Assembly (NCBI RefSeq): GCF_007971225.1
Contig: NZ_CP042435.1
Location: forward strand, 4,095,501 to 4,159,500
DNA: 64,000 nucleotides
Direction: 5' to 3'
DNA from: Panacibacter ginsenosidivorans
GTDB taxonomy: Bacteria > Bacteroidota > Bacteroidia > Chitinophagales > Chitinophagaceae
Part shown: piece by piece, positions 1 through 64,000 of the stretch
Layout of the letters: every line of letters begins with the position of its first letter
Position numbering within the stretch: the first letter of the stretch is position 1
The notes under the pieces: model-generated
What the model was told of the DNA's origin: nothing
Seen by the model: the letters and a program-made list of their open reading frames with translations, nothing else
Databases searched by the model: none
Program-made: the position numbers and the translations under genes

Positions 1-891
1 GGCGGGCTAAAAAAAATTACAGGAAAGAATTATGTGGAGAAAACTGTAATTACTGCCATCAAAAATGATATTGCTATTTATGCTATTCATACCAATCTCG
101 ATAATGTCATAAATGGTGTAAATGATAAAATGGCTGATAAACTGGGTTTAATCAATAAGGAAATTCTTGCGCCTAAATCAAACCAGTTAATGAAGCTGTT
201 CACTTTTGTGCCAACAGAACATGCAGCAAAAGTAAGGACAGCAATTTTTGAATCAGGTGGCGGAAATATTGGTAATTACAGCGAATGCAGTTTTAATGCA
301 GAAGGTACGGGCACATTTAAAGCTGGTGATGGTACGGACCCTTTTGTAGGCAAAGTGGGCATACAACATCATGAAAGAGAAGTTAAAATAGAGACAATTT
401 TCCCGGCTTATTTACAGCATAAGATAGTGTCTGCCATGATAAAAGCACATCCTTACGAAGAAGTGGCTTACGATGTGGTGGCACTGGCAAATGAATTTCA
501 GCAGGTGGGCAGCGGACTTGTTGGAGAACTTCCCGAGTGGGTAGAAGAGAGCACTTTCCTTGCGCAAATCAAGACTGCATTTGGACTTTCGGTAATAAGA
601 CATACGCCGTTATTGGCCAAAAAAATAAAAAAGGTGGCCCTTTGCGGCGGGGCGGGTAGCTTTCTTACAGCTAGGGCAATTGCTTCAGGAGCAGATATTT
701 ACATTACAGCAGATGTAAAATATCACGAGTTTTTTGATGCCGACGGCAGGCTGGTAATTGCCGATATTGGTCACTGGGAAAGTGAGCAGTTTACCATTGA
801 CTTGTTGTTTGATATTTTAAAAGCTAAATTCCCTACCTTTGCCGTCCTTAAAACGGAAGTGAAGACAAACCCGGTTAATTATTATAAGTGA
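1..891 (+). CDS. Nif3-like dinuclear metal centre protein (5' partial)
   Basis: Reading frame is open to the window edge: the codons before the GTG at 34 read GGLKKITGKNY, which fits the family, so the true start is upstream and 296 residues are visible. Seen: the N-terminal half ends with the metal-site segment AIHTNLDNV; a central insert with AHPYEEVAYDVVAL matches the CutA/PII-like domain found in YqfO-type members; the C-terminal half has GGAGSF, ITADVKYHEF and ADIGHWESE, which supply the remaining metal ligands. Family knowledge: Nif3/YqfO proteins form hexamers with a dinuclear metal site; their cellular role is unsettled. It is followed by a zinc-ribbon protein gene, a pairing common in Bacteroidota. 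Confidence 0.9.
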   Translation, partial: GGLKKITGKNYVEKTVITAIKNDIAIYAIHTNLDNVINGVNDKMADKLGLINKEILAPKSNQLMKLFTFVPTEHAAKVRTAIFESGGGNIGNYSECSFNAEGTGTFKAGDGTDPFVGKVGIQHHEREVKIETIFPAYLQHKIVSAMIKAHPYEEVAYDVVALANEFQQVGSGLVGELPEWVEESTFLAQIKTAFGLSVIRHTPLLAKKIKKVALCGGAGSFLTARAIASGADIYITADVKYHEFFDADGRLVIADIGHWESEQFTIDLLFDILKAKFPTFAVLKTEVKTNPVNYYK

Positions 892-955
892 GCAGTGAAA
901 GGTGAAATGTGAAAGTGAATTCAGGTTGTAGAGGATGACCATTGAACAGAACGAT

Positions 956-1032
956 AAAGTGATTGCGACGCAACAGGCGATGACACGAAGCACAAAAGCC
1001 GGTATCGAATATCTAAAATCGTACATAAAAAT
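956..1032 (+). repeat. Intergenic REP-like repeat, copy 1
   Basis: Holds the core TTGCGACGCAACAGGCGATG, then GCCGG and an ATAAAAAT end. The ATAAAAAT end runs directly into the start codon of the next gene, so that gene's translation initiation region is built from the repeat. Confidence 0.75.
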
Positions 1033-1788
1033 ATGGCAGCAGTTAAAGATTACTCTGTTGAAGAAAAACTCTCAGCCCTCGTAAGGTTGCAGAAGATCGA
1101 TTCTAAATTAGATGAGATCAAAGTTTTGAAAGGCGAACTTCCGATGGAGGTTAGCGATCTTGAAGATGAACTGCAGGGTCTTAATGCCCGCAGAACCCGT
1201 GTTGAAGAAGAGATCAACGGTATTTCAGAATTTATTGAGCAAAAGAAACTTGCTATAAAAGAATCTGAAGCGCTGGTAAAAAAATACGAAAAGCAAAGCG
1301 AAGCAGTAAAGAACAGCCGCGAGTTTGAAGCTATCAACAAAGAGATAGAAATGCAAACCCTGGAAGGCAAGCTGGCTGATAAACACATTCGGGATGCCAA
1401 CGAAGAACTTGCAGATAAGGCAAAGGCACTTGAAGTAGTTAAAAAACAGATTGCTTCAAGAGAAGCTACACTTGCTCATAAAAAAGGCGAGCTTGACAAG
1501 ATCATTGCGGAAACAGAAAAAGAAGAAAAACATTTCCTGGATATTGCAGACGGCGCCCGTAAAAGTACCGACGAACGCCTGTTGTATTCTTACGATCGTA
1601 TCCGCAGAAGCTACCGCAACGGACTTGCCGTGGTGCCTGTAGTAAGAGATGCCTGCGGTGGTTGCTTCAACGCTATTCCGCCACAGCGCCAGAGCGAAAT
1701 TCGCCAGCGCAAAAAAGTAATGATCTGCGAGAACTGCGGACGCATACTTGTAGACGACGAATTGAATAATACCACAGAAGTAAAATAA
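1033..1788 (+). CDS. Zinc-ribbon coiled-coil protein (CT398-like)
   Basis: A 251-residue protein. Residues about 10-175 are a charged heptad-rich coiled coil (long runs of E, K, A and L). The last 45 residues hold two CxxC knuckles, DACGGC and CENCGR, which form the C4 zinc ribbon of the family. Family knowledge: related proteins (Chlamydia CT398, Helicobacter HP0958) bind RNA polymerase sigma-54 or mRNA/flagellar partners; the role in Bacteroidota is not established. The start is chosen because the ATG follows immediately after the ATAAAAAT end of repeat copy 1. It sits 141 bp after the Nif3-like gene on the same strand and is followed by a hairpin terminator. Confidence 0.85.
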   Translation: MAAVKDYSVEEKLSALVRLQKIDSKLDEIKVLKGELPMEVSDLEDELQGLNARRTRVEEEINGISEFIEQKKLAIKESEALVKKYEKQSEAVKNSREFEAINKEIEMQTLEGKLADKHIRDANEELADKAKALEVVKKQIASREATLAHKKGELDKIIAETEKEEKHFLDIADGARKSTDERLLYSYDRIRRSYRNGLAVVPVVRDACGGCFNAIPPQRQSEIRQRKKVMICENCGRILVDDELNNTTEVK

Positions 1789-1811
1789 CGTTAAAGCGTA
1801 ATAAACCTTTT

Positions 1812-1843
1812 AAAAAGGATGCTGTATTCGGCATCCTTTTTTA
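1812..1843 (+). terminator. Rho-independent terminator after the zinc-ribbon gene
   Basis: AAAGGATGC and GCATCCTTT pair around an 8-base loop and are followed by a T run. Confidence 0.85.
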
Positions 1844-1876
1844 TTTTCGGGCAATCTATGGAAATACCTTTGAAGC

Positions 1877-1936
1877 ATATTATGAGCCGGACAGCATTAC
1901 TACTATATCGCTTTCGTTGCGTCGCACACTTGTGCG
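1877..1936 (-). repeat. Intergenic REP-like repeat, copy 2
   Basis: Reads GAGCCGG, a spacer, then TTTCGTTGCGTCGCACACTT (subtype I, reverse orientation). It lies between the terminator and the start of the TPR gene. Confidence 0.85.
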
Positions 1937-1965
1937 GTAACAATGCTATTCGGCAAAATGCAGTT

Positions 1966-3459
1966 GTGTTCAGAAAATATTTATTTCTTTCAGTTTTGTC
2001 TTTCTTTTCTTTCATTTCCGTAAAAGCAGAAAAAGTTTTTGATTTCAGCACAACCTGTCAACTTGCCTACCAACAGATCAGTAGCCTGAAACTTAATGCA
2101 GGCGAGCAATTGCTGCAGCAGGCAAGAAAGGAAAATCCAGATAACCTTATTCCCGAAATGCTGGAAAGTTATATTGATTTTTATGTGTTGTTTTTTAATG
2201 AAGATCAAAGTGAATATGATAAGCGTTTTGAACATTTTGCTGAGCGATTAGAAAAGATAGAAGAAGGCCCGGAAACTTCTCCATTTTATAATTATTGTCG
2301 CACCGTAGTTTATATGCAAAAGGCTTGTGTAGAAATAAAATTTGGCAGGCAATGGTCTGCAGGATGGAGTTTCAGAAAAGCATTTAGCCTTATAAAAGAA
2401 AATAAAAAAGATTATCCTGCTTTCCAGTTAAACAATATGATCTATGGTCCGATGCAGGTAGCTGCGGGCACCATACCGCCCGGTTATAAATGGCTGGCCA
2501 GCATCTTTGGTATAAAGGGTTCTATAAAAGATGGCATGGCATTGATGCAACAATTTTTGAACAGCAATGATGCAATGGCAAAACTATTTTTTAATGAAGC
2601 AAGTTTTTATTATTGTTATATTCTGTTTTATGTGCAAAATCAGCAGGAAGAAGTATTTCAATTTATTAGCCAGCGAAAGCTGGATGTAGTTAACAACCAC
2701 CTGCTGGCATATATGGCAGCCAACCTTGCCATCAATAACAAAAAGACTGAATACGCAAAAAATGTAATCCTCAACCGGAATCAGTCACCTGAATATTTAA
2801 ACATAGCTGTCTGGGATTTTGAAATGGCTTACGTAAAGATGCATCATCTTGAAACAGCGGAAGCTATTCAGTATTTCCAGCGCTTCTTTAATAAGTTCAA
2901 AGGGAAATTCTATGTAAAAGATGCGTATGAGAAATTAAGCTGGTGCTATTACCTGCAGGGAAATGTAGCTGCTGCTGAAAATGCAAGAAAACAGGTTTTA
3001 GAAAAAGGAAGCCAAATGACAGATGCAGATAAGCAGGCTTCTAAAGATGCTAAAGAAGCAGGCTGGCCCAATCTTTTATTGCTGAAAGTGAGGTTGTTGA
3101 ATGACGGTGGTTATAATACAGAAGCACTGGGTTTATTAAATGGAAAGAGTTCTAATAATTTTGAAAAGCCTGAAGAGAAACTGGAATTTGCTTATCGCGT
3201 TGGCCGCATTTACGATGACATTGGCCGTGACAGCGAAGCTGTAAAAATGTATCTGTTTGCAATAAAGTTAGGACAAAACAGAACGGAATATTATGCAGCA
3301 AGGGCTGCCTTGCAAATAGGATGGATATATGAACGACAAGGTAAGAAAGATGCCGCTATAAAATTTTATACGCAGTGTATGGATATGAAAGATCATGATT
3401 ACAAAGACTCCCTCGATCAAAAAGCTAAAGCTGGTATTGCCAGGTGTGAAGGCACATGA
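1966..3459 (+). CDS. Secreted/periplasmic TPR protein
   Basis: About 497 residues. The frame is open back to an ATG at 1819, but that ATG lies inside the terminator hairpin and the stretch after it is repeat copy 2. The first start that gives a sensible protein is the GTG at 1966, which yields an N-terminal signal peptide (FRKYLFLSVLSFFSFISVKA). The C-terminal third has clear TPR helices (YRVGRIYDDIGRDSEAVKMY and QIGWIYERQGKKDAAIKFY). Function unknown; TPR proteins of this kind act as protein-protein scaffolds in the periplasm. The GTG start is inferred. Confidence 0.75.
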   Translation: MFRKYLFLSVLSFFSFISVKAEKVFDFSTTCQLAYQQISSLKLNAGEQLLQQARKENPDNLIPEMLESYIDFYVLFFNEDQSEYDKRFEHFAERLEKIEEGPETSPFYNYCRTVVYMQKACVEIKFGRQWSAGWSFRKAFSLIKENKKDYPAFQLNNMIYGPMQVAAGTIPPGYKWLASIFGIKGSIKDGMALMQQFLNSNDAMAKLFFNEASFYYCYILFYVQNQQEEVFQFISQRKLDVVNNHLLAYMAANLAINNKKTEYAKNVILNRNQSPEYLNIAVWDFEMAYVKMHHLETAEAIQYFQRFFNKFKGKFYVKDAYEKLSWCYYLQGNVAAAENARKQVLEKGSQMTDADKQASKDAKEAGWPNLLLLKVRLLNDGGYNTEALGLLNGKSSNNFEKPEEKLEFAYRVGRIYDDIGRDSEAVKMYLFAIKLGQNRTEYYAARAALQIGWIYERQGKKDAAIKFYTQCMDMKDHDYKDSLDQKAKAGIARCEGT

Positions 3460-3560
3460 TCTTCAAATTTGATAGCAGTATCATTATTTATTAACATTAG
3501 AAAATTGATACGCCGGTACATCAGCACATTTTCTAATTTGCACATCAGCACATTACTCTT

Positions 3561-5216
3561 ATGCTTCAAAAACTGCACATACAGAACTACGCGATAATAG
3601 ATGAGATAGAAATTGATTTCTCCAAACAGCTTAACATTATAACAGGAGAAACAGGGGCCGGTAAAAGCATCCTGATGGGTGCGTTAAACCTTATACTGGG
3701 AGAACGGGCAGATACATCTGTATTGATGAAAACAGATAAAAAGTGTTTTATCGAAGGATTCTTTGCGATTGACAATAAAGAGCCGGTAAAATTATTTTTG
3801 ACCGAAGAGGAATTTGATGCAGATGATGAATTGGTGTTAAGGAGAGAAATTGCAGCCAATGGGAAATCACGTGCATTTATTAATGATTCACCGGCAACAT
3901 TGCAGCAGTTAAAACAACTTGCTTCTTTGCTTGTAGATCTGCACCAGCAATTTGACACATTAGAACTTGGCGATTCAGATTTTCAACGTGAAGTATTAGA
4001 TGCTCTTGCAGGTAATGCAGAACTGCTTGCTGAATACAAAAAGATATACACCCAATGGCAAAGCGTCTCTAAAGAATTACAGCAATTGCAGCAACAAAAA
4101 AATAATTTTAATAAAGAGCTTGACTATTTCCAGTTTCTTTTTGATGAATTAAACGAGGTTAGCCTGAAAGAAAATGAACTCGAAGATCTTGATGCTGAAC
4201 TGCAGGTGCTTAGCAATGCAGAAGCCATCAAAAGCGCTTTATCAAAAGTTTATTATGAATTAAAAGAAAGTGAAATACCTGTGGCACAATTGATCAAGCA
4301 GCTCATTAACCAGTTGCAACCATTTGCAGGATACAATCATGAAATAGCTGCATTGATAGAGCGATTAAAAAGCACACAGATAGAATTACAGGATATTGCT
4401 TCTGATGCTGAGCATATTGATAACTCAGTAAGCTATGATGAAAAACGCATTGGCCACATCAATGAAAAATTATCTGCCGGGTATAAATTACTGAAGAAAC
4501 ACGGGGTTCAGACTACTAATGAATTATTGCAGATACAACAATCGCTGGAAGAAAAATTACAGGCCGTATTAAATATTGATAACGATATTGCCACAAAAGA
4601 AAAGCAAAACGCACAACTGCATAAAGAGGCAGAAAACTTGGCTGCTAAGATTTCAAAAGCAAGATCATCACAAGCTGAACCGCTTTGCAAAAAGGTAAAC
4701 ACATTACTTACGCAGGTAGGCATGCCCAATGCAAGATTGAAAATAGAAGTGAAAGAAACAGCGCTGTACGAATATGGAAAAGACGATATAGAATTTCTTT
4801 TTGACGCCAATAAAAGCAACCGTTTTGAGCCGCTGCGAAAAGTTGCCAGCGGTGGTGAACTAAGCAGACTGATGCTGTGTATTAAATCTTTGGTAGCAGA
4901 ATCAATTGACTTACCTACGCTGATCTTCGATGAAATAGATACAGGCATTTCCGGTGAAGCAGCCAAGCAGGTTGGTGTTATTATGAAGCAGCTTGCATCA
5001 AGCAGGCAGGTAATAGCAATAACGCACCAGCCGCAGATTGCAGGCAAAGCAGATGCGCATTTTTTTGTGTATAAGGAAATAAAAGGCGATGCTATTAAAA
5101 CGAACATCAGGTTGCTTACAAAAGATGAACGTATTACCACCATTGCACAAATGCTAAGCGGTGAAAAGCCTACTGCTGCTGCATTAGCGAATGCAAGGGA
5201 AATGCTGATGAATTAA
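3561..5216 (+). CDS. recN: DNA repair protein RecN
   Basis: A 551-residue SMC-like ATPase, the usual length. Walker A GETGAGKS is at residues 29-36. A long coiled coil fills the centre (about 160-370), and the C-terminal ATPase half holds the ABC signature ASGGELSRLM, Walker B PTLIFDEIDTGISG and the ITHQPQIA segment. Family knowledge: RecN tethers broken DNA ends during recombinational double-strand break repair. It starts at ATG 3561, after a short AT-rich spacer with the repeated phrase CATCAGCACATT. Confidence 0.97.
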   Translation: MLQKLHIQNYAIIDEIEIDFSKQLNIITGETGAGKSILMGALNLILGERADTSVLMKTDKKCFIEGFFAIDNKEPVKLFLTEEEFDADDELVLRREIAANGKSRAFINDSPATLQQLKQLASLLVDLHQQFDTLELGDSDFQREVLDALAGNAELLAEYKKIYTQWQSVSKELQQLQQQKNNFNKELDYFQFLFDELNEVSLKENELEDLDAELQVLSNAEAIKSALSKVYYELKESEIPVAQLIKQLINQLQPFAGYNHEIAALIERLKSTQIELQDIASDAEHIDNSVSYDEKRIGHINEKLSAGYKLLKKHGVQTTNELLQIQQSLEEKLQAVLNIDNDIATKEKQNAQLHKEAENLAAKISKARSSQAEPLCKKVNTLLTQVGMPNARLKIEVKETALYEYGKDDIEFLFDANKSNRFEPLRKVASGGELSRLMLCIKSLVAESIDLPTLIFDEIDTGISGEAAKQVGVIMKQLASSRQVIAITHQPQIAGKADAHFFVYKEIKGDAIKTNIRLLTKDERITTIAQMLSGEKPTAAALANAREMLMN

Positions 5217-5257
5217 ATTTTATACTGCAATTGTAAAAGTATAATACCTGCATTGCA

Positions 5258-5315
5258 GATGAAAGGATTGCGACGCAAGGGGTGATGCCATAAAAAATTG
5301 CTGCTGGTATCAAAA
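5258..5315 (+). repeat. Intergenic REP-like repeat, copy 3 (degenerate)
   Basis: Contains GATTGCGACGCAAGGGGTGA followed by GCCATAAAAA; shorter and more diverged than the others. Confidence 0.6.
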
Positions 5316-5345
5316 TAATTCAACCATTTGATTTATTTATGTGAC

Positions 5346-5558
5346 ATGAACCTGGATTCATTGATACATACTATAACGCCTGCATTACTCTTTTCGCTGC
5401 CCATTTATTTTATTGCAAAATATTTCGGGAAGAAAATCAACCCACGCAAAAGTTTTTCATTGTTCATCTTGTGGGCACTTGCAGTGCTGTGTGTTTCGTT
5501 TGGCTGGTTCTTCATTTGTATGCTCACATTTTTTAAATTTTTTTCACTACGAGCATAG
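5346..5558 (+). CDS. Small membrane protein of unknown function
   Basis: A 70-residue protein with two hydrophobic segments (about residues 9-25 and 38-63) separated by a short basic loop, GKKINPRKS. The start at ATG 5346 is preferred over an in-frame upstream start because it puts the N terminus right before the first membrane segment. No family recognised. It lies between recN and fabI on the same strand, 39 bp before fabI, and could be co-transcribed with it. Confidence 0.55.
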   Translation: MNLDSLIHTITPALLFSLPIYFIAKYFGKKINPRKSFSLFILWALAVLCVSFGWFFICMLTFFKFFSLRA

Positions 5559-5597
5559 TATTATTTTTACCACATTATCTAATGCAAACCCGTTGAT

Positions 5598-6410
5598 ATG
5601 TCATACAACTTACTAAAAGGAAAGAAAGGAATAATATTCGGTGCACTTGATGAACGCTCCATTGCGTGGAAAACTGCTTTACGCTGTCACGAAGAAGGCG
5701 CACAGATCGTCTTAAGCAATGCACCTGTGGCCATGCGCATGGGCGAGATCAACAAACTGGCTGAAAAAGTAGAAGCGCCTGTTGTTGGCGCCGATGCTAC
5801 CAGCATGGATGATCTCAAAAAATTATTTGAAGAAGCTACCAAACATTTTAATGGTGGTGTTGATTTTGTATTGCATTCTATTGGTATGAGCCTGAATGTG
5901 CGCAAGGGCAAAAGTTATACAGAGCTCGATTATGGTTTTAATCAAAAGACACTTGATATCTCTTCTATGAGTCTGCACCGCGTATTGCGCACGGCATGGG
6001 ACATGGATGCTATTAACGAATGGGGCAGCGTTGTGGCGCTTACTTATATTGCTGCACAGCGTGTGTTTCCTGATTACAGCGAAATGGCTGATGCAAAAGC
6101 ATTGCTCGAAAGTGTTGCACGAAGTTTCGGCTATCATTATGGCGTAAGAAAAAAAGTGCGTGTTAATACTGTGTCGCAGTCACCTACCGCAACTACCGCA
6201 GGCAGTGGCGTTAAAGGTTTTGATGGATTTATAGATTACGCACAAAAAATGAGTCCAATGGGTAATGCGACCGGTGATCAATGTGCTGATTATTGTGTCT
6301 CGCTTTTCAGCGACCTTACACGTATGGTTACCATGCAGAATCTTTTCCATGATGGTGGTTTCAGTTTTACAGGTGTTACACCAGAAGTTATTGCACAGAT
6401 GGGTAAATAA
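5598..6410 (+). CDS. fabI: Enoyl-[acyl-carrier-protein] reductase (NADH), FabI
   Basis: A 270-residue SDR-fold enzyme that catalyses the last reduction of each fatty acid elongation cycle in the cytoplasm. Seen: the FabI-type nucleotide-binding loop GALDERSIAW near the N terminus, the substrate-side segment FVLHSIGMS, and the active-site tyrosine and lysine in the spacing YSEMADAK (Tyr-x6-Lys), followed by RVNTVSQSPTATTAGSG. The C-terminal FHDGGFSFTGV is typical. A hairpin terminator follows. Confidence 0.96.
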   Translation: MSYNLLKGKKGIIFGALDERSIAWKTALRCHEEGAQIVLSNAPVAMRMGEINKLAEKVEAPVVGADATSMDDLKKLFEEATKHFNGGVDFVLHSIGMSLNVRKGKSYTELDYGFNQKTLDISSMSLHRVLRTAWDMDAINEWGSVVALTYIAAQRVFPDYSEMADAKALLESVARSFGYHYGVRKKVRVNTVSQSPTATTAGSGVKGFDGFIDYAQKMSPMGNATGDQCADYCVSLFSDLTRMVTMQNLFHDGGFSFTGVTPEVIAQMGK

Positions 6411-6433
6411 AGTTTCCATGTTTATTTTATATA

Positions 6434-6463
6434 GCACCATGCTGAAAAGCGTGGTGTTTTTTT
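6434..6463 (+). terminator. Terminator after fabI
   Basis: CACCATGCT pairs with AGCGTGGTG over a short loop and is followed by seven T. Confidence 0.8.
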
Positions 6464-6519
6464 ATGTACCCAACAAAAGAATATCTATTAAGCTTTTCTT
6501 GCGTCGCACTCTTGTACTG
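6461..6519 (-). repeat. Intergenic REP-like repeat, copy 4
   Basis: TTTTATGT end, degenerate middle, then TTCTTGCGTCGCACTCTTGT (subtype I, reverse). It abuts the fabI terminator. Confidence 0.8.
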
Positions 6520-6537
6520 TTGTGCTTAATGCAACTT

Positions 6538-7773
6538 TTAGTGATGCAAAAGGTTATCAATTTTCTTTTGGATGGTTTGCTTATCAGTGTTCGTTTTTGC
6601 AAGTACAAGTGCCTGCTGAAAATTTTGCTTTGCTTTTACATTATCAACGCCGGTGTATAATTCACCAAGCAAGACAAAATAGAAATGATTGCTTGTTAAG
6701 TTTAATTTTTCTGCTTCAATGATCGCTTCTTTTTTACTGTTTGCTTTTGAAAGTACAAAGGTTCTGTTAAGCGCTGCAACAGGTGAATATTCTATCTGCA
6801 ATAATTGATTGTATAATTGAAGTATCGCTTCCCACTTTTCTTTTGTATCTGCTTTAATAGTATGCCAGTAAGCAATGCTGGCTTCCAAATGATATTTTGA
6901 AATTTTATTTCCATGTGATGAAAGATTCAGGTGATAAATACCTTTTGTAATTAATTCTTTGTTCCAAAGTGTTTCGTCCTGGTCCTGGTATAAAATTATT
7001 TCGCCGTTTTCATTTTTTCTTGCTTCAAACCGCGAAGCATGAAAACACATTAGAGAATACAAAGCATTTACGTTCGGCAAATTGGTTTGTTCATTTTCAA
7101 TAAGCAGGGAAATCAATCGCATGGCCTCCTGGCAAAGATCTTCACGCAGCACGGTATCATTGCTTTCAGAATAGTAACCTTCACTGAAGAGTAGGTACAA
7201 TGTTGTAAGTACCGCTTCTAACCGTTTATTTATTTCAGTTTTGGAAGGAAATCCGATCTCCACTTTTTCGGTTCTTAATTTTTCTCTTGCCCTGAATAAT
7301 CTTTTATTGATGTTTTCTTTATTAGTTAAAAAAGCATTGGCAATTTCATCAATACCAAATCCGCAAAGAATACGCAATGCCAAACCTATTTGTGCTTCTG
7401 TTGGAATAGCCGGGTGACAAATAGCAAACAACATTTGCAATTGGCTGTCTGTAATATTTTGTTCAGAAAGATCAATTTCAATCTCCTCTGTTTCTAAAGG
7501 GGATGATCTTATTTGCTTTGCAATCTTTCCTTCAAAAATATTATTGCGGGTAATGTAATTCCTTGCCTTGTTTTTTGCAACCGAATAAAGCCATGCTGTT
7601 GGGTTTTGTGGAATTCCTTTATAGGTCCATGTTTCAAGGGCTGTTAAAAAAGTTTCACTGGCAAGGTCTTCTGCAATTTCAATATGTTCAATACCGAAAA
7701 GCTTACAGAGTACAGCGGTTATTTTCCTGAATTCTGTTCTGAATAAATGCGGTATTAATTCCTGTTGATTCAT
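6538..7773 (-). CDS. ECF RNA polymerase sigma factor with DUF6596 tail
   Basis: A 411-residue protein. Residues about 10-75 are sigma region 2 (ASETFLTALETW, PTAWLYSVAKNKARNY). Region 4 follows at about 120-165 (IDEIANAFLTNKENINKRLF, the DNA-binding helices). The remaining 240 residues form the helical C-terminal domain of the SigJ/DUF6596 group, thought to replace an anti-sigma factor by sensing directly. Family knowledge: these sigma factors are usually paired with a YCII-domain protein, and one lies just upstream here. A hairpin lies in the 53 bp between the two, so they may be only partly co-transcribed. Confidence 0.9.
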   Translation of the reverse strand: MNQQELIPHLFRTEFRKITAVLCKLFGIEHIEIAEDLASETFLTALETWTYKGIPQNPTAWLYSVAKNKARNYITRNNIFEGKIAKQIRSSPLETEEIEIDLSEQNITDSQLQMLFAICHPAIPTEAQIGLALRILCGFGIDEIANAFLTNKENINKRLFRAREKLRTEKVEIGFPSKTEINKRLEAVLTTLYLLFSEGYYSESNDTVLREDLCQEAMRLISLLIENEQTNLPNVNALYSLMCFHASRFEARKNENGEIILYQDQDETLWNKELITKGIYHLNLSSHGNKISKYHLEASIAYWHTIKADTKEKWEAILQLYNQLLQIEYSPVAALNRTFVLSKANSKKEAIIEAEKLNLTSNHFYFVLLGELYTGVDNVKAKQNFQQALVLAKTNTDKQTIQKKIDNLLHH

Positions 7774-7787
7774 AGAAATAAAAAAGC

Positions 7788-7820
7788 CCTGTAAAAATAA
7801 AATATCTACAAGGGCTTTTA
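7788..7820 (-). terminator. Hairpin between the YCII gene and the sigma factor gene
   Basis: AAAAGCCCT and AGGGCTTTT pair around a 16-base AT-rich loop with A/T runs on both sides, so it may attenuate read-through from the YCII gene into the sigma factor gene. Confidence 0.6.
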
Positions 7821-7826
7821 CAGTTT

Positions 7827-8180
7827 TTAGTGAACACCATCTCTTTTGGCGATCTTTCTTACCTCTACGCTATTGCCCTCTCCCTGTAAAACAGGGCAGC
7901 CTTTTGCAAACTCCACTGCTTCTTCCACAGAATCTGCTTTAACGGTAATGAACCCACCGATTGTTTCTTTTATATCGCCAAAAGGTCCGTTGGTAACAAC
8001 ATTATTGTGCCATACAACTTTTGAATTTTCGAAAGGTAAACCAGTGCCTCCGCTGAATTTATTTTGTGCAGCAATGCCACCGATCCAGTCCATGGTTTGT
8101 TTCATCCATATCTGCATTTGTTCAGGCGATGCTATTTTGCCGCCATCTTCATGTCTCATGATTAATGCGTACTCGTCCAT
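7827..8180 (-). CDS. YCII-related domain protein
   Basis: A 117-residue protein of the YciI/DGPF family: MDEYALIMRHEDGG at the start, a central loop with KVVWHNNVVTNGPFGDIKET, and the C-terminal EEAVEFAKGCPVLQGEGN with the family's alpha-beta pattern. The conserved NGPFGD segment matches the DGPF box. Its biochemical role is not settled; it is typically encoded beside a DUF6596 sigma factor and is presumed to work with it, as here. Confidence 0.88.
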   Translation of the reverse strand: MDEYALIMRHEDGGKIASPEQMQIWMKQTMDWIGGIAAQNKFSGGTGLPFENSKVVWHNNVVTNGPFGDIKETIGGFITVKADSVEEAVEFAKGCPVLQGEGNSVEVRKIAKRDGVH

Positions 8181-8277
8181 TGTTTTTAAAATTTAATGTT
8201 ATTGAATATTTTGTTTTATACAGTTATAACAAATGAGTTTTGATCAATTGGACAGGTGATAAATTTTTTTTTGCTAA

Positions 8278-8670
8278 TTACAGGTATTGTTTCAGCCACT
8301 CTTTTGCTTCTTTATCATCTGTAAAACTTTTTACTGGAATAGGTGGTGGCTTAAATTTAAACAACATATTCATAATTAGTTTTGAAAGACCAGGTTTTGA
8401 AACCATTGCCATGGCTGAATAAATAACAGGTAATTGCTCTGTTGAAAATTTTCTTGTTTCTTTATCTGGCACGGGAGAATTAGAAAGATAAATTAATAAT
8501 GGAGTTCTTTTGTTATGGGTTATTTGTTTTACCAGGGCAACATTATTTTTAATATTTTCCACTGTTCGTTTTGTACTTTTAGAAAGTGAGACCAGGATAC
8601 CTTCGTTAAACCAGTAGGTGGCTATTTCTCCTTCAACAGTTTTTACGCCGGGTGGTATAATTGCAGACAT
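8278..8670 (-). CDS. STAS/SpoIIAA-like protein of unknown function
   Basis: A 130-residue protein when started at the MSAII methionine; nine extra residues are possible. The alternation of strands and helices (ATYWFNEGILVSLSKS, LLIYLSNSPVPD, SAMAMVSKPGLSKLIMNMLF, ending KEAKEWLKQYL) resembles the SpoIIAA-like fold used by STAS and Sec14-related proteins, where the last helix follows a FTDDKEA turn. I recognise the fold type only; no partner is evident nearby. Confidence 0.6.
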   Translation of the reverse strand: MSAIIPPGVKTVEGEIATYWFNEGILVSLSKSTKRTVENIKNNVALVKQITHNKRTPLLIYLSNSPVPDKETRKFSTEQLPVIYSAMAMVSKPGLSKLIMNMLFKFKPPPIPVKSFTDDKEAKEWLKQYL

Positions 8671-8774
8671 TTTACTGATGTTTATTTGCAATTGCAATGT
8701 AAGTAAATGTTATACTAATATACCTATCGTTTGTGAGCAATGAATTTAGTGTGGTTGATGATATATAGATACGG

Positions 8775-8835
8775 GTACAAGAGTGCGACGCAACGAAAGC
8801 TTGATGCTTATTCTCAAGTCCGGCCCATAAAAATA
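8775..8835 (+). repeat. Intergenic REP-like repeat, copy 5 (best subtype I example)
   Basis: GTACAAGAGTGCGACGCAAC, spacer with GAAAGCTTGATG, then GTCCGGC and CATAAAAATA. It lies 48 bp before truB in the direction of transcription. Confidence 0.9.
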
Positions 8836-8882
8836 TTTCTTCGAAAAATTTACTGCACCTTTGCGCACCTTATATAATTGTA

Positions 8883-9608
8883 ATGAAGCAAAAGCCTGTG
8901 CATACTGCTATGCAGCCTTTTTTGGAGGGACAAGTAATATTGATCAATAAGCCATTGCGCTGGACATCTTTTGATGCTGTAAAAAAAGTACGCATTCTTA
9001 CCGGTGTTTCAAAAGTGGGCCATGCAGGTACGCTTGATCCGCTTGCTACAGGGTTACTTATTATTTGCACAGGTAAGTTTACCAAGAAGATAAACGGGTA
9101 TATGGGCATGGAAAAAGAATATACCGGCAGCATTACACTTGGTGCATGCACGCCAACATTTGATTTGGAAAGCGAGCCGGAGAATATTCAGTCAACAGAA
9201 AATATAACAGCAGAAAAGTTGCTGATCACTGCGGAAAAATTTACCGGTAATATCATGCAGGTACCACCGATACATTCAGCGATAAAAAAAGACGGTAAAA
9301 AATTATATGAGCTTGCACGCAAAGGGAAAGAAGTAATTGCTGAACCAAGACCTGTTACTATTTCAGTTTTTGAGCTTACTAAAATTGAAATGCCGGTAGT
9401 TTATTTCAGGGTGGTTTGTTCTACGGGTACTTATATAAGAAGCCTTGCCAATGACTTTGGCGCAACACTTGGTTGCGGCGGCTATTTAAGCAGTTTATGC
9501 AGAACAAAGATTGGTGACTTTAGTGTAGGGGATGCTTACACACTGGAAACATTTGAACAGTATATACAATATTTGAAACGATCATCAGAAGGGCAGGCCA
9601 ATACCTAA
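8883..9608 (+). CDS. truB: tRNA pseudouridine(55) synthase TruB
   Basis: A 241-residue enzyme that makes pseudouridine at position 55 of the tRNA T-loop. The catalytic aspartate is Asp52 in HAGTLDPLATGLL, preceded by the family opening INKPLRWTSFDAVKK. Later motifs KKDGKKLYELARKG and CSTGTYIRSLANDFG are present. It lacks the C-terminal PUA domain of longer homologues, as is common for short bacterial TruB. Its 3' end overlaps the convergent tamL gene by 24 bp. Confidence 0.95.
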   Translation: MKQKPVHTAMQPFLEGQVILINKPLRWTSFDAVKKVRILTGVSKVGHAGTLDPLATGLLIICTGKFTKKINGYMGMEKEYTGSITLGACTPTFDLESEPENIQSTENITAEKLLITAEKFTGNIMQVPPIHSAIKKDGKKLYELARKGKEVIAEPRPVTISVFELTKIEMPVVYFRVVCSTGTYIRSLANDFGATLGCGGYLSSLCRTKIGDFSVGDAYTLETFEQYIQYLKRSSEGQANT

Positions 9609-11981
9609 CTGAACGGCATAATTATTACGTGAGGGGGCACCCTTATCGGTATATTCATAGTTCTTCCAGGTAAAATCTTTAATGCTGAGCCATCCATTAT
9701 TTTCATAACGGGCAGGGTCTTTTAGTTTTATACCCATATCAACACGTATCATAAAATAACCAAAATCAAAACGAAGCCCTGTGCCTACACCAATGGCAAT
9801 ATCTTTTCCAAGACGGTTGAAACTAAACTCGCTGTTTTGAGATGCATCATTAGCATGAAGATTCCATACATTACCAGCATCCACAAATAATGCACTGCCC
9901 ACTTTTACTGCGCTGAATTCTGCAATATTGAAACGATATTCGGTATTTGCTTCCAGTTGCATATCGCCATAGCGGTCGCGAAACGATGCTGCTGTATCAC
10001 TGGATATAGAGGAGCCTAAACCAATCAGGCGCAGCCCCCATGCACGCATGCTGTTTGGCCCACCTCCGACAAATTGTTTAAAGAAGGGCAGTGTTTTACC
10101 AAATCGTTCATCTTTGCCATAATTATAACCAACGCCACCAAAGGCACGGAATGCAAGGGCTGTTTTACGGTAAGTAATGAGTTTTCGGTATTCTGCTTCG
10201 AATTTTATGTATTGATATATTTTATCATGAAAGGATGATATCCTTCCCAAAACAGCGCCTGACTCCTCTACTGCAAATCTTGCCAGGTTATTAACCCTGG
10301 TTGATTTACCGGCATAAGAAATTATCATACTTCCCTGCATACCTACTACAGTACCTGTATTAAAAGATGTTCGGAGAAATGGGTTCACATTAAATGCACT
10401 GTCCAACAACTTCAGGGTGTCTAAAGAATACAATTCAATATTGGGGATCTTTACAGCAAATAAAATATTTTTCTTTTTCCATTCATAACCCCAGTTGGCA
10501 ACAAATGAACGTAAGCGGTAAAAATCTTTTCTGTCTACATAAGACGCACTCAAGCCAAGCTTTGTTTTTATGCCGTCCAGTTTATAAGGATTTGGAACAA
10601 GAAAATGCGGTACAAGAATAAACCTTGGAAAAGTATAACTGTGATTGATCGTTGACTGAAAGGTTTGCAGCAGCGAATTATTTTGCAGGAAGCTAAACTC
10701 AACACCATTACTAAATGTGGTATTTGATTGTATAGCAGAATGCCACACGTTGCGGTTTATATAGTTGGTATTAAGCGCAAGACCTATAAGCGTTCCGGAG
10801 GTCAGCAGGTCTCCGGTATTACGGCTTGCCTCAATATAAAAACCAAGGGTTTGTTTTTTTGCAGGAGTAAGAAAATAGTGAAAGTCAACAGTGTCTTCGC
10901 GTATGAAAGTTCTGTAGTCAACCCTTTCCCATGCGCCAATCTGGTTAAAATTATTGAGCGTCTTGTAAAAATTCTCTTCGTTATAAACAATGCCTTTACG
11001 CTGATAGGTGTGTTCCTTCAGTGGCCTGAAACGAACATACGGCGTTGGGCTTTTAAAGAATTCCGTATGAAAATTCACATGTATTCTTTTCATAGAACCC
11101 GTATCAGTAATAAGGCTATCGGGTTGGTCGTAACGGCCTGTTTCCGGATAATAATAAATATTGCCGATATAATATTTTTTAAAAACAGGTAATTCTTCTG
11201 ATATAGGAAGCGTATCTCTGGATTCTCTTTTTTTAATCGCCACAATACAGGTAGGATTTTGGGATCTGCGTTGCGCAGCAGCCGCAATTCTTTGTGCCTG
11301 CTCAAAAGGATCCAGCGTCACAGCAAGTAAGGAGAGGTCTGTGGTATCTACTTCTGCGAAAAGATTATCACGGGTTAACAAAAAATAACCACGCTGGCGG
11401 AAAAGCGCTACTTCGCGGTCAAGCTCTGTAGCGATCACCTGCTTTGAGAAAGGTGTTTTACCTTGTTTAATAAAACTCTTCCTGGCATTGTTGGTGGATA
11501 TCTTATTAAGCGAACTATCCTGCAGGTCATAATAAAGCGAATCTATAACAAGGCTTTTACCGGGATCTATATTCAGACTGATCTTTGTTCTTATTTCGTT
11601 TTCTACAGTATCAAAACTGTAAGAAGAATCAATATTTGTAAATGTTGCATTATAATAGCCCTGCGAGTTAAGATAACCTTTCATTAAAGTTTCTGTGCGT
11701 ATAAGATTCAGCGTATCAAACACAGGTGGGTTTCTTAATACGAATCTTACGCCAAGCTGCTGCACTTTTCGTGCAAACAAACTATCATCCCAGTAATTGC
11801 CCAGTTCATTGGTTAACTTTTTTTTCTCATCTTTATTTAAATTACCGGTAATATTTATTTGATTGTCAAAAACAAATGGCTTACCGGCAGGAGCGTTTTT
11901 CACAACGGTACAGGAACTTATAAAACCACTCAAAAGTATCAGGTAAAATAAACTATTACTCAGTTTCCAGGTAAAACGCAT
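9585..11981 (-). CDS. tamL: TamA/BamA-type outer membrane lipoprotein (TamL)
   Basis: About 798 residues. The start at MRFTWK gives a lipoprotein signal with lipobox-like SGFISSC; an upstream methionine would spoil the signal. POTRA-like domains lie in the first half and a 16-strand-type beta-barrel in the C-terminal 400 residues, with the signature GGPNSMRAWGLR and a final aromatic strand (VQLGIGLPF). Family knowledge: in Bacteroidota the lipid-anchored TamA homologue TamL works with TamB in outer membrane assembly. It diverges from the methyltransferase gene with only 4 bp between the start codons, so each promoter must lie inside the other gene. Confidence 0.88.
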   Translation of the reverse strand: MRFTWKLSNSLFYLILLSGFISSCTVVKNAPAGKPFVFDNQINITGNLNKDEKKKLTNELGNYWDDSLFARKVQQLGVRFVLRNPPVFDTLNLIRTETLMKGYLNSQGYYNATFTNIDSSYSFDTVENEIRTKISLNIDPGKSLVIDSLYYDLQDSSLNKISTNNARKSFIKQGKTPFSKQVIATELDREVALFRQRGYFLLTRDNLFAEVDTTDLSLLAVTLDPFEQAQRIAAAAQRRSQNPTCIVAIKKRESRDTLPISEELPVFKKYYIGNIYYYPETGRYDQPDSLITDTGSMKRIHVNFHTEFFKSPTPYVRFRPLKEHTYQRKGIVYNEENFYKTLNNFNQIGAWERVDYRTFIREDTVDFHYFLTPAKKQTLGFYIEASRNTGDLLTSGTLIGLALNTNYINRNVWHSAIQSNTTFSNGVEFSFLQNNSLLQTFQSTINHSYTFPRFILVPHFLVPNPYKLDGIKTKLGLSASYVDRKDFYRLRSFVANWGYEWKKKNILFAVKIPNIELYSLDTLKLLDSAFNVNPFLRTSFNTGTVVGMQGSMIISYAGKSTRVNNLARFAVEESGAVLGRISSFHDKIYQYIKFEAEYRKLITYRKTALAFRAFGGVGYNYGKDERFGKTLPFFKQFVGGGPNSMRAWGLRLIGLGSSISSDTAASFRDRYGDMQLEANTEYRFNIAEFSAVKVGSALFVDAGNVWNLHANDASQNSEFSFNRLGKDIAIGVGTGLRFDFGYFMIRVDMGIKLKDPARYENNGWLSIKDFTWKNYEYTDKGAPSRNNYAVQLGIGLPF

Positions 11982-11985
11982 AAAG

Positions 11986-12705
11986 ATGATCAGTAAGAAT
12001 GAGATCAAATATATTCAAAGTTTATACCACAAAAAAGTGCGTGACGAAGCAGAACTCTTTATTGCCGAAGGTATAAAGCTGGTAGATGAATTATTAAACA
12101 GCCCTTTTGTAATAAGAAAGATATATGCTACAAAAGAATGGGCTGGCACTGCAGCTTTCCCCGCTACTATTATTACCGAACAGCATGAGCTCGACAAGAT
12201 CAGCAATCTCTCCACGCCTAACCAGGTATTGGCTATCGTAGAGCAAAAAAAATTAACCCACCAGCCAATTGAAAAAAATAAGATCACACTTGTCCTGGAT
12301 GGGATACAAGACCCCGGAAATCTCGGAACCATTATACGCACAGCAGACTGGTTTGGCATAACCCAAATCATTGCAAATACAGACACAGCCGATGTTTACA
12401 ACTCCAAGGTAGTACAGTCAACCATGGGAAGCATTATAAGGGTTAATGTTTGGTACAAAGACATTGAGCAATGGCTGTCCACTGCATCAGTTCCGGTGTT
12501 TGGGGCGTTGCTTAATGGTCAGAGTATATACAAAACAACAAAAATAAAAGAAGGCATACTTGTCATCGGCAACGAATCAAAAGGTATTCGCAGTAATATA
12601 TTGCCGTTTATCAAACACGCTATAACCATACCCGGCAGCGGGCACGCAGAATCTTTGAATGCCGCAGTGGCAACGGGTATTATACTCTCTCATTTACTGC
12701 AATAA
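11986..12705 (+). CDS. TrmH/SpoU-family RNA 2'-O-methyltransferase
   Basis: A 239-residue SPOUT enzyme. An N-terminal RNA-binding domain (KNEIKYIQSLYHKKVRDE) is followed by the three SpoU motifs: QDPGNLGTIIRTADWFG, LVIGNESKGIR and ITIPGSGHAESLNAAVA, which build the trefoil knot that binds S-adenosylmethionine. The exact target (rRNA or tRNA 2'-O) cannot be told from sequence. It is divergent from tamL. Confidence 0.92.
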   Translation: MISKNEIKYIQSLYHKKVRDEAELFIAEGIKLVDELLNSPFVIRKIYATKEWAGTAAFPATIITEQHELDKISNLSTPNQVLAIVEQKKLTHQPIEKNKITLVLDGIQDPGNLGTIIRTADWFGITQIIANTDTADVYNSKVVQSTMGSIIRVNVWYKDIEQWLSTASVPVFGALLNGQSIYKTTKIKEGILVIGNESKGIRSNILPFIKHAITIPGSGHAESLNAAVATGIILSHLLQ

Positions 12706-12718
12706 TTTTAACAGGTAT

Positions 12719-12776
12719 TTATTTTATGAGCCGGCTGTAAACCAGGTGGCATCTTCGTTGCGTCGCACACTTGTAC
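12719..12776 (-). repeat. Intergenic REP-like repeat, copy 6
   Basis: ATTTTATGAGCCGGC, spacer, then CTTCGTTGCGTCGCACACTT (subtype I, reverse). It is the last copy before a 19 kb stretch that has none. The remaining bases to 13,039 show no gene. Confidence 0.9.
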
Positions 12777-13039
12777 AGCAGTATTTGTAAGATGCATATG
12801 AGCAGCAATGATAATTTACCTGTGATACAAAATACCGGCTTAATAAAAGATTTCATTTTCGCTGGTGCATCAAATCGTGGGGCTGGTCAATTTACACAGC
12901 CATTTTTTTGCAGCCATCGCAGCAGAAAAAGTTGTGTTATAAAGTTGTTGGCAATATAGTTAATTGACCAACGAAAAGATATATTCGCCTGCCAGCATTG
13001 TAGCAAGAGCCACGTAAGCGGTTCGTTGTTTTTCTTTGG

Positions 13040-13480
13040 TTATTTTTGTTCGTTATTTTTTGGATCAAAGTCTACCATCCATTCAATACCGTATTTGTCT
13101 CTAAAGCAACCAAAATATGAACCCCAGGGGCTATCGCCAATAGGACCTTCTATTTGCCCTCCTGCTGAAAGCCCATTAAATAATTTGTCTGCTTCTTCTT
13201 TACTTTCCGCAGTTATTACAATTTTACTTCTGTTCTCATTTTCGTTTGTTCTTCCCATCGCTTCAGGAACATCATTTGCCATCAACATACTATATTTACC
13301 AATTGGCAAAACAATATGCATAATTTTATTTTCTTCCTTTTCCGCAACGGGAAATCCGGAACTCGCCAGATCTTTGAAACGAACAATCTTTGCGAACTCT
13401 CCACCAAATACTGATTTGTAAAATGTAAATGCTTCTTCTGCATTTCCGTTGAAATTAATGTGAGGATTGATAAGAGCCAT
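13040..13480 (-). CDS. VOC-family (PhnB-like) protein
   Basis: A 146-residue glyoxalase-fold protein: INPHINFNGNAEEAFTFYKSV at the start, FPVAEKEENKIMHIVLPIG in the middle and GSYFGCFRDKYGIEWMVDFD at the end, the usual PhnB/YdcE pattern. Family members bind a metal through conserved His/Glu and act on diverse substrates; this one's substrate is unknown. It lies downstream of a DUF1801 gene on the same strand and closes an ArsR-led gene group, where VOC and DUF1801 genes are common companions. Confidence 0.88.
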   Translation of the reverse strand: MALINPHINFNGNAEEAFTFYKSVFGGEFAKIVRFKDLASSGFPVAEKEENKIMHIVLPIGKYSMLMANDVPEAMGRTNENENRSKIVITAESKEEADKLFNGLSAGGQIEGPIGDSPWGSYFGCFRDKYGIEWMVDFDPKNNEQK

Positions 13481-13537
13481 AATTTTATTTTTTTAAATTG
13501 TTTTTATTTCTTATTCCAGGTAGTCTATTTCATCAGG

Positions 13538-13972
13538 TTACCCTTTTTCATTCGTTGCTGCAACCCCATATAGTATTGCCCCTTGGAGAATATCAATATT
13601 GATGTCTTTCAAAGTTTTGAACTTAATGCAATAACCGGTCACACTTGCTTTGCCTAGTTTTTTTCCATATGTATGAGCTAAGTATGTTTTATCTTTAATA
13701 CCCATGATATAGGCAGAGATCCCGGTTGCGTTTGCGCTCAAACCAATTTGGTAAAACTCCCTGGCCGTTCCGTCAGTATATGTTATGCTATAAGATCCAT
13801 ATCCTATATTAGGATTAGAAACAATTTTTCCTTTACTGTCCTTGCCATCTAAGAACCATAATTTACAGTTTGGCAGCAATTGAAGTATGCGTTGGTGCAA
13901 CTCCTGCATCTCACCACGCTTTGGTTCAGGCTGGCTGGAAATATACGCTTTGATTTGTTGTTGTATGTTCAT
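13538..13972 (-). CDS. DUF1801-type protein
   Basis: A 144-residue protein: an N-terminal helix IKAYISSQPEPKRGEMQELH typical of DUF1801 proteins, then LLPNCKLWFLDGKDS, and a C-terminal strand-helix part ending in TLKDINIDILQGAILYG. Function is not established; DUF1801 proteins have the iron-chaperone frataxin-like fold. It starts 2 bp after the stop of the next upstream gene, so the two are probably co-translated. Confidence 0.75.
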   Translation of the reverse strand: MNIQQQIKAYISSQPEPKRGEMQELHQRILQLLPNCKLWFLDGKDSKGKIVSNPNIGYGSYSITYTDGTAREFYQIGLSANATGISAYIMGIKDKTYLAHTYGKKLGKASVTGYCIKFKTLKDINIDILQGAILYGVAATNEKG

Positions 13973-13974
13973 GC

Positions 13975-14184
13975 TTACTCCAATTTTTCGCAGTAAAATT
14001 TGTGAATATTTAGCAGGTCGATTATTTTAAAAACTACATTTTCATCACAGTCAATACGCAAAATTTTGTCGCAGTCTTCAAGGTCAAAATTCCATTTTGA
14101 CTGTTGTAACAAACTATTTAAAAGCGGACTTAGTTGCCTGATATGTTTTTTGTTCTTAACAGAAGTTTTAAACACATAAATCAT
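13975..14184 (-). CDS. Small conserved protein, ferredoxin-like fold
   Basis: A 69-residue protein (MIYVFKTSVKNKKHIRQLSP at the N terminus). The order strand, helix (HIRQLSPLLNSLLQQ), two strands (WNFDLED, KILRID), helix (VFKIIDLLNIH) suggests a small beta-alpha-beta-beta-alpha fold similar to heavy-metal-associated domains, but it has no CxxC metal motif. Function unknown. It lies between the SRPBCC and DUF1801 genes with gaps of 14 and 2 bp. Confidence 0.65.
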   Translation of the reverse strand: MIYVFKTSVKNKKHIRQLSPLLNSLLQQSKWNFDLEDCDKILRIDCDENVVFKIIDLLNIHKFYCEKLE

Positions 14185-14198
14185 TTCAATTACAATTA

Positions 14199-14699
14199 TT
14201 ACTGCTTTTTCGATAATGTTGCCAACAGATTTTCCAGGTTGCTCAATGACATTTTCATTCCTTGCGTAAAGCCCTCAAGTATTCTCTCTAACCTTTCCAG
14301 CGATTCGTTATAAATAGTAATGCTAACTGTAGTTTTTTCGTCTTGTTCGCTGAAAGTATGATCCCATTCAGAACCCGGTAATTCAGGATTTTCATCTTTA
14401 TCTGCAAAAGCATTATACATTTTAAAATTGGTCTTTGGAGTAATGGAAGTGTATTCCTGTAGCGCCCAACGCTCTTGCCCGTCGGGGCTTATCATTGCAT
14501 AAAATCTTTTGCCACCCACTTTAAAATCCTGGTATTTCGTTTTAGATACCATCGGTTTAGGCGCCAGCCATTGGTCAAGTAATTCTTTTTTTGTAAAAGC
14601 ATCCCATACCAGTGAAAGTTCAGCATCAAATTCTCTGGTTATGTATACCGTTTTTTTCGTTTTGTCAACGGTAAAATCAAATAGCAATTCGTTTGTCAT
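14199..14699 (-). CDS. SRPBCC/AHSA1-like protein
   Basis: A 166-residue protein of the Aha1-C/START-like group: [20 protein letters not shown] followed by [29 protein letters not shown] and the final helix [20 protein letters not shown]. Such proteins form a hydrophobic cavity; their ligands are unknown. Its start overlaps the stop of the ArsR gene by 4 bp. ArsR-SRPBCC pairs are widespread and the regulator normally controls the pair. Confidence 0.9.
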
Positions 14700-15016
14700 T
14701 TTTTCTTTTTTTTAATTGTTGATAATAAATTGTCCAGTTGGTTGAAACGGGTTTCCCAGATTTTACGAAACTGCTCAAGCCATATGTCTATTTCTTTCAT
14801 TTTATCTATTTCAAGTGAGTAGTAAATTTCCCTGCCTTGTTGTTCCTGTTTTACCAGTTCGCATTCTGTAAGTATGCGCAGGTGTTTGGAAACAGATTGC
14901 CGGGTAGTGTGAAAGTTGTCAGCAATGGCGTTTGGTGTCATTGCCTGCAATGCAATCAGGGTAATAATTGCCCGTCTTGTCGGGTCGGCTATTGCCTGGA
15001 AAATGTCTCGTCTCAT
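14696..15016 (-). CDS. ArsR-family transcriptional regulator
   Basis: A 106-residue winged-helix repressor when started at [17 protein letters not shown], the canonical opening of this family; a longer frame with 17 extra residues reaches into the promoter and is rejected. The recognition helix is in [19 protein letters not shown] and the wing in [13 protein letters not shown]. No metal-binding cysteine motif is present, as usual for the SRPBCC-linked subgroup. First gene of the minus-strand group 15,016-13,040, with the promoter and a dyad just upstream. Confidence 0.92.
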
Positions 15017-15052
15017 TGTGTTTAAATTTTTACTTGCGCAGCTAATCGGTTG

Positions 15053-15084
15053 CAAATATATGCGCAACTATTCGGTTTCGCAAA
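15053..15084 (-). promoter_or_regulatory. Bacteroidota-type promoter of the ArsR group
   Basis: On the minus strand TTTG (15,084-15,081), 20 bases, then TATATTTG (15,060-15,053): a full match to the Bacteroidota -33/-7 pattern. A dyad GTTGC...GCAAC (15,049-15,068) overlaps the -7 box and is a plausible operator for the ArsR protein. Inferred start of transcription is about 15,047. Confidence 0.75.
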
Positions 15085-15187
15085 TTTATTTTTGAAAATA
15101 TTTTTTCAAAGAAAAAATGTGGGGAAGTTTGAAGCAGCAGAGTGTTGTTGTGCAATTACTGGTAACGTCAGTTTGTGAAAAAACTTC

Positions 15188-15395
15188 AGTTGTTACTCAA
15201 ATATACACACAATGTGAACAGGCTAAAGCATGTATGATTTTTGTAATTATCAGGTATGCAATTCATACAAGGCAGTAGCCGCAATCAAACCTGTTTTGCT
15301 ACAATGGAAGACCATGTAGCAGCAGATAATCCTGTAAGGCTGATGGATGCTTTTGTAGATAAACTGGATTTACAAAAATTAGGTTTTAGCAATAA
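15188..15395 (+). mobile_element. IS1182-type element remnant, left end only
   Basis: The upstream stretch with ACACACAATGTGAA resembles the left end of the two fuller IS1182 copies in the window (both have ACTAAGATAC, then CACATGATGTGAA or CACTATGTGAATG). It is cut off where attC-like site 8 begins. The right part of the element is missing. Confidence 0.6.
15256..15395 (+). pseudogene. IS1182-family transposase, N-terminal fragment
   Basis: Starts MQFIQGSSRNQTCFATMEDH and runs through ADNPVRLMDAFVDKLDLQKL, the usual opening of IS1182-family transposases. The similarity ends at about residue 45, where the frame runs into the attC-like site and on to a chance stop at 15,495. About one tenth of a roughly 500-residue protein remains, so it is not functional. 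Its sequence differs from the other two IS1182 copies, so it is a third element type. Confidence 0.8.
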
Positions 15396-15453
15396 ACTAA
15401 AAGCTAAGAACTATTCGTCGCCCCGCCATATTGCCAATGCAATGTTAGTGGCC
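15396..15453 (-). other. attC-like site 8, truncated
   Basis: Right part only: AAGAACTATTCGTCG, CCGCCATATTGCCAATGCAA, then core GTTAGTGGCC (15,444-15,453). The left part is lost to the IS1182 remnant. The same AAGAACT...ATTCGTCG phrase occurs in sites 1 and 4. Confidence 0.7.
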
Positions 15454-15457
15454 GTTT

Positions 15458-16204
15458 TTAATAAAGTCCTGGTATTGGAAATCTATAACCGATAAAATAC
15501 TTCTTACCGTTTATTTCAAACGCTTGCTTTTCCCGTCTTTTCTTTATGAGCTTTGTCAACTGGCTAAAATGTTTTTTGTCTAAGAATATGCTTGTTACAT
15601 AGCCTTCTTGCTTTCTTGTGTCTGGGCTATTGAGGTTAGGCCAATCTGTAGGCCATTGAATTGGTGTGTCTGGTGAATGGCTATAGTCAGACAACATTAC
15701 TTCAATTTTGTCGGGTATCCACTTTGTGTATCTATCAGCGTCAAAGTTTAAAACGAAGTCATGAATTTTTAAAACCTGCGATGGAAATCTTTTCCGATAA
15801 TCTCTTGATGAAATATATCCGTAAACTGATACCCGAACCATGGTGTCAAGCCTTACGAAAACGCTATAAGAAGGATTGTCTGTTGCCATTATTTCACCAT
15901 CAGGGTCAGGATTGGTTGCATTATAAAACCTGCTTTTTTGAAAAAGTGTATCTCTTAAATTTAGTTCATCAATGAGTTCCTGTTTTTCGCTTTCGTCAAG
16001 GTGTGTCACATTATAACCACCACCTTTCCAAAATAGAACTTTGCCATTGTCATACAAAATGAAGGGCGGGCCCTCTGCTCCCATAAACATAGCCCACGGG
16101 TCGCTAACACGATACCAAAAGATTGGTTTGCCAAAACTTGTATCTGATTGCCCAAAAGAGGTCTGTCCGATAAAAAGGATGATGAGAAGAAAAAGGCGTG
16201 TCAT
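15458..16204 (-). CDS. Secreted protein of unknown function (cassette C8)
   Basis: A 248-residue protein with a signal peptide (MTRLFLLIILFIGQTSFGQ). The mature part is rich in aromatic residues (PIFWYRVSDPWAMFMGAEGP, NGKVLFWKGGGYN) and reads like a beta-rich periplasmic protein. No family recognised. The stop codon lies 4 bp from the core GTTAGTGGCC and the start codon 43 bp from the matching inverted core at 16,248-16,257, so the gene nearly fills its cassette. Confidence 0.7.
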   Translation of the reverse strand: MTRLFLLIILFIGQTSFGQSDTSFGKPIFWYRVSDPWAMFMGAEGPPFILYDNGKVLFWKGGGYNVTHLDESEKQELIDELNLRDTLFQKSRFYNATNPDPDGEIMATDNPSYSVFVRLDTMVRVSVYGYISSRDYRKRFPSQVLKIHDFVLNFDADRYTKWIPDKIEVMLSDYSHSPDTPIQWPTDWPNLNSPDTRKQEGYVTSIFLDKKHFSQLTKLIKKRREKQAFEINGKKYFIGYRFPIPGLY

Positions 16205-16441
16205 GTTTTTATTGAAAGATGCAGTAATTAGGGTGGTTGCATAAAATGGCCACTAACGTTCTAGTATTTGCGAAGGCAGGGGATTCGTTGATTGTCCAGC
16301 CCCGGTACAAATGCCAATTGGAAATATGTTGTTGAAGTTATGAACTAAAGCTGAAAATTGAACATCGAGCCCGAACCGATGCTGATGCTTGCGCATAGCT
16401 AATGTTACATTGTCCAGCCATGCTATTGCCAAGCATCTATG

Positions 16442-17313
16442 TAAAAGCGATAATTTGAGAGTCCTAAAATTCAAGAAAATGAATTACACTCAAACTACCG
16501 CTGTACCAAAGTTATTTATTGGTATGGACGTTCACAAAAAAAGCTGGACAGTACATTTTAAAACAGATTTATTTGATAATAAAACTGTAACAATGCCATC
16601 AGATCACTTTGTTCTGATAAACTACGTTGAAAAGAATTTTGCGGGTCACGAAGTGGGAGATATCAGGAGATTTAACCGTTTAGATGAACTGGCAGCCATT
16701 GTAGGATTAGTACCGGGTATTTACCAGAGCAGTGAGAACAAGATCAATTTGGGGTTAACCAAAAGAAGCAACCATCAATTAAGAAGCTTATTGATAGAAG
16801 CCAGTTGGGTAGCAGTAAGAACAGATATGGCCCTGCAACAATATTACCGTCAACATGCGCATAAAGAACCTAATAAGTCAATCATTAAAGTAGCGCACAA
16901 ATTACTAAGCCGTATACGTGCAGTGATCAATAGCGGAATACCATATCAAAGCGGAGTTGTAAAATAATTATACAACTATAATCAAGCTCATCATTAAAGC
17001 ATAAACCAAAGCCGACTGCACAACATGAGGAGTGGCATTACAATAAAAAGTGAAGGATCACATCGCAAAGCAGGCAGCTGTTTTTACTTAAACTAAAACT
17101 GATGCAGGTAGCTCTCTGAAAGGATAGACTACAAATAGGATGCGGAGCTGACTATAAAAAATACCACTGTGTCTTTGAATGATTGAACAGCAACTGGTGT
17201 ATCAATAATCAACAACTGAACACACAATCATCCAAATCCACAGTGTACAACTATAACTATGTAGTACCATTAATAAATATATTGAACCTCTCATAACGCT
17301 TTAGGAGCCTGAT
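16442..17313 (+). mobile_element. Internally deleted IS110/IS1111-type insertion sequence
   Basis: Sits exactly at the G of the attC-like core: the site's right arm ends ...CATCTATG and the next cassette core begins GTTAGCGG. Subterminal inverted heptamers TCCTAAA (16,462-16,468) and TTTAGGA (17,300-17,306) are as expected for the IS1111 branch, which has subterminal rather than terminal repeats and makes no target duplication. The 340 bp after the transposase frame show no other gene. The exact ends are inferred from the site junctions. Confidence 0.65.
16479..16967 (+). pseudogene. IS110-family transposase with large internal deletion
   Basis: A 162-residue open frame against about 330 for the family. 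The N-terminal part has the DEDD-nuclease opening KLFIGMDVHKKSWTVHFKT. After about 60 residues it jumps directly into the C-terminal Transposase_20 domain (LDELAAIVGLVPGIYQSSEN, NHQLRSLLIEASWVAVR) and ends normally. The join is in frame, but the rest of the DEDD catalytic domain is gone, so it cannot be an active transposase. It could survive only if mobilised by an intact relative elsewhere. Confidence 0.85.
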
Positions 17314-17466
17314 GTTAGCGGCTCGTTTTTTTTAGTTCATTTTTATAAACGTTCAATTATTAGGTATGCTTTACAATTGAATTATAAAATGTTTGCCCTG
17401 CCTGCAATAAAACGGACAAAGGCAATTGTCCTATTTGTAACTTTCCAGGTGAAATTATTTCCTACG

Positions 17467-18732
17467 CTATGGCTCCAGGGCAATAAGTTGTCCCCTGGTC
17501 TTGGGGCCGCCAGTAAAAGCTCCACCATCCGTTACTACATAAAGGGTATGAATATCCTGTGCTGATTTACCAAAAATGGCATCAGTTGGTCCATTGATAT
17601 GCTGTTCCATTTTTGCGATAATTGTTCGCTCGCCCGCAGGTGATATTTTAACAACTGTATTATAAGGATGGGTAGTTACAAATAAAGAACCATCCTGACC
17701 TATAGCAAAGTCATCACCAGGGATACCCGTGGCAATTACCGTTGACTTACCAAACTTGCCTTTCTCATCCACAGCGTATTTAAGCAGTGTGGTACGGTCA
17801 GATACTGTTACAAGCAGATCACGCCCTTTGAAATGTAATCCATTGGCTCCTGGCGCCAGTGAAATAAACGGCCGGGCCAGTAATAAAGGGTCACGCATTG
17901 CTTCTTCGAAACGGCCGGTATTGGGGTCGATTCGCCATATTACACCGAGCTGGCTGTCTGCCGAATACAGCATACCATCTGGCCCTTCATCTAAACCATT
18001 GGGCCAGGCATTTTTCGGAAACTGAACTATTTGCACTGGCTTGTTGCCGTTATTGATGCGCCATATATAAGAGGTTTCTCCGTGGCTGGTGAGATAGATT
18101 GATTTATCGGGCGCTAAAAAAGGAACGCCAGATGTATTTCCTTTTGGGGCCTTGAACAAGATATGCTCTGAGCCATCTGGTTTTCGTTCAATCAACTCTC
18201 CCTGTGCAACGTGATAATAATCGTCTCTTGAAAAATCGATATCCCGGTTTCCTGATAAATAAAGCGTGCCATCTTCTCCTGCAGCAATTCCTTCAAACCA
18301 GAGGCCTTCGTCGTAGGTTTTAATAATACGAGCCGAACATATATTTAAAGGCAGTTCGTCTGCTTTTGGCAGGGCAATCACTTTAAGGCCAAGCGGCTTA
18401 GCTATACCAACCAGCACCGATAAAATCATTAACAAAGCAGGCAACACCCACAATTTGGCAACGTTTAAATGGGCTGCTCTGCATACCAAAGGAATGGTAG
18501 TGGCAAAGGCAATGCAACATGCAAAAAAAACAAGAAAGGGTACTGGAATACCAGCCACATTTGTAATAAAAGCAATCCACAAAAACGAAGCCTGTATGAT
18601 GCGCCCCCAGCGCGTTTTTGGGATGATGTTTTCTAATTGCTTAAACATTTGCGGCCGGAGGGTAACAATAGAAGCAGCGATGAGTAATGCCAAACAAAGA
18701 AACAACTGAAATGAAATAATAATTATTTGCAT
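17467..18732 (-). CDS. SMP-30/gluconolactonase-like beta-propeller protein (cassette C7)
   Basis: A 421-residue protein. Residues 1-120 hold four hydrophobic membrane segments (IIISFQLFLCLALLIAA, ASFLWIAFITNVAGIP, LVFFACCIAFATTIPLV, LWVLPALLMILSVLVG). The rest is a six-bladed propeller with repeated lactonase/NHL-type turns (WPNGLDEGPDGMLYSADSQL, GDDFAIGQDGSLFVTTHPYN, FEGIAAGEDGTLYLSGN). The propeller would face the outside. Function unknown; sugar lactone hydrolysis is a family guess. It is preceded by a Crp/Fnr gene 97 bp upstream in the same cassette, which may control it. Confidence 0.75.
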   Translation of the reverse strand: MQIIIISFQLFLCLALLIAASIVTLRPQMFKQLENIIPKTRWGRIIQASFLWIAFITNVAGIPVPFLVFFACCIAFATTIPLVCRAAHLNVAKLWVLPALLMILSVLVGIAKPLGLKVIALPKADELPLNICSARIIKTYDEGLWFEGIAAGEDGTLYLSGNRDIDFSRDDYYHVAQGELIERKPDGSEHILFKAPKGNTSGVPFLAPDKSIYLTSHGETSYIWRINNGNKPVQIVQFPKNAWPNGLDEGPDGMLYSADSQLGVIWRIDPNTGRFEEAMRDPLLLARPFISLAPGANGLHFKGRDLLVTVSDRTTLLKYAVDEKGKFGKSTVIATGIPGDDFAIGQDGSLFVTTHPYNTVVKISPAGERTIIAKMEQHINGPTDAIFGKSAQDIHTLYVVTDGGAFTGGPKTRGQLIALEP

Positions 18733-18829
18733 GCCTTTTAATTTTTTTCAAAATTCGAGAAAGGCAAATCAACATCACTAAACAAAAGATAAGAAATAAT
18801 GCAGTCAACATTATTTAAAATGAATGTAC

Positions 18830-19489
18830 TCAGCTGTGATGATACTGGTGAATTCTCTTTCTGATACGTGAAAGTGACACTGGCGTAATGCCTATAAACT
18901 GTGCAATGTATTGCAACGGTATACGTTTTACAATGTCTTGCCCCGATTCTAATAAATCAAGGTATCTTTCTTCAGGCGTTTTTACAATAAATGATTTTAT
19001 GCGGTCTTCAAAAAGTATATTAAACCGTTCTGATATTAACCTCCCCAATCTTTCCATTTTAAAAGACAGCAAAGGATGTTCTAATAAAACCTGCATGTTC
19101 TTTTTTGAAATGATTATAAAAATTGTTTTTTCCAGTGTTATGATATCATATAGAGAGGGATAGCCTGTAAGAAAGCTTTTTAAAGCAGTAACAAAGTTGT
19201 TTTCAAAAGCAAAATATCCTGTTATTTCTAATCCATCAACTATACTGCAGTAACGCACTGAGCCCTTAAAAATATAACCCAAATCTTCACAAATTTCACC
19301 GGTTGTTGCAAAACACTCATTCTTGTTTCGTTTTTTAATTTCTAAAAAGTCAGCAAATACTTCCCATTCCTTATCGGTGAATGTAATGTAACTTTTAATT
19401 TTCTCCCTGTATACGGGTAACAAAATGGCTCTTTCCAATTCTTCGCCTTTACGTAAATAAACAAATAATTCAATCTTTCTGTAATGCAA
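18830..19489 (-). CDS. Crp/Fnr-family regulator (cassette C7)
   Basis: A 219-residue protein with a cyclic-nucleotide-like beta-roll (EICEDLGYIFKGSVRYCSIV, ENNFVTALKSFLTG) and a C-terminal helix-turn-helix (PLQYIAQFIGITPVSLSRIR). It belongs to the Bacteroidota Crp/Fnr group that often regulates an adjacent gene. First gene of cassette C7 in the direction of transcription, upstream of the SMP-30-like gene. Confidence 0.87.
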   Translation of the reverse strand: MHYRKIELFVYLRKGEELERAILLPVYREKIKSYITFTDKEWEVFADFLEIKKRNKNECFATTGEICEDLGYIFKGSVRYCSIVDGLEITGYFAFENNFVTALKSFLTGYPSLYDIITLEKTIFIIISKKNMQVLLEHPLLSFKMERLGRLISERFNILFEDRIKSFIVKTPEERYLDLLESGQDIVKRIPLQYIAQFIGITPVSLSRIRKRIHQYHHS

Positions 19490-19820
19490 TTTTACATCGG
19501 CTGATGTATATAGTATTATTTTGTTAAACTATTTATTTCTTTTGCGAACAAATGTAGACACAGATGACATTCTCTGATATCCTCAACCCAGGTCATTTTG
19601 ATAATTGTCGGAAAGCAGAATGGTCGCTAACGTTGAAGCATTTGTGTTTGTGGCGGAATTTTAAATCTGTCAGCCTGGTACAAATGATGATGTAAAATAC
19701 AAAAGTTCATTGTTAATTCTATTGCTCAATGTATAACATCGGGCTGGGGCAGAAGCTGATAGTAGCACACAGTTGAAACGGCGTTATCAGTCCGCCGACA
19801 TAACACAAATGCAATGTACC

Positions 19821-21580
19821 TGTTGCACAACTAAGATACCCACATGATGTGAATGAAGCAAGAAACAGAATAATTTTTGTTGAGAATAATTCATGCAAGG
19901 CAAAAAGCAAATAGAACCAAAAATGCTCTATACGATTACGCTGGAGCAATTGGTGCCGCAGGATAATTTCTACCGGCGGTTAAAAAAAGTAATAGCAATG
20001 GATTGGCTGTATAAAGCCACCACAAAGTATTATGGCAGTGAAGGTCAGAAAAGCATAGATCCTGTAGTGTTTTTCAGGATGTGTTTAATAGGTTATATCA
20101 ACAACATAACCAGTGATCGTAAGCTGATAGAATTTTGTTCAGACAGTTTAGGGATAAGATTGTTTTTAGGTTATGATATAGATGAAGCATTGCCATGGCA
20201 CAGTACAATAAGCAGGACAAGACAGTTGTATGGAGAAGAAGTATTTAAACAACTCTTTGAGCAGGTATTTGAAAGATGCATGGAGAGTGGCATGATAGCA
20301 GGCCCCACACAGGCAGTAGATGGGGCATTTTTAAAAGCCAATGCAAGCAAGGATAGTCTGGAAATAAAGCAGGTAAATAAAAGTGTGGATGAATATTTAC
20401 TGGAAAACATAAAAGCAAATACTACAGCACGCAGACCAGCAAAAATAAACAGGGCAGATGAAGATCAGCAACATATGGATGGCGATGATGAACAGCAGGC
20501 GAGAGAATTAAAAGAATTAGATACGAGGTATCAGCGGCAGGAGAAAAATTATGAAGAGATGCCGGGCAGTGAAAGCAGGGGTAAGTTTTTAAGCAACAAA
20601 ACACATTACAGTCCCACCGATCCGGATGCACGAATAGCCGTAAAGCCAGGTAAACCAGGAGAATTGTATTACAATGGTCAGATAGCAGTAGATACAGCAC
20701 ATCATGTAATTACCCATGCACAGAGTTTTACAGCAGATGTTAAAGACTGTAGGGATTTAATAACGGTAACAAGACAACTGCAGGCAAGACTACAGCATCA
20801 TGGGATGGAGATAGAAAAACTACTTGCAGATGCAGCCTATAGCAGCGGAGAAAAATTATCAGTACCTGGAACAACAAAACATCACAGCGTATATACCATT
20901 ACTGGGTGGAGCATTAAGCGGCAGTGAAGGATTTATGTATGATGAACAGAATGATTGGTATATCTGTCAAAACAATAAGATATTAAAAGGAAGTGGCAGA
21001 GTAGTAGACGATGGAAGAGGTCACCTGGTAAAGAAATATTTTTCATTACAAAGTGATTGTAAAAATTGTCCATTAAGAAAGACCTGCATCAGTGATAAAG
21101 CCAAAACAAAAAAAGTACAGCACAGTATATACAAAGCAGAACTGGAAAGAGCAAAGGCAAGACAACAGACCGTAAAAGCAAGGGTGATGAAGAGAAAGGG
21201 CAGTAGTACGGTAGAACCGGTATGGGGCACACTGATCAATTTTACCGGCATGAAGCGTTTAAATGCAAGAGGAATAAAAGCAGCCAACAAAATGCTGTTA
21301 CTGGCGGCTACAGTATATAACCTTAAGAAATGGTTGCGGTATAATGCACCTAAGACAGCAATCAAAGCAATGGCACTTATAAAAGCAAACAAGGCAGCAG
21401 GTTTTGACTTTTTAAAAATCATTGTACAGCGACTTGTTTTAAGCCCAATAGCGGCATTAAAATTTTCTGTCTGTAAAATGTGTTTTACAGGAAAGTAAAA
21501 ATAGCTTCTCTCTAATAGCTTCTAAATGCTTTTTGAAATGGAGAATAAATGTAACTTTTTGAAATTATGGTTGTGCAACA
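19821..21580 (+). mobile_element. IS1182-family insertion sequence (copy a)
   Basis: Bounded by perfect 11-bp terminal inverted repeats TGTTGCACAAC (19,821-19,831) and GTTGTGCAACA (21,570-21,580). No direct target duplication is obvious. It is inserted 4 bp after the conserved CAATG T of attC-like site 6, on the opposite strand to the cassette genes. Confidence 0.85.
19893..21498 (+). pseudogene. IS1182-family transposase, frameshifted
   Basis: The first part reads 344 residues (MQGKKQIEPKMLYTITLEQL onward, VPQDNFYRRLKKVIAMDWLY, DDE-type core AVDGAFLKANASKDS and LLADAAYSSGE). It then breaks in the run GAGAAAAATTATC near 20,855. Removing one A restores the frame and continues into the C-terminal part (QQNITAYIPLLGGALSGSEG, CKNCPLRKTCISDK, VEPVWGTLINFTGMKRLNAR). 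The break is a single-base insertion; either the element is dead, the product needs frameshifting, or the base is a sequencing error. Intact copy b has no such break. Confidence 0.85.
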
Positions 21581-21591
21581 GTGACCCCATG

Positions 21592-22119
21592 TTAGCGGAT
21601 GCCCGGCTTATTTAAGACAAAAAATGATTGAGTTGTATATACTGTGGCAGACTTGAAATAATTTTGAAGCCGGCCATATTCAACAAAACCTGCCCTTTTA
21701 TAAAGTTTCACTGCCTTTTCATTTTCGAAAACAGCACTCAAAATTATTTGCTCAATCAACTCGCTACTAAATGCCTTATCAATGGTTTTTTGTAATAAGA
21801 TTTGCCCTACACCTTGTCCTTTATAGTTAGGGTCAACAAACATTTGAACTACCTCGCCACGATGTTTTGTTTTTTGCCTTGTTTCAGCGAGGAAACCGCA
21901 TATGCCAATTAATGTTTTATCTGTATTAAATGCGCCGATTGTAAAATTATAACTGTCAGGTTGGGAAATTGAATTATCTAATTTCAAAACTTCAGAATTT
22001 CTCTCTTCTTGGGAAGTTGTTCCGAAATTATTTGGATATTGTTCGAGGCAATTGATTCTAATCCTACGATATTCGCCAAGATCGTCTGGCCCCAATAACC
22101 GATAGAATATTTCATGCAT
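21592..22119 (-). CDS. GNAT-family N-acetyltransferase (cassette C6)
   Basis: A 175-residue protein with the acetyl-CoA-binding signature VQMFVDPNYKGQGVGQILLQ (R/Q-x-x-G-x-G/A variant, QGVGQ), and the C-terminal VFENEKAVKLYKRAGFVEYG typical of GNAT enzymes. Substrate unknown. Its stop codon TAA is the TAA inside the cassette core (GCTAAC on the coding strand), so the attC-like site supplies the end of the reading frame. Confidence 0.9.
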   Translation of the reverse strand: MHEIFYRLLGPDDLGEYRRIRINCLEQYPNNFGTTSQEERNSEVLKLDNSISQPDSYNFTIGAFNTDKTLIGICGFLAETRQKTKHRGEVVQMFVDPNYKGQGVGQILLQKTIDKAFSSELIEQIILSAVFENEKAVKLYKRAGFVEYGRLQNYFKSATVYTTQSFFVLNKPGIR

Positions 22120-22161
22120 AATTTGTAATTCTTTTGACTGTCACCCCAGGGTTTCCGCTAA

Positions 22162-22357
22162 CGTTAAAGCATTTGTGAAGGCATGGAATTTCTCGTTCCG
22201 TCAGCCTGATACAAATGTTTAGTTGAAAAACTAAGGTTGAAGATAATTACAAATGTTCAATAGCGTAATGTCGGCTGATAACAAAAGATGATAAGAATTA
22301 CTGCTGCTCATTGCGGCTGGTCAAGCCATGCTTTTACAAATGCACTTGTTAGCCACC
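22162..22357 (-). other. attC-like site 5 (intact, 196 bp)
   Basis: Outer arms AAAGCATTTGTGAAGGCATG and CATGCTTTTACAAATGCACT are imperfect inverted copies. Core sequences: TTAGCGGAAA of C6 on the left and GTTAGCCACC of C5 at 22,348-22,357. Confidence 0.8.
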
Positions 22358-22367
22358 GGTTTATTAT

Positions 22368-23549
22368 TCAAATCTTTTCAATTAATGCGATCGTCTTTTC
22401 CAAACCTTTTGAGTCTTGTAGTTTCTGTGCTATCTCTAATGCGTTTTCTTTATACCTCTTATTGTTTACACAATCATTGATTGCGGCTATTAAAGCAGAA
22501 ACTGATATCTTTTTAAAATCACAAGAATGTGGACCCAATCCTAATTTGACAATTGTCTTACGGTTCTCAAACTGGTCAAACATATAGGGAAATGCAGCTT
22601 GGGCAACACCTGCTTTTGCTGCATACGCCATCGTACCGCTTCCACCATGATGTATGATTGCAGTCATTTTAGGAAATAACAAATCAAACGGAACATCATC
22701 AACATACAAGACGTTGGGTGAAGAATTAATTGTTGCCAGTTCTGCCCATCCCTTTGATATTATTAATCGTTGGTTTGTTTTCTTTGATACCTCTTCAAAT
22801 ATATCAGTTAACTTACCAGGATTTGATATTGGGTTACTGCCAAAGCTAATAAATACAGGAGGTTTCCCGGCTGTGATAAAGTCTTCAACATCCTTGGATA
22901 ATTCTTGCAATGGAGATAAAAACATATAACCCGTTTGGGTGTATGTTGCCTTAACACCATCTCGTACTTTATTTAGAACAACATCAGAAGCAACAATTAT
23001 GTTATCACCTCCAAAATATTTAACTACATTATTAATAGGTGATATCCCTCCTTCTTTTCTTTTTTTATTTATTGTGCCTTTTAGTAGTTTATTTAGCATT
23101 GACATGCCCATATTAAATTTCAAACGTTCCAGAAAAGAACCGGTGTTTCCTGGGCCTAATGCCGAAGGGTAAAAAATTACTAATCGAAAAGGGACTTTGG
23201 CAATTTCAGCAGCAGACCTTACGCCAAAAACAATTCCGGAAGCTAACACTAAATCTGACCCCTGAATAATTTTCGGAAGAAACTCTATCTGTTTTTCGAT
23301 CTCCTTTTTTAGTCCTTTAGCAGACGAAAAACTATCCGGCGATTTTTTAGCGGCGGCATTTATTTTCATTTGTTCTCTCACATTTGGACCGAAAGGTCTG
23401 AAAGGACAATTGTAACTTGTTACTAACTTCTCATTCTCCGGATTAGCGCAAAACAATACTTCATGTCCCCTTTTTATCAATCCATCTGCTAATGCAAGCA
23501 TTGGTTGAACTCCCCCCCTTGTATCATATACTACTATTGAAATTTTCAT
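22368..23549 (-). CDS. UDP-glycosyltransferase-like (GT1/MGT type) enzyme (cassette C5)
   Basis: A 393-residue GT-B fold protein. N-terminal half MKISIVVYDTRGGVQPMLAL and LIKRGHEVLFCANPENEKLV; C-terminal half with FISFGSNPISNPGKLTDIFE, VLYVDDVPFDLLFPKMTAII, the donor-site HHGGSGTMAYAAKAGVAQAA and PYMFDQFENRKTIVKLGLG. These are the signatures of the macrolide/sterol glycosyltransferase family. Acceptor unknown. It lies 57 bp downstream of a Crp/Fnr gene within the same cassette. Confidence 0.9.
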   Translation of the reverse strand: MKISIVVYDTRGGVQPMLALADGLIKRGHEVLFCANPENEKLVTSYNCPFRPFGPNVREQMKINAAAKKSPDSFSSAKGLKKEIEKQIEFLPKIIQGSDLVLASGIVFGVRSAAEIAKVPFRLVIFYPSALGPGNTGSFLERLKFNMGMSMLNKLLKGTINKKRKEGGISPINNVVKYFGGDNIIVASDVVLNKVRDGVKATYTQTGYMFLSPLQELSKDVEDFITAGKPPVFISFGSNPISNPGKLTDIFEEVSKKTNQRLIISKGWAELATINSSPNVLYVDDVPFDLLFPKMTAIIHHGGSGTMAYAAKAGVAQAAFPYMFDQFENRKTIVKLGLGPHSCDFKKISVSALIAAINDCVNNKRYKENALEIAQKLQDSKGLEKTIALIEKI

Positions 23550-23606
23550 AACAAGAATTTAGAGCCAAATATGAACTAAAAAGGGAGATTATTATTTGAC
23601 ATTAGG

Positions 23607-24173
23607 TCAAATAATTGAAGCTCTGATGCGGCTCAAAGTTTCTTGGGTAATGTCCAAAAATGAGGCGACATGTTTCAACTTTGCCTTTTGCATGATTTCG
23701 GGAGCAAAAGCTAGCATGGCATTATATTTTTCTTTCGCTGTCATTAACTTAAATCTATAGTTAACTTCATCAATACCGGCAAGAAAGTATCTTAACTGCT
23801 TTGTATGAAATTTAGTAAACAATGGATATTTATCCAAGAGTTTTTGTTCGTCATTAAAAGAGATGGAATAAATCACAGTATCCTCACATGCCTGTAAATA
23901 TTCATATGCAGGTTTTTGTTCAAAAAAACTGGGCATAGAAGTAGTCATTTGATTGCTGCCATAAAACCAAATAGTTACTTCCTCTTCGTTGTATATGAAA
24001 AACCTGCGTACAAAGCCCGATTTTATAAAGAATACCTTAGTGCAAATTTTTCCTGCTTCCACAAGTAATTCATCTTTCTTGTATACTTCTTCTACAAATA
24101 GATTCTGTACAGCCTGTGCTGTCTCATTATCAAGTTTTTGAAATTTATTTATATAATTTAATAATTCTAACAT
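23607..24173 (-). CDS. Crp/Fnr-family regulator (cassette C5)
   Basis: A 188-residue protein: beta-roll with VFFIKSGFVRRFFIYNEEEV and WFYGSNQMTTSMPSFFEQKP, dimer helix TKFHTKQLRYFLAGIDEVNY, and helix-turn-helix KLKHVASFLDITQETLSRIR. The first gene of cassette C5; the glycosyltransferase follows, so it is the likely target. Confidence 0.88.
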   Translation of the reverse strand: MLELLNYINKFQKLDNETAQAVQNLFVEEVYKKDELLVEAGKICTKVFFIKSGFVRRFFIYNEEEVTIWFYGSNQMTTSMPSFFEQKPAYEYLQACEDTVIYSISFNDEQKLLDKYPLFTKFHTKQLRYFLAGIDEVNYRFKLMTAKEKYNAMLAFAPEIMQKAKLKHVASFLDITQETLSRIRASII

Positions 24174-24461
24174 TTTAGATGCAGTGTCTTTTTAAACTGG
24201 TGGCTAACGGTAGGGCTTGCTGCTGTGCTGGAAATCGACTTCCTTCAGCCTGGAAAGTTAGCCCAACAGCGAACCTGTAGATGAAGATATGTACAAATGC
24301 TGAACGATGAAAGTCTGGCCCGGACTGCTGACGATAGATGCAATAAAGTTGAATTTAAGAACTAATGTTGAGATTTATTCGTCGAGCCCGAACGACAGCC
24401 TGGATTTGCAATTAGCTGATGTTACAATGTCGAGCCCAACTTGCATAAAACCCAATGTGCG

Positions 24462-26145
24462 TGTTGCACAACTAAGATACTCACACTATGTGAATGAATG
24501 AAGAAGCAGAATAATTTTTGCTGATATTTTTTATGCAAGGGAAAAAACAATACAACGAACAACTCTTTAAATCATTTCAGTTATCAGATCGTGTACCGGA
24601 GGATAACTTTTACCGCAGACTTAAAGAGCTGCTTGATCTTAGATGGCTATATACCACTACAAAAAAGTATTATGGTACAGAAGGTCAACAGAGCATTGAC
24701 CCTGTTGTTTTTTTCAAACTAATTCTTATTGGTTATTTAGAGAACCTGGGTAGCGACAGACGCATCATTAACACAGTTAGCATGCGTTTGGATATGCTTT
24801 TTTTCATTGGTTATGATATAGACGAAGCCTTACCATGGCACAGTACTTTAAGCAGAACAAGACAGTTGTATGGAGAGTCTGTATTTAAGGATCTGTTCAG
24901 GCAGGTATTAAAGCAATGTATTGATAAAGGCATGGTAGCAGGCAGAAGACAAGCTATGGATAGTGTTGCCGTAAAAGCTAATGCAAGCATGAGCAGGCTT
25001 GCAGAAAAAGCAGTACTCGATGACGGGGATGATTATACAGATGAGCTCAATGATACGGATGACGGCGATAAACAAAACAAAACTGTATCATCAGCAAGAA
25101 AAAGATCTGTTGATCTTCATCATGGGTGGAAAGCCAAGGCGTATAAGGATATGCCCAAAGGGAGCAAAGAACAGCAGGCAGCATCAAAATTTGTAAGCAA
25201 TCACACGCATTACAGCACTACGGATGCAGATGCAAGAATATCTGTAAAGCCGGGTAAGCCCAGGCAATTAAATTATCATGCACAGGTATCAGTAGATACA
25301 GCGCATCATGTCATTACACAGATACAGGCAGATCATGCCAATAAAAAAGACTCTCAGTGTTTATCCTCCTTATTAAAGAATACTATTGATAATTTACAGC
25401 AGCACGATCTTGAAATAGACGAAGTACTGGCAGATGCAGGTTATAGCAGCGGCACAGCATTGCAGGCATTGGAAGATAATAATATTGAAGGATATATACC
25501 CAACTTTGGTCAGTACAAACCATCAAGGGACGGGTTTACTTATGATAAAGAAAATGATCGTTACACCTGTTCAAGAGGTGTGCATCTGCCTTTTAAAAAA
25601 CTTACAACAACAAGTCTTGGTTACCAGATGAAAGTATACCGGAGCAGTAGTAAAGACTGTGGTCACTGCCCATTAAGAAGCAAATGCATCGGCAAGAGTG
25701 ACTTTAAAAAGATAGATGATTCTGTTGATAAACCTTTATATGATCGTATGCATGCAAGACTACAAACTAATAAAGCCAAACGGATGAAAAAGATAAGGAG
25801 TGCAACAGTTGAACCTGTACTTGGCACACTGGTCAACTTCTTAAACATGCGGCGGGTAAACACAAGGGGTATAAGACAGGCTAATAAATGTATGCTGATG
25901 GCAGCTATTGCTTATAATATTAAAAAACTGATGAGGTTTACAACAAGAAAAGTACAGATTGATACAAAAGCTTTGCAGATAAATCTGCAAAACACTTTTT
26001 TATTTGTTTTAAGCTTTGTCAGTATGTATAGAGACACCTATCATTTACACCTCGTAAAAAAACAAAATCAGGTATAACAACAATAAACTGATTTAATAAC
26101 AGCCAGATAGTAATCGATTAATTTTTTTGAGGTAGTTGTGCATCA
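24462..26145 (+). mobile_element. IS1182-family insertion sequence (copy b)
   Basis: Terminal inverted repeats TGTTGCACAAC (24,462-24,472) and GTTGTGCATCA (26,135-26,145), 10 of 11 matched. Like copy a it sits 4 bp after CAATGT of an attC-like site, and the 11 bases between its right end and the cassette core resemble those of copy a (GTSACCNCNTG). Confidence 0.85.
24533..26077 (+). CDS. IS1182-family transposase (intact)
   Basis: A 514-residue transposase, starting at MQGKKQYNEQL; an in-frame start 5 residues earlier is possible. Domain order: N-terminal SDRVPEDNFYRRLKELLDLR, DDE core (QAMDSVAVKANASMSRLAEK, VLADAGYSSGTALQALEDNN), cysteine-rich segment CGHCPLRSKC, and C-terminal VEPVLGTLVNFLNMRRVNTR. 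It looks complete, so it could be active. Related to copy a but clearly diverged at the protein level. Confidence 0.92.
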   Translation: MQGKKQYNEQLFKSFQLSDRVPEDNFYRRLKELLDLRWLYTTTKKYYGTEGQQSIDPVVFFKLILIGYLENLGSDRRIINTVSMRLDMLFFIGYDIDEALPWHSTLSRTRQLYGESVFKDLFRQVLKQCIDKGMVAGRRQAMDSVAVKANASMSRLAEKAVLDDGDDYTDELNDTDDGDKQNKTVSSARKRSVDLHHGWKAKAYKDMPKGSKEQQAASKFVSNHTHYSTTDADARISVKPGKPRQLNYHAQVSVDTAHHVITQIQADHANKKDSQCLSSLLKNTIDNLQQHDLEIDEVLADAGYSSGTALQALEDNNIEGYIPNFGQYKPSRDGFTYDKENDRYTCSRGVHLPFKKLTTTSLGYQMKVYRSSSKDCGHCPLRSKCIGKSDFKKIDDSVDKPLYDRMHARLQTNKAKRMKKIRSATVEPVLGTLVNFLNMRRVNTRGIRQANKCMLMAAIAYNIKKLMRFTTRKVQIDTKALQINLQNTFLFVLSFVSMYRDTYHLHLVKKQNQV

Positions 26146-26170
26146 GTCACCACCTGTTGTGTGCCCGTGT

Positions 26171-26755
26171 TTATCGGTTCTTAAATCTTACAAATTCATC
26201 TGCGTGTAATCTGACAAAGGTTTCCAGCAGCTTCATTGTCTTTTCATGTTGAGCAATAAAAGCTTTGTCATAGGGCTTGAACTTTCTCTGGATATACTTC
26301 CAGTCCCAAGTTTTAAACTTTTGCGTGATAGAAGCTTTATTTGCCAAATAAACTCTGTTCACACCCTCAACAACTTTTAGCATACTTGTATCATTGATAA
26401 GCTTTAATGCTTTGACCGTTTCCGAGTAATAAGACTTGTAATTGTAGTAAAAGTTTGCAAAGCCTAATTCGCCGCCAATAACCGCCCTTTCAAGTTCCCA
26501 TATATAAAACAAAGCCTTTTGTTTGTCGGTAAGTATTCCCGCTGATACAGCTCTCCTTTCAGGGTCACCGGATAATGTGTCATTGATTGGTTGAAAAATA
26601 ATCCAAGTAAAGTCTGAGCCCTTCAATGTGTCAAATTGTCCCTTGTCAACTATTGAATAAAAATGGCTAGTATCAATTGAGTTTACTCTGCTGAATACTT
26701 TGTTGTCAGCAGAAGTCAAAACGGAAAATAATATGACTACAAATAAATACCGCAT
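26171..26755 (-). CDS. Secreted protein of unknown function (cassette C4)
   Basis: A 194-residue protein with a signal peptide (MRYLFVVILFSVLTSADNKV). The mature part is largely helical (KQKALFYIWELERAVIGGEL, ALKLINDTSMLKVVEGVNR, AQHEKTMKLLETFVRLHADE). The stretch ending in ADEFVRF resembles DMP19-type proteins of unknown function, but I cannot be sure. The stop lies 5 bp from core GTTGTGTGCC and the start 21 bp from the matching core. Confidence 0.65.
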   Translation of the reverse strand: MRYLFVVILFSVLTSADNKVFSRVNSIDTSHFYSIVDKGQFDTLKGSDFTWIIFQPINDTLSGDPERRAVSAGILTDKQKALFYIWELERAVIGGELGFANFYYNYKSYYSETVKALKLINDTSMLKVVEGVNRVYLANKASITQKFKTWDWKYIQRKFKPYDKAFIAQHEKTMKLLETFVRLHADEFVRFKNR

Positions 26756-26785
26756 TAGTAGAATGGTCGGTTACATGGCACACAA

Positions 26786-26977
26786 CGCACATGCATTGGC
26801 GAAGGCACGGCATTTATTCTATGCCGCCTGGTACCAAAGCTGATTGTTTATAAATAGCTGATTGAATATTACCAATTTTCAGTAGCACCACTGTCGCCGA
26901 AACAACCGTTCCTCCGTGAAATTATAGCCGATGCGTTATTCGTCCGCCGTGCTTTTGCCAATGCAAGGTTGGCTGTA
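26786..26977 (-). other. attC-like site 3 (intact, 192 bp)
   Basis: Outer arms CATGCATTGGCGAAGGCACG and CCGTGCTTTTGCCAATGCAA are near-perfect inverted copies. Core of C3, GTTGGCTGTA, is at 26,968-26,977; the core of C4 is on the left. Confidence 0.85.
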
Positions 26978-26994
26978 GTTGTTTTGTCCCCAGG

Positions 26995-27447
26995 TTATTT
27001 GTAATTGTCAAAATTCAATTTAGTTGGCAAATAAAATGTCCCACTAAATTTGTTTTTATTCTTGTCGGTAGCATCGTCAAAATGTATTGCACCAGTTGAA
27101 GCATAAACCAGTCCTGATGATAGAAAAGTGTTGTCTTTAAGTTTAACTTCAAGTATAATATGTCCTGGCTTAATTAAAAGTCCGCCAGCAAACTTTGCTT
27201 TCTTAAGTTGCTCTTTTAAAATCGTAAATTCCTTTGTCGTCAAAGTATGTATACCGCTGTAATTTTTAACTTTTATAGTTACAATATTGTCTATTGGGAA
27301 AATTGAATCCAATAATTGTCCCTTGGCTATAGTTATACTTCCTGTATTTGTTTGCACTTGAGAAAAATTCATCTTAGTGTTCAAACTAAATAATACAATT
27401 AGTAAAACTATCATTTTATAAGGCTTAATTGATGATGTTGCTACCAT
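26995..27447 (-). CDS. Secreted protein of unknown function (cassette C3)
   Basis: A 150-residue protein with an N-terminal hydrophobic signal (MIVLLIVLFSLNTKMNFSQ after a short basic start). The mature part is beta-rich (ITIAKGQLLDSIFPIDNIV, GGLLIKPGHIILEVKLKDNT, NKFSGTFYLPTKL). No family recognised. The start codon is 36 bp from the C3 core at 27,484-27,493; a later start at the MIVLL methionine is possible. Confidence 0.6.
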   Translation of the reverse strand: MVATSSIKPYKMIVLLIVLFSLNTKMNFSQVQTNTGSITIAKGQLLDSIFPIDNIVTIKVKNYSGIHTLTTKEFTILKEQLKKAKFAGGLLIKPGHIILEVKLKDNTFLSSGLVYASTGAIHFDDATDKNKNKFSGTFYLPTKLNFDNYK

Positions 27448-27492
27448 GTCAAGGTCAATTTATGGTTGAAGTCGGTCTACAATTACAGCCAA

Positions 27493-27683
27493 CGAGCAGG
27501 GCTTTATGCAGGTTGGGAAATAGCATTCCGTCTGCCGACAACCGCTGCTGATTGAAAATATAAAGTTGAATTTAAGAACTAAAGTTGAAAGTTGTTTGTC
27601 CAGCTCGAACTACAGCTTGGATTTGCAATTTGCTGATGTTTGTTTGTCGTGCCCAACTTGCATAAAACCCAATGTTAGCGGTT
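27493..27683 (-). other. attC-like site 2 (intact, 191 bp)
   Basis: Outer arms GGGCTTTATGCAGGTTGGG and CCCAACTTGCATAAAACCC are near-perfect inverted copies, flanked by the C3 core on the left and GTTAGCGGTT of C2 at 27,674-27,683. Confidence 0.85.
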
Positions 27684-28244
27684 GTTTTTAGTCCGATAGA
27701 ACTTTGCTCCTTCGGGTAACTTGTCAGAACCTACACAAAACAAAGTGTCGTTTTTTAATTGCAGTTGAATTTTGTCTAAGTAAATACGAACGGTGTCATT
27801 AGGCCCCGGCAAAACAGGTGACGGAGCATCTTTGAAACCTACGAACGTATATTCAACTTCTCCTTTTTTTAGTTTTCGTTTTGCTTTTTTAGGCTCTGCG
27901 ACTTCTGTTGATTTGATTGTGTCCGTCTGTTCTTTTTGTTTAAAGGTGTCAAAACTGGTCAGGATAATTGTTCCATTGTCATTAGTCCATTGCCCTTGTG
28001 AGATTTTTTGTCCATAACAACCTTGGTCATGAAATTTAAAAGTTCCATTGTCTTGCAGTGTCAACTCAGAAGAGTACCAAATGGTGTTACTATATTTCCA
28101 CGCACCAGTCAGTGAATTTTGAGTTTGTGTCTTGGTTGATGACGATAAAACCTGTGTCGCACTATTCCTGTCTTGTTTAGTGTTGCACTGTGCCAAAAGA
28201 AACAGCCCTAAAGATGCCGATATGAAATTGCGAAGTGTCACCAT
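27675..28244 (-). CDS. Lipoprotein of unknown function (cassette C2)
   Basis: About 189 residues from the start at MVTLRNFISASLGLFLLAQC, which gives a lipoprotein signal with the cysteine in LLAQCN; the frame is open further upstream but that part lies in the attC-like site. The mature part, GAWKYSNTIWYSSELTLQDN, CYGQKISQGQWTNDNGTIIL and YRTKNNR at the end, resembles lipocalin-like/META-type small proteins. Start codon is 5 bp after the C2 core and the stop codon is the TAA within the C2 core, so the gene fills the whole cassette. Confidence 0.7.
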   Translation of the reverse strand: MVTLRNFISASLGLFLLAQCNTKQDRNSATQVLSSSTKTQTQNSLTGAWKYSNTIWYSSELTLQDNGTFKFHDQGCYGQKISQGQWTNDNGTIILTSFDTFKQKEQTDTIKSTEVAEPKKAKRKLKKGEVEYTFVGFKDAPSPVLPGPNDTVRIYLDKIQLQLKNDTLFCVGSDKLPEGAKFYRTKNNR

Positions 28245-28258
28245 AAAATAACCGCTAA

Positions 28259-28454
28259 CGGGCAGGTATTGCCGATGGTGGGGAAATAGAATTTCGTCCG
28301 CCGGGAACAACTGCCTGGCTTTTTGATAAAGTTAAATATTAAGAACTAAAGCTGGGCATTATTCGTCGAGCCCCGAACCGCAGTACAACAAAATTATTGC
28401 TGCTAATTGTTTCAATGTCCAGCCGCACTATTGGCAATACCAATGTTGTAAGCC
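28259..28454 (-). other. attC-like site 1 (intact, 196 bp)
   Basis: Outer arms GCAGGTATTGCC and GGCAATACCAATG are inverted copies. Between them lie TTAAGAACTAAAGCTGGGC and CGTCGAGCCCCGAACCGCAG, phrases shared with other sites. Core of C1, GTTGTAAGCC, is at 28,445-28,454. Confidence 0.85.
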
Positions 28455-28461
28455 GTACTTC

Positions 28462-29565
28462 TCACTCTCCAAATAGAGACTTTAGCTTTTCAATTAGACT
28501 GTCACCTTTTAAATTCTTCGCAATAATCTTTCCTTGTGGGTCAAGCAAATAATTGGTTGGTAGTTCTGTTACTGCATAACTTTTTGCAACTGAATTTTTA
28601 AAGCCATTTAAATCAGATACGTTTTTCCATGGAAGTTCATCTTTGGTAATAGCCTTTATCCAAGCTGCTTTGTTATTGTCAAGTGATACACCTAATATGT
28701 CAAAGCCTTTAGGAAAATATTTTAAATAAGCTTTTTTTAGATGGGGATTTTCAGCACGGCAGGGTCCACACCAACTTGCCCAAAAGTCAATTAAAACATA
28801 TTTTCCAATAAAGTCTGATAAACGAACAATATTATTAGCTGTGTCAGCTTGTTGAAAAGTAATTGCTTTTTTGTTAAGTGCCGTGAGCTGCTCCGCTTCA
28901 AATATTTGATACTTCAACTGCTTGCCAACACTATGATTTTTCAAGATAGGCGACAACGACATGAAAAGCTTTTTTGCTCTTTGTATTCCATAGCTTTTTT
29001 GAAGTTCATTGAGTTGAGCAAGGCTAATGTAAGATGATGGATGTGCTTTAATAAAGCGGGCAATAGAGTCGTTTATTCTTTTAGTAATCGCAACATTTAG
29101 TTTTTCAAACTTTTTACCTGTTGCAGAGTCGCCACGGTTATATGCAGCAAAGACACTGTCAAAGGATGCTGATTGAGATGCAAAAAAGGGTTTAATAATA
29201 GCCCTTAGTTTTTGGGCAGATTTTAATTCTTTAGAACCACTGATACTAGCCTGTCGTAATGAGTCAGCATTACCTTTAAATTTTAACTTGTCATTGCTTA
29301 AAATAAAAGGGAAGTAAGCCGGTTGCCCTTCTACCAATAAAGAGTAATAATCGGTCTCTTTTACTTTGCCTTTTAAAGTAAACTTTCCACTTTTTACAAT
29401 TGCAGAGTCAATTGCATTTGCTTGTGCCGTTGGAGCTACATAGATTTTTTTGCCATCAGCGTTTTCAATTTCTCCTGCTATTTCGAATCCTGTTGAGTTT
29501 TGTCCATAGGTGTGCAAAGAAAAAATCAATAAAATTAGGATGGCTAATTTAGTTTGGTGTGTCAT
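28462..29565 (-). CDS. TlpA-like thiol-disulfide protein with DUF4369 (cassette C1)
   Basis: A 367-residue periplasmic protein: signal peptide (LAILILLIFSLHTYGQ), an N-terminal DUF4369 beta domain (FEIAGEIENADGKKIYVAPT), a helical linker, and a C-terminal thioredoxin domain with the active-site motif ASWCGPCRAENP and cis-proline segment VTELPTNYLLDPQGKIIAKN. Family knowledge: such proteins reduce disulfides in the periplasm. The start codon is 8 bp after the C1 core at 29,574-29,583. This is the cassette next to the recombinase remnant, the position where new cassettes arrive in classical integrons. Confidence 0.9.
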   Translation of the reverse strand: MTHQTKLAILILLIFSLHTYGQNSTGFEIAGEIENADGKKIYVAPTAQANAIDSAIVKSGKFTLKGKVKETDYYSLLVEGQPAYFPFILSNDKLKFKGNADSLRQASISGSKELKSAQKLRAIIKPFFASQSASFDSVFAAYNRGDSATGKKFEKLNVAITKRINDSIARFIKAHPSSYISLAQLNELQKSYGIQRAKKLFMSLSPILKNHSVGKQLKYQIFEAEQLTALNKKAITFQQADTANNIVRLSDFIGKYVLIDFWASWCGPCRAENPHLKKAYLKYFPKGFDILGVSLDNNKAAWIKAITKDELPWKNVSDLNGFKNSVAKSYAVTELPTNYLLDPQGKIIAKNLKGDSLIEKLKSLFGE

Positions 29566-29583
29566 GATAGTATGGCTTACAAC

Positions 29584-29660
29584 GTGTGTATTGGCGTTAT
29601 TATACGCAATGTAATATTTTTTGTGTTATTGAAAACCAACCATTTAGCCGTTATACATTT
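29584..29660 (-). other. Candidate attI-like site at the array head
   Basis: On the minus strand, just before the C1 core, there is ATTGCGTATAATAACGCCAAT, whose halves GCGT and ACGC are inverted around TATTAT, and then ACACACGTT. It has no attC-type arms. Its position between the recombinase remnant and the first cassette suggests an attachment site; this is an inference. Confidence 0.35.
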
Positions 29661-29685
29661 TATATTGTCGTTAGGACAATCCACC

Positions 29686-30095
29686 CTACCATTCTATATT
29701 TTCATTCTTCAATAGATCATCTAATTTGCTTATAATATTTACAAGTTTTTGTTTACTTACGTGTAAATATCTTTCTGTTGTTTTAATATCGAAATGTCCC
29801 GGTAACTCCTTTATATATTTAATATCTGTTCCCTTATCAAGCAAATGGGTTGCAAAACTGTGGCGTAAACTATGAATGCCAACTTCTTTTCTGATTCCCG
29901 CTTTCAGTTTCGCATTGTAAAAGATTTTGTACTGTTCTGGGCGGGTATGCGTTACCTGTTTGTTCGCTTTCAAATAAATAAGTAACCGGTCTTGGTTGGT
30001 AGTTCTTGATATAACTTCTAAGTAAGTCAAGTAACACCGGACTCAGGGTTACATATCTGTCTTTTTTTCCCTTTGATGAAAATGCTTCGCTTTCT
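29686..30095 (-). pseudogene. Tyrosine recombinase remnant, frameshifted and 5'-truncated
   Basis: The C-terminal part is open: HSLRHSFATHLLDKGTDI gives the catalytic His and second Arg, and PGHFDIKTTERYLHV gives the later His and the nucleophile Tyr. Further upstream, the frame KGKKDRYVTLSPVLLDLL, then YIKNYQPRPVTYLFESEQTG and AYPPRTVQ continues only after restoring one missing base near 29,925. The N-terminal domain and the first Arg are not recognisable. It resembles the XerD-type integrases common in Bacteroidota and lacks room for the extra IntI-specific patch. Same strand as the cassettes, with its 3' end facing cassette C1. Confidence 0.8.
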
Positions 30096-30186
30096 TACTC
30101 ACAGGGTTGCAGGGTAAGGGCTTTGTTTTTCAATAATACTAAAATATATTTATTACATAAAATTTCTTTGTTGACTCTATTGCATA

Positions 30187-30212
30187 AAAAGACCGCTTAT
30201 AAAAGCGGTCAT
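30187..30212. terminator. Hairpin upstream of the recombinase remnant
   Basis: GACCGCTT and AAGCGGTC around a 5-base AT loop, with an A run on the left, so it would act on minus-strand transcripts. Confidence 0.65.
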
Positions 30213-30288
30213 ACAGAATTAATTTTTGTAATTTATCTTTTCAGCAACTTTTCCAGCCTTGCCGCTAACATCCGGTTTTAGTATTCGC

Positions 30289-30570
30289 ATGGTTTGTCAG
30301 CAAACCGCAATTCCGGAATATGAATACAGCAATATGGAATCAGGTGCAATCATAGATGAACAGGAGGCAGAGCTACTGGGCACGCTGCTCGGGGTGGAAC
30401 CTTATTATCTCAAAGATTACAGCATGCAATTGCAGTTTATCAATGCTGCACAACTCATGCTTAATGCAAAAAATAAAAAGATCAGGCAGCTTGCCAATGC
30501 ATTAAAAAGAAAGATTAAAACAACCAACAAACGGTTATCAAAACCATGTACAACGAACCTGAATTCATAA
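30289..30570 (+). CDS. Helix-turn-helix-like small protein, possibly truncated
   Basis: About 93 residues. The stretch from TAIPEYEYSNMESGAIIDEQ to EAELLGTLLGVEPYYLKDYS resembles the second half of an XRE-type helix-turn-helix domain; the first helices are missing, so this could be the remains of a longer regulator. The tail is basic (KIRQLANALKRKIKTTNKRL). The frame is open upstream to 30,259 through a TTG; the ATG at 30,289 is preferred. Its 3' end overlaps the next gene by 25 bp, which suggests they form a pair. Confidence 0.45.
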   Translation: MVCQQTAIPEYEYSNMESGAIIDEQEAELLGTLLGVEPYYLKDYSMQLQFINAAQLMLNAKNKKIRQLANALKRKIKTTNKRLSKPCTTNLNS

Positions 30571-30985
30571 GACTCATTTTCCTGCTCGCAGATACACAGT
30601 TATGGGTAGATAAATTATCCAGGGATGCATTGATGCCGCTACCTGTAAAAGACAAAAGCAAACTTCAAAGAAAAACATATTATCTCTCTATTGGTGCGCT
30701 GGCACATATTATCGAAAAACATTATAATGCTGTCAGTCGTCATCCGCAATCTGGTAAATTTACCATACCTGTTGCAGACATTGTTAATCATATCAAACTC
30801 GCCGCCGACATACAGCCGCAGGCAATTCCGGGAGCCTTAATTTTTATCGCGTGCTAAAAGTTACTTCACCCATCGGACACGACTATAGCGGAACCACCGT
30901 TAATGAATTTACTGTTATAACCGATGCGGCAGGTAACATTGTTACAGCCTTTCCCGGTGTGCTAAAAGATCATTGTATCCTGTAA
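30546..30985 (+). pseudogene. Frameshifted small gene, possibly a BECR-type RNase toxin
   Basis: The first frame gives 103 residues (MYNEPEFIRLIFLLADTQLW, GALAHIIEKHYNAVSRHPQS) and stops at 30,857. One base lost in CCGGGAGCC near 30,828 hides a continuation, SLNFYRVLKVTSPIGHDYSG, VNEFTVITDAAGNIVTAFPG, that ends at 30,985. That tail resembles the ends of CdiA-type tRNase domains (a TVIT...G.IVTAFPG strand pair), and the upstream IIEKHY could hold a catalytic His. Overlap with an HTH-like gene hints at a toxin-antitoxin-like pair. The RNase idea is weak. Confidence 0.4.
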
Positions 30986-31030
30986 AAAATCAGTGTATGG
31001 TGCCGTTATAAAAGCTGATCACATTTGTTA

Positions 31031-31501
31031 TTATGGAGGATCAGGAACAAAATCGATAGAAGAATAATTTCCTGTTGCTACCATGCAGTCCGTAAATAAG
31101 TATGCTAATAGCAATTCTGCAAATAACAGGTCAGGTGTTGAAATGATTTTTACGATTTTCTTTTCAATGGGCTTTTTTAAATAAAAAGATCTTAGGTTTT
31201 TTAAAACCTGTTCTGTACTTTCTCCCGCTTTCAGTTGTTGCATCGCTGCACCCGTAATACTGCGGTATAAACCTTTTACTTTCTTTGTTGCCGGTATCTG
31301 CCTGTAAATTTCAGAAGCAACTTTTGAAGCGTTACCCATCAGCGCTGCATAGTACATTGTGTTTTTAAAAGCCGGATCGCACTTCACACGTTTACCCGAA
31401 AGGGTGCTTTTGCAACGCACATAATATTTACCATCCATTTTATAAAAACAGAGGTTGTCATAAGTACCTGTAATAAAATGTAGCCTTATCTGCTTTGCCA
31501 T
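31031..31501 (-). CDS. Conserved protein of unknown function
   Basis: 156 residues if started at MAKQIRLHFITGTYDNLCFY; the frame is open 21 residues further, but the extension is a cysteine-rich run with no family look. The body GKYYVRCKSTLSGKRVKCDP, YYAALMGNASKVASEIYRQI, YRSITGAAMQQLKAGESTEQ and NLRSFYL is a pattern I associate with a protein found repeatedly in Chitinophagaceae genomes, but no function is known. Isolated between broken genes, with a cysteine-free helical C terminus. Confidence 0.55.
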   Translation of the reverse strand: MAKQIRLHFITGTYDNLCFYKMDGKYYVRCKSTLSGKRVKCDPAFKNTMYYAALMGNASKVASEIYRQIPATKKVKGLYRSITGAAMQQLKAGESTEQVLKNLRSFYLKKPIEKKIVKIISTPDLLFAELLLAYLFTDCMVATGNYSSIDFVPDPP

Positions 31502-31731
31502 ACTTAAAATTAAGAAGGAGCTGGTGCACAAAAAATCGTAGCAGTACGTAAAAAAAGCGTACACCTACGTTTTTTTCATGAACAATGAATCGGGGTCCGG
31601 TTTAATATCCATAGCTTAAGGTTGCAGTCTCGTTACATTAACGGCTTCTTCCCACTTAATCGGTACTGTAGGGCTATTAAAAGCGTAAATCCATTTATCG
31701 TAGTTGCAGCACTTTTCTGTTTGCCTATTTC

Positions 31732-32178
31732 TTATTTTACAAGATCATTGGGCTCCCATATTTCTATTTTGTTTTGTTCTATGTCGAGAATATGTACAAA
31801 TTTTCCATACTCGTATGTTTCAATGGTATCCAAAACTGTTACGCCATTTTTCTATAATTCATTAACAAGTACTGTATGGTTCTCGACACGGTAATTGATC
31901 ATAAAACCTTTAGCAGATGGCTCAAAGTATTTTGTTGTTTCTTTAAACGGGCTCCATTGTGTAAACCTTTCTTTTTGGTGTCTGCCCCTTGCCGCCATTC
32001 AAACACGGCTCCATATTGGGGAGTCTTTGCACTTAAAGAATATACCGCCAATACCGGTAATCTTTCTTGCATCCTGCGCTTCATTATTGTTTTGTACAAG
32101 CATTGCCTTGAAGGCAAAACCGGAAATAAATGCTGTGGCAATAATAAATGTATTAAGAATTGTCTTTTGATGCTGCAA
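31732..32178 (-). pseudogene. Secreted VOC-family (glyoxalase) protein, decayed
   Basis: Minus strand: a hydrophobic signal-like start (ILNTFIIATAFISGFAF) leads into KITGIGGIFFKCKDSP, the opening of a VOC domain; the frame then breaks. The C-terminal part is readable in another frame: MINYRVENHTVLVNEL, a stop, then NGVTVLDTIETYEYGKFVHI and NKIEIWEPNDLVK. At least one stop and one or more frameshifts separate the parts. Clearly a dead copy. It shows the flank of the array is also degraded. Confidence 0.75.
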
Positions 32179-32258
32179 GATTATTGATCTTACTAATGTA
32201 CAATGCAGTAGCTATTTAAACGAACAAATATTCTTCTTTGCTGAACAATGAACAGAAT

Positions 32259-32318
32259 GCACAAGTGAGTGACACAACAGGCGATGCCCAAAGTGCCTGA
32301 AGCCCATACCCAAAAAAT
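32259..32318 (+). repeat. Intergenic REP-like repeat, copy 7
   Basis: GCACAAGTGAGTGACACAAC, then AGGCGATGCC and CCATACCC (subtype II, forward). First copy after the 19 kb gap. The rest of the spacer (32,179-32,433) shows no gene. Confidence 0.85.
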
Positions 32319-32433
32319 CTGCGTAAACAAAAAGCGAAACACAATTGTAAAAAATTACATTTGTAAGAGCCTTACCGGAATTGTTTATACCGGCTGATTG
32401 CTTAGTGTTTTTCTCACCTCATAATTGTTTGCC

Positions 32434-33408
32434 ATGAATGAAGTAATTAATTGCGCTGCTTACTCCAAAGGCCTTCGTGTTGCAAACGTGGAATTGAAAG
32501 ATATTAAACATGTGCTGCAACAGGATGATCATTTTGTATGGATAGGTTTACATGAACCAAGCGAAGAAATGTTGAATGAAGTGCAGCAACAATTCTGCCT
32601 GCACGATCTTGCAATAGAGGATGCACACAATGCGCACCAGCGCCCTAAAATTGAAACATACGGAGAAACTATTTTTATTGTATTGCGTACTGCGCAGATG
32701 AATGAAAAGCATCATATAGATTTTGGGGAAACGCATTTTTTTGTGGGCGCTAATTTTTTGGTTACGGTACGGCATGGTTCTTCTCTTGCTTATACTGAAG
32801 TTCGTAACCGTTGCGAAAGCACACCGCAATTATTAGGCAAAGGACAAGGCTTTGCCTTATATGCAGTGATGGACTCAATCGTTGATCAGTACTTTCCGGT
32901 GGTAGACGCGCTGGAAACAGAACTTACTGCCATAGAAGAAAAAATATTCAGCGAAAAACCAAGCCGGCAAACAACCGAACAGATCTATGAATTGAAACGT
33001 GAATTGCTGGAAGTAAAACGTGCCGTATCTCCGTTAATAGATATTTGTAACCGGCTGATGCGTTTTGATAAAAAACTGATAGCAGAAGAAACACAGGCTT
33101 ATTTTCGCGACATATATGATCATGCTATCCGCATCAATGAAATGGTGGACAATGCACGTGAGTTACTCAATACTGCATTGGATGCTAACTTCTCACTTAT
33201 CTCTATTTCGCAAAGCGAAGTATCAAAAAAAATGGCGGGCTGGGCCGCAATTATTGCCGTGCCTACATTGGTGGCAGGTTTCTATGGTATGAATTTCAGG
33301 TTTATGCCAGAGCTGGAATGGCAATATGGCTATCCTTTTGTGGTAACGCTTACGATCAGCTCCTGTATTATTGTTTATTTATTTTTCAGAAAAGCGGGAT
33401 GGTTATAA
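32434..33408 (+). CDS. corA: Magnesium/cobalt transporter CorA
   Basis: A 324-residue CorA. The cytoplasmic domain is long and alpha-beta; the C-terminal two transmembrane helices surround the signature YGMNF and are followed by FVVTLTISSCIIVYLFFRKAG. A basic cluster, FRKAGWL, closes the protein. It starts at MNEVINCAAYS; a TTG start 9 bp upstream is less likely. Family knowledge: pentameric channel for Mg2+ and Co2+ across the inner membrane. Confidence 0.93.
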   Translation: MNEVINCAAYSKGLRVANVELKDIKHVLQQDDHFVWIGLHEPSEEMLNEVQQQFCLHDLAIEDAHNAHQRPKIETYGETIFIVLRTAQMNEKHHIDFGETHFFVGANFLVTVRHGSSLAYTEVRNRCESTPQLLGKGQGFALYAVMDSIVDQYFPVVDALETELTAIEEKIFSEKPSRQTTEQIYELKRELLEVKRAVSPLIDICNRLMRFDKKLIAEETQAYFRDIYDHAIRINEMVDNARELLNTALDANFSLISISQSEVSKKMAGWAAIIAVPTLVAGFYGMNFRFMPELEWQYGYPFVVTLTISSCIIVYLFFRKAGWL

Positions 33409-33440
33409 ATTGTATAATATTTATTTCCTGGAAACTACAT

Positions 33441-33497
33441 TTTTTTTTGATACCGGCTATATCGTTTCATGGCATCTTCGTTGCGTCGCAAGCACTT
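33441..33497 (-). repeat. Intergenic REP-like repeat, copy 8
   Basis: TGATACCGGC, spacer, GGCATCTTCGTTGCGTCGCA (subtype I, reverse), after corA. The GTAC end is lost. Confidence 0.8.
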
Positions 33498-33599
33498 CAT
33501 CTGTTGTAATAATGGGATCTTTTAAGCTGCTCTGCAATTTATAAACTGAAATTAAATGGCTGAATGTTTAGCATCGTCTGCTGCAAGGAACGATGCGCA

Positions 33600-34334
33600 C
33601 TACAACCCCAGCACTTCTTTCAACTTTGCATAGCCTTGTTTGCTTACCGGAATTCTTATGCCCGTACTCAGCAATACAAGATGACTGTCTTTTTCGTGTA
33701 CATCTATCCGCGTTATCAATTGTGTGTTGATGATATAAGAACGGTGCACACGAACAAACTGAAATGCAGTAAGACTGTCTTCAAAAAATTGCATCGTTTT
33801 CTTTTTTAAAAAACCACCTTCAGCAGTGTGGATCTTTACATAGTCATCCGCCGCTTCCAGGTATTGTATCTGTGTTACGGGAATGATCTTTATTTTACCA
33901 CCATCTTTTAAAACAACACGGTTGCTTTGTGCAGGAGATTTTGCCACTTCCTCCAGCACTTCTTTTGTTTTCTCCGTATTATTTTTTTGCTGTGCAAATA
34001 ATTTTTGCATGGCTTTATCAAAACGGTCTTTGCTGAAAGGCTTTAATAAATAATCCACAGCATGTGTTTCAAATGCTTTAATGGCATACTCTTCAAAAGC
34101 TGTTGTAAAAATTACCTGTGGCGGGCTATCGATCAGTTCCAGCATTTCAAAACCATTGATCTTGGGCATTTGTATGTCAAGAAAAATAAGATCTGGCTGG
34201 TGCTGATTAATAGCTTTTACACCTTCAAAACCATCGTTGCATTCCTGCACCAGTTCAATGGCAGGATACTGTAGTAAATATTCTTTTACAATACTTCTTG
34301 CCAGTGGCTCATCATCAATGATTATAACTTTCAT
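33600..34334 (-). CDS. LytTR-family response regulator
   Basis: A 244-residue protein. Residues 1-120 form a receiver domain with the acidic pair DDE (7-9), phospho-acceptor Asp53 in LIFLDIQMPK and Lys in LLKPFSKDRF. Residues 135-244 form a LytTR DNA-binding domain (RVVLKDGGKIKIIPVTQIQY, FVRVHRSYIINTQLI). Directly downstream of its cognate kinase, 12 bp apart. Confidence 0.95.
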   Translation of the reverse strand: MKVIIIDDEPLARSIVKEYLLQYPAIELVQECNDGFEGVKAINQHQPDLIFLDIQMPKINGFEMLELIDSPPQVIFTTAFEEYAIKAFETHAVDYLLKPFSKDRFDKAMQKLFAQQKNNTEKTKEVLEEVAKSPAQSNRVVLKDGGKIKIIPVTQIQYLEAADDYVKIHTAEGGFLKKKTMQFFEDSLTAFQFVRVHRSYIINTQLITRIDVHEKDSHLVLLSTGIRIPVSKQGYAKLKEVLGL

Positions 34335-34346
34335 CCTTTTACATTT

Positions 34347-35411
34347 TTATTGCAATGGTGGTATTGTTATCGTTGTAATAAACAGATCGTTGCCCGATGT
34401 GGTTTCTAAAAGATCATGCCTTGCAAATAACAGAAACAACCTTCTTTTTATAGAGGCAAGCCCAAAACCTGTTCCCTGTAATGGTTGTGCAGTTTCTGCA
34501 TCAAACGGGTTTTCTACTTTTACTTCCAGTAATTCATTTTTCTTTACTGCGCTGATGCTTATCATCACTTCTCCAACCGTATCATACAACCCGAATTTTA
34601 TAGCATTTTCTACTACTGGCTGCAGCAGCAGTGATGGCAACTTCATTTGTAAGGTTGCTTCTTCACAATTAATCGTGGTTTGCAACCTGTAACCAAATCT
34701 TACTTTCTCAATATCAAGATACAACTGCAGGTATTCCAGTTCTTCTTTCAAGGTGCTCCATTGCTGTTCGTCTCTTCTTAATGTACCCCTCAAAAAATCA
34801 CTCAGCTGTTGAATCATGTGCCTGGCTTTTTCCGGCTGGCTGCCGGTTAAAGCGCTGATTGAATTTAAACTGTTGAATAAAAAATGCGGCTGCAGTTGCT
34901 GCCGCAGTTTAAATAACTCCGCTTCCTTCGTTAATCTTTCTGCCTCTGTTTTTCTTGTTTCCATTTCCTGCTGTTCTTCCTGTGTGTACCAAAGCAGGCT
35001 TATCATGCTCATGCAACCCACCATTAATAAAGAAAATATAAACCTTACCGGAAGCGATTGTTTTAAGAATAATAAATAGTGATCATCATTTTTAAAGATC
35101 ATTTTTAAAACCAGGTTCACGATAAATAGCCAGATGCTGCTTATAATAATACTGATCACAAGCACATACCAATATTTTTCCTGGCGTGGCAGGTAATAAC
35201 GCATATTATTAAAGATCAGTATACAACTGCCCGCAAGTAATAAATTACTTATAAGGCTGTCGGTAATAACCTGTGTGTTGGTCAATGCAAAACCCGTTAA
35301 CCCAAAGGCCTGTGCAATGCTGATGGCGGTCCACCATGCGCCATTAATATTGCGTAATTTTTTTTGTGGCGATGCAGTTGTACTCAATGATGCTAATTTA
35401 ATCGTATACAT
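34347..35411 (-). CDS. LytS-like sensor histidine kinase
   Basis: A 354-residue protein with four N-terminal membrane helices, a His-kinase domain with phospho-accepting His in QLQPHFLFNSLNSISAL, and an ATP-binding domain (QPVVENAIKFGLYD and GTGFGLASIKRRLFLLF). The short extracytoplasmic parts suggest sensing in the membrane. It forms a pair with the LytTR regulator; its start overlaps the upstream DUF4288 gene by 19 bp. Confidence 0.93.
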   Translation of the reverse strand: MYTIKLASLSTTASPQKKLRNINGAWWTAISIAQAFGLTGFALTNTQVITDSLISNLLLAGSCILIFNNMRYYLPRQEKYWYVLVISIIISSIWLFIVNLVLKMIFKNDDHYLLFLKQSLPVRFIFSLLMVGCMSMISLLWYTQEEQQEMETRKTEAERLTKEAELFKLRQQLQPHFLFNSLNSISALTGSQPEKARHMIQQLSDFLRGTLRRDEQQWSTLKEELEYLQLYLDIEKVRFGYRLQTTINCEEATLQMKLPSLLLQPVVENAIKFGLYDTVGEVMISISAVKKNELLEVKVENPFDAETAQPLQGTGFGLASIKRRLFLLFARHDLLETTSGNDLFITTITIPPLQ

Positions 35412-35752
35412 TGGTGCACACTATTCTCCAATAAATGTGCAGCTTTTAATTGTGTAACACGAATATAAATATCGGCATTATCTTCTTCGCGTATTCTTGA
35501 ATACATTTCAGCGCCGTCTATCAACGCGTTCATTGCGTGCAGTTCAGGCACGTCAATGAATTTCCAGCGTACCGGTTTATTAAAATTGTTTAAAAAATTA
35601 TCCTGTTCCTTTTCGCCAATGCTTCTTGCTTTCTGAAATGCATGCAATTCATCTTCCGCCATTATAAGACGCAATTGTTCATCAAACTGTGGCGTATGTG
35701 CGCCATCTCCGCAAACAATCTGGTAAACTAATTTAGCAAGGTACCATTTCAT
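35393..35752 (-). CDS. DUF4288-type protein
   Basis: A 119-residue protein starting MKWYLAKLVYQIVCGDG, with FDEQLRLIMAEDELHAFQKA, VRWKFIDVPELHAM and a C-terminal beta-hairpin (ADIYIRVTQLKAAHLLEN). I place it with DUF4288, small proteins of unknown role. It overlaps the kinase gene by 19 bp and so is likely translated with it, a hint that it belongs to the same signalling module. Confidence 0.75.
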   Translation of the reverse strand: MKWYLAKLVYQIVCGDGAHTPQFDEQLRLIMAEDELHAFQKARSIGEKEQDNFLNNFNKPVRWKFIDVPELHAMNALIDGAEMYSRIREEDNADIYIRVTQLKAAHLLENSVHQCIRLN

Positions 35753-35862
35753 GATTTGTACATTTTGCCTGCAGTGCAGGATTGGTTAATTTTTTTGTTG
35801 GTCAGCTTTTATTGTTGTTACAAAGAGAATGTTGTGCAGCGACAACCCTATGTCAACAGTGT

Positions 35863-35926
35863 TTATTTTTTTTTGAGCCCGGCAACAGCGTAAGAATGAA
35901 GCCTTCGTTGCGTCGCACTCTTGTAC
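35863..35926 (-). repeat. Intergenic REP-like repeat, copy 9
   Basis: TTATTTTTTTTTGAGCCCGG, spacer, CCTTCGTTGCGTCGCACTCT, TGTAC (subtype I, reverse). One of the most complete copies. Confidence 0.9.
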
Positions 35927-35977
35927 GTTCTGAACTATGGGGAACAAAAAGTGAAAAGTCAAAATATTTCGAACCTT

Positions 35978-36469
35978 TCACTTTTCCTTTCCCCTAAACC
36001 ATTTCATTATTCTTGTAATAATTCCTTGCTTCTCTTTACGGCTATTGTGAAAAGAAGTTATTTTCCATTGACCATTTTCTTTTATAAGAATGTTTGTGTT
36101 ATAAGAAAGCTTACAGTTACTAACCTGCTGCCATTCTTCCAATACTGCGCCTTCTGCATGCACCACTGCCATTTCATCGTTTAAGAACCTGATGCTTTTT
36201 ATGTTTATATAAAGCCGGGTGTCTTTAAACTGGACATGTTTTGTGATATTATTTTCTCTTCCTTTAAAATGATCTCCGCGAAAGTTTACAAAATCGCTGT
36301 CTTCTGTAAAGCATGCAGTAAATGTTTTGGCATCATTATTTTCCCAGGCTGCTTGCATGGTTTCGAAAACTGCTTTAATTTTCTTTTCATCTGCTGATTG
36401 TACAAACTCATCTACCGTAATAGCGTATGGTGAATATTTGCTGAGTGTTTGTGTTAGTGCAAGATTCAT
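35978..36469 (-). CDS. SnoaL/SgcJ-like (NTF2-fold) protein
   Basis: A 163-residue protein with the NTF2-like pattern of a helix AVFETMQAAWENNDAKTFTA, acidic EDSDFVNFRGDHFKGRENN, and a beta-sheet ending ENGQWKITSFHNSRKE. SgcJ/EcaC-type NTF2 proteins are small enzymes or ligand-binding proteins; no substrate is suggested by the context. Flanked on both sides by subtype I repeats (copies 9 and 10) facing each other's backs. Confidence 0.8.
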   Translation of the reverse strand: MNLALTQTLSKYSPYAITVDEFVQSADEKKIKAVFETMQAAWENNDAKTFTACFTEDSDFVNFRGDHFKGRENNITKHVQFKDTRLYINIKSIRFLNDEMAVVHAEGAVLEEWQQVSNCKLSYNTNILIKENGQWKITSFHNSRKEKQGIITRIMKWFRGKEK

Positions 36470-36521
36470 AAACTAAGTTTTTATTTGTTTGGTGCTTTTT
36501 GTTGCTGCATCAACATATGCA

Positions 36522-36582
36522 GTACAAGAGTGCGACGCAACAGGCGTTGATAAGTATTACCAATGAAGGGCACATAAATATT
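36522..36582 (+). repeat. Intergenic REP-like repeat, copy 10
   Basis: GTACAAGAGTGCGACGCAAC, AGGCGTTGATAAG, then AGGGCACATAAATA (subtype I, forward). Confidence 0.9.
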
Positions 36583-36593
36583 GTTTTTACAGA

Positions 36594-37382
36594 TTAGTAA
36601 CTTTTTATTTCAATACCAGCAAATACACTCGTACCTTTTAGTATAAGCACTTTATTGGGATCTACTTTTGTTGCAACAGGTGGACGTTTATCTTCCATAC
36701 CGGCAAAGACGCTGGTTACTTCCATCTTTACATCCCAATGCGGGGGGATAACGAGTTTGGTGCCCCCAAATACCTGGTTTGCTTCAATGATAACCGGCCC
36801 TTGTATGTCTGCCTGTGTAAGATCGATCTCTGCACCACCCATAAAACAATTGATCTCACCGCCTTTAAAATTTTTGGAGAAAATAAGTTTCTTGGCACTG
36901 CCGAATACCGAATTTACTTCTATGAATTCACCATCGCTGGTATTTATTGAGTCGGGCTGGCTGGTGTTTGCATAATCTTTCCATTTGTCATCCCATTTTT
37001 TTTTCCATTGTTCTTTGTTCTTCCAATGATCAGGCCCGCGCCATCTGTGTCTTGGTCTTGTAATAAACATAAGGCCTAATCCTATAAAAATGATTGGCGC
37101 AATGTAATCGTGCAGGTTAAGGTTTACAAACTCATTGTTTATAAGAAACAGTGTACCCACGCCCACCATTATCACCCATCCGAAGTGCTGGAATCTATGT
37201 TTTACACCAGTATAAATACCAACAAGAATAAGTATACAGGGCCAGCTAAAAAGCCAGTCAGGTATGCCTGCACCCATTTTATTGGCCAGTAATAATGCAC
37301 CTACTATGAGGAAAAATACGCCTGTTACAACTTTTCCATCCCTGTGCCTGTATTCGTTTTGATTTTGATCCTGCTCTGTCAT
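36594..37382 (-). CDS. LiaF-like membrane protein (cell envelope stress)
   Basis: About 262 residues from the start at MTEQDQNQNEYRHRDGK; an upstream methionine would add 23 residues. Four membrane segments (VVTGVFFLIVGALLLAN, WLFSWPCILILVGIY, GWVIMVGVGTLFLINNEF, YIAPIIFIGLGLMFIT) are followed by a charged linker and a C-terminal beta-helix-like domain with repeated glycines (VNSVFGSAKKLIF, INCFMGGAEIDLTQ, EANQVFGGTKLVI, VTSVFAGMEDKRP, TSVFAGIEI). LiaF/YvqF proteins hold back a LiaRS-type two-component system in Firmicutes; a link to the neighbouring LytS/LytTR pair is a guess. Confidence 0.75.
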   Translation of the reverse strand: MTEQDQNQNEYRHRDGKVVTGVFFLIVGALLLANKMGAGIPDWLFSWPCILILVGIYTGVKHRFQHFGWVIMVGVGTLFLINNEFVNLNLHDYIAPIIFIGLGLMFITRPRHRWRGPDHWKNKEQWKKKWDDKWKDYANTSQPDSINTSDGEFIEVNSVFGSAKKLIFSKNFKGGEINCFMGGAEIDLTQADIQGPVIIEANQVFGGTKLVIPPHWDVKMEVTSVFAGMEDKRPPVATKVDPNKVLILKGTSVFAGIEIKSY

Positions 37383-37505
37383 GATCTTTTGATTTTGATA
37401 GAACAAAACTAATAAGGCCATGGGCAGTATAAAAGTGTGAATAGGCAGCACGCTGCAAATAGTAGGTAAACGAAAGAAAAAGGTCGGTGAAAATTTTTGC
37501 CGCTT

Positions 37506-38444
37506 TTAAGAAGGTGCTATTTCCGGTGTACTTTGTTTCCAGCCAATAAGCAAAACGCCTGCAATTACCAGCAATGTACCAATGATCTGTGCAATAAATA
37601 TATGTTCACCCAGTATCCAGTGCGCCTGCAGAATGGTAGATACCGGCCCAATACTGGTAACGATCGCCGTGTTATTGGCACCAATCTTTTTCATGCCATA
37701 TGCAATAAGAAAAGAAGGTATGACTGTAGCAAACACAGCGAGCAGTAATCCATAAACAGTTAGTGATGCAGAAAGCTGCACATGGCTGTAATCACCTGCA
37801 ACAAAAAAATGCAGCAACACACCAACTGTCGCTGCCAGCATAACATAAGCGGTGAATTTTGAGGCGCCCATTTTGGGTATCAGTCGGCCACTGCCAACAA
37901 GATAAGATGCATAAGTAAGTGAGCAAATAAAAATAAGTATGCTGCCCCAGATAAAATTCGGATTTGATTCAGTTAATTGTATCTCTCCAAAATAGGCAAT
38001 ACCAATACCGGCATAAGTAAGCAGTAAAGCAATTTTTTGATTGCGTGTTACAAGTTGCTTAAAGATAATTGAGTTAATAAGCACCACAAATGTTGGATAC
38101 AGGAAAAGTATCAACCGCTCTATTCCTGCAGATACATATTGCAACCCCATAAAATCGAAAAGACTACTTAGGTAATAACCAAGAATGCCGAGAAAGGCAA
38201 TAAGCAACCACTCTTTGGTGGTGAATTTTACATTCTCCTGTTGCCTGCTTGCAAAGAAAGCAGCCACGATATAGAAAGGCAAAGAAAAAACCATCCGCAG
38301 CATAAGCAGTGTTAATGCAGGTACGCCTGTATCTGCAAATGCTTTCTTTACCATGATGGCTTTTGTAGAAAACAGAACTGCACCAAAAAAGGCTACTATT
38401 AAGCCTGTAAAATTGCCGGAGTTTTTTGCAGATTGTTTTATCAA
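37506..38444 (-). CDS. EamA/DMT-family transporter
   Basis: A 312-residue protein with ten hydrophobic segments arranged as two EamA repeats; for example GLIVAFFGAVLFSTKAIMV starts the first and IWGSILIFICSLTYASYLVG the second. The sequence KKIGANNTAIVTSIGPVSTI, with the glycine-rich turn before the last helices, is typical. Drug/metabolite transporter family: export of a small metabolite, substrate unknown. Confidence 0.88.
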   Translation of the reverse strand: MIKQSAKNSGNFTGLIVAFFGAVLFSTKAIMVKKAFADTGVPALTLLMLRMVFSLPFYIVAAFFASRQQENVKFTTKEWLLIAFLGILGYYLSSLFDFMGLQYVSAGIERLILFLYPTFVVLINSIIFKQLVTRNQKIALLLTYAGIGIAYFGEIQLTESNPNFIWGSILIFICSLTYASYLVGSGRLIPKMGASKFTAYVMLAATVGVLLHFFVAGDYSHVQLSASLTVYGLLLAVFATVIPSFLIAYGMKKIGANNTAIVTSIGPVSTILQAHWILGEHIFIAQIIGTLLVIAGVLLIGWKQSTPEIAPS

Positions 38445-38465
38445 TTAATTAAAAGCTGTCTTTAA

Positions 38466-38488
38466 AAAAGCCTCCCCACCGGGGAGGT
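38466..38488 (-). terminator. Terminator after dapD
   Basis: On the minus strand CCTCCCC-GGT-GGGGAGG followed by six T. The stem plus the adjacent TCTGGAGGGG text also resembles a REP-like motif common in Bacteroidota. Confidence 0.7.
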
Positions 38489-38499
38489 CTGGAGGGGTC

Positions 38500-39312
38500 T
38501 TAAACGCTTACGTTGAAATCTCTCAATACATCATTCAAACTTGTTTTAAGGTCAGTGCTTGGTTTACGCTTACCAATGATCAGTGCACAGTTAACCCCAA
38601 AAGAACCGGCAGGAAAATCTTTATTATAAGTACCGGGAATAACAACACTGCGTGCAGGAACCCGCCCTTTGTATTCAACAGGCGAGGCACCACTTACATC
38701 AATGATCTTTGTTGATTGCGTAAGTACTACATTGGCGCCAAGAACTGCTTCTTTTTCAACAAGCACACCTTCAACTACTATGCAACGGCTGCCAATAAAA
38801 CAACCATCTTCTATAATTACCGGGCTGGCCTGTAATGGCTCTAATACCCCGCCAATACCTACGCCACCACTCAGGTGTACACCCTTGCCTATTTGTGCGC
38901 AGGAACCAACCGTTGCCCATGTATCAATCATCGTTCCTTCATCAACATACGCACCGATATTTACATAACTGGGCATCAGCACCACATTCCTTGCAAGGTA
39001 AGCCCCATAACGTGCCACCGCATGCGGCACTGCACGAACACCCAGTTCTTTGTAATTACTTTTCAATGTCATTTTATCATAGAACTCAAATGGGGGAAGC
39101 TCCCAGGTTTGCATTTGCTGAGTGCTGAAATACATTAAAATAGCCTGTTTTACCCATTCATTTACTACCCATCCGTTTTCAGAAGGAGATGCTACACGCA
39201 GTCTTCCTTTATCCACTTCTTCAATCACGCATCTTACTGCATCATGGTATTTATTTTCTTTCAGCAATTCCCTGTCGCCCCATGCTTCTTTTATAAGTCC
39301 TTTTACTTCCAT
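38500..39312 (-). CDS. dapD: 2,3,4,5-tetrahydropyridine-2,6-dicarboxylate N-succinyltransferase
   Basis: A 270-residue left-handed beta-helix enzyme in the succinylase branch of the lysine/diaminopimelate pathway. Seen: substrate segment VVNEWVKQAILMYF, the hexapeptide repeat coils ARYGAYLARNVVLMPSYVNI, IDTWATVGSCAQIGKGVHLS, GGVLEPLQASPVIIEDGCFI, and the C-terminal domain PGTYNKDFPAGSFG. Length and order match the family. A candidate -7 box TAAGTTTG lies 17-24 bases upstream of the start. Confidence 0.96.
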   Translation of the reverse strand: MEVKGLIKEAWGDRELLKENKYHDAVRCVIEEVDKGRLRVASPSENGWVVNEWVKQAILMYFSTQQMQTWELPPFEFYDKMTLKSNYKELGVRAVPHAVARYGAYLARNVVLMPSYVNIGAYVDEGTMIDTWATVGSCAQIGKGVHLSGGVGIGGVLEPLQASPVIIEDGCFIGSRCIVVEGVLVEKEAVLGANVVLTQSTKIIDVSGASPVEYKGRVPARSVVIPGTYNKDFPAGSFGVNCALIIGKRKPSTDLKTSLNDVLRDFNVSV

Positions 39313-39373
39313 GGTCTGATATTTTCTGCAAACTTAGGTAAATGTAGAAATGTGATGGCTTTGAAATATGGAA

Positions 39374-39431
39374 ATTATGTAATGATACCGGCTGAAGCAT
39401 GCATGGCATCTTCGTTGCGTCGCATTTCGTT
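39374..39431 (-). repeat. Intergenic REP-like repeat, copy 11
   Basis: TGATACCGGCTGAAGCATGC, then GGCATCTTCGTTGCGTCGCA (subtype I, reverse). It lies between the divergent dapD and Sua5-family genes. Confidence 0.85.
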
Positions 39432-39498
39432 CATCGTATGTTTATTAATGAAACAATAGTTTTTATGTTCACATTTCTAAAATCAGCACATTTGCATA

Positions 39499-40068
39499 AT
39501 GACAGATTTCTCAAATGACATAGAGCAATGTCTTAAAGTATTACAGAAAGGCGGTATTATTTTATATCCTACAGATACTATTTGGGGCATTGGCTGCGAT
39601 GCTACAAATGCAATAGCGGTAGATAAAATTATTACATTAAAACAGCGGCCTGCTGTTAAGAGTTTTGTTGTGTTGGTTGCAGCAGAAAAAGATGTGCTTC
39701 AATATACCGCAGCACCGGATCTTGCAGTATTTGATTACCTGCAATCAACAACAAAACCTACTACTGTTATTTATGAACATGCACTGGGGCTTGCAGAAAA
39801 CGTTTTAGCAAATGATGGTTCAGTTGCCATAAGAATATGCAATGACGAATTTTGTAAACACCTTATCAAAAGATTTCGTAAGCCAATAGTTAGTACTTCT
39901 GCAAACATCAGTGGCGAACCTTCGCCTGAAAATTTTGCAGCAATAAATAAAATGCTTGTGCATGGTGCAGATTATGTGGTAAAATACAAACAGGATGATC
40001 TTTCAGCAGCAAAAGCTTCTTCAATCATTAAATGGGAAAATGGTAAAGTGGTAGTGATAAGGGAATAA
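39499..40068 (+). CDS. Sua5/YciO/YrdC family threonylcarbamoyl-AMP synthase-like protein
   Basis: A 189-residue protein with the TsaC/Sua5 fold: GGIILYPTDTIWGIGCDA (substrate-binding opening), KQRPAVKSFVVLV, the motif PIVSTSANISGEPSP (ATP/bicarbonate pocket), and SSIIKWENGKVVVIRE at the end. Family knowledge: makes threonylcarbamoyl-AMP for tRNA t6A37 synthesis. Short form without a Sua5 C-terminal domain. Confidence 0.93.
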   Translation: MTDFSNDIEQCLKVLQKGGIILYPTDTIWGIGCDATNAIAVDKIITLKQRPAVKSFVVLVAAEKDVLQYTAAPDLAVFDYLQSTTKPTTVIYEHALGLAENVLANDGSVAIRICNDEFCKHLIKRFRKPIVSTSANISGEPSPENFAAINKMLVHGADYVVKYKQDDLSAAKASSIIKWENGKVVVIRE

Positions 40069-40116
40069 TATAATTCATATATGGCTGAACTGTTTTTGCT
40101 GCAACCTGTAAAAACA

Positions 40117-40168
40117 GTACAAGTGAGTGACACAACGATGCTCAATAGCAGCAATGCAGCTGGTATTA
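40117..40168 (+). repeat. Intergenic REP-like repeat, copy 12
   Basis: GTACAAGTGAGTGACACAAC, GATGCTCAATAGCAG (subtype II, forward). It lies between two convergent genes, so it is not in a promoter region. Confidence 0.85.
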
Positions 40169-42148
40169 TTAATTAGCAAACAATTCATATTTTGTTTTTG
40201 GCCTCAGGTCATCGAGCCACTTAAAACCACGCAATCTTAATTCATCATGATTTACCTGGCGCATGGGATAAGTAGTGCCAACAAGATTGCTGCGGAAAAC
40301 AACTTTTTGCGGCTTCCGCTCTTCAAAATACATATCAATGATATCTGCTGTTGCTTTGTTTACACCAATAAACTTGTTGTCTTCATCCTGGGCATAATAA
40401 ATACTTTCTGAATTGCCTTTTGCACGCATATAATCCATGTTGCCATTTTTAAAATAGCCATTGATGGTGCGCCCTCTTATTTGATTATAATAACCTGTAC
40501 CCACTTTGTTTACCGTGAATGCATTTTCAAAAACATACAGGCGCGATGGCTTTTTGTTTTGTGTGAAGAGATAGATCGTATCACCGGTTACCTGGCTTTC
40601 TCTTGCCCACACAATAGGTTGTTTGAACAGGCGAAACGCAGAATCTTCACCGGAGTAAAATAAGCTATCACCTGCAGCCTGCAGGGAATCTGAGAAGATG
40701 CGCACATGATAATACGCTTCAAAAAAACGGTTGGTACTATCGTTTTTGTTTGCAGCAGTATCTTTTGGCGATAACTTGTTTTGCAGTGCCATATCTTTTT
40801 TTAGAAATGCCATTTTTACAAGCGCCGCAGAATCCATCGGCGGAGCAATTGTTGAATCAACAGATTTTACAGTTACAGTTGTATCCTTTTTTGTAAATGT
40901 ATTTGCAGCAATGATTGCGGTATCGTTTACGGTATTTATTGTATCGGTTATTTTTACAGCCAGTTCTTTTCTTCCAGGTCTTTTTCGCTGTACAATTGCC
41001 GGCAGTGCAGATACAGTATCCTTTTTTTGCGCTATACTTTTAGTAATTACATCAGTATTATCTTCATCGGATGATGCGGTGTCTTTGATGGTGCTTATTG
41101 CTGTATCACTTGCCTGTTGCGCTTTTGATTCAATGATCACCGGAACATTCCTGTATTTCTTCAGATCTGAGAGGCGGGCAGAATACATAGTATCGGCTGC
41201 AATAAAAAGGGAATCTCCCTCTTCCTGCTCCAGTATCATTACCGGCTTTTCTGTGGCAAGAAATGAACTGTTTTTACGGTTGCTATTAAGATGGTTAGCA
41301 AAGATGGTTACTTTTTGTGCAGTGTCTCTATAGATAACTTTTCCTCTTGCTTCACCAAAACCTGTTGAGTCATCGCTGGCCATTTCATCTGCAACAATAA
41401 ATGTTGCCCCGTCCTGTATCTCTGTGCGCTGGCCAAAATATGTCTTTTTATTTTTGGTATCGTAGTAACCATCTTTTGTTTTCACCACTTTGCGGCCGCT
41501 GTCGCTTGTTATAACAGTAGGAACAACGAAAGTTGAAATACCAGTATAAGTGTTGTATAGAAGGGTATCTGTTTTTATAGTGTATTCAGGATCTGTCAGC
41601 ACTACATCTTTTTTAAAATAAACATCTCTTGTATCTTCATAATAAAAGCCTTCTTTGCTTGTTAATACAGTTTTGCCATTCACCACTTTGCCGCCGTCGT
41701 AATAATTACCAATATGTGTGTTAAGATCATAGTCAAGTTTGGAAGTAGTAAGTGTTCCTTTACCATCGGTTAAACTTACTTTGCCGGTAAGGGTTGCTTT
41801 TTTTTCTTTGCCCAGGTATTTAAGATAATCGGAATAAATATGCAGGCTGTCGTTATCATTGATATGCACTTTGCCAAAAGCCTCCAGTATATTGGATTTG
41901 GTGTTGATGGAGGCGCTGTCGCAATAGAACAATGTTTTCTCCTGCTGAACAGCAACATGGCCCACCAATATCTGGTATTCGTTCAGTGAATCAACTTTTT
42001 TATAGCTGATCTTATCTGCATGTAATATGTTGATCTGCTTTTTTGCAGTAGTATCTGTTATTCCGGGCTGCTGTGCATGCATGTATTTTACTGTGACGAG
42101 TAAAATAAAAAGAAGTAATATTTTTTTCAATCTTGCAAGCCCTCTCAT
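40169..42148 (-). CDS. OstA/LptA-type periplasmic protein, long Bacteroidota form
   Basis: A 659-residue protein with a signal peptide (LARLKKILLLFILLVTVKYM) and several LptA-like beta-jellyroll repeats: LNEYQILVGHVAVQQEKTL, YLGKEKKATLTGKVSLTDGK, YSARLSDLKKYRNVPVIIE and similar. The middle 400 region has many serine/threonine-rich repeats. Family knowledge: LptA bridges the inner and outer membranes for LPS transport; this long version is common in Bacteroidota, but its exact role is not proven. Its start codon overlaps the stop of the upstream MlaD-like gene (ATGA), so both are co-translated. Confidence 0.82.
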   Translation of the reverse strand: MRGLARLKKILLLFILLVTVKYMHAQQPGITDTTAKKQINILHADKISYKKVDSLNEYQILVGHVAVQQEKTLFYCDSASINTKSNILEAFGKVHINDNDSLHIYSDYLKYLGKEKKATLTGKVSLTDGKGTLTTSKLDYDLNTHIGNYYDGGKVVNGKTVLTSKEGFYYEDTRDVYFKKDVVLTDPEYTIKTDTLLYNTYTGISTFVVPTVITSDSGRKVVKTKDGYYDTKNKKTYFGQRTEIQDGATFIVADEMASDDSTGFGEARGKVIYRDTAQKVTIFANHLNSNRKNSSFLATEKPVMILEQEEGDSLFIAADTMYSARLSDLKKYRNVPVIIESKAQQASDTAISTIKDTASSDEDNTDVITKSIAQKKDTVSALPAIVQRKRPGRKELAVKITDTINTVNDTAIIAANTFTKKDTTVTVKSVDSTIAPPMDSAALVKMAFLKKDMALQNKLSPKDTAANKNDSTNRFFEAYYHVRIFSDSLQAAGDSLFYSGEDSAFRLFKQPIVWARESQVTGDTIYLFTQNKKPSRLYVFENAFTVNKVGTGYYNQIRGRTINGYFKNGNMDYMRAKGNSESIYYAQDEDNKFIGVNKATADIIDMYFEERKPQKVVFRSNLVGTTYPMRQVNHDELRLRGFKWLDDLRPKTKYELFAN

Positions 42149-43158
42149 TTCTTTTCAGGTGATGATGTGCTGTCTTTTAAAGGCTCTGTAAGATAATCGC
42201 CTTTGTCTTTTTTACCGAATACAGAAATATTTACATAACGTTTGGGATGCGCACGAAGATCATCCATTAATATATTAAGACTGCGCACTGTACTGTTAAG
42301 ATTATTGTACATGTCTTTGCTGTTTACAAGTGCGCCAATCGTTCCGTCTGTAGAATTAACTTTAGCCATTACATTGTTTAATTTTTCAACGGCGCCTTTA
42401 AGACTATTGATAGCCCCATCAATATCTGCCTTAGAAAGATTTTCTGTGGTCTTATCAATATTGCTCAACATACTGCTGATCTTTTCGTTATTGCCCGCAA
42501 GATTTTTTGTAAAGCTGTCAAGGTTGTTTAATGAATGGCTTAATGCACCGGATTGATTGTTGAGTAAACTCTGCAGTGAAACAGCAGAAATAGCAATACT
42601 TGCGGTTGCTTTATTAAGGTTTGCCATTACACTCTGCAGGTTGCCTTTTGTATTAGGATCAAGCATAGTGTTGAAATTCTGCAACAATGAATCGAGTGAC
42701 TTTAAAGTAAGTTGTAACTGGTCTGCAACCGGTGATAATTTATTAGAAATGTCTCCCAGCAATCCTGCAGATTCACGTGTCATAAGCGTATCATTGGGTT
42801 TTAAATAACTGGTGCTGCTGCCGGATTTAATGATAACAGCCGGTGACCCAAGTAATGATGCATTGATCTCTGCAATAGAATTATCAGGTATATTATAATC
42901 ACCGTTTAATTTTATTTCAACCACCACAGCGGTAAGGTTATCATCTGCAGCATCAATGCCGGCAACAGAGCCTATCTGAAATCCATTAATGTACACAGCA
43001 TTGGAAACCTTTAATTCTTTTGTATCGGTATATTTTGCATACAGGTAAGTACCTGTTTTAAAAAGGCTTTTTCCTTTCAGAAAATTGAAGCCCAATATTA
43101 AAAATGTGATGGCTATTGCAGTTAGTGCGCCGATCTTTGTTTCGTTGGATATTTTCAC
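42145..43158 (-). CDS. MlaD-like (MCE domain) protein
   Basis: A 337-residue protein with one N-terminal membrane anchor (KIGALTAIAITFLILGFNFL), an MCE domain (KELKVSNAVYINGFQIGSVA, AVVVEIKLNGDYNIPDNSIA, SLLGSPAVIIKSGSS), then a long helical tail (PVADQLQLTLKSLDSLLQNF, SIAISAVSLQSLLNNQSGAL). Family knowledge: MCE proteins form rings with a hydrophobic tunnel for lipids between the membranes. It is followed by the LptA-like gene, and the LptD-like gene is nearby, so an envelope lipid-transport cluster is likely. Confidence 0.88.
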   Translation of the reverse strand: MKISNETKIGALTAIAITFLILGFNFLKGKSLFKTGTYLYAKYTDTKELKVSNAVYINGFQIGSVAGIDAADDNLTAVVVEIKLNGDYNIPDNSIAEINASLLGSPAVIIKSGSSTSYLKPNDTLMTRESAGLLGDISNKLSPVADQLQLTLKSLDSLLQNFNTMLDPNTKGNLQSVMANLNKATASIAISAVSLQSLLNNQSGALSHSLNNLDSFTKNLAGNNEKISSMLSNIDKTTENLSKADIDGAINSLKGAVEKLNNVMAKVNSTDGTIGALVNSKDMYNNLNSTVRSLNILMDDLRAHPKRYVNISVFGKKDKGDYLTEPLKDSTSSPEKK

Positions 43159-43202
43159 TTATTAGTAATTTTTTTTCAACTGTTCTTTTTGAATGTGTTT
43201 TT

Positions 43203-43422
43203 TATTTCTTGTGTACCCGGCTGTCTGAATGCTTATGAAGCTTTCGTTGCGTCGCACTCCTGTACTGTTGAATAGTTTGCAGCAATCAGCAGTCAGGTTT
43301 CAGTTAAAGACGCTTTGTGTTACTGAATACTGATACCTGATAGCTCATACCTGTTTCGAACGTACAAGTGAGTGACACAACAGCCGATGCCACAAAGAAC
43401 TACTGCCGGACAAATAAAAATT
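43203..43422. repeat. Composite REP-like element 1 (copies 13 and 14)
   Basis: Left arm of subtype I in reverse (TACCCGGC, spacer, TTTCGTTGCGTCGCACTCCT, GTAC), a roughly 95-bp middle with TCAGGTTTCAGT and ACTGATACCTGA as inverted partners, and right arm of subtype II (GTACAAGTGAGTGACACAAC, GCCGATGCC, GCCGG, ATAAAAA). The arms face outward from the middle. Confidence 0.85.
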
Positions 43423-43529
43423 ATTACAGCTAACAATAAAATTAAGTGCAATAATTATAGCGGCAAAACTAATAGTTATGTGGCAGAGACGTAAAAAAGA
43501 TTTGTAAAAATCAGGTTTACTATGTTAAA

Positions 43530-44450
43530 CTATTTGTTAGGATTTTCAAGTGTATAACGATAACGTTGTACTGCCTGGGTTATGGCATCTGCAGTTTCCT
43601 GCTGGCCTTTATCGCTGTTGAGGTAATCTTCTTCTTCAGGATTGGTTATATAACCTGTTTCTACCAAAATGCTTGGCATGGCAACTGCCTGTAATACCCA
43701 AATGCCCACCTGGCGCTGCAATGCACCACGTACGGCGCGGCCGATATTTTCGAATTCTTCTTCCACCGTTAATGCAAGACTGGCACTGCGTTCAAAATAT
43801 TGCTGGGTTTTAAGTGTATATAAAATTCTTTTCTCAGGAGAATCAGGATCGAAGTCGCCGATCTGTGAGCCAAGTGTACTATCGATATACAATGATTCGT
43901 TTTCACGCATGGCAAGTTCTTTATCATCATTTTTATGCACGGCCCATATATAAGTAGATGCGCCTTTTGCAGGGTTAGGTGTGGACCAGTAATGATAGGT
44001 AGGAACTTTGCGTGTTCTTTTTTTGCGGCTCTTGCCTTTGCCGGTATAATAGGTTTGCGTTTTGTAACCGGTGATCTCGCTATGTCTTATAGGATCCGCT
44101 GCATCGCAGTGAATAGATATGAAAAGATCTCCATTGGCATTATTCGCTTTGTCTGCCTTTATTCTTGGGTTATCGAAAACGTCGGTGGTCCTTGTCATTA
44201 CAACATTTACATCCGGCATTGCAAGCTGTAGTGTTTGCTGCAGTTTAAGCGCTATCTTTAAAGTAAGATCTTTTTCTTTTGAATAACTGCCATCGGCACC
44301 ACCGTCTTCGCCACCATGCCCCGCATCTACCACGATGGTTCTTAAACCCGGCTTTTGTAAATGGCTGGTACTACCGCTGCTGATCTTAAAAGATGATAAT
44401 AAAAATGTACAACCGATAAGGATTACAAAAAGATTTTTTTTATTGAGCAT
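43530..44450 (-). CDS. N-acetylmuramoyl-L-alanine amidase
   Basis: A 306-residue AmiC-type amidase. A signal segment (LFVILIGCTFLLSSFKISSG) is followed by the zinc-binding opening VVDAGHGGEDGGADG (His and Glu to come), FISIHCDAADP with the second His, and SILVETGYITNPEEEDYLNS with the catalytic Glu. Cleaves the amide bond between muramic acid and the peptide in cell wall turnover. Confidence 0.93.
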   Translation of the reverse strand: MLNKKNLFVILIGCTFLLSSFKISSGSTSHLQKPGLRTIVVDAGHGGEDGGADGSYSKEKDLTLKIALKLQQTLQLAMPDVNVVMTRTTDVFDNPRIKADKANNANGDLFISIHCDAADPIRHSEITGYKTQTYYTGKGKSRKKRTRKVPTYHYWSTPNPAKGASTYIWAVHKNDDKELAMRENESLYIDSTLGSQIGDFDPDSPEKRILYTLKTQQYFERSASLALTVEEEFENIGRAVRGALQRQVGIWVLQAVAMPSILVETGYITNPEEEDYLNSDKGQQETADAITQAVQRYRYTLENPNK

Positions 44451-44503
44451 AGTTACTGTTCGTTAAACTTGTTTCTTCACAAATCATTTATAGTTTAAAG
44501 CCC

Positions 44504-44511
44504 TATTTTTG
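44504..44511 (+). promoter_or_regulatory. Candidate -7 box of the LptD-like gene
   Basis: TATTTTTG, 11 bases before the start codon, a match to TAnnTTTG; a good -33 TTTG was not found. Predicts an almost leaderless mRNA. Confidence 0.45.
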
Positions 44512-44521
44512 TCCGACTCTT

Positions 44522-47227
44522 ATGTTGAAACGTTGCAAAACTAATATAAAATACTTTTTATTCTTTATAACAGCTTTGCTGCTAACTGCAATAACGTTTA
44601 TTACAGATGCTAAGTACAAATCTCCCGAACCTTTTTTCAAATTATTAACAGCCTGTACTGATACAACTATAAAAAATGATACTGTTATAAAGACTGCGAA
44701 AGATACAAGTATACACAATACAGGCGACAGTGCGACACTAAAAGATACTTCCGGTACAATAATAACAGTTGATACACTTAACTATTCAAAAGATTCCATT
44801 GATGCTCCAATAGATTATAGTGCAGAAGATTCCGGTGTGCTTATTATTAAAGACAAAAAATTTATGTTGTATGGCAAGGCCAAAGCAAAACATGCTGATA
44901 TTGCCCTTGATGCAAATACCATTATTTACGACCAGGCCACACAGGTAATAACAGCTTATGGCGGAACAGATACTTCACTTGGCGCTTTAAATAAACCCAA
45001 ACTTGTACAGGGTGAAACTGAATCGACGAGTGATACCATTGCTTTCAACATGAAGAACCAACGCGGTCTTACAAAAAACACCTACCTCAAAGAAGGCGAA
45101 ATGTTTGTGGCGGCACAACGGTTTAAGAAAATAAGCAAGGATGAAGGTTTTGGTTACCGTACTACTTTTACTACCTGCAATCTTGATACACCACACTTCG
45201 ATTTCAGGGCAAAGAAAATAAAGATCATCAATAATAAAATTGCTGTTTCGGGACCAGCCTATCCTGAGTTTGAAGGTGTGCCCATGCCCATAGCTATTCC
45301 TTTTGGTATTTTCCCATTAAACAGGGGAAGGCATTCAGGCCTGCTGCCACCACAGTTCGCATCAAGTCAGGATTTTGGCTTGGGCCTTGAAGGACTTGGT
45401 TACTACAAAGTACTTAGCGATAATTATGATGTTACCATACGTGGCAATATTTATTCTTATGGTGGCTGGAGTGTGAACATAACCCCGGATTATTATAAGC
45501 GCTATAAATATAAAGGCAACCTGAATCTTGCTATACAAAAGACCAAAATTTTAAATAGTTCTCCTTCTTCCAAAGAAGAGTTTACCACATCAAACAGTTT
45601 TTTTATAACGTGGACGCATTCCCGGGACCCTAAAGCAAGACCGGGAACTTCTTTTAGTGCCAGCGTAAGGGCGGGCAGTACCAAGTATAATCAGTATGTA
45701 ACCAATAATAGTTATACTAATTTTCAGAACCAGTTAAGTTCATCTATCACATGGTCAAAAAACTGGAGCCAGGGAAAATATAATTTGAGTGTTTCAGCCA
45801 ACCACGATCAGAATAATAATCTTGGTCTTGTAAACCTGCGCATACCTACCGTAAACTTTAGTGCTACCACTTTATATCCATTACAGCCTAAAGATTTTGT
45901 GGGCATACCTAAATGGTACCAGAAACTTGGTGTTTCTTACACTGGTACGGTGCTTAATCAAATGTCGTTTTATGATTCGGCTTTTAGTTTTAATAAACTC
46001 TTAGATACCGCACAATGGGGCGTGGAGCACAGGATCCCGATCTCGCTAACGCTACCTCCTTTAGGGCCCTTTACAGTAAGCCCAAGTATTTCCTATTCAG
46101 AAAGATGGTATGGGCAAATCTTGAATAAACGATGGGATGATAAAACAGATTCATTAATTACAACAATACAGCGCGGCTTTTATACAGCAAGAGAAGTGAG
46201 TTTCGGCATTTCTGCAAACACAAGGATCTTTGGAACATTCAACTTTCCCAAGTCTAAAGGAATAAAAGCTATACGCCACGAAGTAAAGCCTTTCATTTCT
46301 ATGAGCTACAAGCCAGACCTGGTAAGCCAATATTATAAAACGGTTCAGATTGATTCCAGTGGTGAAAACTTTAGTACATATTCGGTGCTGCAGGGCGGTG
46401 TGCTGGGCACCTACAGTCAGGGCAAGTTTGGAGGTTTAAGTTTTGGTATTGATAACCTGCTTGAGATGAAAGTAAAAGACAAAAAAGATACATCTGCAAG
46501 CGCTACAAAAAAGATAAGGCTTATAGATGGATTGGGCGTTACAGGGGGCTATAATCTCATTGCAGATTCACTGAACTGGAGCCCTTTTAGTTTTAGCCTG
46601 CGCAGTACATTGTTTGATAAAATAAATATTACCGGCAGTGCATCAATGGACCCTTACGGCGTTGATACTTTTGGCCGCCGTGTAAATCGTTTATTATGGA
46701 AAGAAGGAAAGATAGGGCGCCTTACAAATGGAAGCCTTGCTATTTCCACTTCGCTAAAAAGTAAATCAAAAGACGGAAAGACAGATAAGGAGCGCATTCC
46801 TGTTGATGAGACACTTACACCCGATGAGCAATTGCAGCAGTTAGAATATGTGCGCAATAACCCTTCAGAGTTTGTGGATTTTGATATTCCATGGAATGTG
46901 TCACTCTCCTTTTCGTTAAGTTTTTACAGAACACTTTCACCTAACTTAAAAGATTATGTTACTTCTATCAGCAGTAATTTAAGTGTTAATGGAGACTTTA
47001 GTTTAACACCTAAATGGAAGATCGGGGGCAATACTTATTTCGATTTTAAAACAGCAAAGATACAGCAGCTTTCCATGTTCATTACAAGAGAAATGCATTG
47101 CTGGCAATTGGCTATAAACGTTACACCTGTTGGTTTATACCGGTCATTCAACATTACGCTCAATCCCAAATCAGGTATACTGAGAGATCTTCGCATCAAT
47201 CGCTCAAGATTTTTTTACAGCCAATAA
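44522..47227 (+). CDS. lptD: LptD-like outer membrane LPS-assembly protein
   Basis: A 901-residue protein. A hydrophobic N-terminal segment (YFLFFITALLLTAITFI) is followed by an OstA/LptA-like beta domain (KFMLYGKAKAKHADIALDAN, TYLKEGEMFVAAQRFKKIS) and a long C-terminal beta-barrel (DVTIRGNIYSYGGWSVNITP onward), ending RINRSRFFYSQ with a C-terminal aromatic strand. Matches the putative LPS assembly protein LptD of Bacteroidota. Divergent from the amidase gene; a -7-like box lies just upstream. Confidence 0.85.
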   Translation: MLKRCKTNIKYFLFFITALLLTAITFITDAKYKSPEPFFKLLTACTDTTIKNDTVIKTAKDTSIHNTGDSATLKDTSGTIITVDTLNYSKDSIDAPIDYSAEDSGVLIIKDKKFMLYGKAKAKHADIALDANTIIYDQATQVITAYGGTDTSLGALNKPKLVQGETESTSDTIAFNMKNQRGLTKNTYLKEGEMFVAAQRFKKISKDEGFGYRTTFTTCNLDTPHFDFRAKKIKIINNKIAVSGPAYPEFEGVPMPIAIPFGIFPLNRGRHSGLLPPQFASSQDFGLGLEGLGYYKVLSDNYDVTIRGNIYSYGGWSVNITPDYYKRYKYKGNLNLAIQKTKILNSSPSSKEEFTTSNSFFITWTHSRDPKARPGTSFSASVRAGSTKYNQYVTNNSYTNFQNQLSSSITWSKNWSQGKYNLSVSANHDQNNNLGLVNLRIPTVNFSATTLYPLQPKDFVGIPKWYQKLGVSYTGTVLNQMSFYDSAFSFNKLLDTAQWGVEHRIPISLTLPPLGPFTVSPSISYSERWYGQILNKRWDDKTDSLITTIQRGFYTAREVSFGISANTRIFGTFNFPKSKGIKAIRHEVKPFISMSYKPDLVSQYYKTVQIDSSGENFSTYSVLQGGVLGTYSQGKFGGLSFGIDNLLEMKVKDKKDTSASATKKIRLIDGLGVTGGYNLIADSLNWSPFSFSLRSTLFDKINITGSASMDPYGVDTFGRRVNRLLWKEGKIGRLTNGSLAISTSLKSKSKDGKTDKERIPVDETLTPDEQLQQLEYVRNNPSEFVDFDIPWNVSLSFSLSFYRTLSPNLKDYVTSISSNLSVNGDFSLTPKWKIGGNTYFDFKTAKIQQLSMFITREMHCWQLAINVTPVGLYRSFNITLNPKSGILRDLRINRSRFFYSQ

Positions 47228-47443
47228 TTTTTGTTGACAAGCAATTGCACTTGTGGCATCGCCGGTTGTGTCACTCACTTGTGCGTTCAGAACAGGTATA
47301 AGGTATCAGGCATCAGCATTCAGTAAAACAAAGCGTATTTAACTGAAACCTGGCTGTGCTGATTATTGAAACCTATTCATCAGTACAAGAGTGCGACGCA
47401 AGCAAAGCATCATAGCATTACAAAAGCCGGCTACATAAAAATA
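47226..47443. repeat. Composite REP-like element 2 (copies 15 and 16), inverted
   Basis: Same as composite 1 but in the opposite orientation: left arm of subtype II in reverse (GCATCGCCGGTTGTGTCACT, CACTTGTGC), middle GGTATCAGGCATCAGC and CTGAAACCTGG, right arm of subtype I (GTACAAGAGTGCGACGCAAG, AAAGCCGGC, ATAAAAATA). Confidence 0.85.
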
Positions 47444-47472
47444 ACTCAACACATAAACTACCAGCCGTGCTT

Positions 47473-47480
47473 TATCTTTG
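47473..47480 (+). promoter_or_regulatory. Candidate -7 box of the phosphatase gene
   Basis: TATCTTTG, a match to TAnnTTTG, 19 bases before the ATG and just beyond the right end of composite 2. A -33 TTTG is not clear. Confidence 0.5.
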
Positions 47481-47498
47481 CGGCCGTAAATCAGGATC

Positions 47499-47984
47499 AT
47501 GAAGATTTTAATGGTATGCCTGGGCAATATTTGTCGCAGCCCTTTGGCAGAAGGAATTTTGCAACACAAAGCAGATAAGGCCGGGCTTGACTGGAAAGTG
47601 GATAGTGCGGGTACTGCCCATTATCATATTGGTGAGGCGCCGCACATGCTTTCACAAAAAGTAGCAAAGATGAATGGCGTTGATATTTCATCGCAGCAAT
47701 GCAGGCAATTCAAAAAAGAAGACATGCTTGCATTTGAAAAAATTTATGTGATGGACAGTGAGAATTACATCAATGTAAAACATATCAGCCGTGAGCTTTG
47801 GGACGAAAACAAAGTTGAGTTGTTACTAAATGAATTACATCCCGGCAGGAATATGAGTGTGCCTGATCCATGGTACGGTACAGAAGAAGGCTATCACAAA
47901 GTTTATAAAATGATCAGTGATGCATGTGAGGTGATCATTCAAAAATATGGCGCTTCTGTTACTAAAGGAAATGGGCAACATTAA
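47499..47984 (+). CDS. Low molecular weight protein-tyrosine phosphatase
   Basis: A 161-residue LMW-PTP. Phosphate loop at residues 7-14 (CLGNICRS: Cys7, Arg13), general acid Asp123 in SVPDPWYGTEEG, and the C-terminal helix KVYKMISDACEVIIQKY. Cytoplasmic dephosphorylation of tyrosine or phosphoprotein; substrate unknown. Confidence 0.95.
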   Translation: MKILMVCLGNICRSPLAEGILQHKADKAGLDWKVDSAGTAHYHIGEAPHMLSQKVAKMNGVDISSQQCRQFKKEDMLAFEKIYVMDSENYINVKHISRELWDENKVELLLNELHPGRNMSVPDPWYGTEEGYHKVYKMISDACEVIIQKYGASVTKGNGQH

Positions 47985-48023
47985 TTAAACATCAACCAAA
48001 ATTTATCAGAGAATAGGTACAAT

Positions 48024-49388
48024 ATGAAACCATCATTACCACAAGGCACAAGAGATTTTGGCGCAGAAACGGTTCGCAAACGCAATTATATTTTCAATAC
48101 TATAAAAAATGTTTTTGAACTATATGGGTTTCAACCGCTGGAAACACCAGCCATGGAAAACCTGGAAACATTAATGGGCAAGTATGGAGAAGAAGGCGAT
48201 AAATTAATTTTTAAAATTTTAAACAACGGTCTTGATAATCCTTCCAAACATGAGCAGGCAAAAGTAGATTTCGAAAAAGTAATGGAAGGCAAAAACGTAA
48301 AAGGCATTACAGAAAGAGCATTGCGTTATGATCTTACCATTCCATTTGCACGGTATGTTGCGATGAATCATGGGCAGCTTAGTTTTCCATTTAAGCGTTA
48401 CCAGATGCAGCCTGTTTGGCGTGCAGACAGGCCACAGAAAGGACGTTACAGGGAATTCTATCAGTGTGATGCGGATGTAGTTGGAAGCAATTCTTTACTA
48501 AATGAAGTAGAGCTTGCAAATATTTATGCAACTGTTTTCAAACAACTCGGTATTGATATTGAAATAAGAATTAACAATAGAAAGATACTCGCTGCACTTG
48601 CAGAAATATGTGGCGGTGCAGATAAGCTAACGGACATAACTGTTGCAATAGACAAGCTTGATAAAATTGGTTTGGATAAAGTAAAAGAAGAATTATTACA
48701 AAGAGGATTGAATGATAAACAGGTTAGTATTATTGAAAAGTACTTATCTATTGATGGAAGCAATGATGAAAAATTGCTTCAGTTAAAAACGTTAATTACT
48801 GAAAATGCAATAGGCCAAAAAGGAATAGAAGAGCTGGAGTTTATTTACAACTTCTGTAATCAACAACAATCAATCACCAACCTGCAATTTGATTTTACTT
48901 TAGCCCGTGGTCTTAACTATTACACAGGAACCATCTTCGAAATAAAAGCATTGAATGTACAGATGGGCAGCATTGGTGGTGGTGGCAGGTACGATGATCT
49001 TACCGGCTTATTCGACGTGCCCAATTTACCTGGTGTTGGTATCAGCTTTGGGGTTGACAGGATCTATGACGTAATGGAAGAATTAAAATTGTTTCCTGCA
49101 GAAGTGCAAACAGGCACACAGGTTTTATTCTTTAACCTTGGTGAAGCAGAATGTAAAAAAGCATTTGGGCTGATACAACAATTAAGAAGCAAAGGCATCA
49201 AATGTGAAATATACCATGAGCAATCAAAATTTGATAAGCAATTCAAATACGCAGAAAAGAAAAATATTCAATACGCTGTAATTATTGGTAGCAAAGAACT
49301 GGAAGAAAATACCTGTGTTATAAAAGATCTGAAGAAAGGAGAGCAGCAGATCATTAAACAAGAGATGATTGAACAATTTGAATTTTAA
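48024..49388 (+). CDS. hisS: Histidyl-tRNA synthetase
   Basis: A 454-residue class II synthetase. Motif 1 MKPSLPQGTRDFG opening and ETPAMENLETLMGKYGEEGD; motif 2 around QPVWRADRPQKGRYREFYQC; histidine A-site ARGLNYYTGTIFE; motif 3 MGSIGGGGRYDDLTGLF with arginine; C-terminal anticodon-binding domain (LRSKGIKCEIYHEQSKFDKQ). Complete. It is followed by a shared terminator with the convergent thiolase gene. Confidence 0.96.
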   Translation: MKPSLPQGTRDFGAETVRKRNYIFNTIKNVFELYGFQPLETPAMENLETLMGKYGEEGDKLIFKILNNGLDNPSKHEQAKVDFEKVMEGKNVKGITERALRYDLTIPFARYVAMNHGQLSFPFKRYQMQPVWRADRPQKGRYREFYQCDADVVGSNSLLNEVELANIYATVFKQLGIDIEIRINNRKILAALAEICGGADKLTDITVAIDKLDKIGLDKVKEELLQRGLNDKQVSIIEKYLSIDGSNDEKLLQLKTLITENAIGQKGIEELEFIYNFCNQQQSITNLQFDFTLARGLNYYTGTIFEIKALNVQMGSIGGGGRYDDLTGLFDVPNLPGVGISFGVDRIYDVMEELKLFPAEVQTGTQVLFFNLGEAECKKAFGLIQQLRSKGIKCEIYHEQSKFDKQFKYAEKKNIQYAVIIGSKELEENTCVIKDLKKGEQQIIKQEMIEQFEF

Positions 49389-49391
49389 TAA

Positions 49392-49430
49392 ATGAAAGAT
49401 GCCGCTTCTTAAAAGCGGCATCTTTCATTT
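49392..49430. terminator. Bidirectional terminator between hisS and the thiolase gene
   Basis: GAAAGATGCCGCTT and AAGCGGCATCTTTC form a 14-bp stem with a 4-6 base loop; T-rich on either side for the two converging genes. Confidence 0.85.
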
Positions 49431-49447
49431 GGTATGTATTGAATTAA

Positions 49448-50644
49448 TTATTCCAGCCCTTCATATACAACCGCAGCACCCTGCCCAACACCAACGCACA
49501 TCGTTGCCAAACCATATTTACTTTTTGATCTGTACATTTCGTGAATAAGTGTAGCAGATATTCTTACACCACTGCATCCTAATGGATGTCCCAATGCAAT
49601 AGCACCGCCATTCACATTTACTTTAGCAGCATCAAGGTCGAGTTCTTTTACACAGGCAATCGACTGTGATGCAAATGCTTCATTCAATTCAATAAGGTCA
49701 AGATCGCCTGCTTTTAAACCTGCACGCTGCAAGGCTTTCCGTGAAGCAGGCACAGGCCCTATGCCCATGATCGCCGGGTCAACTCCTGCAACACCCATAC
49801 TTATTACTCTTGCTATGGGCTGCAATCCAAATTGTTTTACTGCTTCTTCACTTGCTAATAACATGGCTGCAGCACCATCATTGATACCACTTGAATTACC
49901 GGCTGTTACTGTTCCGTCTTTTGCAAATGCAGGTTTTAAACCAGCAAGCTTTTCAAGAGAAGTTTCTCTTGGGTGTTCGTCCTGCGCAAACCAGGTTATG
50001 AGCCTGTCGTTGATCATCTCAACAGGAACAATTTCATCTTCCCATTTTTTTTCATTGAGCGCAGCAACATATTTCTGCTGACTTTGAAATGCAAATGCAT
50101 CCTGCGCTTCACGGCTTATATTCCATTTCTTTGCTACATTCTCTGCTGTTTCACCCATGGAAAACGGGTGATACATTTCTGCCAAATGTTTATTGATAAA
50201 ACGCCAGCCAATAGTAGTATCGAATGTTTCATTTTTGCGGCTCCATGCACCATCACTTTTTGCTGTTACAAATGGTGCTCTTGTCATACTTTCCACACCA
50301 CCGGCAATGTATAGCATACCTTCTCCGCACATGATCGCTCTTGATGCATCCATCACGGCCTGCAGTCCACTTGCACACAAACGGTTTACTGTATTACCCG
50401 CAACGCTTACAGGCAAACCAGCCAGCAACGCGGCCATACGTGCAACATTGCGGTTATCTTCGCCGGCCTGGTTGGCATCTCCGGCAATAACATCTTCAAT
50501 GGCATTTATGTCTATCGTATCGTTGCGGTTCATCAATGCTTTTATAGCATGCGCCAGCAGATCATCTGGTCTTATAGAACTTAGCTTTCCGCCATAGCGG
50601 CCAATAGGTGTTCTTACAGCATCAATTACATAAACTGGTCTCAT
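49448..50644 (-). CDS. Acetyl-CoA C-acyltransferase (thiolase)
   Basis: A 398-residue thiolase. Nucleophile Cys90 in NTVNRLCASGLQAV, His in GGAIALGHPLGCSGVR, and second Cys in ATMCVGVGQGAA. Opening VYVIDAVRTPIGRYGGKL suggests the beta-ketoadipyl/acetyl-CoA acyltransferase group. Takes part in fatty acid or aromatic degradation; substrate range unclear. Confidence 0.93.
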   Translation of the reverse strand: MRPVYVIDAVRTPIGRYGGKLSSIRPDDLLAHAIKALMNRNDTIDINAIEDVIAGDANQAGEDNRNVARMAALLAGLPVSVAGNTVNRLCASGLQAVMDASRAIMCGEGMLYIAGGVESMTRAPFVTAKSDGAWSRKNETFDTTIGWRFINKHLAEMYHPFSMGETAENVAKKWNISREAQDAFAFQSQQKYVAALNEKKWEDEIVPVEMINDRLITWFAQDEHPRETSLEKLAGLKPAFAKDGTVTAGNSSGINDGAAAMLLASEEAVKQFGLQPIARVISMGVAGVDPAIMGIGPVPASRKALQRAGLKAGDLDLIELNEAFASQSIACVKELDLDAAKVNVNGGAIALGHPLGCSGVRISATLIHEMYRSKSKYGLATMCVGVGQGAAVVYEGLE

Positions 50645-50691
50645 ATATTTTTCTTTCGCTGCGCAAGTTAATTGTTAGCGGTTCTATGTTT

Positions 50692-50750
50692 AATATTTTT
50701 TTTGTTCCGGTCTGCAAAATAAGCATGATGCTTTTGTTGCGTCGCAGTAC
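50692..50750 (-). repeat. Intergenic REP-like repeat, copy 17
   Basis: TAATATTTTTTTTGTTCCGG, spacer, CTTTTGTTGCGTCGCAGTAC (subtype I, reverse). Nothing else in 50,751-51,027. Confidence 0.8.
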
Positions 50751-51027
50751 GTTCATCTTTCTGTACACTATTAAGCAGGTAATAAAAGTTACTTGTAAGA
50801 CTTTTATAATAATTAATATCCAAAACCTTGATTTCCTTTATGGATTTAATTGGCCATTGCATCTAAGGAGAAATGCAGTATCTTTTACTTATTAAAACGA
50901 TGTTTATTTCCGTACGTTTCCTGCTTAATGATTGTATATGTTTTTAATGACAAAAGTATAAATGAATGTAAACAATGCGGCTGCTTAAACAGGGCAAGAT
51001 AGCTTTATGCCGATGAAAAGGAAAACC

Positions 51028-51083
51028 CCGAAGTGTGCGACGCAACGAAAGCTTGATAGTAGTATTGCAGCCCGGTAAAAAAC
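51028..51083 (+). repeat. Intergenic REP-like repeat, copy 18
   Basis: GAAGTGTGCGACGCAACGAA, AGCTTGATAGTAG, GCCCGG, TAAAAA (subtype I, forward). Confidence 0.8.
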
Positions 51084-51207
51084 TACTAATCATAAGTATA
51101 CAAGATGTTAAAATAAAAATGATTTTTATTTTCTGCAATTGATAACATTCGGAGATTGGTAATAATAAAAATTACTATATTGCCAACCCCGGACAAATTA
51201 CTATTCA

Positions 51208-51441
51208 ATGGAGAATGAATTCAGGGATAGGCAAAGAAGAAATTACAGTACCATGCGTACTGTGTATAATATAACGGTTGGCATATTTATTATCGGTATT
51301 GGTTTGCTGATGTTTTTCAATGATAAAGTAGGGCTTGATCTTTTTGAGCAGTATGATAAAATGATGATCTATGCTTTTGGTGGTTTATGTCTTTTATATG
51401 GCGGTTTCAGATTGTACAGGGGGCTAAAGAAGGAAGAATAG
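51208..51441 (+). CDS. Small two-helix membrane protein
   Basis: A 77-residue protein with two hydrophobic segments (YNITVGIFIIGIGLLMFF and MIYAFGGLCLLYGGFRLY) and charged ends (ENEFRDRQRRN, YRGLKKEE). Unknown function. Ends 1 bp before the PstS-like gene, so it is co-translated and probably part of the same envelope module. Confidence 0.65.
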   Translation: MENEFRDRQRRNYSTMRTVYNITVGIFIIGIGLLMFFNDKVGLDLFEQYDKMMIYAFGGLCLLYGGFRLYRGLKKEE

Positions 51442-51442
51442 T

Positions 51443-52366
51443 ATGAAAAAAAATAATAAAGTTATTGGCTGCATGCTTTTCTTTGCACTGCTCATAATAA
51501 CAGCAGGTTGTGGTGATGATAATAAAAAATCAGCTTACGATACACCAAAGCAGGGAACCATCAATATAAGTGTTGATGAGAGTTTTGAGCCGGTAATCAG
51601 TGAACAGATAAAAGTGTATGAGTCTTCTTATCCGGAAACAAAAATCATTGCATCTTATAAATCGGAAGCTGATTGTTTCAGAGATTTAGGGAAAGACAGT
51701 ACCAGGATGATCATTGTGGCAAAGGGGTTAACAAAAGAAGAAAAGCAGCTTTTTACAGATAAACTTTCTTACGCACCAAACTTTGATATTCTTGCTTATG
51801 ATGCCGTAAGTGTTATCATTAATAAAGATGCGAAGGACAGTGTATTTACCCTGCAGCAGTTGCAGGACATGCTTAGTGGAAAAGATAGCTCTAAAAATGT
51901 GGTAGTGGATGGAAATAATGCCACGAGTACAGTTAGATTTTTGCTTGATTCTGTGTTACGTGGGAAAAGTTTTAGCAGTAAAGTAATGGCTGCAAACGGT
52001 AGTAAATCAGTAGTGGATTATGTTTCTAAGAATGCTGATGCTATTGGTTTCGTTGGCTCCAGTTGGGTTACCAACGACCAGGATCCTGAGCAGCTGGCCT
52101 ACAGAGATAAAATAAGATTTGCTTTGCTTGAGTGTAGAAGAAACTGTGACAGCGGAAGTTTTGCAAAGCCATCGCAGGCTACTATAACATATGGACAATA
52201 CCCTTTGGTACGTCCTTTGTATTATATACTAAAAGAAAATTCAACAGGATTGGGAACAGGATTTACAAATTACTTAAACCTGGAGAGAGGCCAGTTAGTT
52301 TTTAGAAGAAGTTTTCTTGTACCGGCTAAAATGTATTTTGGTTTAAGAAAAAGTAATGTAGAGTAA
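51443..52366 (+). CDS. PstS-like phosphate-binding lipoprotein
   Basis: A 307-residue lipoprotein (signal and Cys in LLIITAGCGDDNKK). Domains: FEPVISEQIKVYESSYPETK, DSTRMIIVAKGLTKEEKQ, VVDGNNATSTVRFLLDSVLR, the STVRF phosphate-site-like segment, SKSVVDYVSKNADAIGFVGS and YPLVRPLYYILKENSTGLGT at the end: typical for the PstS-like group in Bacteroidota. Family knowledge: often adjacent to the TonB/ExbBD cluster and a TPR gene; a TPR gene does follow, but the ExbBD genes are not in this window. Confidence 0.85.
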   Translation: MKKNNKVIGCMLFFALLIITAGCGDDNKKSAYDTPKQGTINISVDESFEPVISEQIKVYESSYPETKIIASYKSEADCFRDLGKDSTRMIIVAKGLTKEEKQLFTDKLSYAPNFDILAYDAVSVIINKDAKDSVFTLQQLQDMLSGKDSSKNVVVDGNNATSTVRFLLDSVLRGKSFSSKVMAANGSKSVVDYVSKNADAIGFVGSSWVTNDQDPEQLAYRDKIRFALLECRRNCDSGSFAKPSQATITYGQYPLVRPLYYILKENSTGLGTGFTNYLNLERGQLVFRRSFLVPAKMYFGLRKSNVE

Positions 52367-52395
52367 ACATATAACACCAGTATAAAACGTAGAAA

Positions 52396-54105
52396 ATGAA
52401 GAAAGCAACTTTAACACTATTCTCGGTTGTTCTTGCAACATCATTTACGATTGCACAAAGTTTGGATGAAGGCATAAAGTTTCTTTACTATGAGCGCACG
52501 AAAAGCGCAACAGAAACTTTAGAAAAGGTAGTCGCTTCAAATTCAAAAGATCCCAAAAGTATATATTGGCTTGGTCAGGCATATCTTGCCGCAGATGATA
52601 TTGCCAAGGCAAAAGCACTTTACCAAAAAGCATTGACTGATGGTGTTAATGACCCCTGGATATGGGTGGGTATGGGACATGTAGAATTGCTGGAAGGCGG
52701 GGATAAAAATGCTGCCCGTCAACGTTTTGACCAGGCTATTACTGCTGTAACACCAACTAAAGGAAAGAATAAAGGCAATCCTGATCCCGATATTTTAAAT
52801 GCAGTTGGGCGTGCAAACGCAGATGGAAGCAGCCAACAGGGAGATATTGCGTACGGTATAGAAAAATTGAAACAGGCGCAAGCGTTAAACACTACTGATC
52901 CTGACATTGATATAAATCTTGGTAAGAGTTATCTGAAAAAGGGCAGTGAAGGGGGTGGCCAGGCAGTAGAAGCATTTACGGATGCTACTGTCCGTAATCC
53001 CCAGTATGCAGCAGCTTATTTTCGTATTGGAAGAGTTTACCAAAGCCAGAATAATTTAGAATACATGAATGAATGGTATGGTAAAGCAATTGCTGCTGAT
53101 CCAACTTATGCTCCTGTTTATCTTGCTTATTTTAATTACTACAAAGAAAGAGATGTTAATGCTGCAAAAGAATATTTGGATAAATATGTGGCAAATGCAG
53201 ATAAAGATTGTGCTACTGAATATTTTGTTGCTGACTATTTATACCGTGCCGGTAAGAACCAGGAGTCAATAGCCAAGGCAAAAGAAATGGAAAATGGCGC
53301 TTGTAAAGATTATGCCAGGATTAATATCATTTATGCATATAATTATAATAAACTAGGAGACAACGCTTCCGCTGAAGAAGCTATAAAGAAATTTTTCAGT
53401 AATCCAAACCCTGGTAAAATTGATCCTTCCGATTATGTTATTGGCGCAACAATTTATTCAAAAGATAGTTTAATGCGCGATTCTGCAGTTGCATTACTTC
53501 AGAAGGCTTATGAAACTGATACGGTTCGGGCAAATAAACAAATGTATGTAGATAGTATTTCTGCAGTTTATAAAAGAGCGAAGAATTACCCCAAGAGATT
53601 GGAATGGGTGGCAAAAAGCTATGCAATGAGCGCCAATCCTACAAACAGAGATATCTATGATTATGGCGAAGCAGCATACTTTGCGCAGGATTGCCAGCTT
53701 GCAGATTCATTATTTAAATTATATCAACAAAAATTCCCTGATCAGATTTATGGCCCGTTGTGGCAATATAAAACGGCGCAAGCCTGCGATACATCTATGA
53801 CTAATGGACTTATTGTAGCTCCGGCAATTAATTACATTAATTTTTTAAAGACGGATACAGTAAAATATAAGCCAACTCTTGTTCAGGTTAACGGTGTTCT
53901 TGCAGGTTATTATGCCAATACAAAGAAAGATGTTGATTCTGCAATATATTACTTGCAGCAAATACTTGTTTATGATCCAACAAATCCGGATGCTGCCAAG
54001 TATATTGATATTTTACAAAAATCAAAACAAAAGAAATCCGGCACGGCGAATGATAAAGAACCTGCCGATAAAACAAAATCAAAAACCGGTAGCGGTAAAA
54101 AATAA
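52396..54105 (+). CDS. TPR-repeat periplasmic protein
   Basis: A 569-residue protein with a signal peptide (ATLTLFSVVLATSFTIAQ) and at least eight TPR-type helical pairs, for example DPKSIYWLGQAYLAADDIAK, DPDILNAVGRANADGSSQQG, NPQYAAAYFRIGRVYQSQNN, PTYAPVYLAYFNYYKERDVN. C-terminal tail is lysine-rich (KQKKSGTANDKEPADKTKSK). Follows the PstS-like gene by 29 bp and probably functions with it. Confidence 0.88.
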   Translation: MKKATLTLFSVVLATSFTIAQSLDEGIKFLYYERTKSATETLEKVVASNSKDPKSIYWLGQAYLAADDIAKAKALYQKALTDGVNDPWIWVGMGHVELLEGGDKNAARQRFDQAITAVTPTKGKNKGNPDPDILNAVGRANADGSSQQGDIAYGIEKLKQAQALNTTDPDIDINLGKSYLKKGSEGGGQAVEAFTDATVRNPQYAAAYFRIGRVYQSQNNLEYMNEWYGKAIAADPTYAPVYLAYFNYYKERDVNAAKEYLDKYVANADKDCATEYFVADYLYRAGKNQESIAKAKEMENGACKDYARINIIYAYNYNKLGDNASAEEAIKKFFSNPNPGKIDPSDYVIGATIYSKDSLMRDSAVALLQKAYETDTVRANKQMYVDSISAVYKRAKNYPKRLEWVAKSYAMSANPTNRDIYDYGEAAYFAQDCQLADSLFKLYQQKFPDQIYGPLWQYKTAQACDTSMTNGLIVAPAINYINFLKTDTVKYKPTLVQVNGVLAGYYANTKKDVDSAIYYLQQILVYDPTNPDAAKYIDILQKSKQKKSGTANDKEPADKTKSKTGSGKK

Positions 54106-54125
54106 ATCTAAAATATCTTTTATAA

Positions 54126-54157
54126 AAACTCCACTTTTCAAAGTGGAGTTTTTTTTT
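54126..54157 (+). terminator. Terminator before the nuo operon
   Basis: AAACTCCACTTT-TC-AAAGTGGAGTTT stem and nine T. It separates the TPR gene from nuoA. Confidence 0.9.
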
Positions 54158-54172
54158 GCCAACCCTTGCCCT

Positions 54173-54180
54173 TATTTTTG
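54173..54180 (+). promoter_or_regulatory. Candidate -7 box of the nuo operon
   Basis: TATTTTTG, exact match to TAnnTTTG, 17 bases before nuoA's ATG and just after the terminator. The leader would be about 12 nucleotides. No convincing -33 TTTG at the usual spacing. Confidence 0.55.
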
Positions 54181-54197
54181 CGGAGCAATTCAATATT

Positions 54198-54599
54198 ATG
54201 AGTATTCCCCACATTTTATTAGATGCACAGGCTACAGGAACAACTTACGACTACTTACCCATCGCAATCCAACTGATATTTGCAGCAGGCTTTGTGGCTA
54301 CTATGATGTTTCTTACGCATTTTTTTGGCCCTAAGCGTAAAACAACAGACAAACTGGCAACCTTTGCGAGTGGTATTTCTACTCATGGAGATGCACGTCA
54401 ACCCATGGCTATCAAATATTTTCTCGTTGCTATTTTATTTGTACTATTCGATGTGGAAGTGATTTTCTTTTATCCTTATGCAGTTAACTTCAGAGGTTTG
54501 GGTTGGACAGGTTTTACAGAGATACTTTTATTTTTAGCATTTTTCCTGGTTGGCTTTATATATATAATCAAAAGAGGAGCGCTTAAATGGGAAGACTAA
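54198..54599 (+). CDS. nuoA: NADH-quinone oxidoreductase subunit A
   Basis: A 133-residue protein with three membrane helices (YLPIAIQLIFAAGFVATMMF, YFLVAILFVLFDVEVIFFYP, EILLFLAFFLVGFIYIIKRG). The hallmark segment between helices 1 and 2 includes KYFLVAILFVLFDVE. The first in-frame ATG at 54,156 lies before the -7 box, so the second (MSIPHILLDA) is chosen. First gene of the complex I operon. Confidence 0.92.
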   Translation: MSIPHILLDAQATGTTYDYLPIAIQLIFAAGFVATMMFLTHFFGPKRKTTDKLATFASGISTHGDARQPMAIKYFLVAILFVLFDVEVIFFYPYAVNFRGLGWTGFTEILLFLAFFLVGFIYIIKRGALKWED

Positions 54600-54720
54600 T
54601 ATCAAAGGTTTAATGCTCAAATTTGAAAATGCGTGAATAGAAAACATAAAGTGTTGTTGATTGTTAAAGAAATAAGGCATTTTCAAATTATGTAATTTTT
54701 CAACTTTTCAAATTGTATTT

Positions 54721-55311
54721 ATGTCACGTCCTGTAAGGTTTAATATACATCCAAAAGAAGCCAATCTCAACGATACAGTCGCTATCGCAGATATGCCCGA
54801 AGGCCACCAGGGCGAGGGTTTCTTTGCAACCAAATTTGAAAGCGTGGTAGGTTTGGCAAGAAAAAATTCTCTATGGCCTTTACCTTTTGCAACTTCCTGC
54901 TGTGGTATCGAATTCATGGCAACTATGGGTTCACATTATGATCTTTCCCGCTTTGGTTCAGAACGTTTGGGTTTTACACCACGCCAGTGCGATTTGCTGA
55001 TGGTAATGGGTACCATCGCAAAAAAAATGGCGCCGGTTTTAAGACAGGTTTACCTTCAGATGGCAGAGCCACGTTGGGTTTTAGCGGTTGGTGCGTGTGC
55101 ATCTTCCGGTGGTATTTTTGATTCTTATAGTGTGCTGCAGGGTATTGACCAGGTTATTCCTGTAGATGTGTATGTGCCCGGTTGCCCTCCAAGACCTGAA
55201 GCAATTCTCGATGGTTTTATACGCATACAGGAATTAGTGCATAATGAAAGTTTGCGCCGCAGAAACAGCGAGCATTACAAAGCTTTATTGAATAGTTACG
55301 GAATACAATAG
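54721..55311 (+). CDS. nuoB: NADH-quinone oxidoreductase subunit B
   Basis: A 196-residue subunit with the N2 [4Fe-4S] cluster ligands: tandem cysteines in [12 protein letters not shown], then [11 protein letters not shown] and [11 protein letters not shown]. Peripheral arm, next to the quinone site. A 121-bp AT-rich spacer precedes it with AAATTTGAAAATGCG and GCATTTTCAAATT as partial inverted copies. Confidence 0.97.
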
Positions 55312-55348
55312 TAATGTGCGAATTTGCAAATGTGCTGATGTACAAATG

Positions 55349-55402
55349 ATAGGTTTAATACCGGCAACAGAATATATGGCATCTTCGTTGCGTCGCAATC
55401 CT
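55349..55402 (-). repeat. Intergenic REP-like repeat, copy 19 (nuoB-nuoC)
   Basis: TAATACCGGC, spacer, GGCATCTTCGTTGCGTCGCA (subtype I, reverse). The spacer also holds GCCCCTTTAGGGGTTTGGGG (55,482-55,501), a hairpin typical of Bacteroidota intergenic DNA. Confidence 0.85.
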
Positions 55403-55502
55403 TTCAACTGAAGATTAAATATTAAGCTTTAGTTGAAAAATAAAAATGTTTTGAAAATATCATCTATACAAATAATATAAAGCCCCTTTAGGGGTTTGGG
55501 GT

Positions 55503-56096
55503 ATGAGCTTAACAAACGACATTATCAAAGAGAAACTAATAGAAAAGTTTGGCGACCAACTAACCAACTTTGAAGAACCTTATGGCATGCTTACTTTCGA
55601 AGCGCCAAAGGAAATGAACCTTAAAGTAATGCAGTTCCTGTTTGATGATGAAACACTTCGCTTTCAATTTTTAACTGATCTTACAGCGGTACATTATCCA
55701 AATCAAAAAGGAAGGGAATTGGCAGTTGTTTATCACCTGCACAATCTTGTAGATAATATTCGTTTGCGTTTGAAGGTATTTACAGATATCAATAAGCCCG
55801 ATATTTTTACGGCAACCAAATTATATTCATCAGCAAACTGGATGGAAAGAGAAACATATGATTTCTATGGAATTAATTTTGTTGGTCATCCCAACCTGAA
55901 AAGAATTTTGAATGTGGATGAAATGGATTACTTTCCTATGCGCAAAGAATACCCATTAGAAGATCAAACGAGAATTGATAAAGATGATGAAATGTTTGGT
56001 CGCGGTGGAACATTTGGATTTGGAACGGAAAGGAATAAAACAGGTGAAACAATGGCAGAAGAAGATAAAGGTAATGTTGGCGATAAAATAGTGTAA
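55503..56096 (+). CDS. nuoC: NADH-quinone oxidoreductase subunit C
   Basis: A 197-residue subunit of the peripheral arm, separate from nuoD here. Seen: FLTDLTAVHYPNQKGRELAV, YSSANWMERETYDFYGINFV (the family's WxxRE-D-Y-G motif), GHPNLKRIL and PMRKEYPLEDQ. The C-terminal tail is acidic (ETMAEEDKG). Confidence 0.95.
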   Translation: MSLTNDIIKEKLIEKFGDQLTNFEEPYGMLTFEAPKEMNLKVMQFLFDDETLRFQFLTDLTAVHYPNQKGRELAVVYHLHNLVDNIRLRLKVFTDINKPDIFTATKLYSSANWMERETYDFYGINFVGHPNLKRILNVDEMDYFPMRKEYPLEDQTRIDKDDEMFGRGGTFGFGTERNKTGETMAEEDKGNVGDKIV

Positions 56097-56128
56097 TGTG
56101 CTATTTATTTTTGCGCAAAGAATAAAGC

Positions 56129-56189
56129 GTACAAGTGAGTGACACAACAGAAGTCAAATAGTAATTCAAAAGTTAAGTACATAAAAATA
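56129..56189 (+). repeat. Intergenic REP-like repeat, copy 20 (nuoC-nuoD)
   Basis: GTACAAGTGAGTGACACAAC, then AGAAGTC and ACATAAAAATA (subtype II, forward), ending 17 bp before the nuoD ATG. Confidence 0.88.
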
Positions 56190-56205
56190 AAAATATAAGA
56201 CAGTA

Positions 56206-57441
56206 ATGTCTGATCAACTTACAGCACATCACGTAAAACTCCCCGATGGTTCCATCGAGAAACAGACAACCACGCTGAATCTTGGACCAACACATCCTGC
56301 TACACACGGAGTTTTCCAGAATATTATTGAGGTAGATGGTGAGCGCATTGTTTCTGCAGAACAAACAGTGGGCTATATACATCGTGCGTTTGAAAAAATT
56401 GCTGAGCGCAGGCCTTTATACCAGATCACACCATTGACAGATCGTTTGAATTATTGCAGTTCGCCGATCAATAATATGGGCTGGCATTTAACCTGCGAAA
56501 AACTACTGAAGGTTAAAACACCGAAACGTGTAGACTACTTGCGTGTATTAATTATGGAGTTGGCACGTGTTGCAGATCATTTGATTTGTAATTCGATTGT
56601 TGGTGTGGATGCAGGTGCTTTGTCTGTATTCCTTTATGTTATGCAGTACCGCGAACTGATCTATGAGATATATGAAGAAGTCTGCGGCTCCCGTCTTACA
56701 ACAAACATTGGGCGTATTGGTGGGTTTGAAAGAAATTTTACCAACACTGCATTTACAAAACTGGAAAAGTTCTTAGACGAATATCCAAAGGTGTTGAAAG
56801 AGTTTGAAAACCTTTTAACACGCAACCGCGTCTTTATGGATCGCACAATTGGTGCGGGTCCTATCAGTGCAGAACGTGCATTGAATTATGGTTTTACTGG
56901 TCCAAACTTAAGAGCTGCCGGTGTTGATTATGATGTTCGTGTACATAGTCCTTACAGCAGTTATGAAGATTTTACTTTCGATATTCCAGTTGGCAAAACC
57001 GGCGATACGTATGATCGTTTTTTAGTACGTAACCTGGAGATGTGGGAAAGCATGAAGATCATTACACAGGCTTATCAAAAGATACAGGAGTTTAAAGGTG
57101 CTGAAGCAGAAGTGTACCATGCAGATATTCCTGAATATTATTTGCCCGATAAGAAAGACGTGTACACAAAAATGGAAGCTTTGATCTATCATTTCAAGAT
57201 CATCATGGGTGAGACAGAAATTCCACCGGGAGAAGTATACCATAGTGTTGAAGGTGCAAACGGAGAGCTCGGTTTTTATTTAATTAGTGATGGTGGCAGA
57301 GCTCCATACAGACTGCATTTCAGAAGACCATGCTTTATTTATTACCAGGCATTTTCTGAAATGACAAAGGGAAGCATGCTTAGTGATGCTATCTTAACTA
57401 TGAGTAGTCTGAATTTGATAGCAGGAGAGATGGACGCATAA
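56206..57441 (+). CDS. nuoD: NADH-quinone oxidoreductase subunit D
   Basis: A 411-residue 49-kDa-type subunit: LGPTHPATHGVFQNIIEVDG, GYIHRAFEKIAERRPLYQIT, VDAGALSVFLYVMQYRELIY, and the C-terminal DSDGGRAPYRLHFRRPC-like (seen as LISDGGRAPYRLHFRRPCFI) substrate-cavity motif. Quinone pocket with NuoB. Confidence 0.97.
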   Translation: MSDQLTAHHVKLPDGSIEKQTTTLNLGPTHPATHGVFQNIIEVDGERIVSAEQTVGYIHRAFEKIAERRPLYQITPLTDRLNYCSSPINNMGWHLTCEKLLKVKTPKRVDYLRVLIMELARVADHLICNSIVGVDAGALSVFLYVMQYRELIYEIYEEVCGSRLTTNIGRIGGFERNFTNTAFTKLEKFLDEYPKVLKEFENLLTRNRVFMDRTIGAGPISAERALNYGFTGPNLRAAGVDYDVRVHSPYSSYEDFTFDIPVGKTGDTYDRFLVRNLEMWESMKIITQAYQKIQEFKGAEAEVYHADIPEYYLPDKKDVYTKMEALIYHFKIIMGETEIPPGEVYHSVEGANGELGFYLISDGGRAPYRLHFRRPCFIYYQAFSEMTKGSMLSDAILTMSSLNLIAGEMDA

Positions 57442-57509
57442 AAATTCTAAATTAAAAAGTAAAAATTCAAAACACTTTTTTTGACTTTTTACTTTTGACT
57501 TTTACTTAT

Positions 57510-58010
57510 ATGGCACAGTTTTCAGAAACGCAGATGACAGAATTTAACAGGCTTGTTGCCCGTTATCCTGAAGGCAAGCAAAAAAGTGCGTTGCTTCCGG
57601 TGTTGCATTTGGCGCAGGAAAGTTTTGGTGGCTGGCTAAGTTCAGAAACTATGGACTATGTAGCTGAACTTTTAAAGATCGAGCCGATTGAAGTTTACGA
57701 GGTGGCTACATTTTACAGCATGTACAATTTAAAACCTGTTGGTAAATATATGTTCGAAGTTTGCCAGACTGGTCCTTGCATGTTGCGTGGAAGCGATGAT
57801 ATTATTGGATACATCGGTCAAACGCTGGGCATTAAACCTGGTGAGACAACTACCGATGGAATGTTTACATTGAAAACGGTGGAATGCCTTGGTGCATGCG
57901 GTTATGCGCCCATGATGCAGCTTGGGAAAAATTATCGTGAGCATCTTACAAAAGAAAAAGTAGATTCAATTATAGAAGAGTGCAGAAGAAATGCAGCGGC
58001 AAATAATTAG
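57510..58010 (+). CDS. nuoE: NADH-quinone oxidoreductase subunit E
   Basis: A 166-residue thioredoxin-like subunit carrying a [2Fe-2S] cluster: CQTGPCMLRGS and CLGACGYAPMMQL give the four cysteines. The start at MAQFSETQM is preferred to a GTG-like or ATG start 5 residues earlier; the preceding spacer is an AT palindrome (AAAGTAAAAATTCAAAA and TTTTTGACTTTTTACTTTT). Confidence 0.95.
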   Translation: MAQFSETQMTEFNRLVARYPEGKQKSALLPVLHLAQESFGGWLSSETMDYVAELLKIEPIEVYEVATFYSMYNLKPVGKYMFEVCQTGPCMLRGSDDIIGYIGQTLGIKPGETTTDGMFTLKTVECLGACGYAPMMQLGKNYREHLTKEKVDSIIEECRRNAAANN

Positions 58011-58062
58011 GAGCCGGGCAGCATTGCTGCTATGTAGCTTTTGTTGCGTCGCACTCTTGTAC
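58008..58062 (-). repeat. Intergenic REP-like repeat, copy 21 (nuoE-VOC)
   Basis: GGAGCCGGGC, spacer, CTTTTGTTGCGTCGCACTCT, TGTAC (subtype I, reverse). It overlaps the nuoE stop codon by a few bases. Confidence 0.88.
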
Positions 58063-58100
58063 GTTTAGTTCTTTGTTCAACATATTTCAAACTTGCTATT

Positions 58101-58505
58101 ATGAAAATGAATCCTTATTTAATTTTTGAAGGCAATGCTGAAGAAGTATTGAATTTTTATAAAGATGCATTGGGTGGAGTAATATTGATGTTGAGTCGTT
58201 ATGGAGATAGTCCTGAAAAAACTGATGAAGAGTGGAAGCATAAGATCATACATTCGAGATTGCAATTTGGTGATAATCTGTTGATGATCTCCGATGGTTT
58301 CAAGGGTTATAAAACAGAGGGCAAGGGAAATATACAACTGAGTGTGGAAATGGATAGTGAGGAACAGTTACATGAAGTGTTTAATAAAATGAGTGAGGGT
58401 GGAAATGTAAAAATGCCTGTGGCAAAACAATTCTGGGGTGCTCATTTTGGAATGTTGACAGATAAGTTCGGTGTTGATTGGATGTTCAACTATTCGCTTG
58501 GATAA
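58101..58505 (+). CDS. VOC-family (PhnB-like) protein inside the nuo operon
   Basis: A 134-residue protein: MKMNPYLIFEGNAEEVLNFYKDALGGV opening (positions 1-27), SEEQLHEVFNKMSEGGN and HFGMLTDKFGVDWMFNYSLG at the end. PhnB/VOC fold. The ATG at 58,101 is chosen because the earlier in-frame ATG lies in the repeat. Its function has nothing obvious to do with complex I, and it is bounded by subtype I (left) and subtype II (right) repeats in the same outward-facing arrangement as the composite elements. Same fold as the 13,040 protein. Confidence 0.88.
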   Translation: MKMNPYLIFEGNAEEVLNFYKDALGGVILMLSRYGDSPEKTDEEWKHKIIHSRLQFGDNLLMISDGFKGYKTEGKGNIQLSVEMDSEEQLHEVFNKMSEGGNVKMPVAKQFWGAHFGMLTDKFGVDWMFNYSLG

Positions 58506-58526
58506 AAGATGAATAAAGTTGTTACA

Positions 58527-58585
58527 GTACAAGTGAGTGACACAAGGAACGATGAGTAAAGATTATAAGTTGGCTGATAAAATTC
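58527..58585 (+). repeat. Intergenic REP-like repeat, copy 22 (VOC-nuoF)
   Basis: GTACAAGTGAGTGACACAAG, GAACGATGAG, then GGCTGATAAAA (subtype II, forward), 19 bp before nuoF. Confidence 0.85.
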
Positions 58586-58604
58586 TTTTTAGGAGTTAGG
58601 GCTT

Positions 58605-59951
58605 ATGAAATTATTATTAGAGAAGGATCATGTAGAAGGCATTCGTTACTACGATACTTACCGCCGCGAAGGTGGTTATCGCAGCGTGGAAAAAGCTTTG
58701 AAAACAATGAGCCCTGAAGCCATTGTGGAAGAAGTGAAGAAGAGCGGTTTGCGTGGTCGTGGTGGTGCTGGTTTTCCAACAGGTATGAAATGGAGTTTTA
58801 TCGCAAAACCTGAAGGTGTTCCTCGTCACCTTGTTTGTAATGCGGATGAAAGCGAGCCGGGTACTTTTAAAGACAGGTATTTGATGGAATTCATTCCGCA
58901 TTTGCTGATTGAAGGTTTGATTGTTTCCTCTTTTGCGCTGGGCAGCAATGCAACATATATTTATATCCGTGGCGAATACGCATGGATTGTTGATATACTT
59001 GAACAGGCAATCACAGAAGCAAAGAATAATGGATGGCTTGGTAAAAATATTTTAGGTACAGGTTTCGATTGTGAGATTTATGTGCAGCGTGGTGCAGGCG
59101 CTTATATCTGCGGAGAAGAAACTGCGTTGATAGAATCTTTGGAAGGTAAACGTGGTAACCCAAGAATTAAACCGCCGTTTCCGGCTATCAAAGGTGTGTG
59201 GGACAGACCAACTGTGGTGAACAATGTTGAGACACTTGCTGCAGTTGTTCCAATCATTAACATGGGCGGTGAAGAATATGCGAAGATCGGTGTTGGCAAA
59301 TCAACTGGCACAAAGCTTATCTCTGCATGTGGTAATTTAAACAAGCCCGGCGTCTATGAAATTGACATGACCATTTCTGTAGAAGAATTTATTTATTCTG
59401 ATAAATATTGTGGTGGTATTCCAAATGGCAAGAAGCTGAAAGCTTGTATTCCTGGTGGATCATCCGTTCCAATTCTTCCTGCCAATCTTTTGCTCAAAAC
59501 TGCAAAAGGTGAACAACGCATGATGAACTATGAAAGCTTAAGTGACGGCGGTTTTGCAACAGGTAGTATGATGGGTTCCGGCGGTTTTATTGTGCTGGAT
59601 GAAGACCAGTGTGTGGTGCGTCATACATTAACGCTTGCAAGATTTTATCGTCATGAAAGTTGCGGACAATGTTCTCCTTGCCGCGAGGGTACTGGTTGGA
59701 TGGAAAAGATTCTGCACAATATTGAATATGGCAAAGGCAAGATGACGGATGTAGATTTACTTTGGGATATTCAAAGAAAAATAGAAGGCAATACCATTTG
59801 TCCATTGGGTGATGCCGCAGCGTGGCCCGTTGCAGCGGCAATCCGGCATTTCAGAGATGAGTTTGAATGGCATATTTTAAATCCTGAAGAAAGTCAGAAA
59901 AGGAATTATGGAATTGCGCACTATGCAGATGAGCGTGCTGTTGCGGTGTAG
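58605..59951 (+). CDS. nuoF: NADH-quinone oxidoreductase subunit F
   Basis: A 448-residue flavoprotein: GLRGRGGAGFPTGMKW (FMN/NADH binding), GAGAYICGEETALIESLEGK, ESCGQCSPCREGTGW for the N3 [4Fe-4S] cluster (last Cys in GNTICPLGDAA). Catalyses NADH oxidation at the tip of the peripheral arm. Confidence 0.97.
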   Translation: MKLLLEKDHVEGIRYYDTYRREGGYRSVEKALKTMSPEAIVEEVKKSGLRGRGGAGFPTGMKWSFIAKPEGVPRHLVCNADESEPGTFKDRYLMEFIPHLLIEGLIVSSFALGSNATYIYIRGEYAWIVDILEQAITEAKNNGWLGKNILGTGFDCEIYVQRGAGAYICGEETALIESLEGKRGNPRIKPPFPAIKGVWDRPTVVNNVETLAAVVPIINMGGEEYAKIGVGKSTGTKLISACGNLNKPGVYEIDMTISVEEFIYSDKYCGGIPNGKKLKACIPGGSSVPILPANLLLKTAKGEQRMMNYESLSDGGFATGSMMGSGGFIVLDEDQCVVRHTLTLARFYRHESCGQCSPCREGTGWMEKILHNIEYGKGKMTDVDLLWDIQRKIEGNTICPLGDAAAWPVAAAIRHFRDEFEWHILNPEESQKRNYGIAHYADERAVAV

Positions 59952-59953
59952 AT

Positions 59954-60010
59954 TTTTTATGTACTTAGCAACAGAATAATTATTAAGCTTCTGTTGCGTC
60001 GCACACTTGT
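59954..60010 (-). repeat. Intergenic REP-like repeat, copy 23 (nuoF-nuoG)
   Basis: TTTTTTATGTACTTAGCAAC, spacer, CTTCTGTTGCGTCGCACACT, TGTA (subtype I, reverse). Confidence 0.85.
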
Positions 60011-60053
60011 ATTGATAGTTCTTTATTCACTATAATCAGAGCAAAGAATTTAT

Positions 60054-61169
60054 ATGGCTGATCAACAACAATTATTTAAAGTTACTATTGACAATATAAC
60101 GGTGGAAGTTCCACCGGGTACTACTATTCTCAACGCTGCCCGTAAGATCGGTGGCGATGTGGCGCCGCCTGCAATGTGCTACTACTCTAAGTTGCAGGGC
60201 AGCGGCGGTAAATGCAGAACCTGTTTGGTAGAAGTATCAAAAGGCAGTGATAAAGATCCGCGACCAATGCCAAAGCTTGTTGCAAGTTGCAGAACAACTG
60301 TTATGGATGGTATGGAAGTAAAGAATATTACTTCTCCAAAAGTAATAGATGCAAGAGCAGGTGTAGTAGAATTTTTATTGATCAATCATCCTTTAGATTG
60401 CCCAATATGTGATCAGGCTGGTGAATGTCATTTGCAGGATCTTAGTTACGAGCATGGCAAAGCGGGTACCCGTTACGAATTTCAAAGAAGAACTTTTCAT
60501 AAGGTTGATCTGGGGGATAAGATCCAGTTGCACATGACGCGTTGTATTCTCTGCTATCGTTGTGTATTTGTTGCAGATCAATTGACCAATAAAAGAGAAC
60601 ATGGGATTTTAGATCGCGGAGATCATGCACAGATAGCCACATATATTGAAAAGAATCTTCACAATGAATTTATAGGGAATGTTATTGATGTTTGCCCTGT
60701 TGGTGCATTAACAGATAAAACATTTCGTTTCAAAAATCGTGTTTGGTTTACAAAACCTGTTGATGCGCATAGGGATTGCCCTAAATGTTCAGGTGAAGTT
60801 CAGCTATGGATGCGTGGTGATGAAGTGTTTCGTGTTACAGCTCGTAAAGATGAGTGGGGCGAAGTAAAAGACACTACATCAGGTAAACCAGGCTGGATCT
60901 GCAATGATTGCCGCTTTGATAAAAAGCATATCAATGATTGGGTGATTGAAGGCCCTTCAGCAATCAGCCGGCATTCAGTTATTTCACAGGGGCATTATGT
61001 TGGTATTGAAAAACCCAAAGAAGTATTGATAGATGTGATGGGTGGCCGAAAACCAAGATTATTCTTGGATATTCATGATGTAAGTGAAGTAAACAAACCA
61101 AATATAGAATTGAGTTTGATAGATGGGCCAGCTACCAGTGACACCTTTAACGGAACTAAAAAAGATTAA
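60054..61169 (+). CDS. nuoG: NADH-quinone oxidoreductase subunit G, short form
   Basis: A 371-residue protein against roughly 700-900 in E. coli or Thermus. The ferredoxin-type [2Fe-2S] domain (MCYYSKLQGSGGKCRTCLVE), the His-Cys3 site (HPLDCPICDQAGECHLQDLS), the next 4Fe-4S motif (RCILCYRCVFVADQL) and a CPKCSGEV plus ICNDCRF knuckle are present, but the molybdopterin-oxidoreductase-like domain is missing, and the protein ends soon after. This shortened form is known in Bacteroidota. Six bases separate it from nuoH. Confidence 0.92.
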   Translation: MADQQQLFKVTIDNITVEVPPGTTILNAARKIGGDVAPPAMCYYSKLQGSGGKCRTCLVEVSKGSDKDPRPMPKLVASCRTTVMDGMEVKNITSPKVIDARAGVVEFLLINHPLDCPICDQAGECHLQDLSYEHGKAGTRYEFQRRTFHKVDLGDKIQLHMTRCILCYRCVFVADQLTNKREHGILDRGDHAQIATYIEKNLHNEFIGNVIDVCPVGALTDKTFRFKNRVWFTKPVDAHRDCPKCSGEVQLWMRGDEVFRVTARKDEWGEVKDTTSGKPGWICNDCRFDKKHINDWVIEGPSAISRHSVISQGHYVGIEKPKEVLIDVMGGRKPRLFLDIHDVSEVNKPNIELSLIDGPATSDTFNGTKKD

Positions 61170-61175
61170 TTACTA

Positions 61176-62219
61176 ATGATACTGCTTACTATTGACTGGG
61201 CTTTGATAATTGAAAAATTAGTGTTGATCGCTATTATTATTACAGCATCATTGGTAATTGCAATGTATGCAACATATGGTGAGCGTAAAGTAGCAGCGTG
61301 GATGCAGGATCGCCGCGGACCCAACCGTGCCGGGCCTTTCGGAATATTACAACCACTTGCAGATGGTATGAAATTATTTTTCAAAGAAGAAATTATTCCT
61401 ACCAGCTCCAGCAAATTTTTATTTATTCTCGGCCCTTCACTGGCTATGCTCACAGCCATGATGACCTGCGCTGTTGTGCCATGGGGCGGACACTTGGAAT
61501 TATTCGACAGGAAAATAAACCTGCAGATCGCAGACGTAAATGTTGCAATATTATTTGTATTCGCTGTAGTAAGTCTTGGCGTGTATGGTATCATGATCGG
61601 TGGCTGGGCATCCAATAATAAATTCTCGCTCATGGCTGCCATGCGGGGTGCCAGCCAGGTTATCAGTTATGAATTGCCAATGGGTCTTGCATTGATTGCA
61701 CTGTTAATGATAACGGGTTCTCTTAGTTTAAGAGAAATGGTTGATAAACAGATAACCGGTCATTGGAATATTTTGTATCAGCCACTTGGTTTTTTAATAT
61801 TCTTTGTGTGCGCTATGGCAGAGTGTAATCGTGCGCCATTTGATCTGCCCGAAGCAGAGAACGAATTAAACATGGGTTATCACCAGGAATATTCATCCAT
61901 GAAACTTGGGTTCTATTTATTTGCCGAATACATTAACATGTTTATCAGCAGTGCGATTATGGCCACCTTATTTTTTGGTGGGTACGATGTACCATTCCTG
62001 AATGAAAGTACACTTTCACCAAATGTTGCGGGCATAATTGGTATCGTCGCATTTCTTGGAAAGATATTTATTTTCATATTTGTGTTTATGTGGATACGCT
62101 GGACATTGCCGCGCTTCCGTTATGATCAGTTAATGAATCTTGGCTGGAAAGGCTTGATACCACTGGCTTTAGTGAATATGGTTATTACTGGTGCAGTAGT
62201 TCTTTGGTTGAATAATTAG
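61176..62219 (+). CDS. nuoH: NADH-quinone oxidoreductase subunit H
   Basis: A 347-residue membrane subunit: YGERKVAAWMQDRRGPNRAG loop, ECNRAPFDLPEAENELNMGY with conserved acidic residues, and eight or nine hydrophobic segments. Links the peripheral arm with the membrane arm and forms part of the quinone cavity. Confidence 0.96.
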   Translation: MILLTIDWALIIEKLVLIAIIITASLVIAMYATYGERKVAAWMQDRRGPNRAGPFGILQPLADGMKLFFKEEIIPTSSSKFLFILGPSLAMLTAMMTCAVVPWGGHLELFDRKINLQIADVNVAILFVFAVVSLGVYGIMIGGWASNNKFSLMAAMRGASQVISYELPMGLALIALLMITGSLSLREMVDKQITGHWNILYQPLGFLIFFVCAMAECNRAPFDLPEAENELNMGYHQEYSSMKLGFYLFAEYINMFISSAIMATLFFGGYDVPFLNESTLSPNVAGIIGIVAFLGKIFIFIFVFMWIRWTLPRFRYDQLMNLGWKGLIPLALVNMVITGAVVLWLNN

Positions 62220-62220
62220 C

Positions 62221-62450
62221 ATATTGTGATCCCAACTGTTGAATAAGCATTGTGCTTTTGTTGCGTCGCACTCTTGTACTAAAGAATAAGTTTCGGCAAT
62301 CAGCAGTCAGGTTTCAGTTAATACGCTTTGTTTTTTGAATGCTGATACCTGATAGCTCATAGCTGTTTAGAATGTACAAGTGAGTGACACAACAGGCGAT
62401 GACCAAAGAAACAGAAAGCTTGTAAGCAAATAGCTATAACCAGATAAAAT
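62221..62450. repeat. Composite REP-like element 3 (copies 24 and 25, nuoH-nuoI)
   Basis: Left subtype I arm reversed (CTTTTGTTGCGTCGCACTCT, TGTAC), middle GGCAATCAGCAGTCAGGTTT with CAGTTAA and CTGATACCTGATAGC, right subtype II arm (GTACAAGTGAGTGACACAAC, AGGCGATGACC). Nearly the same middle as composite 1, 19 kb away. Confidence 0.88.
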
Positions 62451-62529
62451 TGGTAGCTATAGTTTAGAAAAATATTTTTGCAAACCTTAAGCTGTAAGTA
62501 TTATACTGAAAGCTGAAAGCCGAAACATA

Positions 62530-63066
62530 ATGCAACCGTTAACAAACAGAGTAAAAGAAGTAGACAGAAAGCCGATGACGCTGGGCGAAAAAATTTATTT
62601 GCCTGCAGTGCTGAAAGGCATGTCTATAACTTTTAAGCACATGTTTAAGAAAAGGCCTACTATTAATTATCCTGAACAAACGCGGCAATTCAGCCCTGTA
62701 TTTCGTGGATTACATGTACTTAATCGTGATGAAGAAGGAAGAGAGCGTTGTACTGCATGTGGATTGTGTGCTGTTGCATGCCCTGCAGAAGCAATAACCA
62801 TGGAAGCTGCAGAACGCAAACCAGGTGAAGAAAATTTATACCGTGAAGAAAAATATGCAGCTAAGTATGAGATCAATATGCTGCGTTGTATATTCTGTGG
62901 TTTGTGTGAAGAGGCTTGCCCGAAAGATGCGATCTATTTAAGTGAAACTTTTACACCGTCTGATTATGCACGTAAAAACTTTATTTATGGCAAAAAAGAT
63001 TTGTTGATACCTGACCCAAAAACACAACCTGAGGAGTTTGCGAAAGCGAGAGGAGAGAAGAAGTAA
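62530..63066 (+). CDS. nuoI: NADH-quinone oxidoreductase subunit I
   Basis: A 178-residue ferredoxin-like subunit with two [4Fe-4S] motifs: RCTACGLCAVACPAEAITME and RCIFCGLCEEACPKDAIYL (clusters N6a and N6b). N-terminal amphipathic part KIYLPAVLKGMSITFKHMFK lies on the membrane. Confidence 0.96.
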   Translation: MQPLTNRVKEVDRKPMTLGEKIYLPAVLKGMSITFKHMFKKRPTINYPEQTRQFSPVFRGLHVLNRDEEGRERCTACGLCAVACPAEAITMEAAERKPGEENLYREEKYAAKYEINMLRCIFCGLCEEACPKDAIYLSETFTPSDYARKNFIYGKKDLLIPDPKTQPEEFAKARGEKK

Positions 63067-63154
63067 TTTGAAAATGGATAATTTGATAATTTGAAAATGA
63101 CCAAAACCAACTACAATTTTCAAATTTTCAAATTTTCAAATTGATGAATTATAC

Positions 63155-63658
63155 ATGAGTACTACTGAAATATTATTCTGGTTTTTAAGTGTTCTTGCCT
63201 TGTTCAGCGCTATTATGGTGCTTGTGAGCAAAAACCCCATCCATAGTGTATTGTGGCTTATTGTTGTTTTCTTTGCAATCTCTGGTCACTATCTTTTATT
63301 GAATGCACAATTTCTTGCAATTGTAAATATCATTGTATACGCCGGTGCTATTATGGTGCTGTTCCTGTTTGTGGTAATGTTGATGAACCTGAATAAAGAA
63401 ACAGAACCGCAACGTAATATCTGGATGAAATTCCTGGGCGTAATATCAGGTGGTATGTTGTTGTGGATATTTATATCTGCTTCCAGATCTGCAGGCGAAA
63501 TGATAGGTAAAACTGTTGAAACAAATACAGGAGATATCGGTCTTATTCAAAACCTTGGTAAAGTTTTATTTTCTGAATACGCTTTGCCATTTGAAATAAG
63601 CAGTGTGTTGTTCTTAAGCGCCATGGTTGGTGCGGTGGTAATTGGTAAAAAGGATTAG
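63155..63658 (+). CDS. nuoJ: NADH-quinone oxidoreductase subunit J
   Basis: A 167-residue subunit with five hydrophobic segments, including [20 protein letters not shown], the [18 protein letters not shown] segment and [17 protein letters not shown]. Preceded by an 88-bp spacer made of AATTTGAAAATG and its inverted copy TTTTCAAATTTTCAAA. Confidence 0.95.
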
Positions 63659-63684
63659 AATCAGTACATATTCAAAATAGCATT

Positions 63685-64000
63685 ATGCCGATTCAATATT
63701 ATATAGCCTTAGCAGCATGTTTATTCTGTATTGGAGTTACGGGAGTTTTAACACGCCGTAATGCCATTATTATTTTCATGTGTATAGAGCTTATGCTTAA
63801 TGCTGTGAACTTATTACTGGTTGCTTTTTCGAAAATGAACATAAGCGCTGGTCTTAATAAAGCTGTTGTTGCAGGTGCAGGCACAGATGCCCAGTTATTT
63901 GTGTTTTTTATTATGGTGGTTGCTGCGGCGGAAGTAAGTGTGGGTTTGGCAATCATTGTAATGATGTACAGGAATATACATTCTGTCGATATTAATTTTT
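63685..64000 (+). CDS. nuoK: NADH-quinone oxidoreductase subunit K (3' partial)
   Basis: 105 codons are visible without a stop: [20 protein letters not shown], the membrane glutamate in [19 protein letters not shown], and [20 protein letters not shown] with the second conserved glutamate. The family is about 100-110 residues, so very little is missing. Next genes would be nuoL, nuoM, nuoN. Confidence 0.94.

What the first reader, a model, noticed from the sequence alone, without database searches (positions are those of the whole stretch)
15396..29583. An integron-like gene cassette array in a Bacteroidota chromosome
Seen: eight units, all genes on the minus strand, each separated by a long imperfect palindrome; four intact separators are 196, 191, 192 and 196 bp. 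Known: classical integron cassettes consist of a promoterless gene plus an attC palindrome, in the same orientation, and are inserted by a tyrosine recombinase at a G^TT in a core site. Inference: this is such an array. Complete integrons are usually described from Proteobacteria and a few other phyla; the long, uniform site length here and the lack of an intact IntI make this either a cluster of attC sites lacking integrase or a related but different system. Cargo (small secreted proteins, acetyltransferase, glycosyltransferase, regulators) fits adaptive cassettes.
Basis: partly seen in the sequence, partly recalled or inferred. Interest (0 to 1): 0.93.

Follow-up and report, generated by a model that had tools for sequence, protein, structure and literature searches.

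The report
Bacteroidota integrons without integron integrase
This Bacteroidota chromosome carries a row of eight gene packages with matching ends, part of a widespread gene-shuffling system that likely works like the integrons known for spreading resistance genes but is likely run by a different kind of enzyme.

Summary
In detail: eight minus-strand units with palindromic separators (15444-29583). The two ends of a unit form a unit-specific inverted repeat, GT-N8 ... N8-AC, matching within a unit and not across a separator (95 pairs, 0 of 5000 shuffles as high). Separators covary as hairpins. Upstream lies the C-terminal remnant of a tyrosine recombinase. Intact relatives head similar arrays in other Bacteroidota, followed by an attI-like stretch; one genome has three attI copies (91-97 of 101 identical) with three different first cassettes. 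Single cassettes recur in different genomes with homology ending at the cores (99.3% over 1326 bp; 86.5% over 1446 bp). In 118 sampled genomes of the phylum, 64 have sites and 44 the recombinase; sites follow this recombinase (p=2e-10), not canonical IntI (p=0.24). The recombinase lacks the IntI-specific domain, fails the IntI model and falls outside the IntI clade; cores fit GTTRRRY in 5 of 78. So it works like an integron but fails defining tests of one: a parallel, IntI-independent lineage. Nine literature searches showed no description of it. Recombinase activity and the reactive strand remain untested.

The parts
29686..30030 (-). C-terminal remnant (114 aa) of the array's tyrosine recombinase; only residues ~273-371 of the full-length relative L010 align
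   Evidence: PF00589 61.2 bits; 61-73% identity to full-length relatives; no other close copy in the genome
29583..29686 (-). attI-like stretch between recombinase stop and the start of the first cassette
   Evidence: position by likeness of layout with intact heads; function inferred
28445..29583 (-). cassette 1: gene 28462-29565, thioredoxin/AhpC-TSA-DUF4369 protein; ends GTTGTAAGCC / GGCTTACAAC
28257..28447 (-). intact attC-like site S8 (191 bp)
27674..28259 (-). cassette 2: gene about 27675-28244 (start chosen by eye), no Pfam match
27491..27676 (-). intact attC-like site S7 (186 bp)
26968..27493 (-). cassette 3: gene 26995-27447, no Pfam match
26784..26970 (-). intact attC-like site S6 (187 bp)
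26156..26786 (-). cassette 4: gene 26171-26755, DMP19-like protein
24206..26158 (-). attC-like site S5, split by an IS1182-like element (transposase 24518-26077 +); its site body is longer than the others
22348..24208 (-). cassette 5: two genes, 23607-24173 (cNMP-binding regulator) and 22368-23549 (glycosyltransferase)
22160..22350 (-). intact attC-like site S4 (191 bp)
21591..22162 (-). cassette 6: gene 21592-22119, GNAT acetyltransferase
19629..21593 (-). attC-like site S3, split by an IS1182-like element (transposase frames 19893-20927 and 20824-21498 +)
17314..19631 (-). cassette 7: two genes, 18830-19489 (cNMP-binding-like, under the Pfam cut-off) and 17467-18732 (SMP-30-like)
16255..17316 (-). 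attC-like site S2, split by an IS110-like remnant (16389-16967 +)
15444..16257 (-). cassette 8: gene 15458-16204, no Pfam match; ends GTTAGTGGCC / GGCCACTAAC
15396..15446 (-). truncated last attC-like site S1

Best explanation
The window holds an eight-cassette array of an integron-like system in which each gene, together with the palindromic site behind it, is likely a separate mobile unit that a Bacteroidota tyrosine recombinase, of which a C-terminal remnant is left here, would insert and remove at a folded single-stranded site. Shown by sequence: unit-specific complementary ends GT-N8/N8-AC; covarying hairpin stems; a recombinase and attI-like stretch at the head of relatives' arrays; near-identical attI followed by different cassettes; single cassettes shared between genomes with edges at the cores. 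Inferred: the circular cassette folds on one strand so that the two ends of the same unit pair (a 10-bp outer stem, an asymmetric 2-3 / 6-7 nt internal loop, an inner stem of 17 pairs with two mismatches); the recombinase cuts next to the CGT core and joins the cassette to double-stranded attI or to another site. The recombinase lacks the domain with which IntI reads extrahelical bases, so it must read the hairpin otherwise, perhaps with its own HARP-like N-terminal domain. In this genome the recombinase is broken, so the array is probably frozen.
For: End pairing: 95 neighbouring pairs match 6.76 of 9 within a unit, 3.86 across a separator (149 sites), shuffled partners 4.15 (sd 0.13), 0 of 5000 as high; repeated in named loci (28 pairs, 7.25 of 8, shuffled 4.02) and phylum-survey loci (41 pairs, 6.85 of 8, shuffled 3.99). 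Hairpin: covariation score 0.635 against 0.149 (sd 0.016) shuffled and 0.056-0.130 slid. attI: three heads in one genome 91-97 of 101 identical up to the core and only about half alike after it; two heads in another 101 of 101, then 48 of 104. Single-cassette sharing with edges at the cores: 99.3% over 1326 bp (G103/G137) and 86.5% over 1446 bp (Flavobacterium enshiense/G137). Linkage: sites in 40 of 44 genomes with the recombinase against 24 of 74 without, p=2e-10; no such link with IntI, 18 of 39 against 46 of 79, p=0.24. Orientation: 49 of 50 sites at E<=0.01 in named loci on the recombinase's strand, 47 of 50 downstream. Specificity: 0 of 15 genomes outside the phylum hit.
Against: No recombination was observed; that this recombinase moves the cassettes rests on linkage. 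Cassettes of the window itself were not seen as whole units in the other genomes compared. Of 95 pairs, 17 have under 6 of 8 matches: some are IS-split sites, missed sites or reverse-strand double hits, others unexplained. 24 of 74 genomes without the recombinase at E<=1e-40 still have sites, among them 18 of 50 with neither recombinase nor IntI; 15 genomes hold both enzymes. Of twelve stretches with recombinase and sites, three (L079, L088, L089) are not co-directed, and L091 has the recombinase but no site found. Which strand folds is unsettled: the bottom strand is more stable in 90 against 51 Chitinophagales sites and 22 against 3 other named sites, but the top strand in all 10 F. enshiense sites. 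One shared cassette (G009/G137) keeps its gene but not its site. Tying IntI and these recombinases into one clade is not rejected (p-AU 0.076), so an ancestor shared with IntI is open.
Confidence: 0.87

Rival explanations
1. An ordinary integron that lost its IntI (a CALIN): the sites are long attC sites once served by a canonical IntI.
For: Same overall anatomy; canonical IntI passes its cut-off in 39 of 118 sampled genomes of the phylum; CALINs are common (PMC9024848, passages).
Against: Only 1 of 29 genomes of the same class or nearer has IntI over the cut-off, while 25 of 29 have sites and 21 of 29 the other recombinase; sites do not follow IntI (p=0.24) but follow the other recombinase (p=2e-10). 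The remnant in the window belongs to that recombinase. GTTRRRY in 5 of 78 cores.
Confidence: 0.06
2. A genomic island brought in by a phage- or ICE-type tyrosine integrase, with palindromic terminators or repeat elements between its genes; the units themselves do not move.
For: About 20.8 kb (12777-33597) is matched by 312 bp at the same locus in a congener; a tyrosine recombinase remnant is present.
Against: Ends pair within units and not across separators; single units are shared between genomes with edges at the cores; one attI with different first units. Terminators predict none of these.
Confidence: 0.04
3. Cassettes move by double-stranded site-specific recombination between GT cores (Xer-like), and the hairpin serves another purpose such as protection or transcription termination.
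For: The recombinase resembles XerA (NF040815 207 and 214 bits, cut-off 220) and lacks the IntI domain; strand preference is not uniform.
Against: Sequence varies while pairing is kept in the stem, and the outer arms pair only within one unit, which a double-stranded core recombination would not require.
Confidence: 0.15

Closest known systems
Integrons with IntI (chromosomal and mobile)
   Different: Recombinase lacks the IntI-specific domain and falls outside the IntI clade; core is GT-T-R-N-N-N-G-Y-N-A with up to 10 paired bases per unit end rather than GTTRRRY; sites mostly in two classes near 124 and 188 nt (AAC to GTT); recombinase co-directed with the cassettes in nine of twelve stretches; extra N-terminal domain
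Treponema integrons (intI transcribed in the cassettes' direction; PMC3607928, passages)
   Same: Co-directed integrase and long sites in some species
   Different: Described there as intI-based; the present recombinase fails the IntI model
XerA/XerH-type tyrosine recombinases (4a8e, 5hxy, 5jk0)
   Same: Among the best sequence and fold matches of the catalytic part
   Different: These head cassette arrays and carry an N-terminal extension; the genome's own Xer lies on another branch
CTXphi integration by host XerCD (PMC4792948, passages)
   Same: A phage strand used by recombinases without the IntI domain, as described there
   Different: No cassettes, no own recombinase, no arrays

Membership tests
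Integron (IntI-based) | IntI with its unique additional domain (PMC9668308, passages; Messier and Roy 2001 cited there) | tested here: not met
   TIGR02249 162 and 188 bits against cut-off 265; match in two pieces without profile positions about 182-237; KGxKxR-to-HxxR distance 64-69 aa in the Bacteroidota recombinases against 106-107 in IntI; split alignment to 2a3v
Integron (IntI-based) | Recombinase in the IntI clade | tested here: not met
   42-row quick tree (11 of 53 rows asked gave no frame): 6 IntI one clade (100); 27 Bacteroidota recombinases, most from loci or genomes with sites, plus one Spirochaetota row form a separate group (89)
Integron (IntI-based) | Core GTTRRRY / RYYYAAC (recalled) | tested here: not met
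   5 of 78 confirmed units, all from the window's order, fit
Integron (IntI-based) | Imperfect palindromic site with conserved structure rather than sequence | tested here: met
Integron (IntI-based) | Units of gene plus site in one orientation | tested here: met
   longest frame in sense in 75 of 78 confirmed units
Integron (IntI-based) | attI next to the recombinase gene, receiving different cassettes | tested here: met
   by sequence comparison
Integron (IntI-based) | Movement of single cassettes | tested here: met
   by sequence comparison, not by experiment
Integron (IntI-based) | Recombination of the bottom strand of a folded site | tested here: inconclusive
   stability leans to the bottom strand except in F. 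enshiense; activity not testable here
CALIN | attC sites without a neighbouring integron integrase | tested here: inconclusive
   by name met, as no IntI is near; but a remnant of the array's own recombinase is at the head and intact heads exist elsewhere
XerA equivalog NF040815 | score at or over 220 bits | tested here: not met
   207.4 and 213.9 bits
HARP domain (recombinase N-terminus) | Pfam PF07443 / fold of SMARCAL1 HARP (4o66) | tested here: inconclusive
   2 of 15 members match PF07443, best E 0.0013, while 5 of 15 match DUF5710, best E 0.0024; 4o66 first in Foldseek at E 0.21 and second by profile at E 0.26, behind 9d01 at 0.00058; not in the VIA rows shown, best Z there 4.3

The most novel reading that the evidence does not exclude
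Bacteroidota carry a second, IntI-independent lineage of integrons: a HARP-Xer recombinase that captures single-stranded folded cassettes without the I2 domain thought to be needed for that, common in the class of the window where canonical IntI is nearly absent. It would be a living example of the intermediate, or of an independent invention, demanded by the chicken-and-egg problem of integron origin.
Probability: 0.65. Interest if true: 0.95.

Novelty: new variant of a known kind. Interest (0 to 1): 0.91.

Why it matters
Integrons are held to depend on IntI and its extra domain; PMC4792948 (passages) calls the joint origin of that domain and of attC sites a chicken-and-egg paradox. Here folded cassette sites are tied to a recombinase without the domain, so the paradox becomes testable. 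In practice, a search that requires the IntI-specific domain (as PMC9668308 describes for IntegronFinder, passages) would pass over this recombinase: 21 of 29 sampled genomes of the class or nearer have it or a remnant and 25 of 29 have sites, against 1 of 29 with IntI. Cassettes seen shared between genomes carry mercury-transport-like and nucleotidyltransferase-like genes (names by eye).
Full report
1. Observation. Between 15444 and 29583 lie eight units, all with genes on the minus strand. Four separators are intact, 191, 186, 187 and 191 bp from AAC to GTT. Three are split by IS elements and the leftmost is truncated. Two units hold two genes. Pfam names of the ten genes: thioredoxin-like, DMP19-like, two cNMP-binding (one under the cut-off), glycosyltransferase, GNAT acetyltransferase, SMP-30-like; three without a match. 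The window lies in a complete 5.53-Mb chromosome; a genome of the same genus is Panacibacter sp. DH6 (kinship; name from the identical protein P0001), so the host is taken to be a Panacibacter (inference).

2. The key anatomical fact. Reading the sequence, the two ends that are reverse complements of each other are the two ends of one unit, not the two ends of one separator. To test this I built a covariance model (R1) from the four intact sites, found sites in the window and in 44 stretches of the own and related genomes, and compared the 9 nt after GT at the end of one site with the 9 nt before AC at the start of the next. Of 177 hits, 168 had a usable length and 149 a usable core; they gave 95 neighbouring pairs. 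Mean match was 6.76 of 9 within a unit, 3.86 across the separator, 4.10 for random pairs; shuffled partners gave 4.15 (sd 0.13), none of 5000 as high. Within units the first seven positions after GT match in 83-94% and the eighth in 64% of pairs; the ninth matches in 2%. Two further sets, found with a second model (R2; 9 of its 33 training sites lie in the named loci), gave 7.25 of 8 (28 pairs) and 6.85 of 8 (41 pairs) against 4.02 and 3.99 for shuffles. In two of 78 confirmed units even the third core base has changed on both sides together (GTA/TAC instead of GTT/AAC). This is what a cassette that pairs its own two ends as a folded circle requires, and nothing in a linear terminator or repeat would produce it.

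3. The site folds. In 33 sites of the short class, from 14 stretches of genomes of the window's order and 6 named loci (Flavobacterium, Arundinibacter and other Bacteroidota), the stem keeps 93.0% paired cells against 65.3% in shuffles; the covariation score is 0.635 against 0.149 (sd 0.016), and 0.056-0.130 when partners are slid (the structure was derived from the same alignment, which favours the unslid version). Most sites fall in two classes near 124 and 188 nt. The stem is flanked by an asymmetric internal loop. Stability leans to the bottom strand in Chitinophagales (90 against 51 of 143) and in named loci without F. enshiense (22 against 3 of 26), but to the top strand in all 10 sites of F. 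enshiense. I leave the strand open.

4. The recombinase. At the upstream end of the window's array lies a 114-aa C-terminal remnant of a tyrosine recombinase. Full-length relatives (about 370-430 aa) head arrays elsewhere. Of twelve stretches that hold both recombinase (or remnant) and sites, nine have it at the head pointing into the array on the same strand (window, L056, L064, L066, L076, L080, L081, L083, L087) and three do not (L079, L088, L089). In the nine, 97-286 nt after the end of the matched part the first cassette starts at GT, and its first 10 bases match the arm of the first site in 9-10 of 10. In one genome three heads share this stretch (97, 91 and 91 of 101 identical) and are only about half alike after the core; in another genome two heads are 101 of 101 identical, then 48 of 104. 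This is attI with different first cassettes.

5. Cassettes move singly. Flavobacterium enshiense DK69 has an array of ten sites behind an intact recombinase. One of its cassettes recurs in genome G137 at 86.5% over 1446 bp; the homology begins 2 nt before one GT core and ends 3 nt behind the next, and nothing else in a 4-kb stretch around it matches. G103 and G137, of different families, share another cassette at 99.3% over 1326 bp; it runs from one CGTT core to the next, with only stem-like likeness for 22 nt before the first. Its own site, of about 90 nt, was missed by both models, but its arm matches the cassette's start in 9 of 10. G009 and G137 share a first cassette at 93.6% over 963 bp that stops at the R' core, where the site begins, so here gene and site have been parted. 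Within the DH6 genome, gene parts of cassettes are duplicated at separate places at 98.4-100%.

6. How common. In 118 genomes drawn evenly from the phylum, R2 finds sites at E<=0.001 in 64, the recombinase profile A5 matches at E<=1e-40 in 44, remnants such as the window's included, and canonical IntI passes its cut-off in 39. Sites follow the recombinase (40 of 44 with, 24 of 74 without, p=2e-10) and not IntI (18 of 39 with, 46 of 79 without, p=0.24). Of genomes with the recombinase and no IntI, 28 of 29 have sites; with IntI and no recombinase, 6 of 24; with neither, 18 of 50. Among the 29 genomes of the same class or nearer, 21 have the recombinase, 25 have sites and 1 has IntI. R2 hit 0 of 15 genomes outside the phylum at E<=0.1. 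E-values of home-made models are rough.

8. What may replace the IntI domain. The recombinase has an N-terminal domain of about 60 residues (predicted beta-beta-alpha-beta-beta-alpha, mean pLDDT 79). Its pattern recalled the HARP domain to me before the search; then PF07443 matched 2 of 15 members (best E 0.0013) beside DUF5710 in 5 of 15 (best E 0.0024), the SMARCAL1 HARP structure ranked first in Foldseek at E 0.21 and second in a profile search at E 0.26, behind 9d01 at E 0.00058. None of these is convincing alone. HARP is called a substrate recognition domain in the title of 4o66; that it binds forked DNA is recalled. I offer it as the likely reader of the folded site, untested.

9. History of this copy. 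At the same locus in the congener, the flanking matches lie 312 bp apart instead of about 20.8 kb, so the region 12777-33597 is a gain here or a loss there. Three IS elements of two kinds have all entered separators directly behind the R' core (GCTAAC|AT). The recombinase is truncated and no other close copy exists in the genome, so the array is probably inactive.

10. Literature. [quoted passage not shown] PMC8618304 and PMC9668308 (passages) list Bacteroidota among phyla with integrons. PMC8352920 (passages) built attC models for 11 taxa, Bacteroidetes not among them. PMC3607928 (passages) describes co-directed intI and long sites in Treponema. PMC4792948 (passages) states the chicken-and-egg paradox of the I2 domain and attC. 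Nine searches showed no account of this system; subscription papers and preprints are not held, so a published account cannot be excluded.

Noticed in passing
window 16442-17312, 19818-21583, 24462-26150: An IS110-like remnant and two IS1182-like elements all sit at the same point of three separators, directly behind the R' core (GCTAAC|AT). Recalls IS elements known to target attC sites (recalled, no call).
   Followed up: partly
L100 11730-19551 (Flavobacterium enshiense): All 10 sites carry TANNTTTG on the sense strand, none on the other strand: like a Bacteroidota promoter element (recalled), which might drive the next cassette.
   Followed up: partly
window 12777-33597 against L243: About 20.8 kb, array included, is matched by 312 bp at the same locus of the congener.
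   Followed up: yes
L223 5815-7253 and L100 15244-16685: Shared cassette; its copy in L223 holds an ArsR-type regulator, a MerT/MerP-like protein and a GDCCVxC-motif protein (names by eye, not by family search).
   Followed up: partly
L224 11852-12634 and L008 341-1123: A 260-aa nucleotidyltransferase-like gene (name by eye) is the first cassette behind the recombinase in two genomes of different families; the gene part agrees, the sites behind it differ.
   Followed up: partly
L066 4008-4169, L081 5364-5534, window 29686-30030: Several array heads keep only the recombinase's C-terminus plus the attI-like stretch, as if this part had been copied or kept repeatedly.
   Followed up: no
L123 12520-15808 (Rufibacter): Sites of only about 70 bp beside a recombinase without the IntI insertion; ends pair 8 of 8 in two of three units.
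   Followed up: partly
NZ_CP041688.1 and NZ_CP094530.1 (Chryseobacterium plasmids): Relatives of the recombinase over 99% of its length (38-39% identity) on plasmids; whether they head arrays was not examined.
   Followed up: no
window 56001-62000: GC skew rises to 0.27 (58001-60000) against values near zero in the middle of the window.
   Followed up: no
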